Source of the DNA: Paracoccaceae bacterium
GTDB lineage: Bacteria; Pseudomonadota; Alphaproteobacteria; Rhodobacterales; Rhodobacteraceae
Direction: 5' to 3'
Length of the DNA stretch: 64,000 nucleotides
Assembly (NCBI GenBank): GCA_013214575.1
Contig: JABSSD010000002.1
Span: 62,001 to 126,000, forward strand
In this document: positions 1-64,000 of the stretch, one piece after another
Position numbering within the stretch: position 1 is the first letter of the stretch
How the letters are laid out: every line of letters begins with the position of its first letter
The notes under the pieces: model-generated
What the model was told of the DNA's origin: nothing
Databases searched by the model: none
What the model saw: the letters and a program-made list of their open reading frames with translations, nothing else
Position numbers and translations under genes: made by a program

Positions 1-2
1 GC

Positions 3-86
3 TGGCTGGCCCGCGACAGCTGCCGGGCACAGCGACCGCAGCTGGAAGGCGACGATCATCAGGTGGCCTGCTTCCATCCGCTGTAG
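3..86 (+). CDS. C-terminal end of an oligopeptide/dipeptide ABC transporter ATPase (partial)
   Basis: An open frame runs in from before the window and stops at a TAG. The visible tail has a Cys-X-A pattern followed by PQLEG and HQVACFHPL. This is the usual C-terminal signature of OppD/OppF/DppD-type ATPases, where a short cysteine-containing extension follows the nucleotide-binding domain. Only 27 codons are visible, so neither substrate nor start can be judged. The reading rests on motif resemblance. Confidence 0.6.
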   Translation, partial: WLARDSCRAQRPQLEGDDHQVACFHPL

Positions 87-99
87 GGCTCAATGTGCC

Positions 100-798
100 T
101 TAGCCGCCGGACCGCAGTTTTTCCTGCAATGAGGTTTTGGCATCATGGATATGCGCATAGGTGAGCTTGGCTGCCAGATCGGCATCGCCACTTTCGCAGG
201 CCTTCAGAATGGCCAGATGCTCCTGATTGCTGCGCTCAATACCATCGGTCATCACCAGCTGCGCCCGCAGGTGGCGGTCGATCCGGTCCATCGAGTTTTC
301 GATCACTGAAATATGATAGGGCAAGCCGCTGGCGCCATAGAGTGCGGAGTGGAAGCGGCGGTTCAGGTCGCCGTAATCCATCGGGTCCTGTGCGGCGGCA
401 AATTGTTCCAGAAAGCCGCGCGCATTGCTCAGGATCCCGGCTGTCATCTTGGGCACCGCAGCGCGGATCACCTCGGGTTCCAGCAGGCAGCGAAAGTCAA
501 AAATCTCGTCGGCTTCCTGCATCGACAGGCAGGCCACCACCGCCCCCTTATAGCGGATCGCTTTGACTAGACCCTGCTGCTCCAGCATGGTGATGGCTTC
601 GCGCACCGGGATCCGCGAGGTGTTGAAGGCGCGGGCTATTTCGTCCTGCCGCAATGGCGCGCCGTCACTCAGATCGCCCTCGATGATGGATTTGCGGAGC
701 GAGCGAAAGATGATGGTCGCCGCCGAGGCTGACTTGCCGATATCAACGGATTGAAATTTCAAGGTATTTGACCCGTGCTGAAGGTTTTTCACCGGCAA
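100..798 (-). CDS. GntR-family transcriptional regulator, FCD type
   Basis: A 232-residue DNA-binding regulator. An N-terminal winged helix-turn-helix (about residues 25-95, with LRQDEIARAFNTSRIPVREA as the recognition region) is followed by an all-helical FCD ligand-binding domain. FCD family members usually bind small organic acids and repress nearby catabolic genes. The FCD metal-site pattern is recognisable in the middle (FRCLLEPEVIRAA, then NRRFH and HLAIL). The ORF begins with TTG and a GTG lies two codons in; neither has a convincing Shine-Dalgarno, so the start is uncertain. It may control the transporter gene that ends just upstream, but nothing in the sequence proves that. Confidence 0.88.
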   Translation of the reverse strand: MPVKNLQHGSNTLKFQSVDIGKSASAATIIFRSLRKSIIEGDLSDGAPLRQDEIARAFNTSRIPVREAITMLEQQGLVKAIRYKGAVVACLSMQEADEIFDFRCLLEPEVIRAAVPKMTAGILSNARGFLEQFAAAQDPMDYGDLNRRFHSALYGASGLPYHISVIENSMDRIDRHLRAQLVMTDGIERSNQEHLAILKACESGDADLAAKLTYAHIHDAKTSLQEKLRSGG

Positions 799-895
799 TT
801 ATAGCTTTGATGGGGCGCAATGCAATGACACTGCGCCCGCTGTCGAAATCTTGTGCATCTGGCCAAATGGGCCGATGTCTGGAGGCAGATGAGCC

Positions 896-1390
896 CTAGC
901 CCTGCATCTTGGCCAGAATCTTGGCGAGCAGGTCCATGCCCGAGGCCCAGCCCTTGTCCATGCCGACCATTGCTGCGGCAAAACAGGCCAGTTCAGCCGG
1001 GCTGGCGTTATGGGGCTGCCAGGTCAGTTTGAGCAGAGTTTTGTCGCCTTTTGCGGTGAAGGTGACCGTGGTCAGCAACACCCGGGGCCAATCGGGCATC
1101 ATCGGATTTTCCGCCGCCTGCCAGTCGGAATTTGCCACCGAGTGCAGCCAGACCAGACGCGCCGGGGGATCAACCACGGTGTAGTCCATCCGCTCGTAAT
1201 TTGAATTGCCGCCCCATTTCATTTCGTTCAGCCAAACCCCGCCGGGGGTCACATCCAGCTGGTGAATAACCGTCTCCACCCCGGGGCCATACCACTGCGA
1301 CAGCAGTTTGGCTTCGGTCCATGTGCGCCAGACCAGTTCGCGGGGGGCGTCAAATTCTCGTTCCAGAATATAGGTCGGTAAATCACTCAT
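896..1390 (-). CDS. SRPBCC (AHSA1-like) domain protein
   Basis: A 164-residue single-domain protein of the START/Bet v1-like AHSA1 group. The N-terminal strand pattern REFDAPRELVWRTWTE and the WYGPG motif are typical. The C-terminal helix (AMVGMDKGWASGMDLLAKIL) matches the usual GWxxxLDxLAxxL ending. Such proteins bind hydrophobic ligands in a deep cavity; the ligand here is unknown. Its start overlaps the end of the ArsR-like gene by 8 bp, and GGAG lies 9 bases upstream. ArsR/SRPBCC pairs of this kind are common in Proteobacteria and are presumably co-transcribed. Confidence 0.88.
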   Translation of the reverse strand: MSDLPTYILEREFDAPRELVWRTWTEAKLLSQWYGPGVETVIHQLDVTPGGVWLNEMKWGGNSNYERMDYTVVDPPARLVWLHSVANSDWQAAENPMMPDWPRVLLTTVTFTAKGDKTLLKLTWQPHNASPAELACFAAAMVGMDKGWASGMDLLAKILAKMQG

Positions 1391-1754
1391 TTGGAGGCTC
1401 CTTTATGTCCGCCTGTTTCAATGTCTCCAGCAGCTCATCCAGTTGATCAAAGCTGACGGCCCAAAATTCTTTGAAATCCTCCAGCCAGTTGGCCGCCGCC
1501 GCCATTGGTTTGGCCCTTAGGCGGGCCGGCCGGCGCTGCTTATCAATGGCGCGTTCGATCAGACCGGCCCGTTCCAGCACTTTCAGGTGTTTTGAAATCG
1601 CAGGCTGGCTGATCTCAAAGGGCTCAGCCAGCTCATTCACCGCCGCGTCCCCAGCCGCCAGCCGGGACAGAATGGCACGGCGGGTGGGGTCTGCCAGCGC
1701 GGCAAAAATGGCATCCAGATTTTGAGGTGCGGCGGCGTGGTTGGAAAGTTGCAT
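1383..1754 (-). CDS. ArsR-family (SmtB/ArsR) transcriptional repressor
   Basis: A winged helix-turn-helix repressor of about 123 residues with the ADPTRRAILSRL opening and the QPAISKHLKVLERAGLI recognition helix of the ArsR family. It lacks the CVC metal motif of arsenic sensors, so a non-metal ligand is likely, as in other ArsR/SRPBCC pairs. The track ORF begins with TTG at 1790. I prefer the internal ATG at 1754, because a perfect palindrome overlaps that codon and would act as an autoregulatory operator. No clear ribosome-binding site precedes either start. The SRPBCC partner follows with an 8-bp overlap. Confidence 0.85.
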   Translation of the reverse strand: MQLSNHAAAPQNLDAIFAALADPTRRAILSRLAAGDAAVNELAEPFEISQPAISKHLKVLERAGLIERAIDKQRRPARLRAKPMAAAANWLEDFKEFWAVSFDQLDELLETLKQADIKEPPNE

Positions 1755-1768
1755 AACCAATTGGTTAT
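1753..1768. promoter_or_regulatory. Palindromic operator at the arsR-like start
   Basis: ATAACCAATTGGTTAT is a perfect 16-bp palindrome overlapping the proposed start codon of the ArsR-family gene. Its position and symmetry fit an autoregulatory ArsR operator. The role is inferred. Confidence 0.55.
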
Positions 1769-1798
1769 ATGGTGAGGTATGCTGAGTCAACCGGGCAC

Positions 1799-1827
1799 AA
1801 AAAAACGCAGGCCAGCGCGGCCTGCGT
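1799..1827 (-). terminator. Rho-independent terminator after the alcohol dehydrogenase gene
   Basis: A perfect 9-bp stem (ACGCAGGCC/GGCCTGCGT) with a 5-base loop is followed, reading the minus strand, by a run of seven T. It lies just past the stop of the dehydrogenase gene. Confidence 0.8.
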
Positions 1828-1859
1828 TCTCAACTTCTCAGTTCCGGGTCTGGGGGAGA

Positions 1860-2975
1860 TTAATACTCCACCACGGCGCGGATGCTTTCGCCTTTGCGCA
1901 TCAGCTCAAAGCCTTCGTTGATCTGGTCCAGCGTCAGCTTGTGGGTGATCATCGGGTCGATCTCAATCTTGCCGTCCATGTACCAATCAACGATTTTGGG
2001 CACATCGGTGCGACCGGAGGCGCCGCCAAAGGCAGTGCCGCGCCAGGTCCGGCCGGTGACCAGCTGGAACGGACGGGTAGAGATTTCCGCCCCCGCCGGA
2101 GCCACCCCGATGATGATGCTTTCGCCCCAACCTTTGTGCGACGCCTCAAGTGCGGTGCGCATCACCTTGACGTTGCCGGTGGCATCAAAGGTGTAATCGG
2201 CACCGCCGCCGGTCAGCTCAACCAGATGCGCCACCAGATCGCCCTCGACATCGGCCGGATTGACAAAATGGGTCATGCCAAAATGGGTCGCCATCTCAAC
2301 CTTGCCGGGGTTCAGGTCAACGCCAACAATCTGATCAGCGCCGGCCAGCCGCAATCCCTGGACCACGTTCAGGCCAATGCCACCCAGTCCAAACACGATG
2401 GCGGTGGAGCCGATCTCCACCTTGGCGGTGTTGATCACCGCGCCAATGCCGGTGGTGACGCCGCAACCGATGTAGCAGATTTTGTCAAACGGCGCGTCCT
2501 TGCGGACCTTGGCCAGGGCGATTTCCGGCACCACGGTGTGATTGGCAAAGGTCGAGCAGCCCATGTAGTGATGGATCGGGGTGCCATCCAGCATCGAGAA
2601 CCGGGTGGAGCCATCCGGCAGCAGCCCCTGACCCTGGGTCGAGCGGATCGACTGGCACAGGTTGGTCTTGGGGTTCAGGCAGTAGTCACATTCGCGACAT
2701 TCGGGGGTATAAAGCGGGATCACGTGATCGCCGACTTCCAGGCTGGTGACGCCCTCGCCGAGTTCGATCACCACACCGGCGCCCTCATGGCCCAGGATAG
2801 CGGGAAAGATGCCTTCGGGATCATCGCCCGAGCGGGTGAATTCATCGGTGTGACACAGGCCCGTGGCCTTGATCTCAACCAGAACTTCGCCGGCTTTGGG
2901 GCCTTCGAGGTTTACTTCCATGACCTGCAGGGGCTGACCCGGTGCAACGGCAACGGCGGCGCGTGTTCTCATCAT
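1860..2975 (-). CDS. frmA: S-(hydroxymethyl)glutathione dehydrogenase / class III alcohol dehydrogenase
   Basis: A zinc medium-chain dehydrogenase of 371 residues that oxidises the formaldehyde-glutathione adduct with NAD+ in the cytosol. Visible features are the catalytic-zinc Cys/His region (ATGLCHTDE and GHEGAGVV), the four-cysteine structural-zinc lobe (CRECDYC...C) and the Rossmann motif GLGGIGLNVVQG. The tail (RPFQLVTGRTWRGTAFGG, then GESIRAVVEY) is characteristic of class III enzymes. The track ORF is 87 codons longer. The MM pair at 2975/2972 is preceded by GGGA and fits the family N-terminus. No esterase (FghA) gene sits next to it here. Confidence 0.94.
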   Translation of the reverse strand: MMRTRAAVAVAPGQPLQVMEVNLEGPKAGEVLVEIKATGLCHTDEFTRSGDDPEGIFPAILGHEGAGVVIELGEGVTSLEVGDHVIPLYTPECRECDYCLNPKTNLCQSIRSTQGQGLLPDGSTRFSMLDGTPIHHYMGCSTFANHTVVPEIALAKVRKDAPFDKICYIGCGVTTGIGAVINTAKVEIGSTAIVFGLGGIGLNVVQGLRLAGADQIVGVDLNPGKVEMATHFGMTHFVNPADVEGDLVAHLVELTGGGADYTFDATGNVKVMRTALEASHKGWGESIIIGVAPAGAEISTRPFQLVTGRTWRGTAFGGASGRTDVPKIVDWYMDGKIEIDPMITHKLTLDQINEGFELMRKGESIRAVVEY

Positions 2976-3291
2976 TCCAATATCCCTTATTGTTAGCGGT
3001 ACCCAACTGAAACGCAGGGTGTCGGTTTGAAGGTGTCGATGAAAGGAGGCCGACTGCCGGTGCCCCTTCATAGCTGTTCCACGATCTACCCAAGCGGCTG
3101 CGGCAGCGCAAGTTCGTCTCCCATGCACATAGCATTTTCCGGCCCTGGCATGACCTGCAAAGGCGACAATTGGCTGAAATCTTGCGGCATTTGACCGGCG
3201 CGGCCGGGATTTTTTGCGGCGACAGGTCAGCCGCAAGACCGGGGTCGCTACAGTTTTGTGCCGGATCGGGAAGATTTTTTGCGACGCCCCC

Positions 3292-3322
3292 TTGACCTTC
3301 CTGCGACTGGAACCCTCATATG
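3292..3322 (+). promoter_or_regulatory. Cu(I)-responsive MerR/CueR/HmrR-type promoter of copA
   Basis: TTGACC (-35) is followed by exactly 19 bp and CATATG (-10). The over-long spacer holds ACCTTCC-N6-GGAACCC, a close match to CueR/HmrR operators (ACCTTCC...GGAAGGT), although the right half-site is degenerate. This is the architecture that MerR-family activators untwist. The regulator gene itself is the second gene of the operon. Confidence 0.75.
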
Positions 3323-3334
3323 GGGGAGGATTGA

Positions 3335-5869
3335 ATGATAGCCAAAGGGTTTCCCATGTCCGCCACCACTCAGATTACACTGCAAATATCCGGCCTCAGC
3401 TGTGCCAGCTGCGTCGGTCGGACCGAGCGGGCACTGGCTGCCGTTGCCGGGGTGGAGGAGGTTTCGGTCAATCTGGCCAATGCCACCGCTCAGGTCACCG
3501 GCGCCGCAGACCTGCCGCCGGATGCGCTGACCATTGCGCTGGCAGATGCGCTGGCGGATGCGGGCTATCCGGCCGTCGAAACGCAGGTCTCGCTGCGGAT
3601 TGACAACCTCACCTGTGCCTCTTGTGTTGGCCGCGCCGAGCGCGCCTTGCAAGCGGTCCCCGGAGTGATCGAGGCCAGCGTCAATCTGGCCAGCCATAGC
3701 GCCGAGGTGCGCTATCTGTCCGGCAGCACCAGCGGTGGCGATTTGGCCAGAGCTGTCACCGCTGCGGGCTATCCGGGACAGGTGCGAAACCACGAGATAG
3801 ATGAGCAGGCGCAGGCTGATCAGCGCCGGGACGGAGAGATCCAGCAACTTGGACGGCAGGTGCTGATCGCGGCTGTGCTGACGCTGCCGGTGTTCCTGAT
3901 TGAAATGGGCGGCCATCTGATCCCGGCGCTGCATCACTGGATTGTGGCGACTATTGGCCAGCAGACCAGTTACCTGCTGCAATTTGTCCTGACCTCGGCT
4001 GTTTTGATCGGGCCGGGGCGGGCGTTCTACGTCAAAGGTTTGGCGGCGCTGATGCGGGGCGCGCCGGATATGAACTCGCTGGTGGCGATGGGGACGGCGG
4101 CGGCCTATGGCTTTTCTCTGGTCTCGACATTTGCGCCGTCGCTGCTGCCCGCTGGCACCGCCAATGTCTATTATGAGGCCGCAGCGGTGATTGTGGTGCT
4201 GATCCTGCTGGGCCGCTGGCTTGAGGCGCGCGCCAAGGGGCGCACCGGTGCGGCGATCCGCAAGCTGGTCGGGCTGCAGGCCCAAAGCGCGCTGGTGATC
4301 ATCGATGGCAAAGCGGTAGAGACTGCAATCGAGCAGATTTCCGTCGATGACCTGATCCGCACCCTACCGGGGGAACGCATCGCAGTGGACGGCGAGATCA
4401 CCTCGGGTCAGTCTTACGTGGACGAGAGCATGATCACCGGCGAGCCGGTGCCAGTTGCCAAATCCAAAGGTGATCCGGTCACTGCTGGCACGGTAAATGG
4501 CAATGGCGGCATTGAATATCGGGCAACCCGGGTTGGTCGCGATACCCTGCTGGCGCAGATCATCCAAATGGTAGAGCGGGCGCAGGGGGCCAAGCTGCCG
4601 GTGCAGGGTCTGGTTGACCGGATTACATTGTGGTTTGTGCCCGCGGTGATCGCGGCGGCGGCGCTGACCATTGTGGCCTGGGTGCTGTTTGGCCCCGATC
4701 CGGCGCTGTCCTTTGCGCTGGTGGCCGGGGTCTCGGTGCTGATCATTGCCTGCCCCTGTGCCATGGGGCTGGCGACGCCGACCTCGATCATGGTGGGCAC
4801 CGGACGCGCCGCTGAAATGGGGGTGCTGTTTCGCAAGGGCGATGCGCTGCAGCAATTGCAAGAGATCAAGCTGGTGGCACTGGACAAGACCGGGACGCTG
4901 ACCATGGGACGGCCAAGCCTGACCACATTCACCTGCGCCGAAGGTTTCAGCCGCGACATTGTCTTGCCGCTGGTGGCGGCCGCCGAGAGCCAGTCCGAGC
5001 ATCCGATTGCCCGCGCCCTGGTGGCGGCGGCTGGCCCGGATCTGGCAGCGGCCAGCAATGTCGAGGCGATCCCCGGATATGGGTTGCGGGCTGAGGTTGA
5101 CGGCCAAAGCCTGCTGATCGGAGCCGACCGGCTGATGCGGCGCGAAGGCATCGAGATCGGCGATCTCGCAGCAATCGGGGCGGCTTTGGCCAAACGCGGC
5201 GAGACGCCTCTTTATGCGGCAATAGACGGCCGGATCGCCGCGGTGATCGCCGTGGCCGACCCGATCAAACAGGGCAGCCGCGCCGCAATCCAGGCGCTGC
5301 ACGATCAGGGCCTCAAGGTGGCAATGATCACCGGTGACAATGCCGCGACCGCCGCTGTGATTGCCGCCGATCTGGGCATCGACGTGGTCAAGGCCGAATG
5401 TCTCCCGGCGCAAAAGGTCGAGGTGCTCGAGCAGTTGCAATCCGAGCATGGGGCGGTGGCTTTTGTCGGCGACGGCATCAATGATGCGCCGGCCCTGGCC
5501 ACTGCCGGGGTGGGGATTGCCATCGGCACCGGCACCGATGTCGCCATCGAGGCGGCCGATGTGGTGCTGATGTCCGGCGACCTGCGCGGCGTGGTCAATG
5601 CGCTGATGGTCAGCCGCGCCACCATGCGCAACATCCGCCAGAACCTGGTCTGGGCCTTTGGCTATAACGTGCTGCTGATACCGGTTGCGGCGGGGGTTCT
5701 GTACCCGCTGGGCGGGCCGCTTCTATCGCCCGCACTGGCCGCCGGGGCCATGGCCCTGTCCAGCGTCTTTGTGCTCAGCAACGCGCTGCGCCTGCGCCGC
5801 TTGCGCCCGGCATTGACCGAAACACCATCAGCCCCCGATGCGGTGCTGGTGGCAAACCCCGCAGCATAG
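3335..5869 (+). CDS. copA: Cu(+)-exporting P1B-type ATPase CopA
   Basis: An 844-residue inner-membrane pump that expels cytosolic Cu(I). Two N-terminal HMA metal-binding domains each carry a CASC motif (residues about 15-75 and 80-145). They are followed by transmembrane helices, the actuator motif TGEP, the intramembrane CPC site (IIACPCAMG) and the phosphorylation site DKTGT. The P1B-specific SEHPIA and the hinge [11 protein letters not shown] complete the set. GGGGAGGA lies 4 bases before the chosen ATG; a second in-frame ATG seven codons on is possible. The regulator follows after 9 bp. Confidence 0.95.
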
Positions 5870-5878
5870 GAGCCAGCT

Positions 5879-6280
5879 ATGAACATCGGAGACGTCTCCA
5901 CCCGCTTGGGTCTGCCCGCCAAAACCATCCGCTACTACGAGGATATCGGCTTGATCAAACCGCTGCGCTCGGCCAATGGCTATCGCAGCTTTGTCGCCGC
6001 AGATGTGCACCGGCTGGCCTTTCTGGGCCGGGCCCGGGCGCTGGGCTTTAGCATCGAGGACTGCCGCACCCTGATGGCGCTCTATCGCGACGAGAGCCGC
6101 GCCAGCGCCGATGTCAAAGATCTCGCCAAGGAGCATCTGGGCAAGATCGAAGCCAAGATCCGCGATTTGCAGATGATGCACGCGACCCTGAGCGAACTGG
6201 TTGAAAGCTGCGCCGGTGATAATCGCCCCGACTGCCCCATCCTGAGCGACCTGTCCGGTCTCAGCGCGGCAATCGGTTAA
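5879..6280 (+). CDS. hmrR: Cu(I)-responsive MerR-family activator (HmrR/CueR)
   Basis: A 133-residue MerR regulator with an N-terminal winged helix (MNIGDVSTRLGLPAKTIRYYE), a long dimerisation helix and a C-terminal metal loop. The loop has two cysteines eight positions apart (CAGDNRPDC), the spacing that binds one Cu(I) linearly in CueR. It would activate the 19-bp-spacer promoter upstream of copA, so it autoregulates as the distal gene of the operon. Symbols cueR and hmrR are both used for this family; hmrR is customary in alphaproteobacteria. Confidence 0.92.
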   Translation: MNIGDVSTRLGLPAKTIRYYEDIGLIKPLRSANGYRSFVAADVHRLAFLGRARALGFSIEDCRTLMALYRDESRASADVKDLAKEHLGKIEAKIRDLQMMHATLSELVESCAGDNRPDCPILSDLSGLSAAIG

Positions 6281-6286
6281 AGCCCC

Positions 6287-6328
6287 GAAGCCCAGCCCTA
6301 AAACCCATGTGGGCCCAGGCTTCTTTTT
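6287..6328 (+). terminator. Terminator of the copA-hmrR operon
   Basis: A GAAGCC/GGCTTC outer stem with an inner CCCA/TGGG helix is followed by TTTTT, starting six bases after the hmrR stop codon. Confidence 0.6.
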
Positions 6329-6390
6329 GCTAAAAATACTCACTCAAACCGCCGCCACCAATGCATCACTGGCGGCGGCGGCAGTTCGGG

Positions 6391-7221
6391 TCAGGCGGGG
6401 CGCAGCCCCAGGATCTGGCGCGCCTGGCTCCAGCTGGCGACCGGGCGTTCATATTTCTCGCATAACTCAGCCGCCCGGGTGACCAGCGCCGCATTGGAGG
6501 GGGCCAGCGTATCGCGGTTCAGGCGCATATTGTCTTCCAACCCGGTGCGGGTGTGACCGCCGGCGGCAATCGCCCATTCATTGACCAGGATCTGTCCGGC
6601 GCCAACACCGGCGCCGCACCACTGGGCCTCGGGCGCCAGTCGCTGCATGGTTTTGACGTAGTAATCAAACACATCCTTGTCCACCGGCATGGCGTTTTTC
6701 ACCCCCATCACAAACTGCACATACAGCGGGCCGGCAATGCGCCCGTCGCGGTTCATCTTCACCGCCTGATGAATATGCGACAGGTCAAAGGCCTCAATCT
6801 CGGGTTTGACCTCATATGTGCGCATTTCCGAGGCCAGCCAATCGACCAGATCCGGTGCGTTTTCATAGACCCGGGTGGGGAAATTGTTCGACCCCACCGA
6901 CAGCGACGCCATGTCGGGGCGCAGCGGCAACATGCCACCGCGATCCTTGCCGGCGCCGGATCGGCCGCCGGTGGACAGTTGTACGATCATGCCGGGGCAA
7001 TGTTTGTGCAGACCCTCCATCAGGCGGCCAAATTTCTCTGGATCCGAGGTCGGGGTCTCGTCGTCATTGCGCACATGACAATGGGCGATCGAGGCACCGG
7101 CCTCAAACGATTCCTGAGTGCTTTCGATCTGTTCGGCGATGGTCACCGGCACTGCAGGGTTGTTTTCCTTACGCGGGACCGAGCCGGTGATGGCGACGCA
7201 GATGATACAGGGGGTGCTCAT
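6391..7221 (-). CDS. BKACE-family beta-keto acid cleavage enzyme (DUF849)
   Basis: A 276-residue TIM-barrel enzyme that condenses a beta-keto acid with acetyl-CoA and splits it into acetoacetate and a CoA thioester. The prototype is 3-keto-5-aminohexanoate cleavage enzyme (Kce) of lysine fermentation. Family marks are the N-terminal IICVAITGSVPRKENNPAVP, AHCHVRNDDETPTSDPEKF (zinc-binding His-X-His) and VNEWAIAAGGHTRTGLEDN with the second histidine region. The substrate cannot be read from the motifs alone. It is divergent from the liv operon, so shared control is possible. Confidence 0.88.
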   Translation of the reverse strand: MSTPCIICVAITGSVPRKENNPAVPVTIAEQIESTQESFEAGASIAHCHVRNDDETPTSDPEKFGRLMEGLHKHCPGMIVQLSTGGRSGAGKDRGGMLPLRPDMASLSVGSNNFPTRVYENAPDLVDWLASEMRTYEVKPEIEAFDLSHIHQAVKMNRDGRIAGPLYVQFVMGVKNAMPVDKDVFDYYVKTMQRLAPEAQWCGAGVGAGQILVNEWAIAAGGHTRTGLEDNMRLNRDTLAPSNAALVTRAAELCEKYERPVASWSQARQILGLRPA

Positions 7222-7700
7222 GAGTTGATCCTAGATGTCAGTAACCACAATGTCGTCCTCGCCATGACGGCGGATATCGAAATGTAAAACCGTTGTAGCA
7301 TGAGGTTCCACAGGCTGTGCAATCACTGTTTTTGCGCCGCTGTTATGGTTCGGTCCAATCGAGCCCGGGCGCTGCGGGGCCTGGCGGCGGACGGATCTGC
7401 TGACCGGTCCATAGACCATCTTCACCACATGGCCAGAACAACGGATTTTAGGGGATGTCCGGAAAAATAGGGCTTTGCGCATTGGGGCATTCAACCGATG
7501 CTTGTACGGCGCAGCGACATTTTTACAGTACATCGGCTTGGTCGTTTTTGTTGACAGGCAAAAAAATGACCCGTTACTCTGGTTTTGACGCCCCTTGGGT
7601 CGGCGCTTGTGGAGGAGCCCCGACCCGAAACCAATAGGGCGCGACCCGTCCGGCACTGTCCGGACATCGCAACGCTCTTTGGGGCGGGGGGGAGGACAAT
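7222..7700 (+). promoter_or_regulatory. Divergent intergenic region with a candidate liv promoter
   Basis: No gene is convincing in this 479-bp divergent region; the overlapping ORFs are shadows. TTGACA at 7551-7556 followed by 17 bp and TTACTC is a plausible sigma-70 promoter, about 120 bp before livH. GGAGG precedes the TTG start of livH. Confidence 0.45.
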
Positions 7701-8576
7701 TTGGATGTTTTGCAACTGCTGGTGAGCGGTCTGGCAAATGGCTGTGTTTACGGGTTGATCGCGCTTGGATTTGTGCTGATCTACAAGGCAACCGAGGCGG
7801 TGAATTTCGCCCAGGGTGATTTCATGATGCTGGGGGCTTTTGTCACCCTGGGCCTGACTAACGCGGACTACATGCACCTGCCATTCTGGCTGGCGGCACC
7901 GCTGGCGATCATGATCATGGCGGTGCTGGGCTATCTGCTGCATTTTTTTGTGCTGCGACATCTGTTTGGCCAGAGCCAGACCGCGGTGGTGATCCTGACC
8001 ATCGCGCTGGGCTTTGTGATCCGCTTTGTCGCCGGGGTGATCTGGGGCCATGAACCGCAGACACTGGAAAGTCCGCTGGCGATTGGAGACCTCCGGCTGG
8101 GCGGTGTGGTGCTGGGGCTGGCTGATGTGGCGGTGATTGTGGTGACGGTGCTGTTGACGCTGTTGCTGTACCAGTTCTTTCAGCGCACCAAACTGGGTCT
8201 GGCGATGCAGGCGGCCAGCCAGAACCAGATGGCGGCCTATTACATGGGCATCCCGGTGAAACGGGTGCAGGGGTTGGTCTGGGGCTTGTCCGGTGCCACG
8301 GCGGCGGTGGCGGGCATTCTGTTCGCCTCAAAAGGCGCCATAGACCCTAATGTGGGGCTATTGGGCATCAAGGCCTTTGCGGCGGCGGTGAGCGGCGGCT
8401 TTGGCTCTCTGCCCGGTGCGCTGGTTGGCGGGCTGATCGTCGGGGTGATCGAACCCTTTGCCTCGCGCTATTTTCCTGCGGGCTATTCGCAGATCGCGCC
8501 CTATGCCCTGTTGCTGATCGTGCTGGTGGTGCGCCCACATGGGCTGTTCGCCCAGGTGCGGATCAAGAAGGTCTGA
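7701..8576 (+). CDS. livH: Branched-chain amino acid-type ABC transporter permease LivH
   Basis: A 291-residue inner-membrane permease with about eight hydrophobic segments and the LivH signatures GLIALGFVLIYKATEAVNFAQG near the N-terminus and GGFGSLPGALVGGLIVG near the C-terminus. It pairs with LivM to form the channel of a HAAT-type importer. Translation starts at TTG, with GGAGG 5-6 bases upstream; the nearby ATG is out of frame. First gene of a six-gene operon; livM follows after 4 bp. Confidence 0.92.
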   Translation: MDVLQLLVSGLANGCVYGLIALGFVLIYKATEAVNFAQGDFMMLGAFVTLGLTNADYMHLPFWLAAPLAIMIMAVLGYLLHFFVLRHLFGQSQTAVVILTIALGFVIRFVAGVIWGHEPQTLESPLAIGDLRLGGVVLGLADVAVIVVTVLLTLLLYQFFQRTKLGLAMQAASQNQMAAYYMGIPVKRVQGLVWGLSGATAAVAGILFASKGAIDPNVGLLGIKAFAAAVSGGFGSLPGALVGGLIVGVIEPFASRYFPAGYSQIAPYALLLIVLVVRPHGLFAQVRIKKV

Positions 8577-8580
8577 TCCC

Positions 8581-9666
8581 ATGCGCATCCTGTTCAAGAC
8601 CTCCTACAACGATGACATCCGCCTGTTCCCGGATCGCTGGGTGCTGCTGGTCTACGGCGCGCTGCTGGCGCTGGCGTTTGTGCTGCCGTTGCTGCTGGAC
8701 GCGTTTTATATCGGTGAGGTCACCAATGTGCTGATCTGGGCCATTGCCGGCCTGGGGCTGATGTTGCTGACCGGCCAGACCGGCCAGGTTAGCCTGGGCC
8801 ATGCGGCGTTTCTGGCGATCGGCTGTTACAGCAACACCATCCTGATCGAGATGGGGCTGCCGTTTATCCTGGCCTTTCCGCTGGCCGGGGTGATCACCGG
8901 CATTGTCGGTGCAATCATCGCCATCCCGGCGCTGCGGCTGCATGGGATCTATCTGGCGATTGCCACCATTGCGCTGTCGGTGCTGGCCGATGACATCATC
9001 GTGCTGCTGGATCCCTGGACCGGTGGCGTGTCCGGCAAATTCCCCGCAATGATCACCATATTCGGGTTGCAGATCGAGCGCTGGACGATGCCGGTGCGGT
9101 TCTACTATCTGGTGCTGGGGGTGACGGTCATCTGCACCCTGTTCTACCGCAACCTGCTGCGCTCGCCCTTGGGGCGGGCCTTTGCGGCGGTGCGCGACAG
9201 CGAGGTCTCGGCCACCGCGATGGGGGTGCATATCCTGCGCACCAAATGCAAGGCCTTTGGGCTGTCCTGCATGATCACCGGCTGGGCCGGGGCCCTGATG
9301 GGCTATTACGCCGGCGCCTTCAACAACGAGACGTTTTCGCTGGTGATTTCGATCACCCTGCTGATGATGATCGTGATTGGCGGGCTGGGCTCGATCCACG
9401 GCGCCTTCTTTGGCGCGGTGGTGGTGGCGTTTCTGCCGCAGGTGCTGTCGATCCTGAAGGGCGCGGTGCTGGGCGGAGGGGTTGCCATTCCGGGGCTGGA
9501 GACCGGGGTGTTTGGGATGATCCTGATCCTGTTTATCCTGTTTGAGCCGATGGGCCTTTACGGTCGCTGGCTGAAGATCCGCATCTGGTTTGAGCTGTTC
9601 CCGTTCGCGCGCAAAGATATGTTCCGCCGCCAGAAATCCTATCTGAAAACGGAGCGTCTGCGATGA
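8581..9666 (+). CDS. livM: Branched-chain amino acid-type ABC transporter permease LivM
   Basis: A 361-residue membrane permease. LLTGQTGQVSLGHAAFLAIG and GGLGSIHGAFFGAVVVA are the standard LivM motifs. About ten hydrophobic helices are visible. The track ORF is 14 codons longer, but the ATG four bases after the livH stop fits the operon spacing. Its stop overlaps the livG start in an ATGA arrangement, which suggests translational coupling. Confidence 0.92.
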   Translation: MRILFKTSYNDDIRLFPDRWVLLVYGALLALAFVLPLLLDAFYIGEVTNVLIWAIAGLGLMLLTGQTGQVSLGHAAFLAIGCYSNTILIEMGLPFILAFPLAGVITGIVGAIIAIPALRLHGIYLAIATIALSVLADDIIVLLDPWTGGVSGKFPAMITIFGLQIERWTMPVRFYYLVLGVTVICTLFYRNLLRSPLGRAFAAVRDSEVSATAMGVHILRTKCKAFGLSCMITGWAGALMGYYAGAFNNETFSLVISITLLMMIVIGGLGSIHGAFFGAVVVAFLPQVLSILKGAVLGGGVAIPGLETGVFGMILILFILFEPMGLYGRWLKIRIWFELFPFARKDMFRRQKSYLKTERLR

Positions 9667-10430
9667 GCCTGCTGCAGATCAAAGACGCGACGCTGAAGTT
9701 TGGCGGTGTGGTGGCGGTGAACAATCTCAGCTTCTCGGTCAACGAGGGTGAGGTCTATGCCATCGTCGGCCCTAATGGCGCCGGTAAATCCACTGTCTTC
9801 AACCTGATCTCGCGGTTCTACCAGCCGCATTCCGGCAGCTTCACCTTTGACGGTCAGGACCTGCTGCAGCGCAAGGCGGATCAGGTGGCGGATCTCGGGA
9901 TCGCCCGGACCTTTCAGAATATCGAGCTGTTTGACCATGCCACCGTGTTGCAGAACCTGCTGGTGGGGCGGCACCGGCACCGCAAGACATCGCTGGTTGA
10001 GGAGCTGTTTTTTACTGCCCGTGTTCGTCGTGAAGAGATCGCCCACCGTGAGGCGGTGGAGGAGGTAATCGATTTTCTCGACCTGCAGCCCTACCGCGAC
10101 AAAATGATTGCCGGGCTGCCTTATGGCATACGCAAGGTGGTGGAACTGGGGCGTGCCCTTGCCTCGGGGCCGCGACTGCTGCTGCTGGATGAACCGGCCT
10201 CGGGGCTGTCGGTGGAGGAAACCCAGGACATGCGCTGGTGGATTGACGACATCCGCAAGCAGATGGGCATCACCGTGCTGATGGTGGAACATGACATGGG
10301 GCTGGTGTCGTCGGTCTGTGACCAGGTGCTGGCGCTGGCCGATGGGGCTAAGCTGGCCGAGGGCACTCCGGCGCAGGTGCAGGCCGATCCGGCGGTGCTC
10401 GAGGCTTACCTGGGCGCGGGGGCGGTGTGA
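9663..10430 (+). CDS. livG: HAAT-type ABC transporter ATP-binding protein LivG
   Basis: A 255-residue cytoplasmic ATPase with Walker A GPNGAGKST, the Q-loop region TFQNIELFDHATVLQNLL, Walker B LLLLDEPASGL and a His switch (VEHDM). The C-terminal stretch ADGAKLAEGTPAQVQADPAVLEAYLG is typical of LivG. The signature segment reads YGIRKVVELGRAL, so the canonical LSGGQ is replaced by a variant, as in many LivG proteins. It overlaps livM by 4 bp and livF by 1 bp. Confidence 0.93.
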   Translation: MSLLQIKDATLKFGGVVAVNNLSFSVNEGEVYAIVGPNGAGKSTVFNLISRFYQPHSGSFTFDGQDLLQRKADQVADLGIARTFQNIELFDHATVLQNLLVGRHRHRKTSLVEELFFTARVRREEIAHREAVEEVIDFLDLQPYRDKMIAGLPYGIRKVVELGRALASGPRLLLLDEPASGLSVEETQDMRWWIDDIRKQMGITVLMVEHDMGLVSSVCDQVLALADGAKLAEGTPAQVQADPAVLEAYLGAGAV

Positions 10431-11203
10431 TGGGGCAGGCGCTGCTGGAGATCCGCAACCTGGAGAGCTTTTACGGGCCGATCATGGCCATTCGCGGTGT
10501 CTCTCTGAAGGTTGAGACGGGTCAGATCGTCACCGTTCTGGGCGCCAATGGGGCCGGGAAATCGACCCTGTTAAAGACCATTTCGGGCATTATGGAGCCG
10601 GAGAAGGGCCAGGTGCTGTTCAAGGGCGGTGAAATTCAGGGGCTGGAACCCCATAGGATTGTGCAACAGGGCATCGTGCATGTGCCCGAGGGCCGCGAGG
10701 TGTTTCCGCTGCTGACGGTGGACGAGAACCTGACGCTGGGGGCCTATACCCGCCATGACCGGGCCGGGATACAGCGCGACCGCGAGATGGTGTTTGAGTA
10801 TTTCCCCATCCTGGCTGAGCGGCGCAGTCAAGAGGCGGGCACCCTGTCGGGGGGGCAGCAGCAGATGCTGGCGATTGGCCGCGGGCTGATGCTGCGCCCT
10901 GCGCTGATGCTGCTGGACGAGCCCTCACTGGGGCTGTCGCCGCTGCTGGTGCAAGAGATCTTTGCCATCCTGCGGCGGCTGAACACGGACGAACAGGTGA
11001 CGATGATGCTGGTGGAGCAGAACGCCCGCATCGCACTGGAATTGGCGGATGTTGGCTATGTGATGGAGATCGGCCGCATTGTGATGGACGGCAGTGCTGA
11101 GCGGTTGCTGCAGAGCGAGGATATCAAGGCGTTCTACCTGGGCCACCAGGAGACGGGCCAACGGGGCGAGCGGCGTTGGAAACGCAAGAAAACCTGGCGA
11201 TAG
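10430..11203 (+). CDS. livF: HAAT-type ABC transporter ATP-binding protein LivF
   Basis: A 257-residue ATPase with Walker A GANGAGKST, an exact LSGGQQQMLAIGRGLM signature, Walker B LMLLDEPSLGLSP and the VEQNA switch. The ATG at 10430 shares its A with the livG stop (TGATG); the track start is a GTG one codon earlier. The C-terminus ends in a basic tail (ERRWKRKKTWR) longer than in most LivF proteins. Thirteen bases separate it from the acyl-CoA ligase gene. Confidence 0.92.
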   Translation: MGQALLEIRNLESFYGPIMAIRGVSLKVETGQIVTVLGANGAGKSTLLKTISGIMEPEKGQVLFKGGEIQGLEPHRIVQQGIVHVPEGREVFPLLTVDENLTLGAYTRHDRAGIQRDREMVFEYFPILAERRSQEAGTLSGGQQQMLAIGRGLMLRPALMLLDEPSLGLSPLLVQEIFAILRRLNTDEQVTMMLVEQNARIALELADVGYVMEIGRIVMDGSAERLLQSEDIKAFYLGHQETGQRGERRWKRKKTWR

Positions 11204-11215
11204 GGAGGCGGGGCT

Positions 11216-13102
11216 ATGAACATGCAAATGGTTGAACATCCGCAGGTCAGCTTGAATGGTGTGTCCTACAACGCCACGCCGGGGCTACGGCCGCTGCGGG
11301 TGGATGGTTGTGACACCATCGTCAAACTGTTTGCCGCGCGCTGCGCTGAACTGGACGCAAGGGTGGCGCACCGGGAAAAACACATGGGCATCTGGAAGGC
11401 CTATTCCTGGGCCGCCTATTGGGCGCATGCAAAATGGCTGGGGCTGGGGTTGCGGGCGCTGGGCTTGCAGCGCGGCGAGGTGGTGTCGATCCTCAGCGAG
11501 GACCGCAAGGAATGGCTCTATGCGGATATGGGAATACAGGGCGTCGGCGGCATTGCCTCGGGGGTCTATACCACCGATTCCGCCGCGCAACTGGCCTATC
11601 TGCTGAACAACAGCGGCAGCCGGTTCCTGATTGTCGAAGATGACGAGCAGCTGGACAAGTATCTGGAAATTCAGCATCAGGTGCCGACCTTGGAAACAGT
11701 GGTGATCCTTGAACGCGACGGGCTGCACGACCTGCAGCATGGGCGCTGCATGTTCCTCGATGAGCTCTATGAGGCTGGTCGCAAATATGAGGCGGAAAAC
11801 CCGCAGAGTTTTGAAGATGAGATCCTGAAATCCAGACCGGATGACACCGCGCTGTTGATCTATACTTCGGGCACCACAGGCCAGCCCAAGGGCGCGATGC
11901 TGAGCCATGAGAACATCCTCGGCACCCTGGAATCCGGCGCCCGGGCACTGGCCACGATGCCCGATGACGAATTGCTGTGCTTTTTGCCGCTGTGCCATGT
12001 TCTGGAACGCAATGTGTCGGTCTATCTGCCCTTGGCGGCGCGCAGCACGGTGAATTTTGCCGAAAGCCCGGAAACCGTGTTCGACAATATGCGCGAGGTG
12101 TCGCCATCGACGTTCTTTGCGGTGCCACGGGTTTGGGAGAAGATCTATTCCAAGGTGCTGGTGATGGCACAAGAGGCCACACCGCTGGGGCGCTGGGCCT
12201 TTGCGCGGGCAATGGACGCAGGGGCGGCGCGCAGCGATTACCTGATGCAGCAGCGACCGGTTCCCGCCCTGGTGGCGCTGCGTTACGCGCTGTGGGATGT
12301 TGCTGTGCTGCGCAATCTGCGGCGGATGCTGGGGATGGACAGGATGCGGCGGGGCGGCACGGGGGCGGCTCCGATCTCGCCGGAATTGCTGAAATGGTAC
12401 TGGTCGATTGGGCTGCGACTGCTGGAGGGCTACGGTATGACCGAAAACGCCGGCCTCACCGCAACCAATATAGTCGAGGCCAACCGGCTTGGCACCGTTG
12501 GCCTGCCGGTGCCCGGTGTCACCGTGCGGATCGCAGACGACGGGGAAATCCAGACCCATGGGCTGAATAATTTTCAGGGCTACTGGCGCAACCCTGACAA
12601 AACCGCCGAGACCATAACCCGCGATGGCTGGCTGCGCACCGGCGACATTGGCCAGTTGGACGGCGACGGCTACCTGACCATCACTGGGCGGATCAAGGAC
12701 ATCATCATCACCGCAGGCGGCAAGAATATCACGCCGGCAGAGATCGAGAGCAGGCTGAAGTTCAGCCCCTATATCTCGGATGCGGTGGTGATCGGCGATC
12801 AGCGCAAATACCTGAGTTGTCTGATTATGATTGATCAGGAAAACGTGGAAAAATTCGCCCAGGATCATAAGATACCGTTTAGCGACTTTGCCTCGCTCTG
12901 CGCTGCTGCGCAGGTGGTGGACCTGATCGGGGCTGAGGTGGCGGTGGTGAACGCTGCCGTCGCCCGGGTCGAGCAGATCAAGCAATTCCGCCTGATAAAC
13001 CTGCTGCTGACAGCCCATGACGACGAGTTGACCGCCACCATGAAGCTAAAGCGCGACCTGGTGGTGAAAAAGCATAAGGCATTGATAGACCAGATGTATT
13101 GA
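11216..13102 (+). CDS. AMP-forming long-chain-type acyl-CoA ligase
   Basis: A 628-residue ANL-superfamily enzyme that activates a carboxylic acid to its CoA thioester through an acyl-adenylate. The P-loop YTSGTTGQPKGAML, the A5 motif EGYGMTENAG, the A7 motif GWLRTGDIG and the A8 hinge GRIKDIIITAGGKNITPAEIE are all intact, and a catalytic lysine is present near the C-terminus (ATMKLKRD). The overall pattern is that of FadD15-like long-chain ligases. Its place inside a liv-type operon suggests that the imported compound, or a product of it, is CoA-activated. The actual acid is unknown. Confidence 0.88.
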   Translation: MNMQMVEHPQVSLNGVSYNATPGLRPLRVDGCDTIVKLFAARCAELDARVAHREKHMGIWKAYSWAAYWAHAKWLGLGLRALGLQRGEVVSILSEDRKEWLYADMGIQGVGGIASGVYTTDSAAQLAYLLNNSGSRFLIVEDDEQLDKYLEIQHQVPTLETVVILERDGLHDLQHGRCMFLDELYEAGRKYEAENPQSFEDEILKSRPDDTALLIYTSGTTGQPKGAMLSHENILGTLESGARALATMPDDELLCFLPLCHVLERNVSVYLPLAARSTVNFAESPETVFDNMREVSPSTFFAVPRVWEKIYSKVLVMAQEATPLGRWAFARAMDAGAARSDYLMQQRPVPALVALRYALWDVAVLRNLRRMLGMDRMRRGGTGAAPISPELLKWYWSIGLRLLEGYGMTENAGLTATNIVEANRLGTVGLPVPGVTVRIADDGEIQTHGLNNFQGYWRNPDKTAETITRDGWLRTGDIGQLDGDGYLTITGRIKDIIITAGGKNITPAEIESRLKFSPYISDAVVIGDQRKYLSCLIMIDQENVEKFAQDHKIPFSDFASLCAAAQVVDLIGAEVAVVNAAVARVEQIKQFRLINLLLTAHDDELTATMKLKRDLVVKKHKALIDQMY

Positions 13103-13148
13103 GATGCGGATCATTCGCATGACGACGATATCACCGGGAGGGTTTTGA

Positions 13149-14309
13149 ATGACTAAAATGACATCCATAGTGACCGCAGCAACCTTGGCTGTTGGCGGCG
13201 GCCTGGCGGCCCAGGCCGAGACCCAGGGGGTCAGTGACACCGAGGTGGTGATCGGCTCGGTCAATGATCTGAGCGGGGTTTTTGCCGCCGTAGGCGTGCC
13301 GGCCGTCAACGGCGCCAACCTGCGGTTTGCCCAGATCAACGCCGCAGGCGGCGTGCATGGCCGCCAGATCCGCTTTGTGGTCGAGGACAACGGCTATCAG
13401 ATCCCCCGCGCGATGCAGGGCTATAACAAGCTGCTGAATCGCGACAAGGTGTTTGCCATGCTGCTGTCGCTGGGCACCCCGATGAATACGGCGGGTTTTA
13501 GGTTGTTGGACCCCAAGGGGATCCCCAATATCAGCCCGCTTTCGGCCTCGGTGCAGATGCTGCAAGAACCCATCAGCAATAAATTCACCGGCTTCTCAAG
13601 CTATTGGGACCAGGTGCAGGCCGGGGTCCGCTATCTGGCCGCCGAGTTTGATGCAAAAGACATCTGTTCGATGTATATCCCGTCGGATTTTGGCAAGGAG
13701 ATCTCCGACAGCACCAAGGAGATCAGCGCCACTCTGGGGTTGAGCTTTGCGGCTGAGACCACCCATAAACCGGACGAGCTGGATTTTGTTGGCTCACTGA
13801 CCAAGCTCAAGGCGGCGGGTTGCGATGTTGTCACGCTGGCACTGGGCGTGCGTCAGGGTATCACCGTGGCAGGGACCGCAAAGAAGCTGGGCTGGACCGA
13901 TGTTAAGTTCCTGAACAGCTCGGCGGGCTTTCTGGGGGTGGTTGCTGCGGTGCCGGGTGGGGTCACCGAAGGGCTGTATGCCTCGGCGGGCTGGGTGGAT
14001 CTGGCGGCCCGCGCCGACGATGCGGTACCGGCTAAGTTCATCGCCGAATACGCCGCTGAATTTGGCAAGCCAGCCAGCGGCTTTGCCATGCTTGGCTATA
14101 CCGCCGCCGACACATTGATCCGAGCCCTTGATGCGGCGGGCCCGGATCTGACCCAGGATGCCTTTCTTGCCGGCATGGAAAGCCTGAGCTATTTTGACGC
14201 GCTCACCGACACTCAGATCACCTATGCAGCAGACGATCACCGCGGTGCCGATGACATCGTGATTTCGGTGGTCGAGGGCGGCATGTGGAAAGAGTTGAGC
14301 CGTCAATAG
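13149..14309 (+). CDS. Periplasmic substrate-binding protein of the HAAT transporter
   Basis: A 386-residue type I periplasmic binding protein (Peripla_BP_6/LivK fold) with a signal peptide that ends near AAQA. The motif VIGSVNDLSGVFAAVGVPAVNGANLRFAQIN is typical of this class. It delivers ligand to the LivHMGF complex encoded upstream. Sequences of this subgroup often bind aromatic or branched carboxylates rather than amino acids. That would agree with the neighbouring acyl-CoA ligase, but the ligand is not readable here. Last gene of the operon. Confidence 0.88.
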   Translation: MTKMTSIVTAATLAVGGGLAAQAETQGVSDTEVVIGSVNDLSGVFAAVGVPAVNGANLRFAQINAAGGVHGRQIRFVVEDNGYQIPRAMQGYNKLLNRDKVFAMLLSLGTPMNTAGFRLLDPKGIPNISPLSASVQMLQEPISNKFTGFSSYWDQVQAGVRYLAAEFDAKDICSMYIPSDFGKEISDSTKEISATLGLSFAAETTHKPDELDFVGSLTKLKAAGCDVVTLALGVRQGITVAGTAKKLGWTDVKFLNSSAGFLGVVAAVPGGVTEGLYASAGWVDLAARADDAVPAKFIAEYAAEFGKPASGFAMLGYTAADTLIRALDAAGPDLTQDAFLAGMESLSYFDALTDTQITYAADDHRGADDIVISVVEGGMWKELSRQ

Positions 14310-14678
14310 CGGCCTGTTGCGGTCCATTGCAGAGATCGGGTCTGACGGCCCGACCTTTGCCCGCGCAGTCGCCGCGCTGCGTTTTTTAGGTGAGATAGGA
14401 TCTCAATTGCGTCCCCGCGCCTTGGCAAAAATCTGCTATAGAGTGATGGCAATAGCTATCTATGGTTGTGTTGCACCAAAAATCCACATGTTTTTTTTCC
14501 ACTGTGACCATAAAAGCTAAGGCGTTGAAATTTGACGATAACACACGTTAAGGGTGAGTAGAGATCATATTGTGTGCGTTATACGTATTGATTTTTTTAT
14601 GAGTTTCTTATTTACTAATAAATAGTACCTCTTTTTACCTCTTTTTTCTCTGTATCCCGTTGTTTGGGGAGTGTTTTT
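14310..14678. other. AT-rich intergenic region before the TPR regulator
   Basis: The last 200 bp are strikingly AT-rich compared with the flanking backbone and contain T-tracts. No gene is supported; the 67-aa ORF in the track looks spurious. GGGGAG just before 14679 serves as ribosome-binding site. The AT-rich stretch may hold the promoter. Confidence 0.4.
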
Positions 14679-16343
14679 ATGACTACGCTACTGAAAGTTA
14701 GCCATTTTGGCGCCTTTGGCGTCTATGTCGCCAGCGGGGAGAATATTCCCTTAGGCGCCAAACACCAGGCCCTGATGGCCCTGTTGTCAAAAGCCGACGG
14801 GGGCATTCGAACCCGGGCTTTTTTGGAAAATACCCTGTGGAACCTGGCTCAACCTGAGCAGGCAAAAGCCAGCCTGCGGACGGCGCTCAGCACCCTGCGG
14901 CGCCATTTGGGCCGCGAGGCCTCGCAATTGCTGACCGCCAACCGAGAACGTGTGGTGTTGGATCTGGACCGGATCGAAATACTGGGCAACCAAGAGAATG
15001 GTGACTTCATGGAGGGGTTTGAGCTCCCACATGAGGCGCTGTTTCGCGAATGGCTGACGCAGGAACGGCAGGGCAACAGCTTTGACATGCCGCGTCGGCG
15101 GGCGCAAATGGGTGGCGGCCGAGACTATCGACGGGCGGTGCTGGACGATCTGCTGCCCCGCATCGCGGTGCTGCCCTTTGTCTACCGCGCCCCCAGCCAA
15201 GGCACCACGCCACTGGGCTCCATGTTGTCGGAAGAACTGGTGCGGCATCTGTCCCGCAGCCAGGCGTTTTCGGTGACCTCCTACCTTGCCTCGCGTCAGT
15301 TTGATCCGCTGTCGGTTCGCCCGACCGAGGTCGCCTCAATTGCTGGCATCACCTATCTGGTGTCGGGATTGGTCTATGTGACGGGACAGGAATTCCGTCT
15401 GAAAGTGGATTTGCAGGATGCCCGCCGCGAGCGTGTCCTGTGGTCGCGTGAATACAGCGGTTCGCTGGCGGAGCTGATGGTCGGAGACTGCGATGCCCTG
15501 CAGGATGTGTCGCAGCAGATTAGCCAAACGGCGGTTGGCGAAGCGGGTCGCCAGGTGAAGTTCAAACCGCTGGCAAACCTGGAGAGCCATACTCTGCTGA
15601 TGGCGGCGATTTCCCTGATTCAGGATATGCGGCCGGATCAGTTCAACGCCGCCCAGGATTTGCTGGGGGTGCTGCTGCAACGGGAGCCCGGTCATCCGCT
15701 GGCGCTGACCTGGATGGGGTTCTGGCATGTGATGCGGGTGCAAAAGGGCCTGTCGCACGACCGCCAGATGGACACTCAGCTGGCAACCCATCTGGCCGCC
15801 AGCGCATTGAATGTCGATCCGTCATTTTCCCTGGCACATACCTTGAAAGGGATGATCTCGAGCCATCTTCTGTTCCGCTTTGATCTGGCGCAGACCTCTT
15901 ACGATCTGGCGCTGAAGGACAACCCGAACGAAGCCCTGGCGCTGTTGCTGATGGGTGCCATGCGGGCGTTTCAGAATGCGCCGGATGAAGCGGTGGAATT
16001 CACCGATGCGGCCCGGCGCCTGGCCCCTCTGGGGCCGCAGCGCTATTTCTTCGATTCGGTATCGGCAACCGCGCAGCTGTCCGCCGGTCACTTTGCACGG
16101 GCGCTGGCGCTGGCCGACCGGTCGCTGATGGCAAACCGGGCCTATCCGTCCACATTGCGGACCAAGGCGATTGCGCTGGAGCTATCGGGGCGCGGCGAGG
16201 AAGCCCGGCAGGTGGTGCGGGACCTGTTGCAGGTGTCACCGGATTTCACCCTAAGCCGCTACCTCAGCGAGCACCCGGCGGCCATCACCTCGCGCGGACG
16301 TGGCTGGACCCGCGCCCTGCGGGCGGCTGGGGTGCCAGAGTAA
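14679..16343 (+). CDS. SARP-like winged-helix regulator with TolB-like and TPR regions
   Basis: A cytoplasmic regulator of 554 residues. Residues about 1-95 form an OmpR/SARP-type winged helix (GAKHQALMALLSKA, then ASLRTALSTLRRHLG). About 160-290 resemble the TolB N-terminal-like domain found in adenylate-cyclase-type regulators (PRIAVLPFVY, then LVSGLVYVTGQEFRLKVDLQD). The remainder is helical TPR-like repeats. No adenylate cyclase catalytic domain is present. The ATG at 14679 has GGGGAG 6 bases upstream; the track start is TTG five codons earlier. Targets are unknown. Confidence 0.75.
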   Translation: MTTLLKVSHFGAFGVYVASGENIPLGAKHQALMALLSKADGGIRTRAFLENTLWNLAQPEQAKASLRTALSTLRRHLGREASQLLTANRERVVLDLDRIEILGNQENGDFMEGFELPHEALFREWLTQERQGNSFDMPRRRAQMGGGRDYRRAVLDDLLPRIAVLPFVYRAPSQGTTPLGSMLSEELVRHLSRSQAFSVTSYLASRQFDPLSVRPTEVASIAGITYLVSGLVYVTGQEFRLKVDLQDARRERVLWSREYSGSLAELMVGDCDALQDVSQQISQTAVGEAGRQVKFKPLANLESHTLLMAAISLIQDMRPDQFNAAQDLLGVLLQREPGHPLALTWMGFWHVMRVQKGLSHDRQMDTQLATHLAASALNVDPSFSLAHTLKGMISSHLLFRFDLAQTSYDLALKDNPNEALALLLMGAMRAFQNAPDEAVEFTDAARRLAPLGPQRYFFDSVSATAQLSAGHFARALALADRSLMANRAYPSTLRTKAIALELSGRGEEARQVVRDLLQVSPDFTLSRYLSEHPAAITSRGRGWTRALRAAGVPE

Positions 16344-16377
16344 TCTGATCTCATCGGCTGCCGACCTCGGCTGCCAG

Positions 16378-16410
16378 AAAAAAGGCCCCGAAGCTGCTGC
16401 TCCGGGGCCT
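16378..16410 (-). terminator. Rho-independent terminator of ctaD
   Basis: An 8-bp GC stem (AGGCCCCG/CGGGGCCT) is followed by six T on the minus strand, about 20 bp past the ctaD stop. Confidence 0.8.
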
Positions 16411-16432
16411 ATTGGTTTGCTGCGACCGCGCT

Positions 16433-18106
16433 TTAGTGCGCCGGAGCTTTGTCCCAGTCTTCCTGCTTTGGCAGGATTTCAAAGGTGTGCTCTGGTGGCG
16501 GCGACGGCAGCGTCCACTCCAGGGTGTCGGCGTATTCGTTCCAGTAGTTGTTCTGGGTAATCCGGGCGCCACGCAGCAGGGCGTGGAACACGATACCAAA
16601 GAACAGCAGGAACGAGGCAAACGAGAGGAAGGCCCCCATCGACGACACATAGTTCCAGTAGGCAAAGGCCTCAGGATAGTCGATGTAACGGCGCGGCATG
16701 CCCTGACGACCCAGGAAGTGCTGTGGGAAGAAGGTCACGTTGGCACCGATGAAGAACATCCAGAAGTGCAGATGCGCAAACTTCTCAGAGTACTGACGAC
16801 CGGTCATCTTGCCGAAGTAGAAGTATACCCCGGCAAAGATGGCAAACACCGCACCCAATGACATCACGTAGTGAAAATGCGCCACCACGTAGTAGGTATC
16901 ATGGTAAGCACGATCCACTGCGGCCTGCGACAGCACCACACCGGTTACACCACCAACGGTGAACAGGAACAGGAAGCCAAAGGCGAACATCATTGGTGCT
17001 TTGAACTCGATCGAGCCGCCCCACATGGTGGCGATCCAACTGAACACCTTGACGCCGGTTGGCACCGCGATGACCATGGTGGCCAGCATGAAATAGGCCT
17101 GTTGGTTCAGCGACATGCCGACAGTGTACATATGGTGCGCCCAAACCACGAAGCCCAGAACACCGATCGCGATCAGCGCCCAGACCATTGGCAGGTAGCC
17201 AAACACCGGCTTGCGCGAGAAGGTCGCGATGACATGTGAGATGATGCCAAAGCCTGGCAGGATCACGATGTAGACTTCGGGGTGACCAAAGAACCACAGG
17301 ATGTGCTGATACAGGATCGGATCACCGCCACCGGCGGCATCAAAGAAGGTGAAGCCAAAATTGCGATCCATCAGCAGCATGGTGATGGCACCGGCCAAAA
17401 CGGGCAGCGACAGCAGGATCAGCCAGGCAGTGATAAAGATCGACCAGCTGAACAGCGGCACCTTGAATAGGGTCATGCCAGGGGCACGCATGTTCAGGAA
17501 GGTGGTGATCATGTTGATCGCGCCCAGGATCGACGAGGCCCCCGAGACGTGAACGGCGAAGATCGCCAGATCGAGAGAAAATCCGCCTTCGCTGGTGGAC
17601 AGTGGCGGGTATAGCACCCAACCGACGCCCGAGCCGAGCTGGTCGTTGCCGCCAGGGCTGAGCAGCGAGGCCACACCCAGCGATGTCCCGGCCACATAAA
17701 GCCAGAAGCTGAGGTTGTTCAGCCGTGGAAAGGCCATGTCCGGCGCGCCGATTTGCAACGGCATGAAATAGTTGCCAAAACCACCAAACAGGGCGGGAAT
17801 GACCACGAAGAACATCATCAGAACGCCGTGATAGGTGATCAACACGTTCCAGAGGTGCCCGTTCGGGGTGCATTCCAGGGTCGAGTCGGCGAACATACGT
17901 GCGCCCTCAAGACACATGTACTGAACGCCGGGTTCCATCAGTTCAAGCCGCATGTAGACGGTGAACATGACCGAAATCAAACCGACGAGCGCCGAAACGA
18001 CGAGGTAGAGAATGCCGATATCTTTATGGTTCGTACTCATGAACCAGCGGGTGAAAAACCCCCGCTCGTCCGCGTGATCGTTACCATGAATGGCTGCGTC
18101 TGCCAT
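16433..18106 (-). CDS. ctaD: Cytochrome c oxidase subunit I (aa3-type)
   Basis: The 557-residue catalytic subunit of an aa3-type haem-copper oxidase, with twelve transmembrane helices. It carries the K- and D-channel and metal-site motifs: [23 protein letters not shown] with the haem a histidine, [21 protein letters not shown] with the CuB/Tyr cross-link histidine, and [17 protein letters not shown] with haem a3/a ligands. The start was moved 17 codons inward to the ATG preceded by AGGAGG. It stands alone here, away from ctaC/ctaE, as is common in Rhodobacteraceae. Confidence 0.95.
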
Positions 18107-18405
18107 TTGGTGCCTCCTGTTGTATGGATAACGGCCCCGTGAGCGGACTCCGGGCACCTTGATTCATAGGGTTTTTAGAGTGGCTGAGCGGCGCCTTCAA
18201 TGGTGGAGTTTGATCTGGATCAAGAAAAATTGACGCGCCCCCCCAAAGGGTCGCTTGAAAAAGCACTTTGAGACGCCAATGGTATGCCAGAAAAGCACTT
18301 TTAGCGCCGGTCGCCGCTTTGAAACCGTTTGCAAGGCGGCAGAGTGTGATACTGAAATGCCGAACGGGGCCGCCCTCGGGCCCCAGCCATGTGAGGAACG
18401 ACCAG

Positions 18406-18837
18406 ATGTATGATCCGGACAATATTTTCGGCAAGATTTTGCGCGATGAAATTCCTGCAACACGGGTCTATGAGGATGACGACACCCTGGCCTTTATGGA
18501 TATCATGCCGCGCGCCGAAGGCCATGTGCTGGTCATTCCCAAAACCGCCTGCCGCAATATGCTGGATGCGACCGCCGAGCAGATCGCCGCAGTGATGAAG
18601 ACGGTTCAGCACCTGTCGCGGGCGCTGATGGTGGCCTTTGATGCGGATGGGATTACCCTGCAGCAGTTCAATGAGGCCGCCGGCGGGCAGGAGGTTTTCC
18701 ATCTGCATTTCCATCTGCTTGCCCGGCACGAGGGCAAGCGCCTTGGGGCGCCGGGACAGCTGGGTGACCAGGTGGTAATCCAGCAAAACGCAGCAAAAAT
18801 CCGAGCCGCGTTATCGGCGGTCAAAAAGGACGTGTAA
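18406..18837 (+). CDS. HIT-family nucleotide-binding hydrolase
   Basis: A 143-residue histidine-triad protein with the active-site motif HLHFHLLAR near the C-terminus and the N-terminal [20 protein letters not shown] typical of the Hint branch. Such enzymes cleave adenosine phosphoramidates and related nucleotidyl compounds in the cytosol. The track ORF is 46 codons longer; I chose the ATG with GAGGA ten bases upstream, which gives the normal family N-terminus. Confidence 0.92.
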
Positions 18838-19104
18838 TGCATGTGTCAGCACTCTCTGTGGCTGAGTAAGGCCGCGGAGGGGGTATGCAATTTAAATACC
18901 AATTTCAGTTTGTTTGGTGACGTAAGGAAAGCCTGAAGGTAATGGGGTGGTAATCTACCGAATTGCAGTAAATGTTTGATTACTGACGGCGAGTGGTTAT
19001 GGTTTTGGTCGATGTTGTTTTGGTAAGATGTTGTTGCCGTAGAAAAGTTTGTCGCGCGTTTGGTTTATACAGTGAGGCCGATTTTATCTATATTGGGGAA
19101 CGAT
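18838..19104. other. AT-rich spacer without a gene
   Basis: About 270 bp rich in T and G between the HIT gene and the next. It contains no supported ORF; GGGGA ahead of the GTG at 19105 is the best ribosome-binding site. Confidence 0.4.
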
Positions 19105-20850
19105 GTGACCACTGCGCGGCAGATACTGGCTTTGTCTCAGGAACAGACGATCGCTGCGATCTATGAAACGGTGATTCGAGCTGAGTTATGTGATCGTTTC
19201 ACCCGGCCTTCGGACAATGAACGGGTTGGATCTTCTTCTTTTTCTGCGGCAGCGTCTCAGCAGTCGCCGCGTCCAATTGATCCGGATTTGAAGGTGCATT
19301 TTGTTCGCGCGGCCGAAATCCTGGAGCAGCTCTGGGTCAGGTCTGGCCGACCAGAGCCTGCTCAGTTTTTTGAGAGTAGTGACAATTATTGGGTATTGTT
19401 AACCGCCTCCGGCGAACTGTGCCGGGCCAGCCGGGCGGCGCGGGCCACCTGGCGTGGCAGCGAAGAGAGCGGCCCGGACGATAGCGGCCTGGACGATAGC
19501 GGGTTGGCAGGTCTTGATCTGACTGGCCCGGCACAGGCCCGGATCGCGCACTGTCTGAGCCAACTCAGACAACAGCAAAACCTCGAGGCGGTCCCGGAAA
19601 TCTTGCCGACCCCGGATTCGTCGCGCAAATTGATGTGCCGGACCGTGCAATGCGGCGTCGGCTTGCAGGCCACCTATGGTTTGATGATTGAAGCTCTGGA
19701 TTTTTGCTGGTCCAGCCGCGCAGAGGAGATGCTGTCGGCGACCTTTGCGCTGCACCGGCAGGAAATTCAGCTGCTGGCGGGGCTTCTGGACGGCAAAACT
19801 CTGAGTGATATGGCCAGCCCGACCCATGGTGGAATTGCCAGTCTCAATGCGCAATTGCAGACCATCGTGGCCAAGTCCGGGGCACCAGGCCTTGCTGAAA
19901 TGTTTCGACTGTTCTGTTTTTTGATCGCCGAAGTCTCCTCGGACGTAAGGATCGCCAGGGGCGAGGTCGCCCCCGCCGAGGGCCAGATTGAAATTTCTGA
20001 CGACACCAACATGCAGTTCTTCAAGCTGGGCGCGGAAACCGGGCAGCCGGTCATTTTCCTGCATGGGCTGGTGGATGGGATCGCCGGGGTGCAGCGGCTT
20101 CAGTCTGAGTTCAGAACCGGTGGGTTCCGGGTCTATGCGCCGCTGCGATGTGGATACGGCCAATCTGGCCCGGTGCCACCGGTTGAATGCGGAATTGATG
20201 TGTTCATTGATCAGCTGGAAACCCTGATCGAGCGGGAAAACCTGCGACGGCCTATCCTGTTGGGGCATCGGGGAGGCGCCGCATTTACCCATATCGCCGC
20301 CCGCCGGCTGCGGGACAGGGTGGCCGGGGCTGTCATCGTCTCGGGGGTAAGCCCGGTGCGGAAAATGAGCGAATTATCGGCGCTGACAGTGTATTACAGG
20401 ATGATTGTATCGGCTGCGGCTTATGGTCCGGGACTGATGCCGTTGGCGGTCAAACTCTGGGCGCGATCCGTTCGCCGGAATGGGCCGATGACCCTGTTGA
20501 GACAGAAATCGCGGCCTGCCGGCAAACGGGCGGATCAGCACAGTGATCCCCAGCTGGCGGCGCTTTTGCAGGCCAGCCACGATCTGACCTTGCACCAGGG
20601 CGGAGCTGGTTTGATGGCGGATGCTCATTGGATTGTGAGCGACTGGTGCCGTCACATTGACGGCCATTCAGCGCCGGTTGTCTATCTGCATGGCGACGAA
20701 GATCAGGTGACGTCGGCTGAACGGCTGCAGCAGGCTATGGCCGGGCGCAAAAATGTGCAGGTGCGGCTTTGCCGGGGCAGCGGGTCGATGCTGCTATACT
20801 CGCGCCCGGAACTGGTGCTTGCCGCGCTTGAAGAAATGGCCGGGACATAG
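19105..20850 (+). CDS. LuxR-type HTH / alpha-beta-hydrolase fusion, catalytic residues lost
   Basis: About 581 residues. The N-terminal part resembles a sensor region. A degenerate LuxR-like helix-turn-helix (EIQLLAGLLDGKTLSDMA...LQTIVAKSG) lies near residues 210-275, and an alpha/beta-hydrolase domain fills the rest. The nucleophile elbow reads GHRGGA instead of GxSxG and the usual GxGH near the C-terminus reads GSGS, so Ser and His of the triad are both replaced while the Asp (HGDEDQVT) remains. The protein is probably a ligand-binding regulator or a decayed enzyme. The start is uncertain: the track uses TTG 19060, whereas GTG 19105 has GGGGA upstream. Confidence 0.72.
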   Translation: MTTARQILALSQEQTIAAIYETVIRAELCDRFTRPSDNERVGSSSFSAAASQQSPRPIDPDLKVHFVRAAEILEQLWVRSGRPEPAQFFESSDNYWVLLTASGELCRASRAARATWRGSEESGPDDSGLDDSGLAGLDLTGPAQARIAHCLSQLRQQQNLEAVPEILPTPDSSRKLMCRTVQCGVGLQATYGLMIEALDFCWSSRAEEMLSATFALHRQEIQLLAGLLDGKTLSDMASPTHGGIASLNAQLQTIVAKSGAPGLAEMFRLFCFLIAEVSSDVRIARGEVAPAEGQIEISDDTNMQFFKLGAETGQPVIFLHGLVDGIAGVQRLQSEFRTGGFRVYAPLRCGYGQSGPVPPVECGIDVFIDQLETLIERENLRRPILLGHRGGAAFTHIAARRLRDRVAGAVIVSGVSPVRKMSELSALTVYYRMIVSAAAYGPGLMPLAVKLWARSVRRNGPMTLLRQKSRPAGKRADQHSDPQLAALLQASHDLTLHQGGAGLMADAHWIVSDWCRHIDGHSAPVVYLHGDEDQVTSAERLQQAMAGRKNVQVRLCRGSGSMLLYSRPELVLAALEEMAGT

Positions 20851-20903
20851 GCCCGGGCTGGCTTGCCTGCTTTTGCCGGCCCGTTCTGGTCAGCCTGCTT
20901 TGG

Positions 20904-21557
20904 TCAGCCCGGCTCGAAGACCTGTTCAAAGCTGTGACGCAGGGCGAGGTCGAGGTCATCCATACACACCGGCAGGCCCAGATCTATCAGGCTGGTCACC
21001 CCGTGCTCGGTAATGCCACAGGGCACAATGCCGTCGAAATGGCTCAGGTCAGGGTCCAGGTTGATCGAAATGCCGTGGAAACTGATCCATTTTCGCAACC
21101 GGATACCGATGGCGGCAATCTTGTCTTCGGGTTTGGCACCGGCAGGCGTCAGAGGCTTGTCGTGCCGCTCCACCCAAACACCAACCCGGCCTTCGCGGAT
21201 GTGCCCGGTCACGTTGAACTGGCTCAGTGCAAGGATCACCCAGTGCTCAAGCTGCTGCACAAAACACCGGACATCATGGCCGCGCTTGCCAACGTCAAGC
21301 ATCACATAGACCACCCGTTGCCCCGGTCCATGATAGGTATACTGACCGCCGCGTTTGCTGGAGTGGACGGGAAAACGATCCGGGTCGGTTAAATCTGCAG
21401 GTTTGGCCGAGGTGCCGGCCGTATACAGCGGCGGATGTTCAACCAGCCAGATGCATTCACTGGCCTCGCCGGCCGCGATGGCGGCCACCCGGGCCTCCAT
21501 AAAGTCGACCGCGGCTTCATAGCCCGTCAGCCCATCACTGGTAATCCATTCAACCAT
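20904..21557 (-). CDS. lipB: Octanoyl-[acyl carrier protein]:protein N-octanoyltransferase LipB
   Basis: A 217-residue transferase that moves the octanoyl group from ACP to lipoyl domains, the first step of lipoate synthesis. Diagnostic motifs are [25 protein letters not shown], the catalytic lysine in [17 protein letters not shown] and the nucleophilic cysteine in GIVPCGI. The track ORF is 78 codons too long; [14 protein letters not shown] is the family start. It lies next to tRNA-Leu at the backbone edge of the island array. Confidence 0.94.
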
Positions 21558-21913
21558 GTTCTGCCCGCGTTTTTTCTCGTTCCTCGTGATAGGGGCATTC
21601 GGGCGATGGTTGCCAGTCTTTTTTGAGATGGGGCAGGGAGATGGGGCAGGGTGGTGTGCTGCCAGCCGAAAACGGGTTTGAGCATTTTTCGGAGGCTCAG
21701 GACCAGACCCGCGCGCGACCCCGGGCGCGACGAGAGCTCTTCCCGGCTTCAATTTTGTGCTGTCCACCCGGTTTTGAGGCCTTGCCGGCAAGCTGAGAGG
21801 ACGGCTGAATTTGGCGGCGGCAGGGATCTGTGCAGAAACTGCAAAAGCCGGTGATTTTTGGCTTCACATCACCGCGCGGCTCGTCTATACGGCGCCCTAC
21901 CAAGCCTGACAGT
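21558..21913. other. Spacer between lipB and tRNA-Leu
   Basis: About 356 bp of GC-rich sequence. No gene is supported; the listed ORFs are shadows or the spurious lipB extension. It should hold the lipB and tRNA promoters, but no clear -35/-10 pair was found. Confidence 0.4.
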
Positions 21914-21999
21914 GCGGTCGTGGCGGAATGGTAGACGCGCAGCGTTGAGGTCGCTGTGGGGTAACACCCGTGGAAGTTCGAGTCTTCTCGACCGCACCA
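21914..21999 (+). tRNA. tRNA-Leu (anticodon GAG)
   Basis: A class II tRNA with a 7-bp acceptor stem GCGGTCG/CGACCGC, discriminator A and encoded CCA. The anticodon arm CAGCG-TTGAGGT-CGCTG reads GAG. A long variable arm precedes a T-arm with TTCGAGT. It is the integration target of the tandem elements that follow; its 3' end is restored by each insertion. Confidence 0.96.
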
Positions 22000-22002
22000 T
22001 TG
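21978..22002 (+). repeat. Attachment site 1 (tRNA-Leu 3' end)
   Basis: The last 22 bases of the tRNA gene plus three more form a 25-base sequence containing GAGTCTTCTCGACCGCACCA. It is found again unchanged at 47509-47533 and, for 18 bases, at 61082-61099. Confidence 0.85.
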
Positions 22003-22080
22003 CCTTGTGCAATGTATCTCCTTGATTTACAATAAATCCCTATATTGCAAGGCTTTCCGGCATCGCTGGGCCGTTGTTTT

Positions 22081-22112
22081 TTGCACATGCTTTGCACAAA
22101 GTTTGCACAAAA
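22081..22112 (+). repeat. Left integrase arm sites of element A
   Basis: Three direct copies of a TTTGCACA core (TTGCACATG, CTTTGCACAAA, GTTTGCACAAA) lie 80-110 bp from the core att site. The same motif recurs twice at 47408-47428 beside the other end. Confidence 0.65.
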
Positions 22113-22123
22113 GGGTATTTCCA

Positions 22124-23806
22124 GTGGAGAAGAAGGTAAAAGGCGCGCGCAGAATCGGGCAGACATGGCATTACAATATCCGCGTTTCAAAGCGGCTGTC
22201 TGATGCCTATGACCTCTGCCATGCCTTCTCCAGCTACAAAGGTGGGTTCATTCGAGGAACCATGCGGACCAAGTGTCCAGATGAGGCCGAGCGCAATGTC
22301 AGGGCCGTTCTTGCGAAATTGGACCAGATGGCGGCTAAACTGGATTCCATTTCTTCTCGGATCAAATCGTTTGGTGAGCTGAGTGAAGTGGAGCAGGGCA
22401 GGCTGGGGGACGATCTAGACGCTCGTATTGCCAAACTACCTCATGACCTAAAGAAGTTGTTGAAGGGCGAAGGTGGTGTTTGGAAGGCGGGCCAGAAGCT
22501 AAAACAGTTCAAAACCGAAGCTGCATTCCTAGAGGCCGGGGCAGGTTCCGAGTACGAAATTATGGAAGCACTCGGCAAAGAGTACGACCCAGAAGATCGC
22601 GATGATGACGAAGCGCAGGAGCGCTTTGACATAGAACGCGCGCAGCAGAAGGCAGGCAAATACGAGAAAGCACTGACTGCCGCTGGTGTGATTGAGCTAT
22701 CCGCTAATGCGGTCATGGGTTTTCGCTCCTTGATGGACAAACTCTGCAACGCCAAGGGGTACGTTCATTCTGTCAAGGCAAAGAACAAGACCCGGGGGCA
22801 GTATGAATATGCGGTACGTCGGTTTGTAGAGTATCATGGCGACCTGCCGATTTCAGAGTTGACCCGAAAGCACCTGTCAGATTTCAGCATGGACTTTCTG
22901 AAGCTGCCAGTATCGTCACGAAAGGATATCCGTCCCTTGGCATTTTGGGAAGCTGTTCGGGCAGCAGACCGGGAAGGTTTACCACGCGCGTCAATCAGGA
23001 CACGTGACCAAAATTTGATCTTGTTGAAATCTGTACTGGCCTTCGCGTTTAAGGAGGGTGATCGATTGGGCGTTGACCCATGGGCTGGTTATGAGCCGAC
23101 TGTGGCGAAGCAGAAGGTCAGTGCGGTGCTGGAGAAACACCGGCATGTGTTTAGTCGCCACGAAGTGCAGGCCATAATTGCGTTTACCAGCAAGACCCGT
23201 GACCCGAACACGATTGATTATTGGGGGCCGCTCTTTGGAGTGTACTATGGGTTGCGATTGGAGGAGATTTCTCAGGTTCGCACGGTGGATCTACCAAATG
23301 AAGAAGGTTTCCTTTGCGTCACTATTACAGACGCAGGTGAACTTCAGACGGTGAAGAACTCAAACTCGTTTCGTACTATTCCCATCCATCAAGATTTGAT
23401 CGGGCTAGGCTTTGGCGAATTTGTGGAGCGCCGTAGCAAGGCGAGCGGTGATATGCTCTTCATGGAAGCCGATCGTTGGCGCGGCTCGTTACATGAAATC
23501 AAACCAGATGGTCAAGGTCGGCACGGTACAATGTATGGGTCTCGTTTCGCAGACAAAGAATATGGTGTATTGGCAAAACTCAATATCATCGGGCACAAAG
23601 CTGGATTCCACAGCTTTCGGCATGCGTGGACGGACCTAGCGCGCAATGCTGGTATTAATCCGGAACACAGACGTGCATTGGCGGGCCGGGACAGCGAGGC
23701 CGAAAGCGAAGGTGTGCGAACTGACAACACTGAAAACAGGTATGGTCATGGGTTTGCTATTGCTGAGTTAGCTAAAAGCTTGAACCAACTGAAGCCTCTA
23801 GGCTGA
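22124..23806 (+). CDS. Tyrosine recombinase (integrase) of element A
   Basis: A site-specific recombinase of about 560 residues. The C-terminal catalytic domain shows the first arginine in YYGLRLEEISQV, the HxxR box in GFHSFRHAW and a tyrosine in ENRYGHGF. The long N-terminal half includes a helical SAM-like core-binding domain (QYEYAVRRFVEYHGDLPISEL). The track ORF begins in the arm-site region; the GTG at 22124 (EKKVKGARRIGQTWHYNIRV) is more likely, which puts the arm sites in the 5' leader so that integrase binding could repress its own gene. It acts on the tRNA-Leu 3' end. Confidence 0.85.
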   Translation: MEKKVKGARRIGQTWHYNIRVSKRLSDAYDLCHAFSSYKGGFIRGTMRTKCPDEAERNVRAVLAKLDQMAAKLDSISSRIKSFGELSEVEQGRLGDDLDARIAKLPHDLKKLLKGEGGVWKAGQKLKQFKTEAAFLEAGAGSEYEIMEALGKEYDPEDRDDDEAQERFDIERAQQKAGKYEKALTAAGVIELSANAVMGFRSLMDKLCNAKGYVHSVKAKNKTRGQYEYAVRRFVEYHGDLPISELTRKHLSDFSMDFLKLPVSSRKDIRPLAFWEAVRAADREGLPRASIRTRDQNLILLKSVLAFAFKEGDRLGVDPWAGYEPTVAKQKVSAVLEKHRHVFSRHEVQAIIAFTSKTRDPNTIDYWGPLFGVYYGLRLEEISQVRTVDLPNEEGFLCVTITDAGELQTVKNSNSFRTIPIHQDLIGLGFGEFVERRSKASGDMLFMEADRWRGSLHEIKPDGQGRHGTMYGSRFADKEYGVLAKLNIIGHKAGFHSFRHAWTDLARNAGINPEHRRALAGRDSEAESEGVRTDNTENRYGHGFAIAELAKSLNQLKPLG

Positions 23807-23892
23807 AAGTAAGGGTTGGCCCTCTATTGGGGCACTAGTGCTAGCAAGGTCAACTGGCCGCCAAACTGACATGGCTCACTGCGGGGGCACCA

Positions 23893-24789
23893 ATGTTTAT
23901 CGACAATGAGTGGGCGGACCTGTTAGCCGCGAGGGCGACGCTGAGAGTGTCAGATTTTAGGAGACGAGATTTGGAACCGGATCGTATTTCACTGTCGTAC
24001 GTGGTCCATTGCCTGCTCCAAGGTAAGAATTTGGAGAGCGATTCTGCGAAGAAGGGCATGGTCTACGAGTTCCCCGACGATATCGAATTTTCTGAGCCGC
24101 TGATAAAGGCATTGCAGACAGGTGAAATCGAAGCTCGAGGTACATTTTCTCGTGTTCGGTTAGACTATCCTATATTCGAGAAAGGCGATTCCAATGTTCA
24201 ACTCTCCCTGCTGTCCGCCGACTATCGAAGTAGGCACGATGTCATCATTGGAATAGGAGAAGAGGCTGCACCATCGGATATCCCGCGCTCCTTATGGTCG
24301 TATGAGGGCGCTATCTGGGAGAAATCGATACTATGGGTTGTAGATCCAAAGGCTCTCGAGGAAAGCCGAGGGCGCGGCCTCAAGATCGAACGGACTGCCC
24401 CATTTCCACCGGAACGGCCCTTCGACTTCGTGGAACTGACCTGCTTCGATGGTGTTACGTTGAACTTGTCGGAAGCCTTAGGTTGGGCCAATGGTCAGGC
24501 TCTCCGAGGTGCCAAAAAGCCTACGAAAAATGACCGAAATGCCGGGGTAAAAGCAAAAGAAGATTGGAAGGTCATTGAAAAATGGCTTGAGAAGAAAATT
24601 GAATCTGGGCAGATTTGGAACAACTGGGATGACGTTTGGTATAGTCTCCAACATCTTCTCAAAACCGCCAAATCCACGAAGACTCCCGCCCAGCCTTACA
24701 AGCCATTGGAAAAACGGCTGCGTGATCACAACACGAAACTTCTCGTTGCTCTAAGGCGGCAGATCAAAACATCTCGGACAAAGAAGTGA
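23893..24789 (+). CDS. Hypothetical island protein
   Basis: 298 residues, not recognised. It is soluble, with no signal peptide or membrane segment. The N-terminal half is mixed alpha/beta. The C-terminal third is lysine-rich and helical (AGVKAKEDWKVIEKWLEKKIESGQIWNNWDDVWYSL) and could bind nucleic acid. It lies alone between the integrase and the primase-helicase of element A, a position often taken by excision or replication-control genes. Nothing specific supports either role. Confidence 0.65.
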   Translation: MFIDNEWADLLAARATLRVSDFRRRDLEPDRISLSYVVHCLLQGKNLESDSAKKGMVYEFPDDIEFSEPLIKALQTGEIEARGTFSRVRLDYPIFEKGDSNVQLSLLSADYRSRHDVIIGIGEEAAPSDIPRSLWSYEGAIWEKSILWVVDPKALEESRGRGLKIERTAPFPPERPFDFVELTCFDGVTLNLSEALGWANGQALRGAKKPTKNDRNAGVKAKEDWKVIEKWLEKKIESGQIWNNWDDVWYSLQHLLKTAKSTKTPAQPYKPLEKRLRDHNTKLLVALRRQIKTSRTKK

Positions 24790-24920
24790 GGGCTTCGGGT
24801 GAACCTGAAAGTACGATTTAATCGGTACTAAGTACAGATTAACTCATTCTAATCGTTCAGTTTAATTTTCAAAACTACGTTGCTACAACATCCTCACATC
24901 CAGTCACAAAGGAGTTTGAG

Positions 24921-27900
24921 ATGTCACTTGGTTTTAAAAACCTACCCCCTGTGGAAGCCTCCACAACCACACCGATCCAACCTCGCGCGCTGGGCGCCGA
25001 TACGTCAGATCAGATCGAAACCCCGTTGTGTGTTCCAAATGTCACCAACGGCCTGACTGCTGATCGGAACGACACGGTCATCGACGTGTCAGAAGCATTC
25101 ATCAGAGAACAGGCGCACAACGCCCGAGACAATGCTGGTGACATGGCCGAAGACGCCGCTGGCGCTGCGCACAAGGCTCAGGCTGCGTCAGAGGGCGCGG
25201 ACAGTGATGTTGCGCCCAATAGCGCACATGGCACCCAACACACTGGCTTCGAACCTTACAAGTTCAATGACGCCGTGGTTCTTGGTGACCTAGAAAGCGT
25301 GGCGTGTGATGCGCTATTGAACAAGACAATTGTTGTTGCTGGATCCCAGTACGCGCCACGCATCAGCGCGGACAAATGGGTTCGGCGGGAATGGACTTGG
25401 GCCGAGTTGTTCGCCACTACATCCCTTCATCCGATCTCACCAAACAAAGATGGTTCCGCAATATTCTTTGCGGAAACCGAGCTGACCGGCAAGACACAAA
25501 CTGGCAAGGTCGGCGCTGATATCATCACCACTGAATTTGTCTACAAGCTGAAAGACAAGGTGCTCCGCATCCATGCCGTTGCAATCGATGTTGACGGTAC
25601 TGACAAAGTGGGTCGGCTGGTAGCTGTTCTGCAGGAGATGGGGTTGTTGGCTCTGGTCTACACGACACATTCCCATGCCCTCAAAAAGACGGCTACTGGG
25701 GATCGGTTCCGGATAATTGTTCCCTTGGACGAACCGTTCGACTACGCACTTTATAGCAACCACAGAGAGGCGGAGAACGCGTGGAAGAGCCGTTATGTTG
25801 GGTTTGTCGAGCAGCTCGGCCTGACTGACTTTGACGTCGCTGGAATGCGCCCCACCCAGCTTATGTACATGCCACGCCGTGCATCAAAGGATGCGGAGTT
25901 CCAGCATTACATTATCGCAGGTCGTGGGTTGCGCGTTGAAGACATGCCCAAAGGTGATGCGTCGATATATTGCAAGGGGAGTGGATCACGCTCCGGCAAA
26001 ACATACGATGATGCGGACACCGGCAAGCCAGCTTTTCTGTCTGACGGTTTTGATGTCCGGGCATGGTTTGACGACTGGGGGCAACATTTCCTGCTGGAGG
26101 ATCTCATAGACTGGATCGGATGGGACAACTACGGCAGTGCAGGAGATGGTTTCAACGTCGTCTGTCCCAATGACGCGGCCCACTCAAATGCCGGTGAACA
26201 GGACACCGCAACGTGGGCTTGCGAAGGCGATCCGGACAATGACGCCGGGTTTGTCATCACCTGCCACCATGACCATTGTGCTCAGCTTTGCACATGGGAT
26301 TTCACCCGCATGATCGAGGAGAACTGTGCGCTGCCTGATGACTGCGAGACGTTGTCGGACCTGTTATGCGCTGACTACCTGTATCCGAATGACATCGGGG
26401 CTGAGGTCTTCAAGGAAGACTACATCGATTTCACACCGGTGATTGAGCATCTCAAGACACCTGAAGCCGTCAAACGGGCATTCAAAAACGTGTCTGAGAG
26501 AGCTTCTGAAGATGCCTATGCGGCCCTCTATGCAGGGGTTCAGAAAAGTGGGTCACGGCAAAAAGCACAGGTAACGCTTGATGAGCTGATGAGAGGCGTT
26601 GGCGCGTTCAACGCAAATGATCTGAAGCGGCTGAAAAAGCGCGGTGAAGACATGCTGCAGGCCGACAGGGCCGCTCAGGTGGCGGAGCAGGCAGCCGAAC
26701 GAGTGGTGCAGAACAAGGAAGCCCTCAGCCGGACTGATCTTGCGAACCCGTCCATGGACGTGGCTGAACCTTTGGGCGACACCCTCGAGGAGGCACTGGC
26801 GACACTTGGGAACCGTTTTGCCCTATGTGACTTGGATGGCAAATTCCGCGTTGTACGGAAGCCTGACCTTTCGGCGCTAAACGCCGACTACAAGGGCAGC
26901 ACGATCATTGTCAGTACCAAGGAAGATTTCATCGCGCTGCATGATGATCGTGTTATCCCGAACGTCGATGGTCCGGGGTTCACCCATCCGGCGAAAGAGT
27001 TTCTTTGGACTGAGAAACGGAAGTCAGGCATCGTTTTTGCCCCGCATCCCGTCACTGCCGGACCGAACGATTTCAATATGTACTCCGGGCGGACACTGAA
27101 AAGTAAGGCCGGGGATTGGTCGACCATCAAGGACTTCATTTTCCGCATCGTCTGTAAGAAGGACCCGATGAAATATGCGTTCACCCTGTTGTGGATGGCG
27201 CACATGGTCCAGTATCCGGGGATCAAGCCCGGCACTGCGATTATCTGCCGTGGCGCAGGCGGATGCGGTAAGAGCACCTTCGGTGAGATATTGGCCAAGC
27301 TGGTTTCTCCACATGTGAAAATCCTCGAAAAGGAGGAGCATGTCGTTGGGAGATTTGCCGGAGAACACCTGAGTAAGTGTATCCTAGCAGTCGTGACTGA
27401 GGCTGTGTTCGGCGGGAACCCCAAGGTGGCCAGCGAGCTGAAGTCGATGGTGACGTCCAGCACGGTACAGGCCGAGGCCAAGGGAATGGCTGTTGTGACC
27501 CTCCCATCTTATCAGCGGACATACTTCGACTCCAACGGCGACCTTGTTGTTCTGATCGAAGGCAACGGCTCTGAGCGGCGGTATTTCGTGATGGAAATCT
27601 CGAAGGCTGAAAAAGGCCAGAAGGACTACTTCAAGAATCTGTATGCAGCGATTGAAGGTGACGAAATGGCGGCCCTGTTGGACTATCTGGAATCCTATAA
27701 TCCGGCGGATCATGGGCAGGACTGGAGCGCCTTGCGCTGCGCACCCCACACAGCAGAGCGCGACCTGATGGCCTACCACACGCTGCGTGCCCCTGTGCGC
27801 CGGTTGCTGGAAGTGATCCGTGATGGTGAAGTCACCCTTGGCCAACGTGATGTGGCGGAGGATTTCACATTCGTCGATGGGGTCAACATCAGAGTCCCTC

Positions 27901-28181
27901 GGCCCTTGTTCCGAGAGTATATCCGGTCAGTGGGCAATTCCAACAGGGCTGCTGATGGGGACATCGGCGCAATGATGCTCCAGCTCTTCAAGGTCGAAGA
28001 GGTGGATGTTGGAGGCGACCGCATGCCGCTCGTGCGTGAGCGGCGAGGAAAGGTTGGCTCGGATGCCAATGGATGGTTCTTTGAGTTCCCACCCCGGGAT
28101 GTCTTGTTGCCGCTGCTCGTGATTGATCCAAATGAGGGACAACCGGAAAAGGTTGCGGGGCCTGAGCCAGTTTCAGATTGA
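24921..28181 (+). CDS. Primase-helicase (DUF5906 / NrS-1 polymerase-like, SF3 helicase)
   Basis: A 1086-residue replication protein. The C-terminal part (about 730-930) is a superfamily 3-type helicase with Walker A RGAGGCGKSTFGEIL, Walker B-like CILAVVTEAVFG and the DUF5906 pattern AEAKG and IEGNGSERRYFVME. The N-terminal third has an archaeo-eukaryotic-primase-like stretch (IDVDGTDKVGRL, then GDRFRIIVPLDEP). A Cys/His cluster (CHHDHCAQLC) in the middle may bind zinc. It probably unwinds and primes the excised element. ATG with AGGAG seven to eight bases upstream. It is followed by a terminator-like hairpin and a repeat region that may be its origin. Confidence 0.82.
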   Translation: MSLGFKNLPPVEASTTTPIQPRALGADTSDQIETPLCVPNVTNGLTADRNDTVIDVSEAFIREQAHNARDNAGDMAEDAAGAAHKAQAASEGADSDVAPNSAHGTQHTGFEPYKFNDAVVLGDLESVACDALLNKTIVVAGSQYAPRISADKWVRREWTWAELFATTSLHPISPNKDGSAIFFAETELTGKTQTGKVGADIITTEFVYKLKDKVLRIHAVAIDVDGTDKVGRLVAVLQEMGLLALVYTTHSHALKKTATGDRFRIIVPLDEPFDYALYSNHREAENAWKSRYVGFVEQLGLTDFDVAGMRPTQLMYMPRRASKDAEFQHYIIAGRGLRVEDMPKGDASIYCKGSGSRSGKTYDDADTGKPAFLSDGFDVRAWFDDWGQHFLLEDLIDWIGWDNYGSAGDGFNVVCPNDAAHSNAGEQDTATWACEGDPDNDAGFVITCHHDHCAQLCTWDFTRMIEENCALPDDCETLSDLLCADYLYPNDIGAEVFKEDYIDFTPVIEHLKTPEAVKRAFKNVSERASEDAYAALYAGVQKSGSRQKAQVTLDELMRGVGAFNANDLKRLKKRGEDMLQADRAAQVAEQAAERVVQNKEALSRTDLANPSMDVAEPLGDTLEEALATLGNRFALCDLDGKFRVVRKPDLSALNADYKGSTIIVSTKEDFIALHDDRVIPNVDGPGFTHPAKEFLWTEKRKSGIVFAPHPVTAGPNDFNMYSGRTLKSKAGDWSTIKDFIFRIVCKKDPMKYAFTLLWMAHMVQYPGIKPGTAIICRGAGGCGKSTFGEILAKLVSPHVKILEKEEHVVGRFAGEHLSKCILAVVTEAVFGGNPKVASELKSMVTSSTVQAEAKGMAVVTLPSYQRTYFDSNGDLVVLIEGNGSERRYFVMEISKAEKGQKDYFKNLYAAIEGDEMAALLDYLESYNPADHGQDWSALRCAPHTAERDLMAYHTLRAPVRRLLEVIRDGEVTLGQRDVAEDFTFVDGVNIRVPRPLFREYIRSVGNSNRAADGDIGAMMLQLFKVEEVDVGGDRMPLVRERRGKVGSDANGWFFEFPPRDVLLPLLVIDPNEGQPEKVAGPEPVSD

Positions 28182-28191
28182 AATAGGATTG

Positions 28192-28210
28192 GGCGCGTCA
28201 GCGCCCTTTC
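28192..28210 (+). terminator. Weak terminator after the primase-helicase
   Basis: A perfect 6-bp GC stem (GGGCGC/GCGCCC) with loop GTCA is followed by TTT and a pyrimidine run, 11 bp past the stop codon. Confidence 0.5.
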
Positions 28211-28311
28211 CCCTTTCGGGTGTTCCGCCTCCTCCCGCCTCCAAGTGTCCCAAGATGGGTGGTAGTGTGAAACGCCTGCCTTTCCTCAGTAAAACATCGC
28301 TCTTATCTATA

Positions 28312-28343
28312 ACCTCCAAACCTCCAAACCTCCAAACCTCCAA
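28312..28343 (+). repeat. Four tandem 8-bp iteron-like repeats
   Basis: Four perfect head-to-tail copies of ACCTCCAA lie in the 400-bp non-coding region after the primase-helicase gene. Further CCTCCAA-like words occur on both sides. Iteron-like arrays next to a replicase often mark an origin. Confidence 0.7.
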
Positions 28344-28359
28344 AGAGTCTGATTTGGTT

Positions 28360-28428
28360 CAGGATTGCCAAGCACACACACCGTGTCCGGTCGGTTAATG
28401 GGTAGTGTGTGTCTCATCTCCAATCCTG
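28360..28428. repeat. Nested inverted repeat, possible replication origin
   Basis: CAGGATTG pairs with CAATCCTG across 69 bp, and inside it ACACACAC pairs with GTGTGTGT. The structure starts 17 bp after the 8-bp repeats, and no gene covers it. Origin or cruciform function is inferred. Confidence 0.5.
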
Positions 28429-28580
28429 ACGACAAAGGGGCCGAGTGGAGGTCTGGGGGGTAGGGCCAGAATACACTGCGTTTATGCTTCAGTTCAGGCA
28501 TTTGCCGCCCTCCAACTCTGGTGGGGCGTTTGGAGGCGGGGTGAGGCGACAGAACAGCACCAGAAAGAAACACGGTACAT

Positions 28581-29171
28581 ATGCCTCACACACACGACAT
28601 CTTAGACAGCGCCCGTCTCCAGCTCACGAAGGAACAGGGAACGGTCGCATCAATCAAACCCACTTGGTTGAGCGACGTTATTAAAAAGCGATACCCAGAT
28701 GCATACACTTTTGGACGCTTACACACTCATGAAGTTTATTACCCGACAGATGTCACTGACGAGGTTGAAGCTGCGATTTTTGCAGCAGCATGGAAACTGG
28801 GCGGCTGGCCTCTTAGGCAGAAGTTCGGAAACGAGGGAGTGATCTCACTTTTTCTCCGCTTTCAGCCTTATGACTTGTTGCGCAGCGGCCTCCGCATTCC
28901 TCGTGAAATTTCCGTTCACCGAGGAACAGACGACAGTAATTTTGCACAGGACAAATCCCCAATGTCATGGACTACTTCGAAGCCCATCGCTCGACAATTT
29001 GCCCTCAATAACGAAAAGTCCAACCCGTTGTTGGTCAGCGGCACTGTATCTTCGGAAGACGTATTAATGAGTTTACGAAATGATGCTGAGAAAGAGGTCG
29101 TGGTGCTTCCCGGGTCGGTAAGCGTTGGCAAATGCACCCGGCCTCGAAACCCCGCATTTGAATTTCAGTGA
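28581..29171 (+). CDS. ADP-ribosyltransferase-like protein
   Basis: 196 residues with no known full-length relative that I can name. The C-terminal half follows the order of an R-S-E ADP-ribosyltransferase fold: an arginine strand (REISVHRGT), an STS-like segment (MSWTTSKPIARQFAL) and an E-x-E-like strand (AEKEVVVLPG). It has no signal peptide. Such proteins in islands act as toxins, anti-phage effectors or phage-type host modifiers. No antitoxin-like gene is adjacent. The assignment rests on motif order only, so it should be treated as a hypothesis. Confidence 0.55.
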   Translation: MPHTHDILDSARLQLTKEQGTVASIKPTWLSDVIKKRYPDAYTFGRLHTHEVYYPTDVTDEVEAAIFAAAWKLGGWPLRQKFGNEGVISLFLRFQPYDLLRSGLRIPREISVHRGTDDSNFAQDKSPMSWTTSKPIARQFALNNEKSNPLLVSGTVSSEDVLMSLRNDAEKEVVVLPGSVSVGKCTRPRNPAFEFQ

Positions 29172-30200
29172 GCAACTCTCATACGTCCCTGCCGGAAGAG
29201 GTTGAGACAGGCGGCGGTACAGGCGTACAGAAAATCCCAGATGTCCGGATCAACCACGCCAAGCTGGAACTGTAATGTGACGACATGGTGAGATAGCACG
29301 CGTCTGAACCAGTAGAGGTCCCTTGTCGGGGGCCTTAAGAGACTTGTCCGTCACACCCTGTCGCCCGGCTCGGACTTGCACAACACACTTCACATCCACG
29401 CCGCTGGGAGTTGTCATGCCAGCGGTCAACTTGACGTAATAGGCATGAAATTTGGCATACTCGCGCTAAAACAGCCAGAATTAAGCAAATCAGGAGCAGC
29501 AAGCCTGTGACAGTGCAACCTGTCCATAATGTCGCTGCATATCACTAGCAGCCCGATACGCGGGCAATCACCAAAAGCCCTGAGGGAGGCGCAGACCATC
29601 TTCCAAACCGCCCGTGCAACTTTCCGACACAAGATCGACCGCCGCTAGGAATCTTGGCTATTGCTCAACGCAAATGGCTGGCTGTTTCGAACAGTTGTGA
29701 TTTCTTCATATAGGAAAACATGCATGCGGAGATGTTGCTCAGTACCCACGGCCCAATGATACGGTCAGATGGTCGCTAAAGAGTCCAAAAACTATCTTGG
29801 TGAGCGCCAGCATTTGATACGAAGGCCGGTTTGCAGACTTGCGCTTCGATCTGCACGGACGACGGGGAGTGCTACAAAACAGCCGATTGCTCAAATTCCG
29901 CCGCAAGGTGTGAAGGCCATTCTTTGGCCCGTAGCGGTTCAATTTTGACCACGTCGACTGCCGCGACGACTCAGCGGAATTGCAATCCAAAGAATTTAGC
30001 TGATTTCATTGAATAAATTTGAAAAATGATCCGCAGGTTGCCTGTGGGGTATCAGTGGATTAGTCGCTGAATGTAAAATGACACTACATACACCCAAGGC
30101 TGCATTTCGTGGGTCATTAACTCAAAACCCTCGACGCCAAACACATCGAAGTTGACTTTGTGCATCTCACAGGCCACCTTTTCTGAAGGAGTGGATATGA
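29172..30200. other. 1-kb region without a supported gene
   Basis: Short ORFs on both strands (for example 29426-29632 and 29739-29990 minus) show no recognisable domain, ribosome-binding site or operon context. A fragment ending LPEEVETGGGTGVQKIPDVR just after 29171 may be the tail of a lost gene. I read the stretch as a scar of decayed mobile or cargo DNA. AAGGAG near 30186 belongs to the next gene. Confidence 0.4.
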
Positions 30201-31349
30201 ATGAGCAAATTATTGAAGGCCCTGCTTTCTGATACATGGATTGCACACATCGGGCGACTTGGAGCAATTCTTTTCGGATTCTACTCACTATACTCTGCTT
30301 CAGGTGACTTTAAGATTTGGTTTGACAACAGTTTCGGGCAAAATCTGAGCGTTAAGGTGCTGACCGTTTTGATGATCTTCTTCCTTGGATCGTGGTTGGT
30401 TTCACTCAGGCACAACATTAATGAGTTGCTCCCAGAAATTAGAAACTTGCGAGAGCGTGATGCTGAAAGGATGCTACAAATTGAGCAATTTGAAGCTCAA
30501 CCTGATGCTCCTTCAATTGAGACAACGTTTATAGATTCGTTTACTGAATATGCAGGTAAGCTAATCGACGACCGCCGCTACGCACATGTCCTGCGGCTCA
30601 GAGAAACTCTCTCTAGATACCTATGGATTGAAGGGCTTCTCAGAGCGCGTGTGTCACTTGGTCGAGTAGCAGAGACTGCGGCTGCAAGGACTGGGGACAA
30701 AAGCACACAAATTGCAGTACTTATTGATGATCTCGGTTGGACGCTGGCGGCCCAAGGTGAATTTGCTCAGGCAAAAGAAAAAATCGAATTTGGCCTCAAG
30801 CTTGCTGAACAGGGTACCCAATATTATTGGATTTCCAAAGCGCACCGCCATCTTGCTGGTATTCTTACAATGTCTCGAGATTTTAAGGAAGCAAAGGAAC
30901 ATATCAAAAAAGCAAGAAATGCGGTAGAGCAAATAGAAGATGCCAATCAAAAAACAGAAATGTTGGGGGGGCTTTCGCATGCCGAAGCCGTTACAGACTT
31001 ATTCTCGGGAAATTTTGAAGGGGCAATGGCAAAGGTTAAAGACGCCGAAAATCTCTTCTTAAGAACCGGAGATCAAGCTAGATTGCTCAGATCATATGCT
31101 ATGAAAGGAAAGATACTTTTGGCTTCCGGTGGCATATCTGCCCGGACTGAAGCTAGAAGCAATTTCCTTCGCGGGCTAGAAGAAGCACGTTCTTTAGGTC
31201 GGAGAGATGAGGTCGTAAGAAACCTAAATGGCCTCATCCGCCTCGCTGATCTCGAGGGAGAGACTAGCTCTGCGCAAAAGTACCGAGAAGAAGTGGCTGT
31301 TCTTATTGGCGAGACACCAGTTCCTTTTGAAATCGTTGATCAAGTATAG
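30201..31349 (+). CDS. Membrane-anchored TPR-like protein
   Basis: 382 residues. Two hydrophobic segments (about 18-36 and 50-68) anchor the N-terminus. The rest is soluble and helical, with degenerate tetratricopeptide repeats (IDDLGWTLAAQGEFAQAKEKIEFGLKLAEQG; AHRHLAGILTMSRDFKEAKEHIKKA). It is likely a scaffold or sensor. It lies just ahead of the NUDIX gene (about 10 bp) and reads with it and the histidine phosphatase, so the three probably form an operon. The AT-rich codon use differs clearly from the backbone. Confidence 0.68.
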   Translation: MSKLLKALLSDTWIAHIGRLGAILFGFYSLYSASGDFKIWFDNSFGQNLSVKVLTVLMIFFLGSWLVSLRHNINELLPEIRNLRERDAERMLQIEQFEAQPDAPSIETTFIDSFTEYAGKLIDDRRYAHVLRLRETLSRYLWIEGLLRARVSLGRVAETAAARTGDKSTQIAVLIDDLGWTLAAQGEFAQAKEKIEFGLKLAEQGTQYYWISKAHRHLAGILTMSRDFKEAKEHIKKARNAVEQIEDANQKTEMLGGLSHAEAVTDLFSGNFEGAMAKVKDAENLFLRTGDQARLLRSYAMKGKILLASGGISARTEARSNFLRGLEEARSLGRRDEVVRNLNGLIRLADLEGETSSAQKYREEVAVLIGETPVPFEIVDQV

Positions 31350-31358
31350 GAGATGAAA

Positions 31359-32000
31359 ATGGTAGAAGAGATTGTTGATTTCTTTGACGAAAATTACAAA
31401 AAAGTTGGTGAAGCCGGGAAAAAGAAGACCCGGGCCGAAGGTCTCTGGGTGCACTCGTTCCACTGTTGGATAGTCTCTACTAAAGGAACTCCTTCAATGC
31501 TTCTTCAGAAGCGATCATCCAAGAAGGCTCTCTTCCCTGACTGTTTAGACATAAGTGCTGCAGGTCACCTCCAGACAGGAGAAGCCGTCGCCGACGGAGT
31601 AAGGGAGATAGAGGAAGAAATTGGTCTGCATGTTGTGTACGATGAACTAATAAGTCTTGGTGTAAAAATGGATGTTGCAAAGATTGGAAACATCATCAAT
31701 AGGCAATTTGCGAACGTATTTTTATACCAATTTGATGGAGACATCGACGACTTAGACTTAGATGCTGTCGAGTTAGATGGAATGCTAATGATGCCTGTCA
31801 AGGATGGGTTGGATCTATTTAGTGGTAAAGTGCCTTCTGTGTCTGTGTCTGGCATAGAGAAGGATGACGATGGCCAATGGGGCAGGATCACAAAACAAGT
31901 GTCACCTAGAGATTTCATTCCGAGGGTCGACCCATACTACTATAAGATGTTCATTAATGCCGATCTACTTCTGAACGGCTATTCACATCTTTCAATATAG
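31359..32000 (+). CDS. NUDIX hydrolase
   Basis: 213 residues with a NUDIX box (GHLQTGEAVADGVREIEEEIG) of the slightly shortened form seen in IDI/YfcD-like relatives, where DISAAGHL precedes it. These enzymes hydrolyse nucleoside diphosphates linked to another group, for example nucleotide sugars. The substrate is unknown. AGGAG at 31348-31352 is too close to the track ATG at 31353, so the in-frame ATG two codons later is preferred. It lies between the TPR protein and the histidine phosphatase. Confidence 0.82.
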   Translation: MVEEIVDFFDENYKKVGEAGKKKTRAEGLWVHSFHCWIVSTKGTPSMLLQKRSSKKALFPDCLDISAAGHLQTGEAVADGVREIEEEIGLHVVYDELISLGVKMDVAKIGNIINRQFANVFLYQFDGDIDDLDLDAVELDGMLMMPVKDGLDLFSGKVPSVSVSGIEKDDDGQWGRITKQVSPRDFIPRVDPYYYKMFINADLLLNGYSHLSI

Positions 32001-32007
32001 CTTAACG

Positions 32008-32625
32008 ATGATGATTCGTTTACTGCGACATGCGGAGGCACAAAAAAATGTGGAAAATAGACATGGGGGTAGTGGAAGTGGATTGACTGAGAATGGTTTA
32101 ATTCAGATATCCAACTATGTGGTCCTCAATTCTCATCCTCAATTCCAAGACGCTTCGCAAAATATTTATTACGTCGATCGTCCTCAATGTAAACAATCGG
32201 CGATCACACTAGCAGCAAATTATGGCACCGAGCCATGCGTTTTGGGCAACATTGCACCATTCCATTTGGGTGTTCTGGAAGGGCTTTCTGAGGATGAAGC
32301 ACTTCAAAAGCATCCCGAGGAAGCCAGCCGAATTTCGCTCTGGAGGGCGGGCTTAATAGATATTTCGGAGTTGAAGCTGCCCGGGTCCACTGATGAGAGA
32401 GAGTTCTTCAGAGTGGGGCTGCTGGCTTTGAAAAATCTAACCAAGAACCTCGAAAATATTGTGATTGTTGGTACCAGATCCATTCTGGTGCTCTTTTGGA
32501 ACATTCTCAGCGGCCACACCCCTGAAAGTGGCGGTGGTTATGTCGAAATGCCTTGGCCAAACATGCACTTTATAGACTTCGATTTTGACAGAGAGAAAAT
32601 TGGGATGTTACTCAAAAACACATAA
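32008..32625 (+). CDS. Histidine phosphatase superfamily protein
   Basis: A 205-residue phosphoglycerate-mutase-like protein with the N-terminal catalytic RHAEAQKN (RHG-type) motif and GLTENG. A second arginine region is seen at VDRPQCKQSA. The second catalytic histidine, usually GHG, is less clear (the GTRS segment near residue 155), so activity is uncertain. It starts 7 bp after the NUDIX gene, and its 3' end overlaps the convergent nagA gene by 18 bp. Probable partner of the NUDIX enzyme in sugar-phosphate metabolism. Confidence 0.75.
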   Translation: MMIRLLRHAEAQKNVENRHGGSGSGLTENGLIQISNYVVLNSHPQFQDASQNIYYVDRPQCKQSAITLAANYGTEPCVLGNIAPFHLGVLEGLSEDEALQKHPEEASRISLWRAGLIDISELKLPGSTDEREFFRVGLLALKNLTKNLENIVIVGTRSILVLFWNILSGHTPESGGGYVEMPWPNMHFIDFDFDREKIGMLLKNT

Positions 32626-33744
32626 CTTGCCATCAAAATAGACTTGAATCACTTCAATTTCATTGTTGGTTATCAATAGGTTGGCTATACATCCTTCAGA
32701 GACTCTTCCAAGTTTCTGAGCGCGGCAAATCACATTGGCAGGATAAAGGCTCGCCATTCTTAGTGCTTCTGTCCGTGGAATTCCACCTTGTTGAACGCTC
32801 CGTTTGACCATCGTGGAAAGTGGGTGGCAGGAGCCTGCAAGAATACCGTCAGAATTGACGCAAACGCCATTTTTCTTAGTCACTGTTTTTCCTGCAATTA
32901 CACCGGTGTCCGCTTCAGAACCTGCAAGCGAATTTGCGTCCGAAACCCAGAATGCTTTCCCCCTGTTCGTACCGCGAAGGCTTCGTTTGACATTGCTCCA
33001 ATGAACGTGACATCCATCGCCAATTAGTGAGAACTGGGACTTTGAGTCCAATGTCGCCCCAACTAGGCCCGGCTCTCTTGCTGAAAGAGGCGTCATCGCA
33101 TTGAATAAGTGAGTAGTACCCACAGCTCCGGCGGAAAATGCCTCCAGTGCTGTGGCATAGGATGCTTCAGAATGGCCCAAGAATACTATTACACCTGATT
33201 TTGACAAATTCTCGATAATTGAATTTCCAACAATTTCGGGAGCTAGAGTGACAATTGTGGGAATTAGCTTCGCGCTCTGTAGGTAAAAGGAGATTATTTC
33301 ATCTAGGTCGAATGTCTGAGGTTCGTGAGCCCCAGCCTTTTCAGGATTGATAAGAGGTCCTTCGAAGTGAATTCCGCAGACTGCTTCGGCTTTGTCGTTT
33401 TTCTTGAATTCTAAGCAGCTCCATAGCAGTTGTTTCATAGTTGCTATGGGTGCCGAGAAGACAGTTGGGCAAATACTTGTGGTTCCATACTTGCGGTGTG
33501 TGTTAACAACGCTTGTGATCGCATTTAGGCTTGGGTCGTCGTTGAACAGGATTCCGTCTCCGCCATTGACTTGCAAATCCACCAGTCCGGGAGAAACGCT
33601 TGCTCCTTTAAGATCGATGACGATTTCGCTGGGGCGTACGATTTCTTCTCCGCATAAATGAACTAATCCCCCCCTGAGTGCTAAGGATTGTCGAGTCAAA
33701 ACTTCGTCGCCCGAAAAAATGTCGCAGTTAGTCAAAATCGTCAT
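32608..33744 (-). CDS. nagA: N-acetylglucosamine-6-phosphate deacetylase
   Basis: A 378-residue amidohydrolase-superfamily enzyme that removes acetate from GlcNAc-6-phosphate. Clear motifs: PGLVDLQVNGGDG, GIHFEGPLINPEKAGAHEP, LGHSEASY, GTTHLFNAMTPLSAREPG, IGDGCHVH and WVSDANSLAG, with metal and substrate residues in place. It overlaps the 3' end of the acyltransferase gene by 17 bp when started at 33744, which implies coupling; 33750 and 33759 are alternatives. A deacetylase paired with an acetyltransferase inside a defence-rich island is unusual. GlcN6P deaminase (nagB) is not present. Confidence 0.88.
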   Translation of the reverse strand: MTILTNCDIFSGDEVLTRQSLALRGGLVHLCGEEIVRPSEIVIDLKGASVSPGLVDLQVNGGDGILFNDDPSLNAITSVVNTHRKYGTTSICPTVFSAPIATMKQLLWSCLEFKKNDKAEAVCGIHFEGPLINPEKAGAHEPQTFDLDEIISFYLQSAKLIPTIVTLAPEIVGNSIIENLSKSGVIVFLGHSEASYATALEAFSAGAVGTTHLFNAMTPLSAREPGLVGATLDSKSQFSLIGDGCHVHWSNVKRSLRGTNRGKAFWVSDANSLAGSEADTGVIAGKTVTKKNGVCVNSDGILAGSCHPLSTMVKRSVQQGGIPRTEALRMASLYPANVICRAQKLGRVSEGCIANLLITNNEIEVIQVYFDGKLCVFE

Positions 33745-34300
33745 TTTCATACAGTTCATTTGTTAATGTTCTGACCACTTTTGAAGGCGATCCCATGGAA
33801 AGAGTTCTTGGAGGTATATCTTCGCGTATCAAGGAATGAGCTGCAATCACAGAACTCTTCGAAATGGTCACGCCATCCAAAATCGTTACTCTAGCGCCTA
33901 GCCATACATTTTGATCAATGTGTATTCCAAGTGCTGATTCTCCCAGAAAGCGAAAGGCTTCATCCCCATCAAGGATATGCGAAGCAGCATTTACTAGTAT
34001 GTATGGGCCAAAAATACAGTTATCACCGATGAAAACGCCTCCGTGTGCCGCAACAATGGAATATTCGCCAATCGAAACGCGATGCCCGATACGGATATTG
34101 TTCCCGTAGCCATGTAGGAGGCAACCCGCCTTGATTTTTGATCTAGAACCAATGTGGATGAGACCAGTCTCCCCATTTCCAGTATTCAACACGACTCCTC
34201 GCTCTATGCTTGCGAAAGGACCAATGACTATCCTGCCGTTTCCTCGTATCTCTAAATCTGGTGAGATCAGCGCTTCGGGCGATATTTCAATTGTCGGCAA
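33728..34300 (-). CDS. Left-handed beta-helix acyltransferase
   Basis: 190 residues made of hexapeptide repeats (IRIGHRVSIGEYSIVAAHGGVFIGDNCIFGP) with the usual C-terminal block VWLGARVTILDGVTISKSSVIAAHSLI and GSPSKVVR. It belongs to the LbH acetyltransferase group (NeuD/WbbJ/Maa-like) that acetylates sugars or sugar nucleotides. A catalytic histidine may be the one in VNAASHILDGD. First gene of a minus-strand pair with nagA. The acceptor sugar is not deducible. Confidence 0.82.
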   Translation of the reverse strand: MPTIEISPEALISPDLEIRGNGRIVIGPFASIERGVVLNTGNGETGLIHIGSRSKIKAGCLLHGYGNNIRIGHRVSIGEYSIVAAHGGVFIGDNCIFGPYILVNAASHILDGDEAFRFLGESALGIHIDQNVWLGARVTILDGVTISKSSVIAAHSLIREDIPPRTLSMGSPSKVVRTLTNELYENDDFD

Positions 34301-35242
34301 TACGTGCTCTCCACATCACCATAAAACGCCACAAGGAAAACAATCGACGATCCGAGAGGCAATGTCGGTTTTGACATGGATGATGGTAACGATTTTGCTA
34401 GCGCAGGCAAACCCTGAAATCTAGCGACGATTGAGACAGTCAAAGGGCGCGGAAATCTGTCCCATAAAATGAAAGATGCGATAACAACGTTCCTTGGTAA
34501 TGACGCTGACCAAGGAGACAGCAAGGCTCACATTAATTATCTGGGGGAGTGGGACACAAAAACTTGATGAACGCAGGGAACGGACGAGCCTGCAACGTGT
34601 TCGCCAAAGAGTCTTCCCGCCGATGAACCGCATCAAAGACATTCCTGCGAGATATGGAAGTGTTTGACCCAGCTTAAGAACCCAAGCGGGGTCAAATCAG
34701 GCGGTCCGAGAAGTTGTGACAAAAGTATGCATGATACAAGCGAAGTGCGATGTAACGCGCAAATGCGCTTCCACAGCGCCTGTCCATGCCTCCAGCGTAC
34801 TTTTCGTGCGAAGTTAGCATTGGCTTTGGACTAATCGCAGGCCACACTAATTACGACATCATCACATCACATTTACACCCGCTAACGCTGGACAGCGCAT
34901 CACTGCCCGCCTTGACAAAGGTAACTGGTTTTTTTGACCAGCGCGTACTTTTTCTTTTGACGCCCAACTAATATGTTTTGATGTTTGGCCATTTGCATGG
35001 GGCGTGCGCTTCTTGCGAAGATCCAAGTGCTCCATCATAGCTCATATATCTCGATAGTGCCTTTGTATCCCGCTAACGCGGGTATCACTAATCCACCACA
35101 TAGGGCGGCATCAACCATCAGCACCATGTATGGCAGGTCGAACACCCTCTAATTCGCCAGCCTTGTTCGGATCACCGTAAGGTGAGCGAAACGTGTCCGA
35201 ACTGTGTACACTCTCACGAGGCACTCGAAACATGTCCATTAG
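34301..35242. other. Non-coding stretch before the resolvase
   Basis: About 940 bp with only short unconvincing ORFs. It is probably a junction scar where cargo has been exchanged; no transposase remnant could be identified. The last 80 bp contain repeated GTCCGA words that belong to the resolvase site. Confidence 0.4.
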
Positions 35243-35277
35243 TGTCCGATTAGACTTGCAGAATCACTTATCGGACA
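35243..35277. promoter_or_regulatory. Resolvase binding site (res-like inverted repeat)
   Basis: TGTCCGAT and ATCGGACA face each other across 19 bp immediately upstream of the serine recombinase gene. Additional GTCCGA/TCGGAC words lie at about 35194-35205 and 35301-35310. This multi-site layout matches res sites of Tn3-type resolvases, which also control the resolvase promoter. Confidence 0.7.
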
Positions 35278-35321
35278 GGTAGGGTTTATGAGACAGTCAA
35301 ATCGGACAGAAAGGACAGATT

Positions 35322-35891
35322 ATGGGCGAAATGATCGGATATGCGCGGGTCTCATCACGTGGACAGGACCTGACCATCCAGACCGACGCCCTGACGGGCG
35401 CTGGCGTTCATCCGGATCATCTTTATCAAGAGAAGGTCAGTGGAACCAAACGTGTGGGTCGTGCAGCGCTGGAAGACTTGCTGGCGCGTGGTATCCGCAA
35501 AGGTGATACGGTTGTCGTAACCCGGTTGGACCGGCTGGCACGCTCTACCCGTGATCTTCACAACATAGCCCACACCTTGAGTGAGAAAGGAGTCGGCCTC
35601 CGGGTTCTCGAACAGAACATCGACACTACCACACCAGAGGGCCGCATGTTCTTTACTATGCTCTCAGCAGTGGCCGAATTTGAAACCGAGATACGAAAAT
35701 CAAGGCAGCGGGAAGGCATCGACGCAGCGCTGGCCAAAGGTCCTGACAGCCCGTTCAAGGGCAGGCCTGCGACAATCGATGCAGAAAGGGTTGCTGGCCT
35801 GCGTGGGCACGGCATGACGCCCACTAACATTGCCAAGGAGCTGGGCATCGCCCGCTCATCGGTCTATCGGTACTTGGGACGGCAAGGTTAG
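35322..35891 (+). CDS. Serine recombinase (resolvase/invertase)
   Basis: 189 residues. The catalytic serine is in GYARVSSRGQDL, and arginines follow in TRLDRLARSTRDL. The long E-helix precedes a C-terminal helix-turn-helix (GMTPTNIAKELGIARSSVYRYL). It is complete in length for a small resolvase. AAGGA lies before the ATG. No transposase accompanies it. Three 3'-end fragments of a different resolvase are spread through the next 8 kb, so site-specific recombination has shaped this half of element A. Confidence 0.93.
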   Translation: MGEMIGYARVSSRGQDLTIQTDALTGAGVHPDHLYQEKVSGTKRVGRAALEDLLARGIRKGDTVVVTRLDRLARSTRDLHNIAHTLSEKGVGLRVLEQNIDTTTPEGRMFFTMLSAVAEFETEIRKSRQREGIDAALAKGPDSPFKGRPATIDAERVAGLRGHGMTPTNIAKELGIARSSVYRYLGRQG

Positions 35892-35896
35892 GCCAG

Positions 35897-36295
35897 CTAC
35901 TCGTTTACCTTTCGTTCCAGTATTTCGTTCACGTCGCGTTCAAGTTGCCATCCTCCACTGACTTTTATCATTTTGCACCCGGCCAACCGCTTGATTGCCT
36001 GCTGCATTGCTTCAATAGCGCTGCGCTTGTCCTGCTGAGCTTCAAACGTATTCTCACCGATGGGCCATAGATCAACCCATTTTAAGAACCTACGTGCATT
36101 GCCATCGGCATACAAAAAGCCACCGAAGTAGCCGGAATACCCGTAGTTGGCATTACCGCCTTTGACCGCCATTCTGCCCTTCGCGTCCAGCTTGGACTGA
36201 ATCAAAATGTCGCCTTCTTGAAGTTCATCGGGATCAATAAGATCATCTTTGAATTCGTTGTAGTGGTGAAATCGTCCGGTAAGTTCGACCTGCAT
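35897..36295 (-). CDS. Hypothetical protein
   Basis: 132 residues from the ATG with AGAGG upstream (the track ORF adds 18 codons). The glycine/tyrosine-rich middle (GNANYGYSGYFGGFLYADGNARRF) and a helical C-terminus are the only features. It has no signal peptide and no family that I recognise. It converges on the resolvase gene with 5 bp between the stops. Confidence 0.6.
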   Translation of the reverse strand: MQVELTGRFHHYNEFKDDLIDPDELQEGDILIQSKLDAKGRMAVKGGNANYGYSGYFGGFLYADGNARRFLKWVDLWPIGENTFEAQQDKRSAIEAMQQAIKRLAGCKMIKVSGGWQLERDVNEILERKVNE

Positions 36296-36506
36296 ATGTG
36301 CCTCTTTGGTTGTGTGGTGCAAACATATCTTCCAACTACTGTAACGCAACTTGAGAACCTAACTGGAAATCAGCTTTGTCGCGAAATATAACCAGTTCAC
36401 TCGCCCTAGTTGGCATTAATCTCAAGAGCAAGATTGATTATGAAGAATTCCCCGCAGACGCCAGTCGTAAGTGGTCTCAGCGCGGCGTCCCTAACCGAAG
36501 CTAGCA

Positions 36507-36735
36507 GTGCATCGCCCCGTCAAAGCATCGGCTGACTCCGACCGAAAATATCGTGGCAAGAAACCATCATATGACCGCACGGTATTTGAATCGGTTCAAA
36601 CATTGTTGGCTCAGAATGCCTGCACGGTCAGCCAGACCGCACGAGAAGCAGGGTTGTCCCGTCAGGCAGTTCTGCGCATCCGTGACACGCAGACGCTGCT
36701 GAGACTGCCCTGTGCAGGTGGGGGATGTGAAGAAA
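36507..36735 (+). pseudogene. 3' fragment of a serine resolvase gene
   Basis: The frame reads RKYRGKKPSYDRTVFESVQ followed by a helix-turn-helix (TAREAGLSRQAVLRIRDT), the usual C-terminal DNA-binding end of a resolvase. The catalytic domain is missing. One base is missing after RIRDT relative to the other two copies, which read on as RDTPxAAEAALCRWGM and stop. The 162-aa track ORF therefore runs through a frameshift into non-coding sequence. Confidence 0.65.
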
Positions 36736-36820
36736 AGCGGAGGGACCCAAAGGGGGTATCCCCCTCTCATTATCTGACGTGTGCAGGTGCCGCGCCACAG
36801 TGCAAGTGCAACTTTACCCT
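36620..36820 (+). repeat. Resolvase-end repeat, copy 1
   Basis: About 200 bp covering the resolvase HTH codons and about 85 bp beyond the stop. Closely similar copies lie at 37951-38110 and 43545-43755. Shared words include CTGCCCTGTGCAGGTGGGG and CCACAGTGCAAGTGCAACT. Confidence 0.8.
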
Positions 36821-36961
36821 GACAATCGCCAAACAGGAATTGGACCAGCACATGAAAGACGTCAACCCGATCGCTAGCGCGATTCCATCTGCAGCGGAAA
36901 TTGGCGCTCGCAGAACTGCAGAATCCGACGTATCAAGGGCTGAAAAATTGAGGGGTGCTAA

Positions 36962-37930
36962 GTGTTTTTTCGATACCGGATTATTCAAAATGTAGCGTCT
37001 ATTCTGCTTGTTTCATTTTTCGCCTCTCATTTGAGCGCTCAAACATCAGACGAAATCGGAGCTGGTGACGTGGCAAAACTCTTTCTAGAAAAAGCAATTC
37101 TTGGGGAATCATTTTATGCGAAGTCTCTCATAACCAACGAGGATAGAAACCGAAAATACCCATTCGGAGATTTGACGCCCATGGTTAAGCTCCAACCTAT
37201 TTTCCCATCTCTGTGGGACGCAGAAGTTATCTCCGTTGTTGTCGACGGAGATGAAGCCGAAGCACACATCTCAATTGCTTTTCCGGAAATAGAAATTCTA
37301 GCGGCAGAGCGTTATGGGGCGATCAATATAGATCAAGCATTCTTGGATTCGTACAGAAACAAGGATGTCCCAATGTCCAGCCGGGATTTTTCTGTCAATT
37401 TGGTGCTCGATGAAGAGGGAAGTTGGAGTGTATCAACTGGTTCCGAACGCTATGAATGGAACCGAGAGAAACTTCGATTCTCGAGAGCCAACAGTACGTC
37501 TCCAAGCTTAGCGGAGGCGATGGCACTTCGCGACGATCTGTTGAAGAGATTTCCAACGCGTTCTGACGAGATTGAAAGCCTTGTGAATCCGTTGCTTGCA
37601 ACTGCGACCGTCGTGGCGAATGCGGTGTTTACCGATGTCACGATTGACTCGGACAGCCCCAAATGGGTTCAAGGCACCTACGACGTTGCTTTCACTTTTG
37701 CGAACCCAACTGAGTACACAGTTGAGTTTCTAAAAGTCCTGATCATTTTGCGTGATGCAAAGGGTTTGATTGTTGAACGTGATGATCTGCAGGTATTCTA
37801 TTCTGGTAGTCTGCCCCAAGGGCTACGCCCCGGTGAGCGCCTAAGAGAGAGGCATCCGCTAAGTGCACAAAACCCAGAAATTGACGCAGTATCCGCCGAA
37901 ATTTCGATTTTGGAAGTTAAAGCGCGTTAA
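36962..37930 (+). CDS. Putative exported protein of unknown function
   Basis: 322 residues from a GTG with GAGGGG upstream. A signal peptide (hydrophobic VASILLVSFFASHLSAQ) implies export. The mature part has a helical N-terminal region and a C-terminal beta-rich segment (KWVQGTYDVAFTFANPTEYTVEFLKVLIILRDAKG) that resembles an immunoglobulin-like/FxLYD-type domain. It is the only gene between resolvase-end repeats 1 and 2, so it looks like a self-contained cargo unit. AT-rich codons differ from the backbone. Confidence 0.68.
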   Translation: MFFRYRIIQNVASILLVSFFASHLSAQTSDEIGAGDVAKLFLEKAILGESFYAKSLITNEDRNRKYPFGDLTPMVKLQPIFPSLWDAEVISVVVDGDEAEAHISIAFPEIEILAAERYGAINIDQAFLDSYRNKDVPMSSRDFSVNLVLDEEGSWSVSTGSERYEWNREKLRFSRANSTSPSLAEAMALRDDLLKRFPTRSDEIESLVNPLLATATVVANAVFTDVTIDSDSPKWVQGTYDVAFTFANPTEYTVEFLKVLIILRDAKGLIVERDDLQVFYSGSLPQGLRPGERLRERHPLSAQNPEIDAVSAEISILEVKAR

Positions 37931-37950
37931 GTTGCTCAAGTGGACCTGAT

Positions 37951-38110
37951 CTGCGCATCCGTGACACGCCAGTCGCTGCTGAGGCTGCCCTGTGCAGGTG
38001 GGGCATGTAACAAAGGGTAGGAGGGGACCCAGAGGGGGGTATTCCCCTCTCTTCGTCCGAATTTCTCAGGTGCCGCGCCACAGTGCAAGTGCAACTTTAC
38101 CCTTGTATAT
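37951..38110 (+). repeat. Resolvase-end repeat, copy 2
   Basis: Starts at the RIRDT codons and reads RDTPVAAEAALCRWGM to a TAA. It then shares the GAGGGG...CCCCTC hairpin and the TGCAAGTGCAACTTTACC block with the other copies. The similarity to copy 3 continues weakly to about 38200. Confidence 0.8.
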
Positions 38111-38669
38111 TGAAGAGAAGGGACACGGCGGGAAACAGGGTACCCCAAGTTTTAGAACCAATATGGCTTTTGGAAATTCTCAAAAATTCTTGCCCAACAG
38201 AATACCGTTTGGCGCACAACGCTAGGAAATCCTTCCACTAGCGGTCGCAACCCAACGGACCATGCTGGGCGATCTCAATTTCTCCGCCGGTCCATTCCCT
38301 TGTTATGACACAATGGATGGAGTGAACCCATTTGGGGAAGTTTCATATCCTATTGCCCGCTGTTTTCCCAGTCACAGTAGCGGAACCCTATGACGGATGT
38401 TAATCAAGCCACTCAACTTTGGATCGTTTTCACCTTGCGCAAAGCAGAGGATGAAAAAATGCTTGATTTCCCAACCAAGTGGTGGTTCCGTAGGGTGTCC
38501 GTGGAGATCACTGTATGCGCCCCGGATAACTATCGGCTTTGCGAATCCTAGGTCCATTCGGATCGCAAGCCACTGAGATCAAACAGAATCTTCTATAGTT
38601 CAGGTTGTCTCGTTTTGCCAAGGACCTCGCTTCTAGAGAATAACAACTGCCTAGAGGAGATCTTATTCT
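38111..38669. other. Spacer between repeat copy 2 and the next gene
   Basis: About 560 bp without a supported gene; the 61-aa minus-strand ORF has no visible domain. GAGGAG lies before the next start at 38670. Confidence 0.4.
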
Positions 38670-39386
38670 ATGAAGAAATCAACATATGTAGTGACAACGA
38701 CCGAAGCGTTGTCAAATGCAGCGACGTCTGTTCTGGCGCGTTTTGAGGCGACTGAGGGGAAGCTGTCAAAGAACGGCGTGCTAGATTGTTTCGCAAAAGC
38801 AATAATGGGCGATCGGGCTAGTTGGGGAGGCGTTGTCCAGAAGGAAATCGTGCATGGAAATGGTGTCCCACCAGTAAATTTCTTAGAGAAACTTGAAGCG
38901 GGCAACAATGAAGAGGGTGCCGCCTCTGAAAGGGTCCTAGCAGATCCACCGATTGGCTCCCCGGTCCGCTACATTGTAGGTGATATGAAGATTACGGAAT
39001 ACGATGTTCAGGGCCTTAAAGTCGGGTTTGAGCTGCTAGGTGGGAGGCGAGAGGATCCAAGGGAGGACGGTGATCCCCTTTATGGCTTATTCCGACCTCT
39101 ATTGTCCGCCGGGGCAAATCGTAACATTTTTAAAACGGACAATTATGCTGCCAATGAAGGGGAGCTGCTAAGGGGTCTGCTTCGTGCTGTTTTGTGGCGA
39201 GAAAATGAAGACATAATGCGTTCAGCTTTGGATATCTGGGTTGCAAGCCGGTTTCCTGTCGAGGGGTTTGAGGATCGCGATCTTAGACTTTTCCAGATTC
39301 ATGAGTGTTTGGTGAGACACGGTATTATTGAGAGGGTTCTATATGCTACTAGCGAAGGGAGTTTAGATGCTCCGGCCGCTGAGTAA
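38670..39386 (+). CDS. Hypothetical protein upstream of Gabija
   Basis: 238 residues, soluble. The N-terminal segment (LSKNGVLDCFAKAIMGDRASWGGV) recalls the short helical module that precedes glyoxalase-like domains in some mobile-element proteins, but the rest shows no known fold to me. It converges on the Gabija genes and shares their repeat-bounded segment. It could be an accessory or control gene for that system, or an independent passenger. Confidence 0.62.
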   Translation: MKKSTYVVTTTEALSNAATSVLARFEATEGKLSKNGVLDCFAKAIMGDRASWGGVVQKEIVHGNGVPPVNFLEKLEAGNNEEGAASERVLADPPIGSPVRYIVGDMKITEYDVQGLKVGFELLGGRREDPREDGDPLYGLFRPLLSAGANRNIFKTDNYAANEGELLRGLLRAVLWRENEDIMRSALDIWVASRFPVEGFEDRDLRLFQIHECLVRHGIIERVLYATSEGSLDAPAAE

Positions 39387-39417
39387 AGCTTAGGATTATT
39401 TCAGCGCGGTGGTTTTT

Positions 39418-39448
39418 CCAAGCCCCGCTGTGCTACGGCGGGACTTGG
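39418..39448. terminator. Hairpin between the convergent genes
   Basis: CCAAGCCCCGC and GGCGGGACTTGG form an 11-bp imperfect stem between the hypothetical gene and gajB. No good T-run follows on either strand, so termination is only a suggestion. Confidence 0.35.
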
Positions 39449-39612
39449 TTGCATCAAAATCAGAGGGTGGCTAGAAGTCGAGCACTCCCATTCTTGACAT
39501 AGCCTCATTCTCTCGAGTGTTGGTTGCAAGATTCTGTAGAGGGGCAATATCTGATATTTGGCTGCGCATTACGACGCCACCCGGGAAGGCGCATCATATC
39601 CGAAGAAAAGAC

Positions 39613-41526
39613 TTAAGTCACCGTTGGGATGCCGATCTCGGCTAAGAAGCGCGAGGGCTGCTGAAACCGTAGGGTTTTCCAAGGCATCATTCTTTGTTTT
39701 GGGTAACTCATGAAGATCCAACGTTTTGCACGTGTCACGGCTACGAAAGCAGTGTTTCTTTCTTCTTCGATTTTTTGGGGAGTCGTAGCTCGATAATCTG
39801 GAAACACTCCTTCACACATCCCAATGAGAAACACGATGTCTTTCTCTAGGCCTTTCATTGTGTGGACAGTACTCAACATTAGCCCATCTGATGTCTTTTG
39901 GGTATTCAGTTTACCCAGAGCCGCAGCGTTCCGAAAGGCACCTAGCGAACTTCCCAGCCCTAACTTGCGGAAGTTTACCCATGATGCTGAAAACTCCTCA
40001 AGTTCTTCAAGGCTTCTTTCAATGTCTGACTGAATGCCATTCTCGTGAACCTTGTCGGCTAATGCTTCGAGTTCGGCAGAGAAAGTAGACACAAGTTTGC
40101 GGATGTTAGGTTTCTCTTTGTCGAGACCGTCAATTGCTGTCAGCAATTCGCTGAGAATATGATCTATACCGCTTTCCCGGTTCTTCAGGCTATCAGAAAA
40201 CTGCTGCAGGAGCGCACTGTCCCCCCAAGTGCTAGGCGGCTGTATGCTTAAAGTATGGCACAGCTTTCTTCCGTCCACCCAATCTTTCGGATTGAGATTA
40301 AACCGAATTGCGTAGTCTAGTGTTTTTCCGAACCTTGAGGTTGGGTCTTTCGCCCGCTCGCCTTGCCTAAGGTGAAAATCGATTTCTGCATCCTCGAGCG
40401 CCTTCTCTAGCGTAGAGAAAACGAAACGGTTTCTGGCAATAATGACCATCTTATCGGTAGAAATCTTGCCTTCGATTTCTGGGTGATTGCCAATCTCGAG
40501 GAGCCTGTTTATCGAAGAGACAATCCATGCAGCTTCCTGATGTTCGTCGCCATGCCCATACACTTTTGCTACTCCGTCAAGGGCATAGTCGTGCACTTTC
40601 TGGGAGTTGGGGCGGAGTTTGTTCGCGATATGCACTACGGCCTTTGTGCTTCTGAAATTTTCTGTGAGCCGGAACTGCGCGGGTTTGAAATCTGATACGA
40701 AGTGATCACACATGTAAGTTGCTGACGAACCATTGAAGCCGTAGATCATTTGATCGGGATCACCGACCATCATGACACTCTTGATAGTGTCTCCAGCAAG
40801 CGCCTTAACAAATTCGTACTGGATTTTGTTCAGGTCTTGGGCTTCATCGACGCAGATATGTTTGAATTTGGCGCGATAGATATCCCCGACCCAGTCTTGA
40901 GTCGAAAGGATGCGATGGGCAAACTTGAGAATATCGTCGTAGTCAATTCCACCACTGTTGATCAAAGCACTCTGATAGTCTGTGAATACCCGCCAAACAT
41001 CTGGAGCATCGGGAAAATTATCGGCGATATCCTCTTCCGACAACATGTCCCGTTTGATGGAAGAAAAGCCATCCATGTAGTTCTGAAGGTTGCGTTCACG
41101 GCTTCGTTTTTCTTTGGCGTCGTCGACGTCGAGATAGTCGTCGATATTCACGCCATCAGAACGCAGGGCTTCGAGAAAGACCTCCATGCGGTCTTTGTCT
41201 TTTTCGTAAATCTGGAATTCTGGTGGCAGTCCAATAGTGTGACCGTATTGCTCCAGAATACGTTGTGCGATTGAGTGAACAGTGCCAATCCATATCCGTT
41301 CAGCAGGCGCGCCGAGAAGATCTAGCCGAGTTGACATCTCTTCCGCCGCTTTGTTTGTAAATGTAAGGCCGATCACGCCCACTTTTTTTGTGTTGGACAG
41401 GATATGATTGATCCGTTCCGTTAGAACGCGTGTTTTGCCGGACCCTGCCGATGCGAGGACCTGTACCGCAGTGTCCGTCGTATATTCCACTACGGCGCGT
41501 TGAGCATCAGAGAGTTGAGTATTCAT
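39613..41526 (-). CDS. gajB: Gabija system UvrD-like helicase GajB
   Basis: A 637-residue superfamily 1A helicase: Walker A ASAGSGKTRVLTERI, motif II CVDEAQDLNKIQ, motif III GDPDQMIYGFNGS, motif IV TENFRST, motif V STVHTMKGLEKDIVFL and motif VI FVAVTRAKRW. It works with GajA, which nicks or degrades invader DNA when nucleotides are depleted; GajB is thought to sense DNA ends or translocate. Its ATG overlaps the gajA stop as ATGA, which indicates coupled translation. It is longer than the Bacillus protein (about 490 residues), as is common for proteobacterial forms. Confidence 0.88.
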   Translation of the reverse strand: MNTQLSDAQRAVVEYTTDTAVQVLASAGSGKTRVLTERINHILSNTKKVGVIGLTFTNKAAEEMSTRLDLLGAPAERIWIGTVHSIAQRILEQYGHTIGLPPEFQIYEKDKDRMEVFLEALRSDGVNIDDYLDVDDAKEKRSRERNLQNYMDGFSSIKRDMLSEEDIADNFPDAPDVWRVFTDYQSALINSGGIDYDDILKFAHRILSTQDWVGDIYRAKFKHICVDEAQDLNKIQYEFVKALAGDTIKSVMMVGDPDQMIYGFNGSSATYMCDHFVSDFKPAQFRLTENFRSTKAVVHIANKLRPNSQKVHDYALDGVAKVYGHGDEHQEAAWIVSSINRLLEIGNHPEIEGKISTDKMVIIARNRFVFSTLEKALEDAEIDFHLRQGERAKDPTSRFGKTLDYAIRFNLNPKDWVDGRKLCHTLSIQPPSTWGDSALLQQFSDSLKNRESGIDHILSELLTAIDGLDKEKPNIRKLVSTFSAELEALADKVHENGIQSDIERSLEELEEFSASWVNFRKLGLGSSLGAFRNAAALGKLNTQKTSDGLMLSTVHTMKGLEKDIVFLIGMCEGVFPDYRATTPQKIEEERNTAFVAVTRAKRWIFMSYPKQRMMPWKTLRFQQPSRFLAEIGIPTVT

Positions 41527-43307
41527 ATCAGCCAACTTTCCACTTTTTTGAAGGCCTCTTGGAGGGCGGTTGGGACCAATTCTTCTCTGGTTCGGCCAAA
41601 TTTGTTCTCGGCGATCACGTCCCCAAGGATAGATGAGTAGCCCGTCTTCACGCTTCGCATTTTTTCCAAGAGCTGGTCTGCCGTCATTTTGTCCAGTTCA
41701 CTTTTTTTGGCGGCCAAGTAATCTCGGTGGGTGCTCACTTCTTTTGCGATTCTGAGAAAGGCCTCTTTCACCTCTTCGAGAAGCCCCATCGCGTGTATGA
41801 TCTCAGCTTCAAAATCGTTCGGATCGCTTAGGTACTGGATTGCAAACCAGTCAGCAGATCGCTTTAGTGGTGTTTCAGCCTCCATCTTGGTGAGCTGGCC
41901 TTCAACAATGGTTTTCGTGGAAACGCCGTTCTTTGTGTCGTTGTCGCTGATTATCGCAATCGGTATTCCAAGACTTCCGGCCAGTTTGACATAAGGGCCG
42001 TAGTTCCTACCGTTAACCGCAACCATACTGACGCCTTTTGCAAAGGCAGAATCGCCAAACCAAACTTCAAACATATCTGGAACGAGCTGCTCTTCGGTTT
42101 GCCCTTCAAACAATATCAACGCTTTAGCGAAAAGCGTTTCCCCTTTATGTCTCATAACCTCCCGGTGGAGGGTCTTTAGCTCGCTTGGCGCAAGGCCATC
42201 CATTAGTTGAAAGCACACAGTGTGCCCCCCACGTGTTGATAAGCACCGCAAATTTGGCAATTCACACATTGCTGCCAAGAAGGGAGAGTGGGTGCTAACG
42301 ATGGTTTGTCCATGAACACTCTGCATTTGCTGAAAAAGGAAACGTTGAGCATTTGGATGTAGGTGGGCTTCAGGCTCCTCAGCCGCAAGGATAGGGTGAA
42401 AAGGTTCCGCTTCCGACTTATGGTGCTCTGCCATCAGCTCGGTGAACGCTTTCACTGCCAGCATGGAGGCCCAACTCCGCGTCCCCATCCCGTGGTACTC
42501 CATTGAAAAAGAGCTAGCACTCGAATTGCCAAAGTGTACGCTGAAGTTCTTTGATAAATCGCGTAGTTTTTTTGGGAATGGCGTGACCTCTACGATACCG
42601 GAGCTGCCAAAAGATTCGTTGAGAGCTGACAGATGTTCTTTCAAGCGGGTAAGTGGAACACTCTTGGCGACAGCCTCATCGTTGATGCCTGCAATCATTT
42701 TTTCTAGCTTGGCGACCTCTTTGCTATCATACTGAACTTGCGAAAGAACTCGGCCAACAAAAGATGACTTTTCATTCAGTTCGTGATGGATATCACGCTG
42801 CGCGTCTATGGAGATGAACGGCACCAAGTCCGAATGTGTTGAGAGTTTCTGCGATGCCGATGGTGTAATAGAGGTCCAATTCGAAAAATCCACCCATTCC
42901 TGCAACCAAAAGCGCTCAATCAAAAAGCCAGTCTTTGCTGGGTGGGGTTTGGCACTGGTGCGGAGGCCGAAAAATTGATTGCCGTCAGCATCCGCTTGAA
43001 TTTTGTCACCAAATTCTATTGCCCAATCGTCATCAAATTTCTTTTCGCTTTTCCCCACAACGTCTAACGGAACGATACGAACGTCTATGAGTATTTTTTC
43101 CGTCCGTTTGTCGGCATCATCGATGTTGAAATCTTCATCTGACAAACGTCGTGCGTAGTCACCGAGGGCCAGTTGCATGGCTTTGATAACCGATGTCTTA
43201 CCACAGTTGTTTGGGCCAATTAGGACCGTGGTCCGCGGGAGGTTCATCTCGAAATTTCGAATCCCACGAAACCCAAAAATTCTAACTTTGTCGATTAGGA
43301 TGGGCAA
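41523..43307 (-). CDS. gajA: Gabija system ATPase-nuclease GajA
   Basis: A 594-residue OLD-family nuclease. An ABC-type ATPase domain comes first (GFRGIRNFEMNL, Walker A IGPNNCGKTS, Walker B AAEEPEAHLHPNAQR). A TOPRIM nuclease domain follows, with its acidic glutamate in LILFEGQTEEQL and the DxD in ISDNDTKNG. Fold order and length match GajA. It sits directly upstream of gajB in one minus-strand operon. The pair lies between resolvase-end repeats 2 and 3, as a discrete defence module of element A. Confidence 0.9.
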   Translation of the reverse strand: MPILIDKVRIFGFRGIRNFEMNLPRTTVLIGPNNCGKTSVIKAMQLALGDYARRLSDEDFNIDDADKRTEKILIDVRIVPLDVVGKSEKKFDDDWAIEFGDKIQADADGNQFFGLRTSAKPHPAKTGFLIERFWLQEWVDFSNWTSITPSASQKLSTHSDLVPFISIDAQRDIHHELNEKSSFVGRVLSQVQYDSKEVAKLEKMIAGINDEAVAKSVPLTRLKEHLSALNESFGSSGIVEVTPFPKKLRDLSKNFSVHFGNSSASSFSMEYHGMGTRSWASMLAVKAFTELMAEHHKSEAEPFHPILAAEEPEAHLHPNAQRFLFQQMQSVHGQTIVSTHSPFLAAMCELPNLRCLSTRGGHTVCFQLMDGLAPSELKTLHREVMRHKGETLFAKALILFEGQTEEQLVPDMFEVWFGDSAFAKGVSMVAVNGRNYGPYVKLAGSLGIPIAIISDNDTKNGVSTKTIVEGQLTKMEAETPLKRSADWFAIQYLSDPNDFEAEIIHAMGLLEEVKEAFLRIAKEVSTHRDYLAAKKSELDKMTADQLLEKMRSVKTGYSSILGDVIAENKFGRTREELVPTALQEAFKKVESWLI

Positions 43308-43544
43308 AAGTCAGTCTCCTTATCTTGGAGTAACAAGCGCAATGGGTGTATGTGTAAGTGTTTGAAACAAAAGTTAAAGTACTAAGGTGGGAACTGGTTG
43401 GATTTTCTGATGTTAAAGGAGTGAGGCCGGGAGTAGAAAATCGACACTGGAAATTGATAGTGTACCCATAATCTCCCAAATTTACACACGCTAACGGACG
43501 AAAAATGGCCAATACTGCGGATCAGTGTTCATTCGATCGTCTCC

Positions 43545-43755
43545 CTGCACGGTCTTCCATCGCGCGAGAAACAGGGTTGTCCCGTCTGGCGATTCTGCTC
43601 ATCCGCGACACGCCAGAAGCCGCTGAGGCTGCCCTGTGCAGGTGGGGGATGTGAAGAAAAGCGGAGGGACCCAAAAGGGGTATTCCCCTCTCGTTATCTC
43701 ACGCGAGCAGATGCTACGCCACAGTGCAAGTGCAACTATCCCCTTGTATATTAAG
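43545..43755 (+). repeat. Resolvase-end repeat, copy 3
   Basis: Reads ARETGLSRLAILLIRDTPEA then AEAALCRWGM and a TGA, so the frame of this copy is intact up to the stop. The downstream block (GAAAAGCGGAGGGACCCAAA...CCCCTCTCGTTATCTCACG) is nearly identical to copy 1. It lies between gajA and the DUF262 gene. Confidence 0.8.
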
Positions 43756-44149
43756 GGGAAAACCCCCTTCGAGTAGTGGGGTGCCCCCATGATTCAGAAA
43801 AACCAGACCTTTGAAAAATTTTGAAAATCACTTAACATTCTTGCATAGCCCAAGCTTCCATGGCCGTGGTGTTAGCGCAGTCACACACTCTCCTAATTGA
43901 TCGGGCATAGCGACCGTTAGGGCAGGCGGCCAGTGACTCAAAATTGGCATGTGAGGGCGACAACCCAGTACTTCATTAGGAAAAAGTTTTGTGTGGGGTC
44001 GACACGTTGTCGGTGGTGGGCATCTCATGCTAGCATGCAACCAAAGCGATAATGGGGGTGATGCCCTCGCGATCTTCGAACACATAGTCAGATAGAGATG
44101 TATCAGTTTTCCCTCTTTTATTTAGAGCAAGCGAGCGGGTGATTTTCCA
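43756..44149. other. Spacer before the GmrSD-like gene
   Basis: About 390 bp without a supported gene. AT-rich and carrying T-tracts near 44110-44120; presumably it contains the promoter of the DUF262 gene. Confidence 0.4.
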
Positions 44150-46429
44150 ATGAGAGACGCACAGAAACCAAACCAATTTACACTGAACAACCTGCTTTCT
44201 CGACTGAAGGATGGTCGGTTTGTAGTTCCCGACTTTCAGCGTGAGTTCGAGTGGAAGCCATGGGACATACGTGACCTCATGCGCTCAATTTTTCTTGATT
44301 ACTACGTGGGCAGTCTGCTCTTGTGGAAAGGCAAAGAAGAGAATTTTGCTGGTCTCGCCTGCGAGCCAATCTATGGTCATTCAGGTGGTGGATCCCCTGA
44401 GCATATTGTGTTGGATGGTCAGCAGCGTTTGACCGCTCTCTACTATGCCTGCGTTGCGCCCGACGTGCCGCTTCCAGATCGTGCTAACCATGCGATTTAT
44501 TTCATCAATGTCGATCGTTTTATGCGGGAAGAGTACGATGATGCATTTGGATACGACTGGAAAACAAAGCGTATCGAGAAACTGACCAAAGACCCGTCTT
44601 TGCAGTACCGAGAGCACATTTTCCCGCTTTCAGTGATCGGTGCTGGTGGTTGGGAAATGCCGACTTGGGTGCAGGGCTACACAAAATACTGGCAGGACAA
44701 GGCCGCCGCAGCGAAGGAACGGGGGGATAATGAAGCGGTAAGTCAGTGTGAACTCCACGCTGATAATGCGGAAAAATTCGGTCAAGAACTCAAGGATCTG
44801 ACGGAACAGTATCAGGTTTCCTACATCGAACTGGACAAGGAATTAGGGCTAGATAAAATTTGCGATATTTTCACGCAGATCAACAGCAAAGGTATCAGAC
44901 TGGACGTTTTTGATCTACTCAATGCCTTGCTGAAGCCCCGGGACCTACAACTTAAGTTTATGTGGCGAAAGGCAAAGGGGCGGCTTGAATTTGTCGATAG
45001 TCCGAAGTTGAACGTCTACATCTTGCAAGTCATGTCTATCCTAAAGCAGGCATACTGCTCGCCCAAATACCTTTACTATCTAATGCCGGGTCATCAGAAG
45101 ACGATCCGGACTGCTGACGGTAAGATTGAAAAAGAGATCCTCGTGCAGACCACAGAGGAGTTTGTCCAACTTTGGGACACTTCGGTTTCAGCGTTGGAGC
45201 GTGCAATCACAATGCTGCGGCATCCACAGGAGTTTGGGGTCACCTCGTCAAAATACCTACCCTACGTATCGATCCTGCCTGCGTTCTCCGCGTTGCAGGA
45301 GTATGTCAGGACGTCGCCAGCAGATAAACGTCTGGATGCGCAACGTATGGTGCGCTTCTGGTATTGGGCAGCAATTTTCACAAAACGCTATTCTGGTTCG
45401 GTCGAGTCAACCGCCGCGCGCGATTTTCAAAACGTGAAAGCATGGATCGAAGATAGCACAAAAGAACCTCCGTTGATCCAAGAGTTTAAATCACGTTTCA
45501 AAAACCTCGAACTGCGAAGCGAGACCAAATCCGGCTCGTCGATCTATAACGGTATATTTAATTTGCTAGTTCTGAATGGCGCTCGAGATTGGATCACTGG
45601 CAATATTCCCGAGAATGAGACGCTGGACGATCATCACATCATTCCTGCGTCATGGGTTGAGGCAAATCTTCAAGATAGATCAGGTCATTCGATCCTGAAC
45701 CGAACACCGCTTCTGGATGAGACGAACAGACATGTCATTGGGGACAAACTGCCCAACGAATATCTGCCTGACCTGATCGAAAGGAACGGCGAGAATCGTG
45801 TGCGCTCTATCTTGGAGAGCCACCTGATATCGCCAGCCGCCTTTGATATTCTTATGCGGAATGATTTTTCACCGGATGACTTCGAAGAATTCATAAATGA
45901 GCGCCAAAGAACGTTTGTTGAAGCAATCGAGTCATTGCTAATCAAGGAGCGTCTTGATCTGTCGCCGGGCCTTCGCGATCTGGATGCGCGAGTTGAGACC
46001 GCAGAAATTGGACTGCGCTCGCGGATTGAGGTATCTCTGATAGATGAAGAAAACCCATTTCCTCAGCACGTTAAGGACAAGGTCCAGCATCGACTAAGTA
46101 GAGCGCAAAAGAAGAACCCAGCGTTTGATAAGGACCGCTATTCGACCATTGGTGGCATGTTGGAATATTGTGATTTGCAGGAACTGAAGGACATCATACT
46201 CTCGAAATCCAATTGGCATTACTTCGTAGATGTTTTCATGTCGAAAGAGGATCTATCCAAACGGGTCGATCAACTTGCTGAGATGAGGAATGGAATCCGG
46301 CATAGCAGAACCATCGATGAGATTTCAAAAAAAGACGGTGAAGCAGCGCTCCTGTGGTTTGAAACGGTGAAGGAAATTGTCGGGAAACGTTTGGAAATTG
46401 TGCGCAGCAATAATAGTATTCTCGGATGA
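44150..46429 (+). CDS. DUF262-HNH (GmrSD-like) protein with C-terminal HEPN-type domain
   Basis: 759 residues. The N-terminal DUF262 domain (residues 1-290) shows FVVPDFQREFEWKPWDIRDL and the DGQQRLTAL motif used for NTP binding or hydrolysis in GmrS-type subunits. A DUF1524/HNH nuclease domain follows (ETLDDHHIIPASW). The last 150 residues look like a HEPN domain with an RNGIRH (R-x4-H) RNase motif, similar to Swt1-type HEPN. GmrSD enzymes are type IV restriction systems against modified phage DNA. A third HEPN module suggests an added RNA-cutting step. It is followed by an EEP-fold nuclease gene. Confidence 0.82.
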   Translation: MRDAQKPNQFTLNNLLSRLKDGRFVVPDFQREFEWKPWDIRDLMRSIFLDYYVGSLLLWKGKEENFAGLACEPIYGHSGGGSPEHIVLDGQQRLTALYYACVAPDVPLPDRANHAIYFINVDRFMREEYDDAFGYDWKTKRIEKLTKDPSLQYREHIFPLSVIGAGGWEMPTWVQGYTKYWQDKAAAAKERGDNEAVSQCELHADNAEKFGQELKDLTEQYQVSYIELDKELGLDKICDIFTQINSKGIRLDVFDLLNALLKPRDLQLKFMWRKAKGRLEFVDSPKLNVYILQVMSILKQAYCSPKYLYYLMPGHQKTIRTADGKIEKEILVQTTEEFVQLWDTSVSALERAITMLRHPQEFGVTSSKYLPYVSILPAFSALQEYVRTSPADKRLDAQRMVRFWYWAAIFTKRYSGSVESTAARDFQNVKAWIEDSTKEPPLIQEFKSRFKNLELRSETKSGSSIYNGIFNLLVLNGARDWITGNIPENETLDDHHIIPASWVEANLQDRSGHSILNRTPLLDETNRHVIGDKLPNEYLPDLIERNGENRVRSILESHLISPAAFDILMRNDFSPDDFEEFINERQRTFVEAIESLLIKERLDLSPGLRDLDARVETAEIGLRSRIEVSLIDEENPFPQHVKDKVQHRLSRAQKKNPAFDKDRYSTIGGMLEYCDLQELKDIILSKSNWHYFVDVFMSKEDLSKRVDQLAEMRNGIRHSRTIDEISKKDGEAALLWFETVKEIVGKRLEIVRSNNSILG

Positions 46430-46544
46430 GCCTCCTCTGAACGACCTTACGAGCGTTTAGGAACAGATCAGGACATCTTGCACGAAATGGAATTTACTCA
46501 AGGGTGAGGCTTTGCGGAATGCCACTGACAAACATGGATAGAGC

Positions 46545-47249
46545 ATGAAGATTGTGATCTGGAATTGCATGAACGGCATGGGGGACCCCAAACAGATCGA
46601 GTACTTCAAAGATCTTAGAGCAGATTTGGCTATCATTCCTGAATTGAAGCAGAAAAATCTCGATCAGCTTCAACCCAACAATGCTGTTTGGGTAACCAAC
46701 AACCACACTAACAAAACGCCCAAAGGATTGGGAGTTTTGAGCTTTGGCAGCGTGGAGTTGTTTGAGTTAGATCGAGACATAGAGATGGAACTTTATGTTC
46801 CGGTCAAAGTGAGGAGTCCTTCCTTTGATTTCAATTTGTTAGCAGTGTGGAATTTCTACCATGCGTGCAAACAAGGTCGGTTCAGAGGTGCTAAGGGTGA
46901 AGAGGCATTGGAATGGGCCGCCATAAACCGATACACTCGACAGCTCGATGAGCCATGCCTAGTTGGTGGCGATTGGAACTTTGGACCGACCTTTTCCAAG
47001 CCAGCGTTTCTTAGGATGTGTAGCATGTTTAAGGAGGCTGGTTACATGAGCCTCTACCATGAACACTATGGCCTCGATTGCTCCGAGACGGAGCATTCAA
47101 CATTTCGCTCTCCTTCAAAGCATTACCATCATCTTGACCATTTTTTTGGCACAAGATGTTTTGTTAACAAAATGTCCGAGTTCGACATCCCCAGCGTAGA
47201 CGATGCTATTCTTTCTGACCATTCACCAGTCGTGTTGACTGTTGATTAG
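46545..47249 (+). CDS. Endonuclease/exonuclease/phosphatase (EEP) family protein
   Basis: 234 residues with the EEP order of motifs: IVIWNCMNGM at the N-terminus, an acidic residue in AIIPELKQ, GGDWNFGP and the C-terminal SDHSPVVL. These supply the Mg2+ and catalytic Asp/His residues of exonuclease III/DNase I-like enzymes. It is shorter than ExoIII. It reads in the same direction as the DUF262-HNH-HEPN gene, 115 bp behind it, so the two may be one defence unit. Last gene before the right end of element A. Confidence 0.75.
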   Translation: MKIVIWNCMNGMGDPKQIEYFKDLRADLAIIPELKQKNLDQLQPNNAVWVTNNHTNKTPKGLGVLSFGSVELFELDRDIEMELYVPVKVRSPSFDFNLLAVWNFYHACKQGRFRGAKGEEALEWAAINRYTRQLDEPCLVGGDWNFGPTFSKPAFLRMCSMFKEAGYMSLYHEHYGLDCSETEHSTFRSPSKHYHHLDHFFGTRCFVNKMSEFDIPSVDDAILSDHSPVVLTVD

Positions 47250-47407
47250 GCAATGACATTGTCGGCTTCAAGCGCGGTTAACTGTAGTGGGCAACAGTTC
47301 GGAAACTGGTTGGTGCCCCATGGGCTGTGCTTGCTAAGCGGTGACACCGGCACTGGAATTTCCGGGTGTGATGCGTGCCCTTTCCTGTGCCGGAGGTGTG
47401 CGCGAAA

Positions 47408-47428
47408 CTTGCACAAACTTTGCACAAA
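47408..47428 (+). repeat. Right integrase arm sites of element A
   Basis: CTTGCACAAA and CTTTGCACAAA lie in tandem about 80 bp before the second att copy and repeat the motif found beside the integrase at 22081-22112. Confidence 0.65.
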
Positions 47429-47508
47429 TCCCAACCCGGTGAGGTGCGCTTTCATCTAAGTTATTGATATTCATGGTAAAATTTATGTGCAGTGGAAGTC
47501 ATCGACTA

Positions 47509-47533
47509 TCGAGTCTTCTCGACCGCACCATTG
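47509..47533 (+). repeat. Attachment site 2 (junction of elements A and B)
   Basis: 25 bases identical to the tRNA-Leu 3' end and its first flanking bases (GAGTCTTCTCGACCGCACCA within). Only the 3' end of the tRNA is present, so this is an att copy and not a second tRNA gene. Confidence 0.85.
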
Positions 47534-47585
47534 TCAAGGCCTAAGGCCTTGACGCATTGCATTTCTCTCGTTGACGCTAGTTACT

Positions 47586-47606
47586 AGCCCCACATCCAGC
47601 CCCACA
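47586..47606 (+). repeat. Left integrase arm sites of element B
   Basis: Two direct copies of AGCCCCACA, 12 bp apart. The same word occurs twice at 60947-60967 near the other end. Confidence 0.65.
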
Positions 47607-47610
47607 TTGG

Positions 47611-47895
47611 TTAGGCGGGGTTTGATGAGCCCTCAATCCACTTATTCACCTCCGTGACTTTGAGAAGAGATCTGCTTCCCGCCTTGTAGATATTGATGCT
47701 CCCTTTTTTCCTCGCTCGGTAAACGGTGTCGCGGGAAATGCCGAACCATTTTGGAGCTTCGATCAAAGGTACGTAGAGTGGAGAAAACTCGGGCATTTCT
47801 TTAGCGGCTTCACGAATTTCAGTGATGTCACGCTCATCAACTTCGGCCGTCGCATCGCTTGGGTCTTGGGGCACAAAAAACTCACTTTTCTTCAT
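47611..47895 (-). CDS. AlpA/excisionase-like helix-turn-helix protein
   Basis: About 94 residues with a C-terminal MerR-like winged helix (VPLIEAPKWFGISRDTVYRARKKGSINIYKAG, then SLLKVTEVNKWIEG), the pattern of recombination-directionality factors. It lies at the left end of element B, close to the arm sites, the expected place for an Xis that helps the integrase excise the element. The start ATG (MKKSEFF) lies inside the end of the upstream gene, so translation is coupled. Confidence 0.75.
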   Translation of the reverse strand: MKKSEFFVPQDPSDATAEVDERDITEIREAAKEMPEFSPLYVPLIEAPKWFGISRDTVYRARKKGSINIYKAGSRSLLKVTEVNKWIEGSSNPA

Positions 47896-48328
47896 TGCTT
47901 GCCCTCGCTCTTGCAACCAAAAGTGAGATCAGATTTTGAATAGGTGAGACGTCAGGTTCGACGCCGGGTTCGTATTTCTGGAGTGTTTTCCTGACAGTAT
48001 ACTCCAGAAGCTGAAATCTAATCTGGCTACCTGCGGCTCGCAGCTCTTGAATTTCATGAAGACTGAGGATCTTAAGATCCCTATCCATTTTTGACGAACT
48101 ATTTAGGCCGTCGGTGAAGCGCTCGATAACCACTGAAAAGGCTAGGTCGCTTCTCTTGTGTACGGAGAGGCCAAAGGACATGTCGTCGCTATTTTCATCA
48201 ATTTGGGCGTCAAGGCGCTCAAGTTCCGCTTGTAGGTCAGGAAGCGGTAAGCAGTCCAAGAAATCCAAGTATCGTTGCTCGGGAGGATTCTGGACTTCAC
48301 TGCGCTGAGGGATGGAAATTGTAGGCAT
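47882..48328 (-). CDS. Hypothetical protein upstream of the excisionase-like gene
   Basis: 148 residues, helical and acidic, with AGGAAA before the ATG. No family recognised. It overlaps the excisionase-like start by 14 bp, so the two are co-expressed and may act together in excision control. Confidence 0.65.
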   Translation of the reverse strand: MPTISIPQRSEVQNPPEQRYLDFLDCLPLPDLQAELERLDAQIDENSDDMSFGLSVHKRSDLAFSVVIERFTDGLNSSSKMDRDLKILSLHEIQELRAAGSQIRFQLLEYTVRKTLQKYEPGVEPDVSPIQNLISLLVARARASNEEK

Positions 48329-48766
48329 TGTGTTTCCTATGATCGTTATTTTCGCCTAGAGGCGGTATTCAGTATAATTCGGATCACACCCACCCTTAGT
48401 GCGGCCTGTTCATGACCGTAGATGCGTCAATTGGTGGTGGTGGTGGTGATGCAGCTCCATCGAGGAGCATTTGAAGTGCTATGGGGGCATAGCTTTTGGT
48501 TCCGCGAAAGCGGGGAGGTGTACTATAATCAATGGTGGCTTCCTTACTTTTTGGGCGTTTGGCCGGGATCGACTTGTGCAGTGTTAGTCTGCGATATTCG
48601 ATTTTTCCTTGAACGCTGCCGTTGATGTCTAAAGGCTAAATTGAGCGTGGAAGATCGGCAATCCGGCGAAATAAAATAGCTCAAAAATCACTGATAGTCG
48701 CCAATTCGGCCCTCGCAAGAATTGAAAAAGCTTGACAAGGATAGCAGGTCGGCAAAAGGCGAATTG

Positions 48767-48865
48767 CAAGGATAGTGCAAGAACTGCCTTGGAGTTTTCC
48801 ATGGATAGTCCAAGGATAGCCCAAGAATAGTGCAAGGTTTGATCAAGAATAGACCAAGAATAGGT
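48767..48865 (+). repeat. Tandem 11-bp repeats (CAAGRATAG + 2)
   Basis: CAAGGATAG/CAAGAATAG words start at 48767, 48778, 48800, 48811, 48822, 48833, 48844 and 48855, always in an exact 11-bp register, with one degenerate unit at 48789. Some units are imperfect (for example CAAGGTTTG). An extra copy at 48736 is out of register. One unit per helical turn puts all sites on one face of the DNA, as for cooperative protein binding. Confidence 0.8.
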
Positions 48866-49336
48866 GCCACTCTCTTGTGACTTCAATGTGACATCCACGC
48901 AACATTGGCCGGAAAAGTGACTATCCAAGTTTCTCTGATTGCTAAAAATTAGTGGCCCTGAACAGTCGATTAGCACCGATAATGACAGGTCCTCTGAACT
49001 TTTTGTGTCATCAGGTTGGGGACCTACATATTTTTTTTCTCAACACCCAGTATTGTTTGATTGACGATTTTGAGAGGCGGAATGGTGCTTTCACTCGGAT
49101 ATAGTATTTCAATAATTGGATTTTCATGAAGTGATCATGAGTGCACCTATATCCCATAATCTTTAATCGCATTTTGCGACCCGAGGTTAACAGGTGTTCA
49201 GCGCAAACCTCAGATCAAAAGTGCATTGCGAACAAGCTCGATTAGGGTCGAGCAAACATAAACGACAACGCAAACTTCATGCAGTTGATGGAAACGAGTT
49301 TGGGCAAATTTGATCATGGGGCTTCTTTCTGAGAGT

Positions 49337-49359
49337 ACTATGCGTATAGTGTGTATAGT
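49337..49359. promoter_or_regulatory. Operator-like repeats upstream of the RHH gene
   Basis: ACTATGCGTATAGT is a palindrome, and a further GTGTATAGT follows directly. Related words appear at 49389-49405. It lies about 75 bp before the RHH gene, and short inverted repeats of this kind are typical RHH operators. Confidence 0.5.
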
Positions 49360-49429
49360 TATCTTTTGTTGCAGTCAAGATATTTGACACACTATGTGTA
49401 TGATGTGAGGGAAAAGCAGGAGGAAAATT

Positions 49430-49618
49430 ATGAAGAAGCTAAGTGACAAGCCCCCAAATCGACTGCAGCTACTAATGACCGACGAAGAGTTGGCAGATGT
49501 AAAATCATACCAACACCAACAAGAGCTGTATGGAAGGTCAGAAGCATTACGTCGGCTTATCAAGATTGGCCTCGATACCGAGGAAACCGCTGACAACTGG
49601 AGGAGACCTAACGACTGA
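49430..49618 (+). CDS. Small ribbon-helix-helix-type protein
   Basis: 62 residues: a short strand (NRLQLLMTDEELADVKSYQ) followed by a helix-turn-helix-like stretch with GRSEALRRLIKIGL, the usual shape of CopG/Arc-like regulators. AGGAGG precedes the ATG. Likely a repressor of its own promoter or of the replication gene downstream, as with plasmid copy-control proteins. It may instead be an unpaired antitoxin. Confidence 0.65.
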   Translation: MKKLSDKPPNRLQLLMTDEELADVKSYQHQQELYGRSEALRRLIKIGLDTEETADNWRRPND

Positions 49619-49969
49619 GAGGGTGAAAAAGCCGGCTGTGGAAAATTCGTACACACTGGTGGAAGTTTCGTTCTTTTGGAGGGAGCAATGGGGGGAGGAC
49701 GTCAAAAATCGTTTTTGGTTCAGCCCCTCATGAAAGCCCCCAACGAGGTATTTCTTCGACGCCATTTTCAATAATCAGAAAATTTAAATCTTTGCGAAAA
49801 CCCACCCGTCATATGAAATGGGAGCGGGGCAATAAAGTAGTATTCGGGAAAATTCATTCCAAAAAACCTCGCAGAAAATCTGATCGAGGGATCCCCACCA
49901 GAACAGACTAAGACACTGTTTTTAGGCTTCATGGACCAGTCCTCGATCCACTAATCGAGGATGTTGGAC
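49619..49969. other. Leader region of the replication gene
   Basis: 350 bp without a gene. It contains a perfect inverted repeat at its end and may hold the rolling-circle double-strand origin. Confidence 0.4.
49941..49960 (+). promoter_or_regulatory. Hairpin that contains the rep Shine-Dalgarno
   Basis: CCTCGAT-CCACTA-ATCGAGG is a perfect 7-bp stem. The GAGG in its right arm is the ribosome-binding site of the ATG at 49970, so the folded leader would hide it. A nick site for the Rep protein is the alternative reading. Confidence 0.5.
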
Positions 49970-51388
49970 ATGAGCCAATCTAACGGGGGTATTGCCCACG
50001 GCCAAGGAAGATCTGCCCGCAATTCGGTCGCCGACCCAGGCGAAACAGTGACCGTAATTAAGGGTCATGAAATCGTTGAAGGTGGAGTCAATCTGCAGAA
50101 AGTTGGCTCGCAAGCTGCATACAGGGGAGGGTTCAAATTTTGCACTGGTTCTCTTAACCACCGTGAAAAAACTCAAATCGTGATGAACATGGGAGACCGG
50201 GTTGGCATCTGTCTCAGGAGAAGTGTGACCAAGAAATCCGCTCAGTTCTTACTTGGATTGCCCGAAGGCGAATACCTTGCAATTATCTATGACGCTCCTG
50301 CACACAGCAAGCATCTCCCGTCCACCGCCATGGTTGACTGTAAGCAAGCAACAGCGAACATCCTCTACTACCTTGAGGCCAAGATGGAGTGCACTTCTCA
50401 GTTAGCAGCACTCACTTTCCCAGCTTTGGCGGCTCGCGTCACGGTGGACAATATTAGAGATAGCATCAAGCTGGCTTTTGAACGCTACAATACAGTCAAA
50501 AAGCGCCTGTCGGAATCTGGGTACGGCGAATTCCTGTATGGCCAGCTAGAGGTGGCCTACAATGAAGAAGATGGATCTTTCTATCTTCATTTTCATGTCT
50601 TCCTCGAGATTGGTAAATATGACGCGAACCGGCTTCATGCACTAGGGATCTTGAAGGCAAGTATGCCATGGCTTGGGGATAACGCAGGCATCCTGCTGAA
50701 ACAGGTCAAAGCTGTGGATGCAATGCGCTTTGTCAGATATGGCACTAAGCCTAGCGAAACCGCGGTCTCTATTGCTCAGGCGGGACACGACGAGGTGTTC
50801 AAGGCCTACTACGACGCAACCAAAGGTGTTCGCCTGACGCGTACTGAAAAGCAGTTGAAAGCTTGCTTGGTCCAGCTGAAAACGAAGGACCTACGAGCAA
50901 AAATACTAAACTGCGAAAAAACAGGAGAGGCGCGCGTGGTGCTTGTTGAAAAACGGCACCGAGATCTAGTGGACGAGCCCGAAGACGTGGTAGACATTGG
51001 CCAGGAACCGGAAAGAGGCAAATCCGACCCGGTATCACCAAAGGCCACAAATATCTTCTGTGGAAGCAGTTCAGCCTCTCCTTCGCCGGCTGGCAGGCTT
51101 TTGGCTTTCGGAATGGTGCAGAATTTTGATGACGAGTATCTCCATGAACTGTTCGCAAAAAAAGGGCAGCGCAATCTTTTCCATGCCAATGAAACTGCGC
51201 GGGTAGCCTGGGAGAAAAACACGGGCGAGGCTCTCGACCTTAAGAAGTTTTTAACCCCTTTGGCGGCTGATATTTCGGCTGCAATTCGCGCCTCTGAATT
51301 TAAGAGTTACACGGTAATAGCAAGTTTCAATGTTTTGAAAATTCTGGGGGAGATCGAGGCAGAAGCCGGCAGATTACTAAGTGAGTAG
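49970..51388 (+). CDS. rep: HUH-type replication initiator (Rep)
   Basis: About 472 residues. The HUH metal motif is in SFYLHFHVFLEIG. It is followed, as in Rep_1-like plasmid initiators, by a W...ILLKQVKAVDAMRFVRYGTKP segment and tyrosines in FKAYYDATKG that could carry the nicking nucleophile. It would nick the element origin and start rolling-circle replication. The C-terminal 150 residues are unassigned. The ATG at 49970 is preferred to 49961 because GAGG then lies at normal spacing. Confidence 0.65.
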   Translation: MSQSNGGIAHGQGRSARNSVADPGETVTVIKGHEIVEGGVNLQKVGSQAAYRGGFKFCTGSLNHREKTQIVMNMGDRVGICLRRSVTKKSAQFLLGLPEGEYLAIIYDAPAHSKHLPSTAMVDCKQATANILYYLEAKMECTSQLAALTFPALAARVTVDNIRDSIKLAFERYNTVKKRLSESGYGEFLYGQLEVAYNEEDGSFYLHFHVFLEIGKYDANRLHALGILKASMPWLGDNAGILLKQVKAVDAMRFVRYGTKPSETAVSIAQAGHDEVFKAYYDATKGVRLTRTEKQLKACLVQLKTKDLRAKILNCEKTGEARVVLVEKRHRDLVDEPEDVVDIGQEPERGKSDPVSPKATNIFCGSSSASPSPAGRLLAFGMVQNFDDEYLHELFAKKGQRNLFHANETARVAWEKNTGEALDLKKFLTPLAADISAAIRASEFKSYTVIASFNVLKILGEIEAEAGRLLSE

Positions 51389-51502
51389 GCTGACAACAAG
51401 TGATGATCAGTAGCCTGCCCTAACCCATCAAAAATGGCGTTCGTTGATGGGCGAAAGCGTTGATCCCAAATTTCTCCTGAGTTCGCTAAAGAGTGAGAGA
51501 GT

Positions 51503-52210
51503 TTAATGCCCCGAAGGGTTTATCTCAGCTACAACAAAGAGTTTTGGATAAGAGGGGCGACCGTTGACGCGGAAAACTTTAGCGTTAAAAGATCCATGTA
51601 TTAGCCAATGCCTTACGATTTCAGCGTGACAGGTGTTGACATACCCAAATCGATTACCGTTCAAATCGACGATTTCAACTGCATTCTGGTCATGTTCGTT
51701 GGCAGGATCTGCGCGGAATTCTGCGAAATCGCCCGCAAATACCTCTGGAGTGAGATCAAAACTATGCCGACGACCCGCTACATCGAAAATGTATTGAAAA
51801 GGTCTGTCGAAGCCCTCGAATGTATCAGCAAAGCTGAAGGAATCGCTCACTTGGCGCCCACCTGTGTAAGCGAGCAAGCTTAACGTTGGTAGACTATACT
51901 CAGGCAGTAAACCAAAACGAGCTAAGTAGTCAGCATAGTCCGGCCTGTCTGAATTCAGCAATCTGCGACCAAGAGTGTGAATCGCGTCGGTTGTGTCTTC
52001 CCGGTCCAATGGAATACCGTAATATCCCTCGAAACCTTCGCTGCGAGCTTTTTCAAACGAGGAACTATCTTTTAGATAACTAAATGTGACAGATCCGTCT
52101 TCCTTCGCGCGCAAAAGCGCGACGGGCAGCCGTCGTCGGCTTCCGGCTCCATCAAGAGGACTTTGCCAAATAAGATGTGCAGATTTTGTGTGGATTGGGT
52201 TGTTGATCAC
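51503..52210 (-). CDS. HipA-associated HIRAN-domain protein
   Basis: 235 residues. The C-terminal HIRAN domain (FRADPANEHDQNAVEIVDLNGNRFGYV) resembles modules that bind DNA 3' ends in helicases. The N-terminal half (PVALLRAKEDGSVTFSYLKD, then LLNSDRPDYADYLARFGL, then LLAYTGGRQVSDSF) matches a family seen next to HipA-like kinases and recalls the N-subdomain-1 of HipA. The GTG start overlaps the kinase stop as GTGA with AGAGG upstream, so the two are coupled. The N-terminal lobe missing from the kinase may be supplied in trans. Confidence 0.72.
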   Translation of the reverse strand: MINNPIHTKSAHLIWQSPLDGAGSRRRLPVALLRAKEDGSVTFSYLKDSSSFEKARSEGFEGYYGIPLDREDTTDAIHTLGRRLLNSDRPDYADYLARFGLLPEYSLPTLSLLAYTGGRQVSDSFSFADTFEGFDRPFQYIFDVAGRRHSFDLTPEVFAGDFAEFRADPANEHDQNAVEIVDLNGNRFGYVNTCHAEIVRHWLIHGSFNAKVFRVNGRPSYPKLFVVAEINPSGH

Positions 52211-53181
52211 GGGCTTTCCTCTAAGCATCGGATAACCCGAGATTGTCCAATGCGCAACAAGCTTGCGATCTGATCTTTTCGCTGATGAGACATGTGTGCT
52301 TCAGGTGGGATACCAACAAGCCCGAGGATGTCGGCGAACACAGCTTCTAAGAGTGTCATATCGAGGCTGGCAATTGCTTCAAATTCTCCACGTATCGTCG
52401 GGTTTTCTTCCAGTACAATCTGTGCAAGCTCGGTGAAACCGTAGCGCCTTGCTCCGTTTCGGATGTGATGGCATCCTCTTCGGGCATATTTTTCGACCTT
52501 AGAATTTTGGATTTCACCTTTTGAATTGAACCATTTCTCAAGGCCAATCTCTTCGACCTCACAGCCCATACTTGAAGCGTTGTCGAAGAAGGGCGCCATG
52601 AAGTCGTAGGGGGTTGAGACGATATCTGTCTCATCGATTGATGTTGAAAATGCCCAATTTTCAGCGTGTCGGTCTGTGTTAGATATTAGTGTATCAAAGG
52701 CAATCGTTCGTCCCCAGTATAGTTTGTACTCTTTACTGGCCATGTGCAAAGGCCCCTCTTGGCGCTTAGAGCCTAAAAATTCGTCGTGAATTTGAGTAAT
52801 GAGTTGCCAAGTATGTCGTGTTCCAACTTCGGGATCAAATTCTGAGTCATAGTGCTTGCAAAGTAACTCACCAGGAAGGAAGCTCTGCTTCTTTGGATCA
52901 AAGATATATTCAAGTAGGTTCCCAATTCTACCATCCCGCATTGCAATGCGGGAGTGTTGAACAGGCCAGCCCAATAGATCCCCGCAGATATATGATGCTA
53001 ATAACTCTGACCAGATTTGAGCTTCTCGGCGTTCCTTGGGCTCCTTAAAAACAAAAAGCGTGTCAGTTTCGGGGTTCACGGCTGTTTGTTTGGCCCTTGA
53101 ACCTGCCAAACCTTCGTCAAGGAAGTACCAGTCGCTGATATTAACGACCTCACTTAGATCAATAGAATTGTAACTTGTCAT
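52207..53181 (-). CDS. HipA-like Ser/Thr kinase
   Basis: 324 residues. The catalytic loop is FDTLISNTDRHAENWAF, and the metal-binding Asp is in APFFDNASSMG. A gate-like GSRAKQTAVNPETDTLFVFKEP segment lies near the N-terminus. The classical HipA N-subdomain-1 is absent. HipA kinases phosphorylate translation factors such as aminoacyl-tRNA synthetases and cause dormancy. No HipB-like HTH antitoxin is next to it; the partner is the coupled HIRAN protein. The ATG at 53181 is preferred to the TTG five codons upstream. Confidence 0.78.
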   Translation of the reverse strand: MTSYNSIDLSEVVNISDWYFLDEGLAGSRAKQTAVNPETDTLFVFKEPKERREAQIWSELLASYICGDLLGWPVQHSRIAMRDGRIGNLLEYIFDPKKQSFLPGELLCKHYDSEFDPEVGTRHTWQLITQIHDEFLGSKRQEGPLHMASKEYKLYWGRTIAFDTLISNTDRHAENWAFSTSIDETDIVSTPYDFMAPFFDNASSMGCEVEEIGLEKWFNSKGEIQNSKVEKYARRGCHHIRNGARRYGFTELAQIVLEENPTIRGEFEAIASLDMTLLEAVFADILGLVGIPPEAHMSHQRKDQIASLLRIGQSRVIRCLEESP

Positions 53182-53358
53182 AGGGATTTTTCTCAACGTG
53201 ATGGCTGAAAGTTCTTATGCTGGCAAAAAACTACGTTCAGCCAAATTGGTCAATCTATTGAATCTCAACTGTATCTTGGATGATCAAGTAAGCCAAACGT
53301 CATGACCATCTTTGGGAAAAGCAGGCCATTTGTGTGATCTGGAGTAGAACGCAATAAG

Positions 53359-53937
53359 CTAAACCTGTGCGGACGGGACCACAGCCAGTTCCTTACGGAT
53401 CCTATAAACAGACGCGACTCCAACATTGGCGAACGTGGCAATCTGGGCTGGGGCGACTCCAGCTGACAGCATTTGACCAATGGCACCGCGGTCGATTGTC
53501 CTCGGCTTCCCTTTGTACTTTCCAGCTTTCTTCGCCTTCGCAATCCCCTCACGTTGGCGTTGGCGGATCAGACTGCGCTCAAATTCTGCGATGGCGCCTA
53601 GTACTTGCATCATAAGTCGACCTGCGAAATCTTGCTTATCGCTGGAGAAGGTCAGATTCTCTTTCAGGAAATGTACTGAAGCACCTGTTTCCACCATCTC
53701 ATCCACGATGTTGGTCAAGTCCGTAAGTGACCTGGCCAAACGATCAATGCTGTAAACATAGACTTCGTCGCCAGGTTCAATCCGACGCAGCAGTTCTGCC
53801 AGTTCCGCCCGTGCAGTCCTGCTGCCTGCCGATACCTTCTCCTCGTACATGTTCTTTGCAGAAATGTCGCCCGGTAGTTCTTGACGATCTGTGGATTGAT
53901 CTTCTGATGAAACGCGCTTGTACCCAAGTTTTGCCAT
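53359..53937 (-). CDS. Serine recombinase (resolvase/invertase)
   Basis: 192 residues with the catalytic region GYKRVSSEDQ, conserved arginines in YSIDRLARSLTDL and the HTH GVAPAQIATFANVGVASVYRI. It is full length for the small-resolvase class and only distantly like the element A resolvase. It precedes the HipA-like operon on the same strand, separated by 177 bp, and no transposase is associated. Confidence 0.92.
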   Translation of the reverse strand: MAKLGYKRVSSEDQSTDRQELPGDISAKNMYEEKVSAGSRTARAELAELLRRIEPGDEVYVYSIDRLARSLTDLTNIVDEMVETGASVHFLKENLTFSSDKQDFAGRLMMQVLGAIAEFERSLIRQRQREGIAKAKKAGKYKGKPRTIDRGAIGQMLSAGVAPAQIATFANVGVASVYRIRKELAVVPSAQV

Positions 53938-54305
53938 TGATGCTCTTCTTTTACCGTTAGACTCTTAAGTTAACTGATAAACGTTTCTATCAGTTTTAAA
54001 TGGACCCTATTGGTAGGACTTTTCCGGATCTGGGCGGCTATCGTTTGGGTGTACCCTAATGACGGGCCCCGCAAGGTCGAGGTCATCCAAGTAGGCGGTC
54101 TATAGTCAAAGCGTTTCAAGATTGGTCTACAACTCCGTGCCTACCAGTGCATCAGGTCCCTCGGGTGGTTTAGTCGAAGCCACACCGCAACAGATAGCCG
54201 ACTTCGACGGAACTTTGTGTCCGAACTTGGTAGGGTAACTTAGGGAGGTAAGCTCAAGTCTCACGTTCACATCCGCCACAACTCCGTTTGAATGAACGTT
54301 AGATC
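53938..54305. other. Spacer without a gene
   Basis: About 370 bp; the 60-aa minus-strand ORF has no visible domain. It may contain the resolvase promoter and res site, but no clear inverted repeat was found. Confidence 0.4.
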
Positions 54306-56018
54306 TCACGGTAATGATTGGGCGAACTTGACCGAAAGGATTTGAAAGCTAAGGAGACGCTTCAACATGTGTTCTAGATCACTTTTCTTGGCTTGTTGAG
54401 CCTCCAGATTGACTCTCAATATTGCGAGCCTCTCAGAAACCCTGTTGTACTTTAAGGACGCCAACCTCAAAGTCCCATAAGTGGTTTCCAAGTCAATCGT
54501 GTGATCCAATAGTTCCATCCGGGCAGTGCTGAGGTGCTGCTTCAACTCTTCGATTTCAAGTTTTTGAGATCTAATTGCCTCACGGAGTTCTCGACGAAGA
54601 TTCATTCTTATTCTTCGGTCCTTCAAATTTGCCTGGAATGTGCCATTGTTGATTGGTATGGTTTCTAATAATTTCAGTTCGCTTTGATATAGCTTTGCAA
54701 GCTCTAGATAGGCTGAGTTTATCAATTTCACCATCTTGTTTTGGTCGACGGTTTTTGATTGGCGATCTGCCATTATTTTTGAGATTCGTTCCTTTATTCC
54801 TGAGATGGTTTGTTTCTGAATGTCACGTTGCACCTCTGTATCTTTCAACGATTCAGATAAGTGCAGCAAGGCCGGTGCTAGTGACTTAGTTTCTTCTCGG
54901 GCGTCAAGTATTAAGGCGGTGACAGGGTCCATTAACAAGTTGAATTGACTCTCTATAAGGCCGCGTAATTTCGACATGGATCCTGATTTTTCAATCTCAG
55001 ATGATAGTCGTGCAATATTATCCGCAAGCTTCGAGGCCGTTGATATGTCGTCAGCAATGTTTGAAATATTATCTTTGTTTGGCTGGTTTTCCTTAAAAGG
55101 TACGTGACGTATAAAAAAGGGTTTGTGGCTGATGTCCAAGCCACCAGTGTTAATATTGATCCCCGTTGTGTATGGGTGAATGCCATCCAATGGTGCGCTC
55201 CAGTGACTGAGTTCACTGGAGATGTTAGGGGTTCCAGTATCCGAAAATACATGTCCGACCTTGAGGAAGTATTCGCGCCAGTCCAACGCGTCTTGAAATT
55301 TTGAAGGATCCCTAAATCCATTTCTTACTTCAAAATTGCTATTGCATGAAGTGTCAAATTTAGGTGAAATTGCACGGTAGTGAGACGACCAAGCACTTTC
55401 GATTGGGTCTGCAGCGACTGCCTGGAAGGTGGAGCCGGGGTTGGTAACCGCATTCTGTAATTGAAGAGCCGCTGGGCTAATACCGGCTTGGTGGGAAGTA
55501 GTGGATACATTAGCACTGTGTTGAACACGAGCAGCGAATTCACCCTGGAGTTTCAACCTATCGCTTAAGTTACGCGAGGCGATTGATAGGAAGGAAATAA
55601 CTTCAAGTTTTCTTTCCCTGACGACAAGTAATTCCATGGCATACTCAAGATTGGTAAGCTTGGATTTCAATAGATTATACCGAGATCGGACGGACTTGGT
55701 TGTCCAAACCCGACCATCAATTTTCATGAAGGTTGGCTCGTCCCAATTGAATTTTTGCAAAATGCGGTCATACTTATCAAGTTCACTAGCCTCTAATCTC
55801 CCGATTGGACGATATGGAGATTTTGGGTAACCTAAGTATTGAGTAGTAGTGAAAGGTGAAGTGTGTCTAGCAAAAAAGTCGAAGATGTGTTCACCTGGAT
55901 TCGGCCCCGTTGGTACACACGATGTATGCCAATTTGCTAACGACGTTTGCGCCTGTAGTAGCGTCGAGACAAAAACTAAAGGAACAGAAAATAAAATTGC
56001 TTTAAGGTTATAGTTCAT
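54306..56018 (-). CDS. Exported coiled-coil protein (second of pair)
   Basis: About 570 residues from the ATG at 56018, which gives a signal peptide (LKAILFSVPLVFVSTLLQAQ) and export to the periplasm. A globular N-terminal part with cysteines (WHTSCVPTG, DTSCNSNF) is followed by more than 200 residues of predicted coiled coil (heptads in LRRELREAIRSQKLEIEELKQHL). Not recognised as a known family. Its start overlaps the stop of the upstream coiled-coil gene by 11 bp, so the two are made together. The track ORF is 33 codons longer. Confidence 0.7.
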   Translation of the reverse strand: MNYNLKAILFSVPLVFVSTLLQAQTSLANWHTSCVPTGPNPGEHIFDFFARHTSPFTTTQYLGYPKSPYRPIGRLEASELDKYDRILQKFNWDEPTFMKIDGRVWTTKSVRSRYNLLKSKLTNLEYAMELLVVRERKLEVISFLSIASRNLSDRLKLQGEFAARVQHSANVSTTSHQAGISPAALQLQNAVTNPGSTFQAVAADPIESAWSSHYRAISPKFDTSCNSNFEVRNGFRDPSKFQDALDWREYFLKVGHVFSDTGTPNISSELSHWSAPLDGIHPYTTGININTGGLDISHKPFFIRHVPFKENQPNKDNISNIADDISTASKLADNIARLSSEIEKSGSMSKLRGLIESQFNLLMDPVTALILDAREETKSLAPALLHLSESLKDTEVQRDIQKQTISGIKERISKIMADRQSKTVDQNKMVKLINSAYLELAKLYQSELKLLETIPINNGTFQANLKDRRIRMNLRRELREAIRSQKLEIEELKQHLSTARMELLDHTIDLETTYGTLRLASLKYNRVSERLAILRVNLEAQQAKKSDLEHMLKRLLSFQILSVKFAQSLP

Positions 56019-57438
56019 TGAGATTATCCTTGAGGATAGAAATTGTTTCGAAAATGTTGTCGTAGTTATATTGGGCTGTCTCGAATGCACTTTCATCCCT
56101 AATTTGTTTTTCAACAATTCCCCATCGTGCTTTCAATGTAGACACTTCGGTATTTGTTTGTTTTAGTTCAAAATTAATGCCTGCGATTGCAGTCTGCGAT
56201 GCGCGGATGGAGCTTTCTACTCTCGAAATCTCCAACTCCAAATTTGAGATTTTCTGAGAGTATCGGGATATAGATCGAGAGGCGCGCCTCTTTTTGTCAT
56301 GATCTTTCGGCCACTCTTGGCGTGCTGTCGTTGATTTCGAAGTGTTGCAAATGTATGCACTATCAACCATTCTAAATGGGTCGTTGTGGTGTGCGCCGCC
56401 GCCACAGTCGTAAGGGAAATGGCCACGTATTCTTCGTTGTGCGGAGTTGAAATCCGACTGAGCGGCTCTCATGAGTTTTTGAGCTTGAGAACGTTGATGT
56501 GCAAGGTCAGAAAGTTTTTCCGATCTTAGTGAAATATTCCTATTTAAATCTTTCTTTTCAGCCTTAAGTAACGTGATGTGCGAATCTAGTTGTTCGATTG
56601 TCTCGGAAAGTTCACCGAATACCCGCTCGAGTTCCTCTTGATCCTTGATCGTCTGCGCGAGTATTAGTTCCGCTACAATCAGCGTATTTTGACTACGTTT
56701 AATTTGTGTACCCACAATTTCTGATAATTCGAGATCCCGTTTGCGGATCTCCTTTTCTAATAACCTGATTTTTCTATTTACGTTACTTCTAGTTTTCGAC
56801 CATGTTGGTATTACGATGAGCTCCAATTCAGCTCTCGTAAAATTGGCGTAAACTTTGTACAGTTTCAAAAACCAGTCGTCATCAGTGGTTGGTATGAAAA
56901 ATTTCGAAAACGCTCTAAGTGATACTATGCGCTTATGCAGTTCTGTAGGAATTTTCTTCAGCTTCTTGAGTTGTTCTCTTGCGTCGTCCAAAGCGATTAT
57001 CTGGTTTTGCAGGTCCCATAGGAAAATGGAAGTTGATTTTGGGGTGATGGGAAAATCACTTGGTGCTATAGGAAGGGGGGCAAACTGGAAATTTACTTTA
57101 TTAAAGTGTGCGCTAATTTTATTTGCCTGTTTAGTGAGTTCTTTTGAGGTTGGGCTTGAATTGTAAAATGGCGGGGTTACATCGATAACATCTTCTGGTT
57201 TGTCTAAAACAATCCCATGCCTGCTCCTTTCGAACCAGCCATACCATGCCTGAGCTTTCTCGATATCCTTCCACAGACTTCTGAAATCCTTGGCCCATTT
57301 GTACACCTGATGGGAGCTTGCAGATAGACCGTTGTTTGTATCTTGTGCATTGAGATAAGTTGGGGAAATGTACATTACTGCAAAAGATATCAATATGGGG
57401 ATAGTTGTTTTTCTTAAATACTTCCTAATGTTGAGCAC
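56008..57438 (-). CDS. Exported coiled-coil protein (first of pair)
   Basis: 476 residues from a GTG with GAGG nine bases upstream. A signal peptide (TTIPILISFAVMYISPTYLNAQ) is followed by a globular segment (AQAWYGWFERSRHGIVLDKPEDVIDV) and long coiled-coil stretches (ISRYSQKISNLELEISRVESSIRASQ). Two cysteines (CGG and CNT) could form a disulfide. No family recognised. It shares its general plan with the gene that follows and may have arisen by duplication, or the two may form a hetero-oligomer in the periplasm. Confidence 0.7.
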   Translation of the reverse strand: MLNIRKYLRKTTIPILISFAVMYISPTYLNAQDTNNGLSASSHQVYKWAKDFRSLWKDIEKAQAWYGWFERSRHGIVLDKPEDVIDVTPPFYNSSPTSKELTKQANKISAHFNKVNFQFAPLPIAPSDFPITPKSTSIFLWDLQNQIIALDDAREQLKKLKKIPTELHKRIVSLRAFSKFFIPTTDDDWFLKLYKVYANFTRAELELIVIPTWSKTRSNVNRKIRLLEKEIRKRDLELSEIVGTQIKRSQNTLIVAELILAQTIKDQEELERVFGELSETIEQLDSHITLLKAEKKDLNRNISLRSEKLSDLAHQRSQAQKLMRAAQSDFNSAQRRIRGHFPYDCGGGAHHNDPFRMVDSAYICNTSKSTTARQEWPKDHDKKRRASRSISRYSQKISNLELEISRVESSIRASQTAIAGINFELKQTNTEVSTLKARWGIVEKQIRDESAFETAQYNYDNIFETISILKDNLNEL

Positions 57439-57643
57439 AAATTTTTCCTCGCGATAATAGTGGTATAGGAAATTGACTCACATCCTGTAGGGTCCTTGTG
57501 TCACAATCAAGGGTGTAGGGGCTGTGTTCAGCTGCAGCGACGCCACGTATTAAAGACGCTTGAGTTCTGCTTTTTGATTTTCTTGTACCCTACTTCGGCG
57601 CGGAAGGTTGCTTGTAGAAGAGTCACTTACCGTAGCCTGCGGT

Positions 57644-58032
57644 CTACCTGGCGGGGCGAAATTCTTTCGTTTGTGGTTTGATTTTATCCCAAATCTTCGG
57701 GGGAGTCCCAAGTTGGGTCAGTGTGGACTCTCTAATGGCTTCGATCTCAGCCAGCGGTTCGTCATGGAGCTTGAGATGTTCCTCAAATTTTTTTGATCCC
57801 ATATTTGGGTCCGTGGACATTCGTCTTGATGCGCTGAGGGCGGCAACAAGGTTCCAATTTGCGACATTTCTGCTATCGGTGTTGTCGTAACGCGTTGTGA
57901 TAACGCGAAATATTTTGATCCTTGCGAAGTGATTTTTGACCAGTCGCCGCCAACGGTAAGCATCCACATCGTAGTCCGTTGTATTATTCGGTTCGATTTT
58001 GGTGGTATGACTACAGTCACATATCTATCCAT
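57644..58032 (-). pseudogene. IS5-family transposase remnant
   Basis: The C-terminal end of an IS5/IS427-type transposase is visible as YRWRRLVKNHFARIKIFRV followed by ITTRYDNTDS and NWNLVAAL. The preceding part IPPKSNRIIQR lies in another frame, joined by the apparent loss of one base near 57990. The first two thirds of the gene and both IS ends are missing. It is a dead fragment between the coiled-coil pair and the AAA+ gene. Confidence 0.7.
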
Positions 58033-58087
58033 TTTGGTCCGGGTGGAAAAATTACCCCCTGGGCCAATCTTCCTTTTTTGTCACTCA

Positions 58088-59449
58088 TTATGCATGCCCC
58101 ATGTCGTTGTGACGTTCATCGATTAGCTGCTTGATCAGTTCAGAGAGGACCCGAACCGATTTGTGCCGCGGGAAAGTGCTTTCGAGATATTCGATGTCGC
58201 CTGATGTCAGGTCGAGAAAGCGTCGATCAACTCCCAGGTTGTTAGCGTAATCGCCGATGATTGATGTGATGATCGGTCGGACCTGTTCCTGCTGCGGAGC
58301 ATCAATGGAGTACACCGTGCATCGCGATAATAAGGGGGCTGGGATAGTGTTCAAAGTATTCGCTGTGAACATCCATGAAACTCTGCTTGCATTCACCTCG
58401 CAGGCGAGGAACTTCTCATACCAGTGTGAATTTTCACTTGGTTCAAGAAGGGGAAGCAGCGCACCGTGAAGGTCACCATTGTGCGAGCTATCTGCTTTGT
58501 CAATTTCGTCAATCACCATTAGAGGATTGATCATCTTTCCGTCAGCCATTGCTGCAGTGACGCAGCTCGGCGTTGCTGTCGACCAACCTGCAGATACTCC
58601 GAAAATATTTGAATCGCGCATACCAGCAACGTTGAGAGTTGCCATGTAAACGCCGAGAATTTGTCCAATCTGTTGAAGTAACTGGGTTTTGCCGATGCCT
58701 GGCGGGCCCACCAAGATTGTTGGTCGAAGTTGAATTTCGTCCTGGCCAAAGTTCCAGCGCCGAAGGAGCTGGGATGCGATACCCATGATCGCAAGTTCTG
58801 CATTTGGAAAAGTATTCTTCAAGGCCTCGAGTTCCTTAATCTGGCCAATGCCATGGAGCCTTGCGACTTCCAGTGGTTTGAAGATGCGCTTAATGCGGGT
58901 GTTTAGTTCTCTCTTCACAGAGCGTTCGAGCTCATTTTCAGGTTTTTTCAAATACAACTCAAACTGCAGATCGGACACAGTCTGATCTAGAGGGATGACT
59001 GTTTTGCCTCGCATAGCGCTCTCCCGTTCAGCGACGATCTTCTTTAGAAACGACAAAGGAGTTTTGCGAATCATCTGACGCCAAGTGCGCCGCCAGGATA
59101 AAGGGTTGCCTGTTGCCGCGATGGCAAATCCGATATTGGATGACAACTGCTCATCATTATCTGAGAAGTGCGATTTCTCGAACTCTACCCATGGATCTTG
59201 GTCGGATTTCGAATGAAAATGGTGAGCCAGCGTTGTCAGATCGCAAGCTTCAAGAATTGTAGACTTGATCCATTCAAGATCGTCGTAGTCGAGCTTTTCG
59301 AAAATGTCACTTAAGCGGATTTCATCAAACGGATCGCCGTTGGACCAACGCTCGATCATTTCAATCCAACGAGGATCTTTGTCATTCTCTGGCGTGCTTC
59401 CGTAAGGTTTAGCGTCTTCTTGCGCTGCATGCTTGTCTTTGGCTGGCAT
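58088..59449 (-). CDS. AAA+ family ATPase
   Basis: 453 residues. The N-terminal 190 residues are unassigned and helical. A AAA+ module follows with Walker A LVGPPGIGKTQLLQQI, Walker B LMVIDEIDKAD, sensor 1 in WMFTANTLN and an arginine-finger-like PLLSRCTVYSID. The module resembles the Lon/MoxR-like branch, but no protease domain is attached. GGAGGAG precedes the ATG. It may remodel a partner; the coiled-coil pair lies downstream on the same strand, separated by the transposase remnant. Confidence 0.8.
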   Translation of the reverse strand: MPAKDKHAAQEDAKPYGSTPENDKDPRWIEMIERWSNGDPFDEIRLSDIFEKLDYDDLEWIKSTILEACDLTTLAHHFHSKSDQDPWVEFEKSHFSDNDEQLSSNIGFAIAATGNPLSWRRTWRQMIRKTPLSFLKKIVAERESAMRGKTVIPLDQTVSDLQFELYLKKPENELERSVKRELNTRIKRIFKPLEVARLHGIGQIKELEALKNTFPNAELAIMGIASQLLRRWNFGQDEIQLRPTILVGPPGIGKTQLLQQIGQILGVYMATLNVAGMRDSNIFGVSAGWSTATPSCVTAAMADGKMINPLMVIDEIDKADSSHNGDLHGALLPLLEPSENSHWYEKFLACEVNASRVSWMFTANTLNTIPAPLLSRCTVYSIDAPQQEQVRPIITSIIGDYANNLGVDRRFLDLTSGDIEYLESTFPRHKSVRVLSELIKQLIDERHNDMGHA

Positions 59450-59473
59450 TCCAGACTCCTCCGATGAAGTAAA

Positions 59474-59569
59474 TGGTAGGAGGGCAGGGACTCGAACCCT
59501 GATGTGTCACAGTAATCTGCTGCCGACGAAGAAGGGGTATAAACCCGACCACCGCACCTGCGCCCTCCC
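59474..59569 (-). tRNA. tRNA-like structure, probably defective
   Basis: On the minus strand a GGGAGGG/CCCTCCT acceptor stem, a perfect T-arm (CAGGG-TTCGAGT-CCCTG) and a 3' ACCA frame a 96-base sequence. The 61 bases between show no good D-arm and no proper anticodon stem (GGG-TTTATAC-CCC has only three pairs). It could be a degenerate class II tRNA, a tRNA 3' half captured by an integrated element, or a tRNA-like regulatory RNA. Confidence 0.4.
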
Positions 59570-59761
59570 AAAGAATTGGGTACATATCTGCTTAGGCAGA
59601 TATGTTTTGGGACGCGGTATGGTTGAGCGCGGTCATCATGGTTCTTGTAGAATAGGCCTCTTCATTTTGCCCGTCAATATAGAAGACGTTTAGCCGGACC
59701 GTCGCGTGAAGCAGAGAAAAATCTTCGAAATACTCCCAGACTTGTGTGTCGCCCACTCAGA

Positions 59762-60934
59762 CTAAGGGCATACAAATTGTGACCATTTCAGCATTAGCGC
59801 CCGCCTAGGGGCCAATAAGTCCGAACGATGATACGACCGTTCAACTGTGCCGCCTACAACATGTGACAACGATGTTTCTGCGACTTGCCATGTACCTGCC
59901 TCTGTCTCTCGCGTCCAATCTTTGAAGCTGCTTCTGAAGCCGTGTGGGCGGCCTTCTTCGCCCATTTCGTTGAGAACTTTTAAGAGTGCATTCCCATGGA
60001 TGGCTTTGTTCCGGTGCCCAGGGAAGAGGAAACCATTTTTACTGCGCCTTCGACAGTCTTCAGCAATTCGAAGTGCTTCTAGAGAAAGAGGAATGCGAAC
60101 TTCCTTGGTCTTGCCCTCTCTGCCCTTGATGCGCAGGGGGGGGACTGTCCAAACATCGTTTTCGATTTCTGAGAACTGAGCCCCGCAGATACTGGCAGCG
60201 CGTGCTGCTGTTAGGATCAGAAAACGTAGTGCGAGATGACTCGATGTTTTCTTATGTAGGCGCCCGTAGACAGAAGGCACATCTTCCCAGGGCGTGGCCT
60301 CAATATGCCTTGTCACGTGGCTTTGGGCCCCGAGTTGCTCCGTAGCCTTATTTACGATTTGGGGATCAACTGTGCACTCATGTAAATGACAGTGCTTGAG
60401 AACGAGTCGTGTCCTTTGCGCGACTTTCTCCGAAGTTGGCACTTTGGATTTCCATAAAGGAGCCAGTACTCTCTTGATGTCCGCTACCGTAAGCGTCGAG
60501 ACGCGCCGCTTGCCTAATTTCGGGATAACATGAACATCCAATGGGGACCGCCACCGCCCCGCTTTTCCTCCCCTTTTTAGGTCGTCTTTGTTGTTTTCGA
60601 GCCAGTGGTCAATCGCTTTGGCAACGGTCGGGTCATATTTGTTCTGTTGGAAATTTTCCTTCGCCCGTTCTTCGTCTCGAGCCGAGATGGGGTCAATGCC
60701 GCGGTTTTTCTTTCTTTCCCATGCATCCCTCTGACTACGAGCATCGGCAAGGCCAATTGAAGGATAAGTCCCAAGGCCCATGTCCCTTCGGTTTCCGATC
60801 AGGCAATAACGATAGATCCATTTTCCCCGGTTTTTCCCATACATCTGAAGTTGTAGGCCGCCACCGTCATACAACACTCCGATTTCGGTATTCTTGATTT
60901 TTGTTACACTTAGTTTGTGCCTTGCTCTACTCAT
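59762..60934 (-). CDS. Tyrosine recombinase (integrase) of element B, P4 type
   Basis: 390 residues. The N-terminal DUF4102-like arm-binding domain (VLYDGGGLQLQMYGKNRGKWIYRYCLIGNRRDMGLGTYP) precedes the core-binding and catalytic domains. Catalytic residues appear as LTAARAASICG (Arg), PHGFRSSFKDW (His-x-x-Arg), LSHVVGGTVERSYHRSD (His and nucleophile Tyr). The track ORF is 25 codons longer; the ATG (MSRARHKLSVTKI) is preferred. It is unlike the element A integrase, yet its element uses the same tRNA-Leu target. Confidence 0.9.
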   Translation of the reverse strand: MSRARHKLSVTKIKNTEIGVLYDGGGLQLQMYGKNRGKWIYRYCLIGNRRDMGLGTYPSIGLADARSQRDAWERKKNRGIDPISARDEERAKENFQQNKYDPTVAKAIDHWLENNKDDLKRGGKAGRWRSPLDVHVIPKLGKRRVSTLTVADIKRVLAPLWKSKVPTSEKVAQRTRLVLKHCHLHECTVDPQIVNKATEQLGAQSHVTRHIEATPWEDVPSVYGRLHKKTSSHLALRFLILTAARAASICGAQFSEIENDVWTVPPLRIKGREGKTKEVRIPLSLEALRIAEDCRRRSKNGFLFPGHRNKAIHGNALLKVLNEMGEEGRPHGFRSSFKDWTRETEAGTWQVAETSLSHVVGGTVERSYHRSDLLAPRRALMLKWSQFVCP

Positions 60935-60946
60935 AGATATTTCTCT

Positions 60947-60967
60947 GGCCCCACAATTAGCCCCACA
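60947..60967 (+). repeat. Right integrase arm sites of element B
   Basis: GGCCCCACA and AGCCCCACA, 12 bp apart, lie just upstream of the integrase start, with the same spacing as the pair at 47586-47606. Confidence 0.65.
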
Positions 60968-61039
60968 CTTAGCATGCAATTCTGTGCATCTTGTCGCGAC
61001 TGGCTGCAACGGTCATGTATGTAACCTATTGAAAATAAA

Positions 61040-61753
61040 CTATTCATGCGTTGCTCCGCGACAGTCTGCAGCACCAAGTGTGTCTTCTCGACCGCACCAA
61101 AATCCAATTGATAACATTGGATGAAATACCCTAAACTTAAGTTTAGGCCCCACTCTGGCCCCCACTTTAAACGTCGCTTGGCGGCGTATACAATGTGTCG
61201 ATCCGTGCGCCGGAAAGACCGGGCGCGCAGCCTTGTAGGGAAAAACCTTTTTGATCAGCCCATCGCGCACCATCTTATAGAAGGTGTCCTTCTGAAGGGT
61301 CCACCGCGGTGAACGGATCGCCTCAACCCCGGTTGCGAAGTGCCAGGGCTGAACCGGCTGGGTTGGTGGCTGATCGTTATCGACCCGCTCTTTTGCATGT
61401 CGATGCATCACGGGGTTTTCGACGGCGACACGGGGGATGTGTGGTACGTTCCAAATCGCTGAGAGCAGCTTCACCCCGTCATCCAGCTCATTCCACATGT
61501 CATCTAAGCTGCGCCCAGTTGGTGGACTTGCAAGCCAGCGCACTCCGCTGTTGCACAGGCGCGTGATGGGTGGATGCATAACCGCCATCAGATCCCAGTC
61601 ATTCTGCATGATATCGAGGATGTCTCCTTGAATGTGACGATTGGTCGGCCGGTCGGCTGCCAGTTGGTCGCAGGACCAAGCGTGGTGACCAGAGGCCAGA
61701 AAGGCATCACGGACGATCCCGCTGGTTTCACATCCAATGAGTATTCCTGCCAT
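61040..61753 (-). CDS. Phage methyltransferase-like protein with a displaced C-terminus
   Basis: 237 residues as an ORF. The first 145 follow a phage family related to DNA methylases (GILIGCETSGIVRDAFLASGHHAWSCD, IQGDILDIM, WDLMAVMHPP where relatives have HPPC, and LCNSGVRWL). The expected last third is absent. Instead a short helix-rich stretch (TLQKDTFYKMVRDGLIKKV), weakly like an excisionase HTH, leads through the arm and att sites to a stop in element B. The catalytic region is altered (HPPI), so activity is doubtful. It may be a rearranged or truncated gene. Confidence 0.5.
   Translation of the reverse strand: MAGILIGCETSGIVRDAFLASGHHAWSCDQLAADRPTNRHIQGDILDIMQNDWDLMAVMHPPITRLCNSGVRWLASPPTGRSLDDMWNELDDGVKLLSAIWNVPHIPRVAVENPVMHRHAKERVDNDQPPTQPVQPWHFATGVEAIRSPRWTLQKDTFYKMVRDGLIKKVFPYKAARPVFPAHGSTHCIRRQATFKVGARVGPKLKFRVFHPMLSIGFWCGREDTLGAADCRGATHE
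61082..61099 (+). repeat. Attachment site 3 (junction of elements B and C)
   Basis: GTCTTCTCGACCGCACCA is identical to the tRNA-Leu 3' end over 18 bases; flanks differ on both sides. Confidence 0.8.
61146..61165 (+). repeat. Arm-like sites at the left end of element C
   Basis: GGCCCCAC and GGCCCCCAC lie 11 bp apart, about 50 bp inside att 3, in the same orientation as the element B arm sites. This suggests a related integrase. Confidence 0.5.
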
Positions 61754-62031
61754 GCTACGTGTTTCCTTTGGCAGGTTGGTGGGGCGCGGCTATTTCAGCT
61801 GACTCAGTGCTGGGCAGGCGGTGTTCAATCAGGTGCGCTGCGCGCAGGCGGCTGGTGTATTCTTCTGGCTACTACGCAACGTTGCGGGCCGTTTCAATGA
61901 TCATTTTTTGTTGAGCAGACATCTAATTCTCGTTCATTTTGCAACCCCGCTGGGTACGCGTTTTTCGTATCGGTCGCGCTTGTCTTGCGTGAATTTGAAC
62001 TGGGTGTTCACACCCTTGGTTTGGTGGCGTG

Positions 62032-62328
62032 TTAGTCGAGGTGCTTCAGTATCTCTTGAAGAACCTCGGAGGGCAGTCGAGCGGGATCTCCGCCGAGGAT
62101 GAAATTATAGTCGACCTGGAATGCAGAAAGAAAATAGGTCATTAACTGCACTGATGGTGAGCCAGCTTGTTCTTGCGAACGAAATGTCGTGTATTTAATG
62201 CCCGCAGCTGAGGCGAGCTCTTTTTGGCTGAAACTCGACATCATGCGGGCCGCAACTAGGCGTTGATGAATGGCCTCAGGGGAGGTGTCTCCGCGGCGGC
62301 AGCGTTTTTCGATCTCTAAATAGTCCAT
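62032..62328 (-). CDS. XRE-family phage repressor-like protein
   Basis: 98 residues with an XRE helix-turn-helix (RMMSSFSQKELASAAGIKYTTFRSQEQAGSPSVQLM). It lacks a LexA-type cleavage domain, so it is a short CI-like or regulatory repressor. It faces the Cro/YdaS-like gene across an 87-bp control region with a long imperfect palindrome, the usual immunity-region layout of a prophage. Confidence 0.78.
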   Translation of the reverse strand: MDYLEIEKRCRRGDTSPEAIHQRLVAARMMSSFSQKELASAAGIKYTTFRSQEQAGSPSVQLMTYFLSAFQVDYNFILGGDPARLPSEVLQEILKHLD

Positions 62329-62356
62329 GGTAATGTATCCGTCAAAATTCGATTTA

Positions 62357-62394
62357 TTCGCACTAATTTTCAGTCACACTGATGAAAATGCGAA
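62357..62394. promoter_or_regulatory. Operator-like palindrome between repressor and cro-like gene
   Basis: TTCGCA...TTTTCA and TGAAAA-TGCGAA mirror each other around position 62378, with a 4-base insertion in the left arm. It lies in the divergent gap and would suit binding by the repressor. Confidence 0.5.
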
Positions 62395-62415
62395 AATATC
62401 GTATTGCCAACCTGC

Positions 62416-62649
62416 ATGACCACTCGAAATTTGATCCAAACGCCGGGCGGTTGCCGCGCCGTAGCCACGCGTCTTAACAAAAAACCGACCACTGTGCACA
62501 GGCACATGCAGGAGGGTGTTATCCCTGCTTCCTGGTCTGACGCGCTGTGCCGGATGGCCCGGGAACAGGGGATAGAAGAGCCACCGCGCTCGATGTTCTC
62601 TTTTTTCCAAGTCGCGCCTGACGAAGCAAAGGGGAGGGACGCAGCATGA
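62416..62649 (+). CDS. Cro/YdaS-like small DNA-binding protein
   Basis: 77 residues. TPGGCRAVATRLNKKPTTVHRHMQEGVIPASW is the pattern of YdaS/Cro-type proteins that oppose the repressor. The ATG at 62416 is preferred to the TTG four codons earlier. No ribosome-binding site is obvious. Its stop overlaps the next start as ATGA. Confidence 0.65.
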   Translation: MTTRNLIQTPGGCRAVATRLNKKPTTVHRHMQEGVIPASWSDALCRMAREQGIEEPPRSMFSFFQVAPDEAKGRDAA

Positions 62650-62849
62650 GCCGTCCTCGCCCGACCTTTGGTCCTCGCCCGTTTCCACAGTCCACGAGAC
62701 GTGGCGCTGGTTGCGATGTGAGCTTTCAAACAGCGCTGAACTGGTGGGGAGCGGTTCCCTCACCAGCCAGCCACATTGCCTTGCTGGTGATCCTGACTGA
62801 TCCGGGTGCGCCTGCATTTTTTGCGCAAGCGAGGGAGAGGGCAGCATGA
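62646..62849 (+). CDS. Small phage protein of unknown function
   Basis: 67 residues with no recognised domain. It is supported mainly by ATGA overlaps with both neighbours, which form a translationally coupled chain typical of early phage operons. GGGAGGGA lies before its start. The sequence is rich in Pro and Arg at the N-terminus (SRPRPTFGPRPFPQSTRR). Confidence 0.55.
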   Translation: MSRPRPTFGPRPFPQSTRRGAGCDVSFQTALNWWGAVPSPASHIALLVILTDPGAPAFFAQARERAA

Positions 62850-62956
62850 GTATTGAACTCTACTCGCTGATCAGGCGCCGTCTTGTCGCTCCCTTCGACC
62901 CGGGCATCTCCTGCACCCCTATCGGTGCAGGAGATGCACCCAAACCATCCTTTTAA
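62846..62956 (+). CDS. Small coupled ORF (36 aa)
   Basis: Begins with an ATGA overlap, preceded by GGGAGAGGG, and encodes MSIELYSLIRRRL followed by a short tail. It is below the ORF-track cutoff. A perfect 14-bp inverted repeat lies inside it. It may be a leader peptide for the next gene or the broken start of a longer gene. Confidence 0.4.
   Translation: MSIELYSLIRRRLVAPFDPGISCTPIGAGDAPKPSF
62904..62937 (+). repeat. Perfect 14-bp inverted repeat
   Basis: GCATCTCCTGCACC pairs with GGTGCAGGAGATGC across a 6-base loop. There is no T-run directly after it, so it is not a classical terminator. It sits over the end of the 36-aa ORF and the start of the next gene. Confidence 0.75.
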
Positions 62957-63335
62957 CCATTATAGAACCTTATGTCCGGCTGACGCCGACCACACACAAG
63001 ACTTAGATTTTGATTTTCAGGGATTCATTTCCAAGTTCTCGAGTGCCTATCCCCGAATGGGCGCCGCCGAGAAAACCGAGGATGAACTGCGTACCGCGCT
63101 GGGCGAGGGGGCTGACCCGCTGGAAGTGCTGGCAGGGGCCAAAGCCTATGCGGTTGAGCAGGAAGGCAACAAGCCTCGGTTCATCCTCTATTCCGAAAAC
63201 TGGCTGAAACAGAAACGCGGGCGCCAGCATGTCACGAAACCCAAAGAGCCAGTGGATCCAAAGAAGATCGTTGAAGCCCGAGCCAAGACCATCCTGGAAG
63301 GCATCCGATACAGCTTACCGGGTGACGGCCAGTGA
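62934..63335 (+). CDS. Phage early-region protein, unknown function
   Basis: 133 residues from the ATG at 62934 (the track ORF begins 17 codons earlier in the 36-aa gene). The central part (ISKFSSAYPRMGAAEKTEDELRTALGEGADPLEVLAGAKAYA, then RFILYSENWLKQKRG) is of a kind that I associate with the C-terminal regions of rhodobacterial phage replication proteins. It may therefore be the surviving tail of a longer gene. It overlaps the GapR-like fragment by 14 bp. Confidence 0.55.
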   Translation: MHPNHPFNHYRTLCPADADHTQDLDFDFQGFISKFSSAYPRMGAAEKTEDELRTALGEGADPLEVLAGAKAYAVEQEGNKPRFILYSENWLKQKRGRQHVTKPKEPVDPKKIVEARAKTILEGIRYSLPGDGQ

Positions 63336-63480
63336 GTTGCGCCAGTTCATCGAACGCCTTGAGCGCCTGGAGGCTGAAAAGAAAGATCTCGGCGATCAAA
63401 TGAAAGAGGTGTTCGCCGAAGCCAAAGGCCGCGGCTACGACACCAAGCTGCTGGCCCTGGCCGCCCAGCGCGCAGGGTGA
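63322..63480 (+). pseudogene. N-terminal fragment of a GapR-like (DUF2312) protein
   Basis: 52 residues from a GTG: TASELRQFIERLERLEAEKK, then MKEVFAEAKGRGYDTKLL, the typical first part of GapR/DUF2312, a DNA-overtwisting-sensing nucleoid protein. The family continues for about 35 residues and ends in a helix like EEExxLExYKEALG. Here it stops soon after GYDTK. That ending motif is found on the opposite strand at the window edge. Confidence 0.6.
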
Positions 63481-63538
63481 TGTCTAGGAGCGCGCGAAGT
63501 TGCTTGATTTCTTCCCGCTGCTCTTGCACGACACCCAT
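63347..63538 (-). pseudogene. Possible small phage gene cut at a junction
   Basis: Only the first 25 residues (MGVVQEQREEIKQLRALLDI) look protein-like. The rest is antisense to the GapR-like fragment. It follows the DUF1064 gene on the same strand by 3 bp. It may be a small gene that lost its 3' part at the same junction that cut gapR, or simply a chance ORF. Confidence 0.3.
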
Positions 63539-63541
63539 GCT

Positions 63542-63958
63542 TTAGCCCTTTGCCCGGGTGATCAGGATCTCTATTCCCTGCGCCGACAGAATAGCCTTTA
63601 TCAGCTTGAACTTTTCGGTTTCGTGGCCTTTGCGACCCTCGACCACCATGGTGCCCAGCGCATTATCGGCATAGACAAAGTCGGCACTGTAGATCCGCTG
63701 CTGGCACCCGCTGTCTGTCAGAACTGGACCGTCGCGAGTGATCAGGCCGATATCTACCTGACGGCGCAACCCGCAGATATCACCTGCCTCCTGTAGCAAC
63801 AGTAATTCCTGCCAGCGCCGGGCCTCTGTCTTGCTGTCAAAGGTTATCCCGTCCACCTCGGTGCGCTTGGTGCGCCTCGCCCTGCGGCGGTCCTCTGGTT
63901 GGCCGGCTGTTTTGGACTGCCCGTACTGCTGTGCTGTCATCCGCTCTGTCATGCTCAC
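63542..63958 (-). CDS. DUF1064 phage protein (endonuclease-like)
   Basis: 138 residues. GITFDSKTEARRWQELLLLQEAGDI is the DUF1064 signature. This phage family has a restriction-endonuclease-like fold, and some members resolve Holliday junctions. Conserved acidic residues appear in YSADFVYADN and MVVEGRKG, a PD-(D/E)xK-like core (D, E-x-K replaced by E-G-R-K). The start overlaps the end of the next upstream gene as in an operon. Confidence 0.8.
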   Translation of the reverse strand: MSMTERMTAQQYGQSKTAGQPEDRRRARRTKRTEVDGITFDSKTEARRWQELLLLQEAGDICGLRRQVDIGLITRDGPVLTDSGCQQRIYSADFVYADNALGTMVVEGRKGHETEKFKLIKAILSAQGIEILITRAKG

Positions 63959-63999
63959 ATGCCCAACGCTTCTTTATACATTTCCAGAACCGCCTCTTC
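63955..63999 (-). CDS. C-terminal end of a GapR-like (DUF2312) protein (partial)
   Basis: The minus strand encodes EEAVLEMYKEALGM and a TGA that overlaps the DUF1064 start region. This is the usual DUF2312/GapR ending. The rest lies outside the window. It may be an intact second gapR or the missing half of the fragment at 63322. Confidence 0.55.
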   Translation of the reverse strand, partial: EEAVLEMYKEALGM

Positions 64000-64000
64000 C

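What the first reader, a model, noticed from the sequence alone, without database searches (positions are those of the whole stretch)
36507..43755. Triplicated resolvase-end repeats separate the cargo blocks, including Gabija
Three copies of the last codons of a serine resolvase (RIRDTPxAAEAALCRWGM) plus about 85 bp of 3' flank sit at 36.6, 37.95 and 43.55 kb. They bracket an exported-protein gene and then the Gabija segment; the DUF262 gene follows the third. No catalytic domain is attached. This looks like repeated insertion or capture of modules beside a fixed resolvase end.
Basis: partly seen in the sequence, partly recalled or inferred. Interest (0 to 1): 0.72.

Follow-up and report, generated by a model that had tools for sequence, protein, structure and literature searches.

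The report
Leftover resolvase ends between defence genes
A bacterial DNA island inserted in a tRNA gene carries three leftover 3' ends of a DNA-rearranging (resolvase) gene, each followed by a different block of accessory or anti-virus genes, and related islands swap such cargo right at the end of the intact gene, so the leftovers are best read as scars of stepwise cargo build-up.

Summary
Three directly repeated 3' ends of a serine-resolvase gene (36503-36820, 37950-38119, 43496-43916) separate an exported-protein gene, a Gabija block and a GmrSD/DUF262 gene. None keeps a catalytic domain; copy 1 is also frameshifted. They lie in the cargo zone of a 25.5-kb integrative element in tRNA-Leu (attL 21978-22002, attR 47509-47533) with an integrase and a P4-type primase. 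In this genome the repeat occurs only here. Elsewhere it was found only in one congeneric genome, beside other cargo.

Full-length relatives sit in tRNA-integrated Rhodobacteraceae islands, often beside defence genes. What they share is a ~750-bp unit, res site plus gene, that ends 7-8 bases before the stop codon even between 93-99% identical copies. Islands of two genera share integrase (96%) and resolvase (99%) but carry unrelated cargo between them.

It is not a fixed attachment site. The window copies are 5'-truncated at different points, lack the upstream res site, and are as close to a copy in another genome as to each other. Best reading: accretion scars of successive resolvase-plus-cargo segments. 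The joining mechanism is inferred.

The parts
21914..21999 (+). tRNA-Leu(gag), integration target of the island
   Evidence: ARAGORN
21978..22002 (+). attL, 25-bp direct repeat TCGAGTCTTCTCGACCGCACCATTG at the tRNA 3' end
22154..23806 (+). tyrosine integrase of the island (longest ORF starts at 22007)
   Evidence: PHROG integrase E=2e-18; homologues at tRNA-Leu(gag) in G294, G351 and G327
24921..28181 (+). P4-type primase/helicase-like replication protein (DUF5906)
35193..35321 (+). upstream region of the intact resolvase with TGTCCGAT-type res motifs
35322..35891 (+). intact 189-aa serine resolvase of a different subfamily (res1)
   Evidence: Pfam Resolvase E=2.6e-40; homologue in G002:C36, 82% DNA identity
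36503..36820 (+). repeat copy 1: last ~60 codons of the second resolvase, frameshifted, plus 3' flank
36962..37930 (+). cargo: 322-aa exported-type protein, no family match
37950..38119 (+). repeat copy 2: last 19 codons plus 3' flank (weaker similarity to ~38188)
38670..39386 (+). cargo: 238-aa protein, no family match
39613..41535 (-). cargo: Gabija GajB (UvrD-type helicase)
   Evidence: PADLOC E=4.7e-259
41523..43307 (-). cargo: Gabija GajA (AAA ATPase/OLD TOPRIM)
   Evidence: PADLOC E=1.8e-216
43496..43916 (+). repeat copy 3: last ~50 codons plus long 3' flank shared with G002:C36
44150..46429 (+). cargo: 759-aa GmrSD_N (DUF262) protein
   Evidence: Pfam E=8.5e-31; PADLOC PDC-M55C/HEC-05
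46545..47249 (+). cargo: endonuclease/exonuclease/phosphatase-family protein
   Evidence: Pfam
47509..47533 (+). attR of the island

Best explanation
The repeats are 5'-truncated remnants of a small serine-resolvase gene, kept as scars at the left border of successive cargo segments in a tRNA-Leu integrative element. In relatives the unit is [res site - resolvase gene]: its left edge is res site I, its right edge lies at the last codons of the gene, and DNA on both sides is exchanged. In this lineage, segments consisting of a resolvase 3' end plus its downstream cargo were added one after another to the right part of the island. Each addition, or the deletions after it, removed the res site and catalytic domain but left the 3' end and the cargo. 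Losing res would also stop resolution from deleting the cargo between repeats. Shown: the repeats, the island, loss of res and catalytic domain, cargo exchange at intact resolvase ends in relatives, and equal distance of the copies to one in another genome. Inferred: the stepwise order, homologous or res-mediated joining followed by deletion, and selection against resolution.
For: Repeats occur only in this island in the 5.6-Mb genome. An exact-pattern scan of the 3' core over 84,980 species found real copies only in one congeneric MAG; the other five hits were unrelated by alignment. attL/attR were found for the window island, and relatives lie inside tRNA-integrated elements: Leu, Leu, Ala, Cys, Thr, Ser. 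342 pairwise comparisons of full-length relatives: right ends cluster within 10 nt of the stop codon (169) and left ends near -760 (136); near-identical pairs break at -7/-8 (99.0%, 93.4%, 94.8%). G360 carries the ~750-bp unit in two islands near different tRNAs, with nothing else shared over ~19.5 kb. G118/G407: cargo swap between shared integrase and resolvase. G004/G002 share a backbone up to about 70 bp before res site I, then carry different resolvase and cargo. res half-site TGTCCGTTA: 3.5 per kb upstream versus 0.27 per kb downstream of full-length genes. Recurrent 5'-truncated ends: G327 (integrase joined mid-gene to the resolvase end), G062 (full-length resolvase followed by the end of another), G002 twice, and G407:C3. 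Copies 1 and 3 and the G002 copy are equidistant.
Against: No intact ancestor of exactly these copies was found, so order and donors are unknown. The island's intact resolvase (res1) belongs to another subfamily and has another motif upstream, so it cannot simply be the latest round of the same process. The search used the C-terminal end, which favours finding 5'-truncated remnants; no 3'-truncated ones were seen, but those loci were chosen by C-terminal hits. G002:C36 is not a clean empty site, because copy 3 keeps ~70 bp more of the gene. Equal distances rest on 109 bp (SE about 3%). A duplication older than the split of the two genomes would look similar.
Confidence: 0.6

Rival explanations
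1. Site-specific cassette capture: the repeat is itself a recombination (attachment or res-type) site at which a recombinase inserts cargo modules.
For: Repeats are directly oriented and border modules. A conserved near-palindromic core (GTGCAAGTGCAACTTTACCCTTGTAT) occurs in all copies. Cargo changes at resolvase ends in relatives.
Against: res motifs of this family lie upstream of the gene and are absent from the repeats. Left junctions differ between copies. The core is not consistently better conserved than the coding end: 58-65% against 88-91% in the G002:C25 copy. The intact resolvase next door has TGTCCGAT sites.
Confidence: 0.12
2. Local triplication: one resolvase end was duplicated twice inside this island and the copies then diverged, with cargo inserted between them afterwards.
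For: All three copies have the same orientation within 7 kb and occur nowhere else in the genome.
Against: The copy in G002 is as close to copies 1 and 3 as they are to each other. The copies end at different points on both sides.
Confidence: 0.18
3. Tandem islands fused by deletion: several whole elements integrated in tandem at tRNA-Leu, and deletions between them left only the right part (resolvase end plus cargo) of each.
For: Tandem att cores at 21982, 47513 and 61082 show that tandem integration happens at this tRNA. G327 shows such a deletion scar, integrase fused to resolvase end, at the same tRNA-Leu. SGI1 islands without resolution persist as tandem arrays (PMC12217951).
Against: No att remnants lie between the cargo blocks, even with 3 mismatches allowed.
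Confidence: 0.3
4. Transposon or MITE ends: the repeats are ends of an insertion element that inserted three times.
For: Repeated non-coding flank with a short hairpin (GGGGGTATCCCCC).
Against: No copies elsewhere in the genome. No inverted terminal repeats were found around the modules by the repeat search. No transposase among the island ORFs tested.
Confidence: 0.04

Closest known systems
SGI1 genomic island resolution system (res/resolvase with the In104 cargo cluster; PMC12217951)
   Same: A resolvase gene in an integrative island; accessory cargo sits beside the resolvase and has separated it from its res site; loss of resolution lets tandem arrays persist.
   Different: In SGI1 one transposition-type insertion disrupts res and the resolvase gene stays whole. 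Here three 5'-truncated 3' ends, each followed by different cargo, lie in one island.
P2/P4 phage-satellite defence hotspots (PMC9122126)
   Same: tRNA-integrated element with integrase and P4-type primase whose cargo zone carries antiviral systems between conserved genes.
   Different: Hotspot borders there are phage or satellite genes next to cos; no resolvase is mentioned in the searched text. Here the border is a resolvase 3' end and it is repeated.
Module shuffling by res/resolvase systems and res-hunting transposons (Kholodii 2001 and Minakhina 1999, seen only as references)
   Same: Exchange borders coincide with res site I in the relatives (G004/G002 comparison; left edges near -760).
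   Different: A second sharp border at the 3' end of the gene; no Tn3 or Tn5053 transposase in the island ORFs examined; the window copies lack res.
Integrase-only defence islands of E. coli (PMC10121019)
   Same: Mobile islands with integrase or recombinase genes carrying defence systems, with an unclear route of mobilisation.
   Different: The paper does not mention resolvases in the searched text, and repeated gene ends as cargo borders were not found there.
Integron cassette arrays (own knowledge)
   Same: Successive cargo blocks separated by directly repeated sequence of ~100-200 bp.
   Different: No integron integrase among the island ORFs examined; repeats are remnants of a coding end with variable left borders.

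Membership tests
tRNA-integrated element (P4-satellite-like or integrative element) | Direct repeat of the tRNA 3' end on both sides (attL/attR) | tested here: met
   25-bp repeat 21978-22002 / 47509-47533
tRNA-integrated element (P4-satellite-like or integrative element) | Integrase next to attL | tested here: met
   PHROG integrase; homologues at the same tRNA in other genera
P4-like phage satellite | P4-type primase/helicase | tested here: met
   DUF5906 and DNA-primase PHROGs
P4-like phage satellite | Capsid-size/helper-control genes (Psu, Delta, Sid) and mobilisation by a helper phage | not tested
   No targeted search was made and mobilisation cannot be tested with these tools
Tn3-type resolution system (applied to the repeats) | Serine-recombinase catalytic domain | tested here: not met
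   Only the C-terminal end is present in all three copies
Tn3-type resolution system (applied to the repeats) | res site with subsites upstream of the gene | tested here: not met
   Upstream part missing in all copies; motif absent
Tn3-type resolution system (applied to the full-length relatives) | res site with subsites upstream of the gene | tested here: met
   TGTCCGTTA half-sites 13-fold enriched upstream; site I GGGTATA at about -750 in most
Tn3-family transposon | Tn3 transposase and terminal inverted repeats | tested here: not met
   No transposase among the island ORFs scanned; no inverted repeats bounding the modules
Insertion sequence or MITE | Multiple copies dispersed in the genome | tested here: not met
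   All copies in the genome lie in this one island
Site-specific cassette array (integron-like) | Same crossover point at every cargo border | tested here: not met
   Left borders of the three copies differ
Gabija | Adjacent gajA and gajB | tested here: met
   PADLOC E=1.8e-216 and 4.7e-259

The most novel reading that the evidence does not exclude
A ~750-bp [res site - resolvase gene] unit is itself a mobile module of alphaproteobacterial islands. Its two sharp edges, res site I on the left and the last codons (..R/K-W-G) on the right, are used again and again to exchange cargo, much of it antiviral, and the window shows three 'spent' right edges left after successive exchanges.
Probability: 0.3. 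Interest if true: 0.75.

Novelty: new variant of a known kind. Interest (0 to 1): 0.52.

Why it matters
How defence islands gain and swap whole systems is largely unknown. If a small resolvase gene is a standing exchange border, its 3' ends become landmarks that delimit cargo units, so new defence genes could be found by looking next to them. The order in which an island was assembled could then be read, and cargo exchange could be tested at the bench in harmless marine bacteria. If it is only accretion and deletion, the repeats still give a readable assembly history for one island.

Tried and rejected
1. Repeat core as a serine-recombinase crossover site: a near-palindrome is visible, but res motifs of the family lie upstream of the gene and core conservation is inconsistent. 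Rejected as the main reading.
2. Search for the repeat in plasmids, phages and viral contigs: nothing.
3. Pattern scan of 84,980 species: five of seven hits were chance or unrelated (Vibrio, Sphingomonadaceae, Amylibacter).
4. Repeated TTAACCCACA..TAG motif in the 3' flanks of relatives: present in few, dropped.
5. Full-length parent gene in the same genome: none.
6. Gabija travelling together with the repeats: the G036 homologue (61%) shares only gajA-gajB, no flanks.
7. More near-identical units in the genera of G407 and G360: only those already known.
8. One plasmid search used the wrong stretch of L039; it was not repeated with that sequence, and the G360 unit was searched instead.
Full report
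**Check of the observation.** Three direct repeats are present. They code for the C-terminal end of a serine resolvase (HTH_7 in copy 1) and continue ~130 bp past the stop codon in all three. Copy 1 keeps ~60 codons and has a 1-bp loss that shifts the frame. Copy 3 keeps ~50 codons and copy 2 nineteen. E-values of 3e-63 to 7e-33 exclude chance. No catalytic domain and no orphan N-terminal part of this resolvase lies in the window. The blocks between are as stated: a 322-aa exported-type protein; a 238-aa protein with Gabija (gajA/gajB confirmed); then the GmrSD_N/DUF262 gene.

**Where it lies.** The window is G000:C112:62001-126000. A tRNA-Leu(gag) at 21914-21999 and a 25-bp repeat of its 3' end at 47509-47533 bound a 25.5-kb element. 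It has an integrase and a P4-type primase. All three repeats are in its right-hand cargo zone. A third att core at 61082 shows a second element in tandem. An intact 189-aa resolvase (res1) lies at 35322-35891, with TGTCCGAT-type sites upstream.

**Copies elsewhere.** In this genome the repeat occurs only here. It was found in one congeneric genome, G002, twice. In G002:C36 it lies 24 bp behind a res1 homologue in an element at tRNA-Tyr, so res1 and the copy-3 type end are neighbours without the 7.7 kb that separates them in the window. Copy 3 keeps ~70 bp more of the gene, so this is not a clean empty site. In G002:C25 the repeat lies between a truncated phage-tail-like gene and a 658-aa gene, and the homologue of the window's attR region (att core 18/18) lies about 2.8 kb away. 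Over the shared 109 bp, copy 1-copy 3 identity is 92%, copy 1-G002 91% and copy 3-G002 89%. The window copies are therefore not a tight local family. An exact-pattern scan of the 3' core over 84,980 species found real matches only in the MAG NORP86, whose two contigs are the same sequences as G002's.

**Full-length relatives.** Twenty-two of the other 396 family genomes sampled have a relative, most of them full length. Two more genes were found in G004 and one in G002. Several sit in elements bounded by tRNA att repeats: Leu, Leu, Ala, Cys, Thr, Ser. Neighbouring genes include SIR2-HerA, type IIG restriction enzymes, a type I methylase, a DISARM-type methylase with an ATPase, a weak ThsB-like TIR protein and a type II methylase. 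No control set of other islands was scored, so enrichment is not claimed.

**Borders of the unit.** Among 342 pairwise comparisons the shared DNA ends within ten bases of the stop codon in 169 cases and begins near -760 in 136. For distant pairs this is what conservation of a gene would give. It is informative for close pairs: 99.0% identity ends at -7, 93.4% at -752 and -7, and 94.8% at -756 and -8. In G360 the unit occurs in two islands near different tRNAs with nothing else shared over ~19.5 kb. In G118 and G407 the flanking chromosome (~70-77%), integrase (95.7%) and resolvase (99.0%) correspond, while the cargo between integrase and resolvase 3' ends is 2.3 kb in one and 5.1 kb in the other, and unrelated. 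In G004 and G002 a 90% identical backbone stops ~70 bp before res site I and is followed by different resolvases (53% aa) and different cargo.

**Where the recombination site is.** TGTCCGTTA half-sites occur 3.5 times per kb upstream and 0.27 per kb downstream of full-length genes (the motif was chosen from two of the loci). Site I (GGGTATA) sits near -750 in most. The window copies have lost this side, so they cannot serve as res for their own family. I first suspected the conserved 28-bp 3' core as a crossover site and dropped it.

**Truncated ends recur.** In G327 the same integrase type at tRNA-Leu is joined mid-gene to a 95-aa resolvase end. In G062 a full-length resolvase is followed at +43 by the end of another, with that one's downstream DNA. 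In G407:C3 the first codons and res are gone. The search was made with the C-terminal end, so the bias towards 5' truncation is not proven.

**Most likely working.** Segments of 'resolvase end plus downstream cargo' were added in succession, and res with the catalytic part was lost each time (inferred). Loss of resolution is expected to stabilise such arrays: in SGI1, restoring the resolution system removes tandem copies (PMC12217951). Tandem integration followed by deletion at the same tRNA is a serious rival or a part of the process, since tandem att sites and a deletion scar are seen. No att remnants lie between the blocks.

**Comparison and verdict.** The nearest known cases are SGI1 (cargo beside a resolvase, res disrupted), P4/P2 hotspots (PMC9122126), integrase-only defence islands (PMC10121019) and resolvase-mediated module shuffling (known here only as a cited title).

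Noticed in passing
window 47513-61099: A second element in tandem at the same tRNA: att core repeated at 61082-61099, integrase-like ORF 59762-61009 (-), small serine recombinase 53359-53937 (-), replication-protein-like ORF 49961-51388.
   Followed up: partly
L031 / L095 (G327:C50), 1354-2750: Tyrosine integrase gene cut mid-gene and fused directly to a 95-aa resolvase C-terminal end beside tRNA-Leu(gag).
   Followed up: yes
L047 / L114 (G062:C19): Full-length resolvase followed 43 bp later by the C-terminal 101-aa remnant of a different resolvase that keeps its own downstream DNA.
   Followed up: partly
L128 (G407:C3) and L129 (G118:C7): Near-identical integrase and resolvase at corresponding chromosomal places in two genera with completely different cargo between their 3' ends.
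   Followed up: yes
L130 and L131 (G360:C2, C6): The same 750-bp res-resolvase unit (94.8%) in two unrelated islands near different tRNA genes of one genome.
   Followed up: yes
all full-length relatives, right edge: The terminal codons ..CGN TGG GGN resemble the left half of res site I (CCGTTAGGG); this may be a coding coincidence or a second recombination half-site.
   Followed up: no
window 28581-34300: Left cargo zone with a phage-related protein (PHROG 4776), TPR, NUDIX, histidine phosphatase, amidohydrolase and hexapeptide transferase genes; possibly a nucleotide or sugar modification block.
   Followed up: no
L012 10592-12568 (G002:C25): 658-aa protein next to the repeat with no Pfam or PADLOC match; possible unknown cargo or defence gene.
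   Followed up: no
L073 9325-17557 (G332:C23): Resolvase immediately followed by SIR2-HerA, a UvrD-like helicase and a TPR gene inside a tRNA-Ser element.
   Followed up: partly
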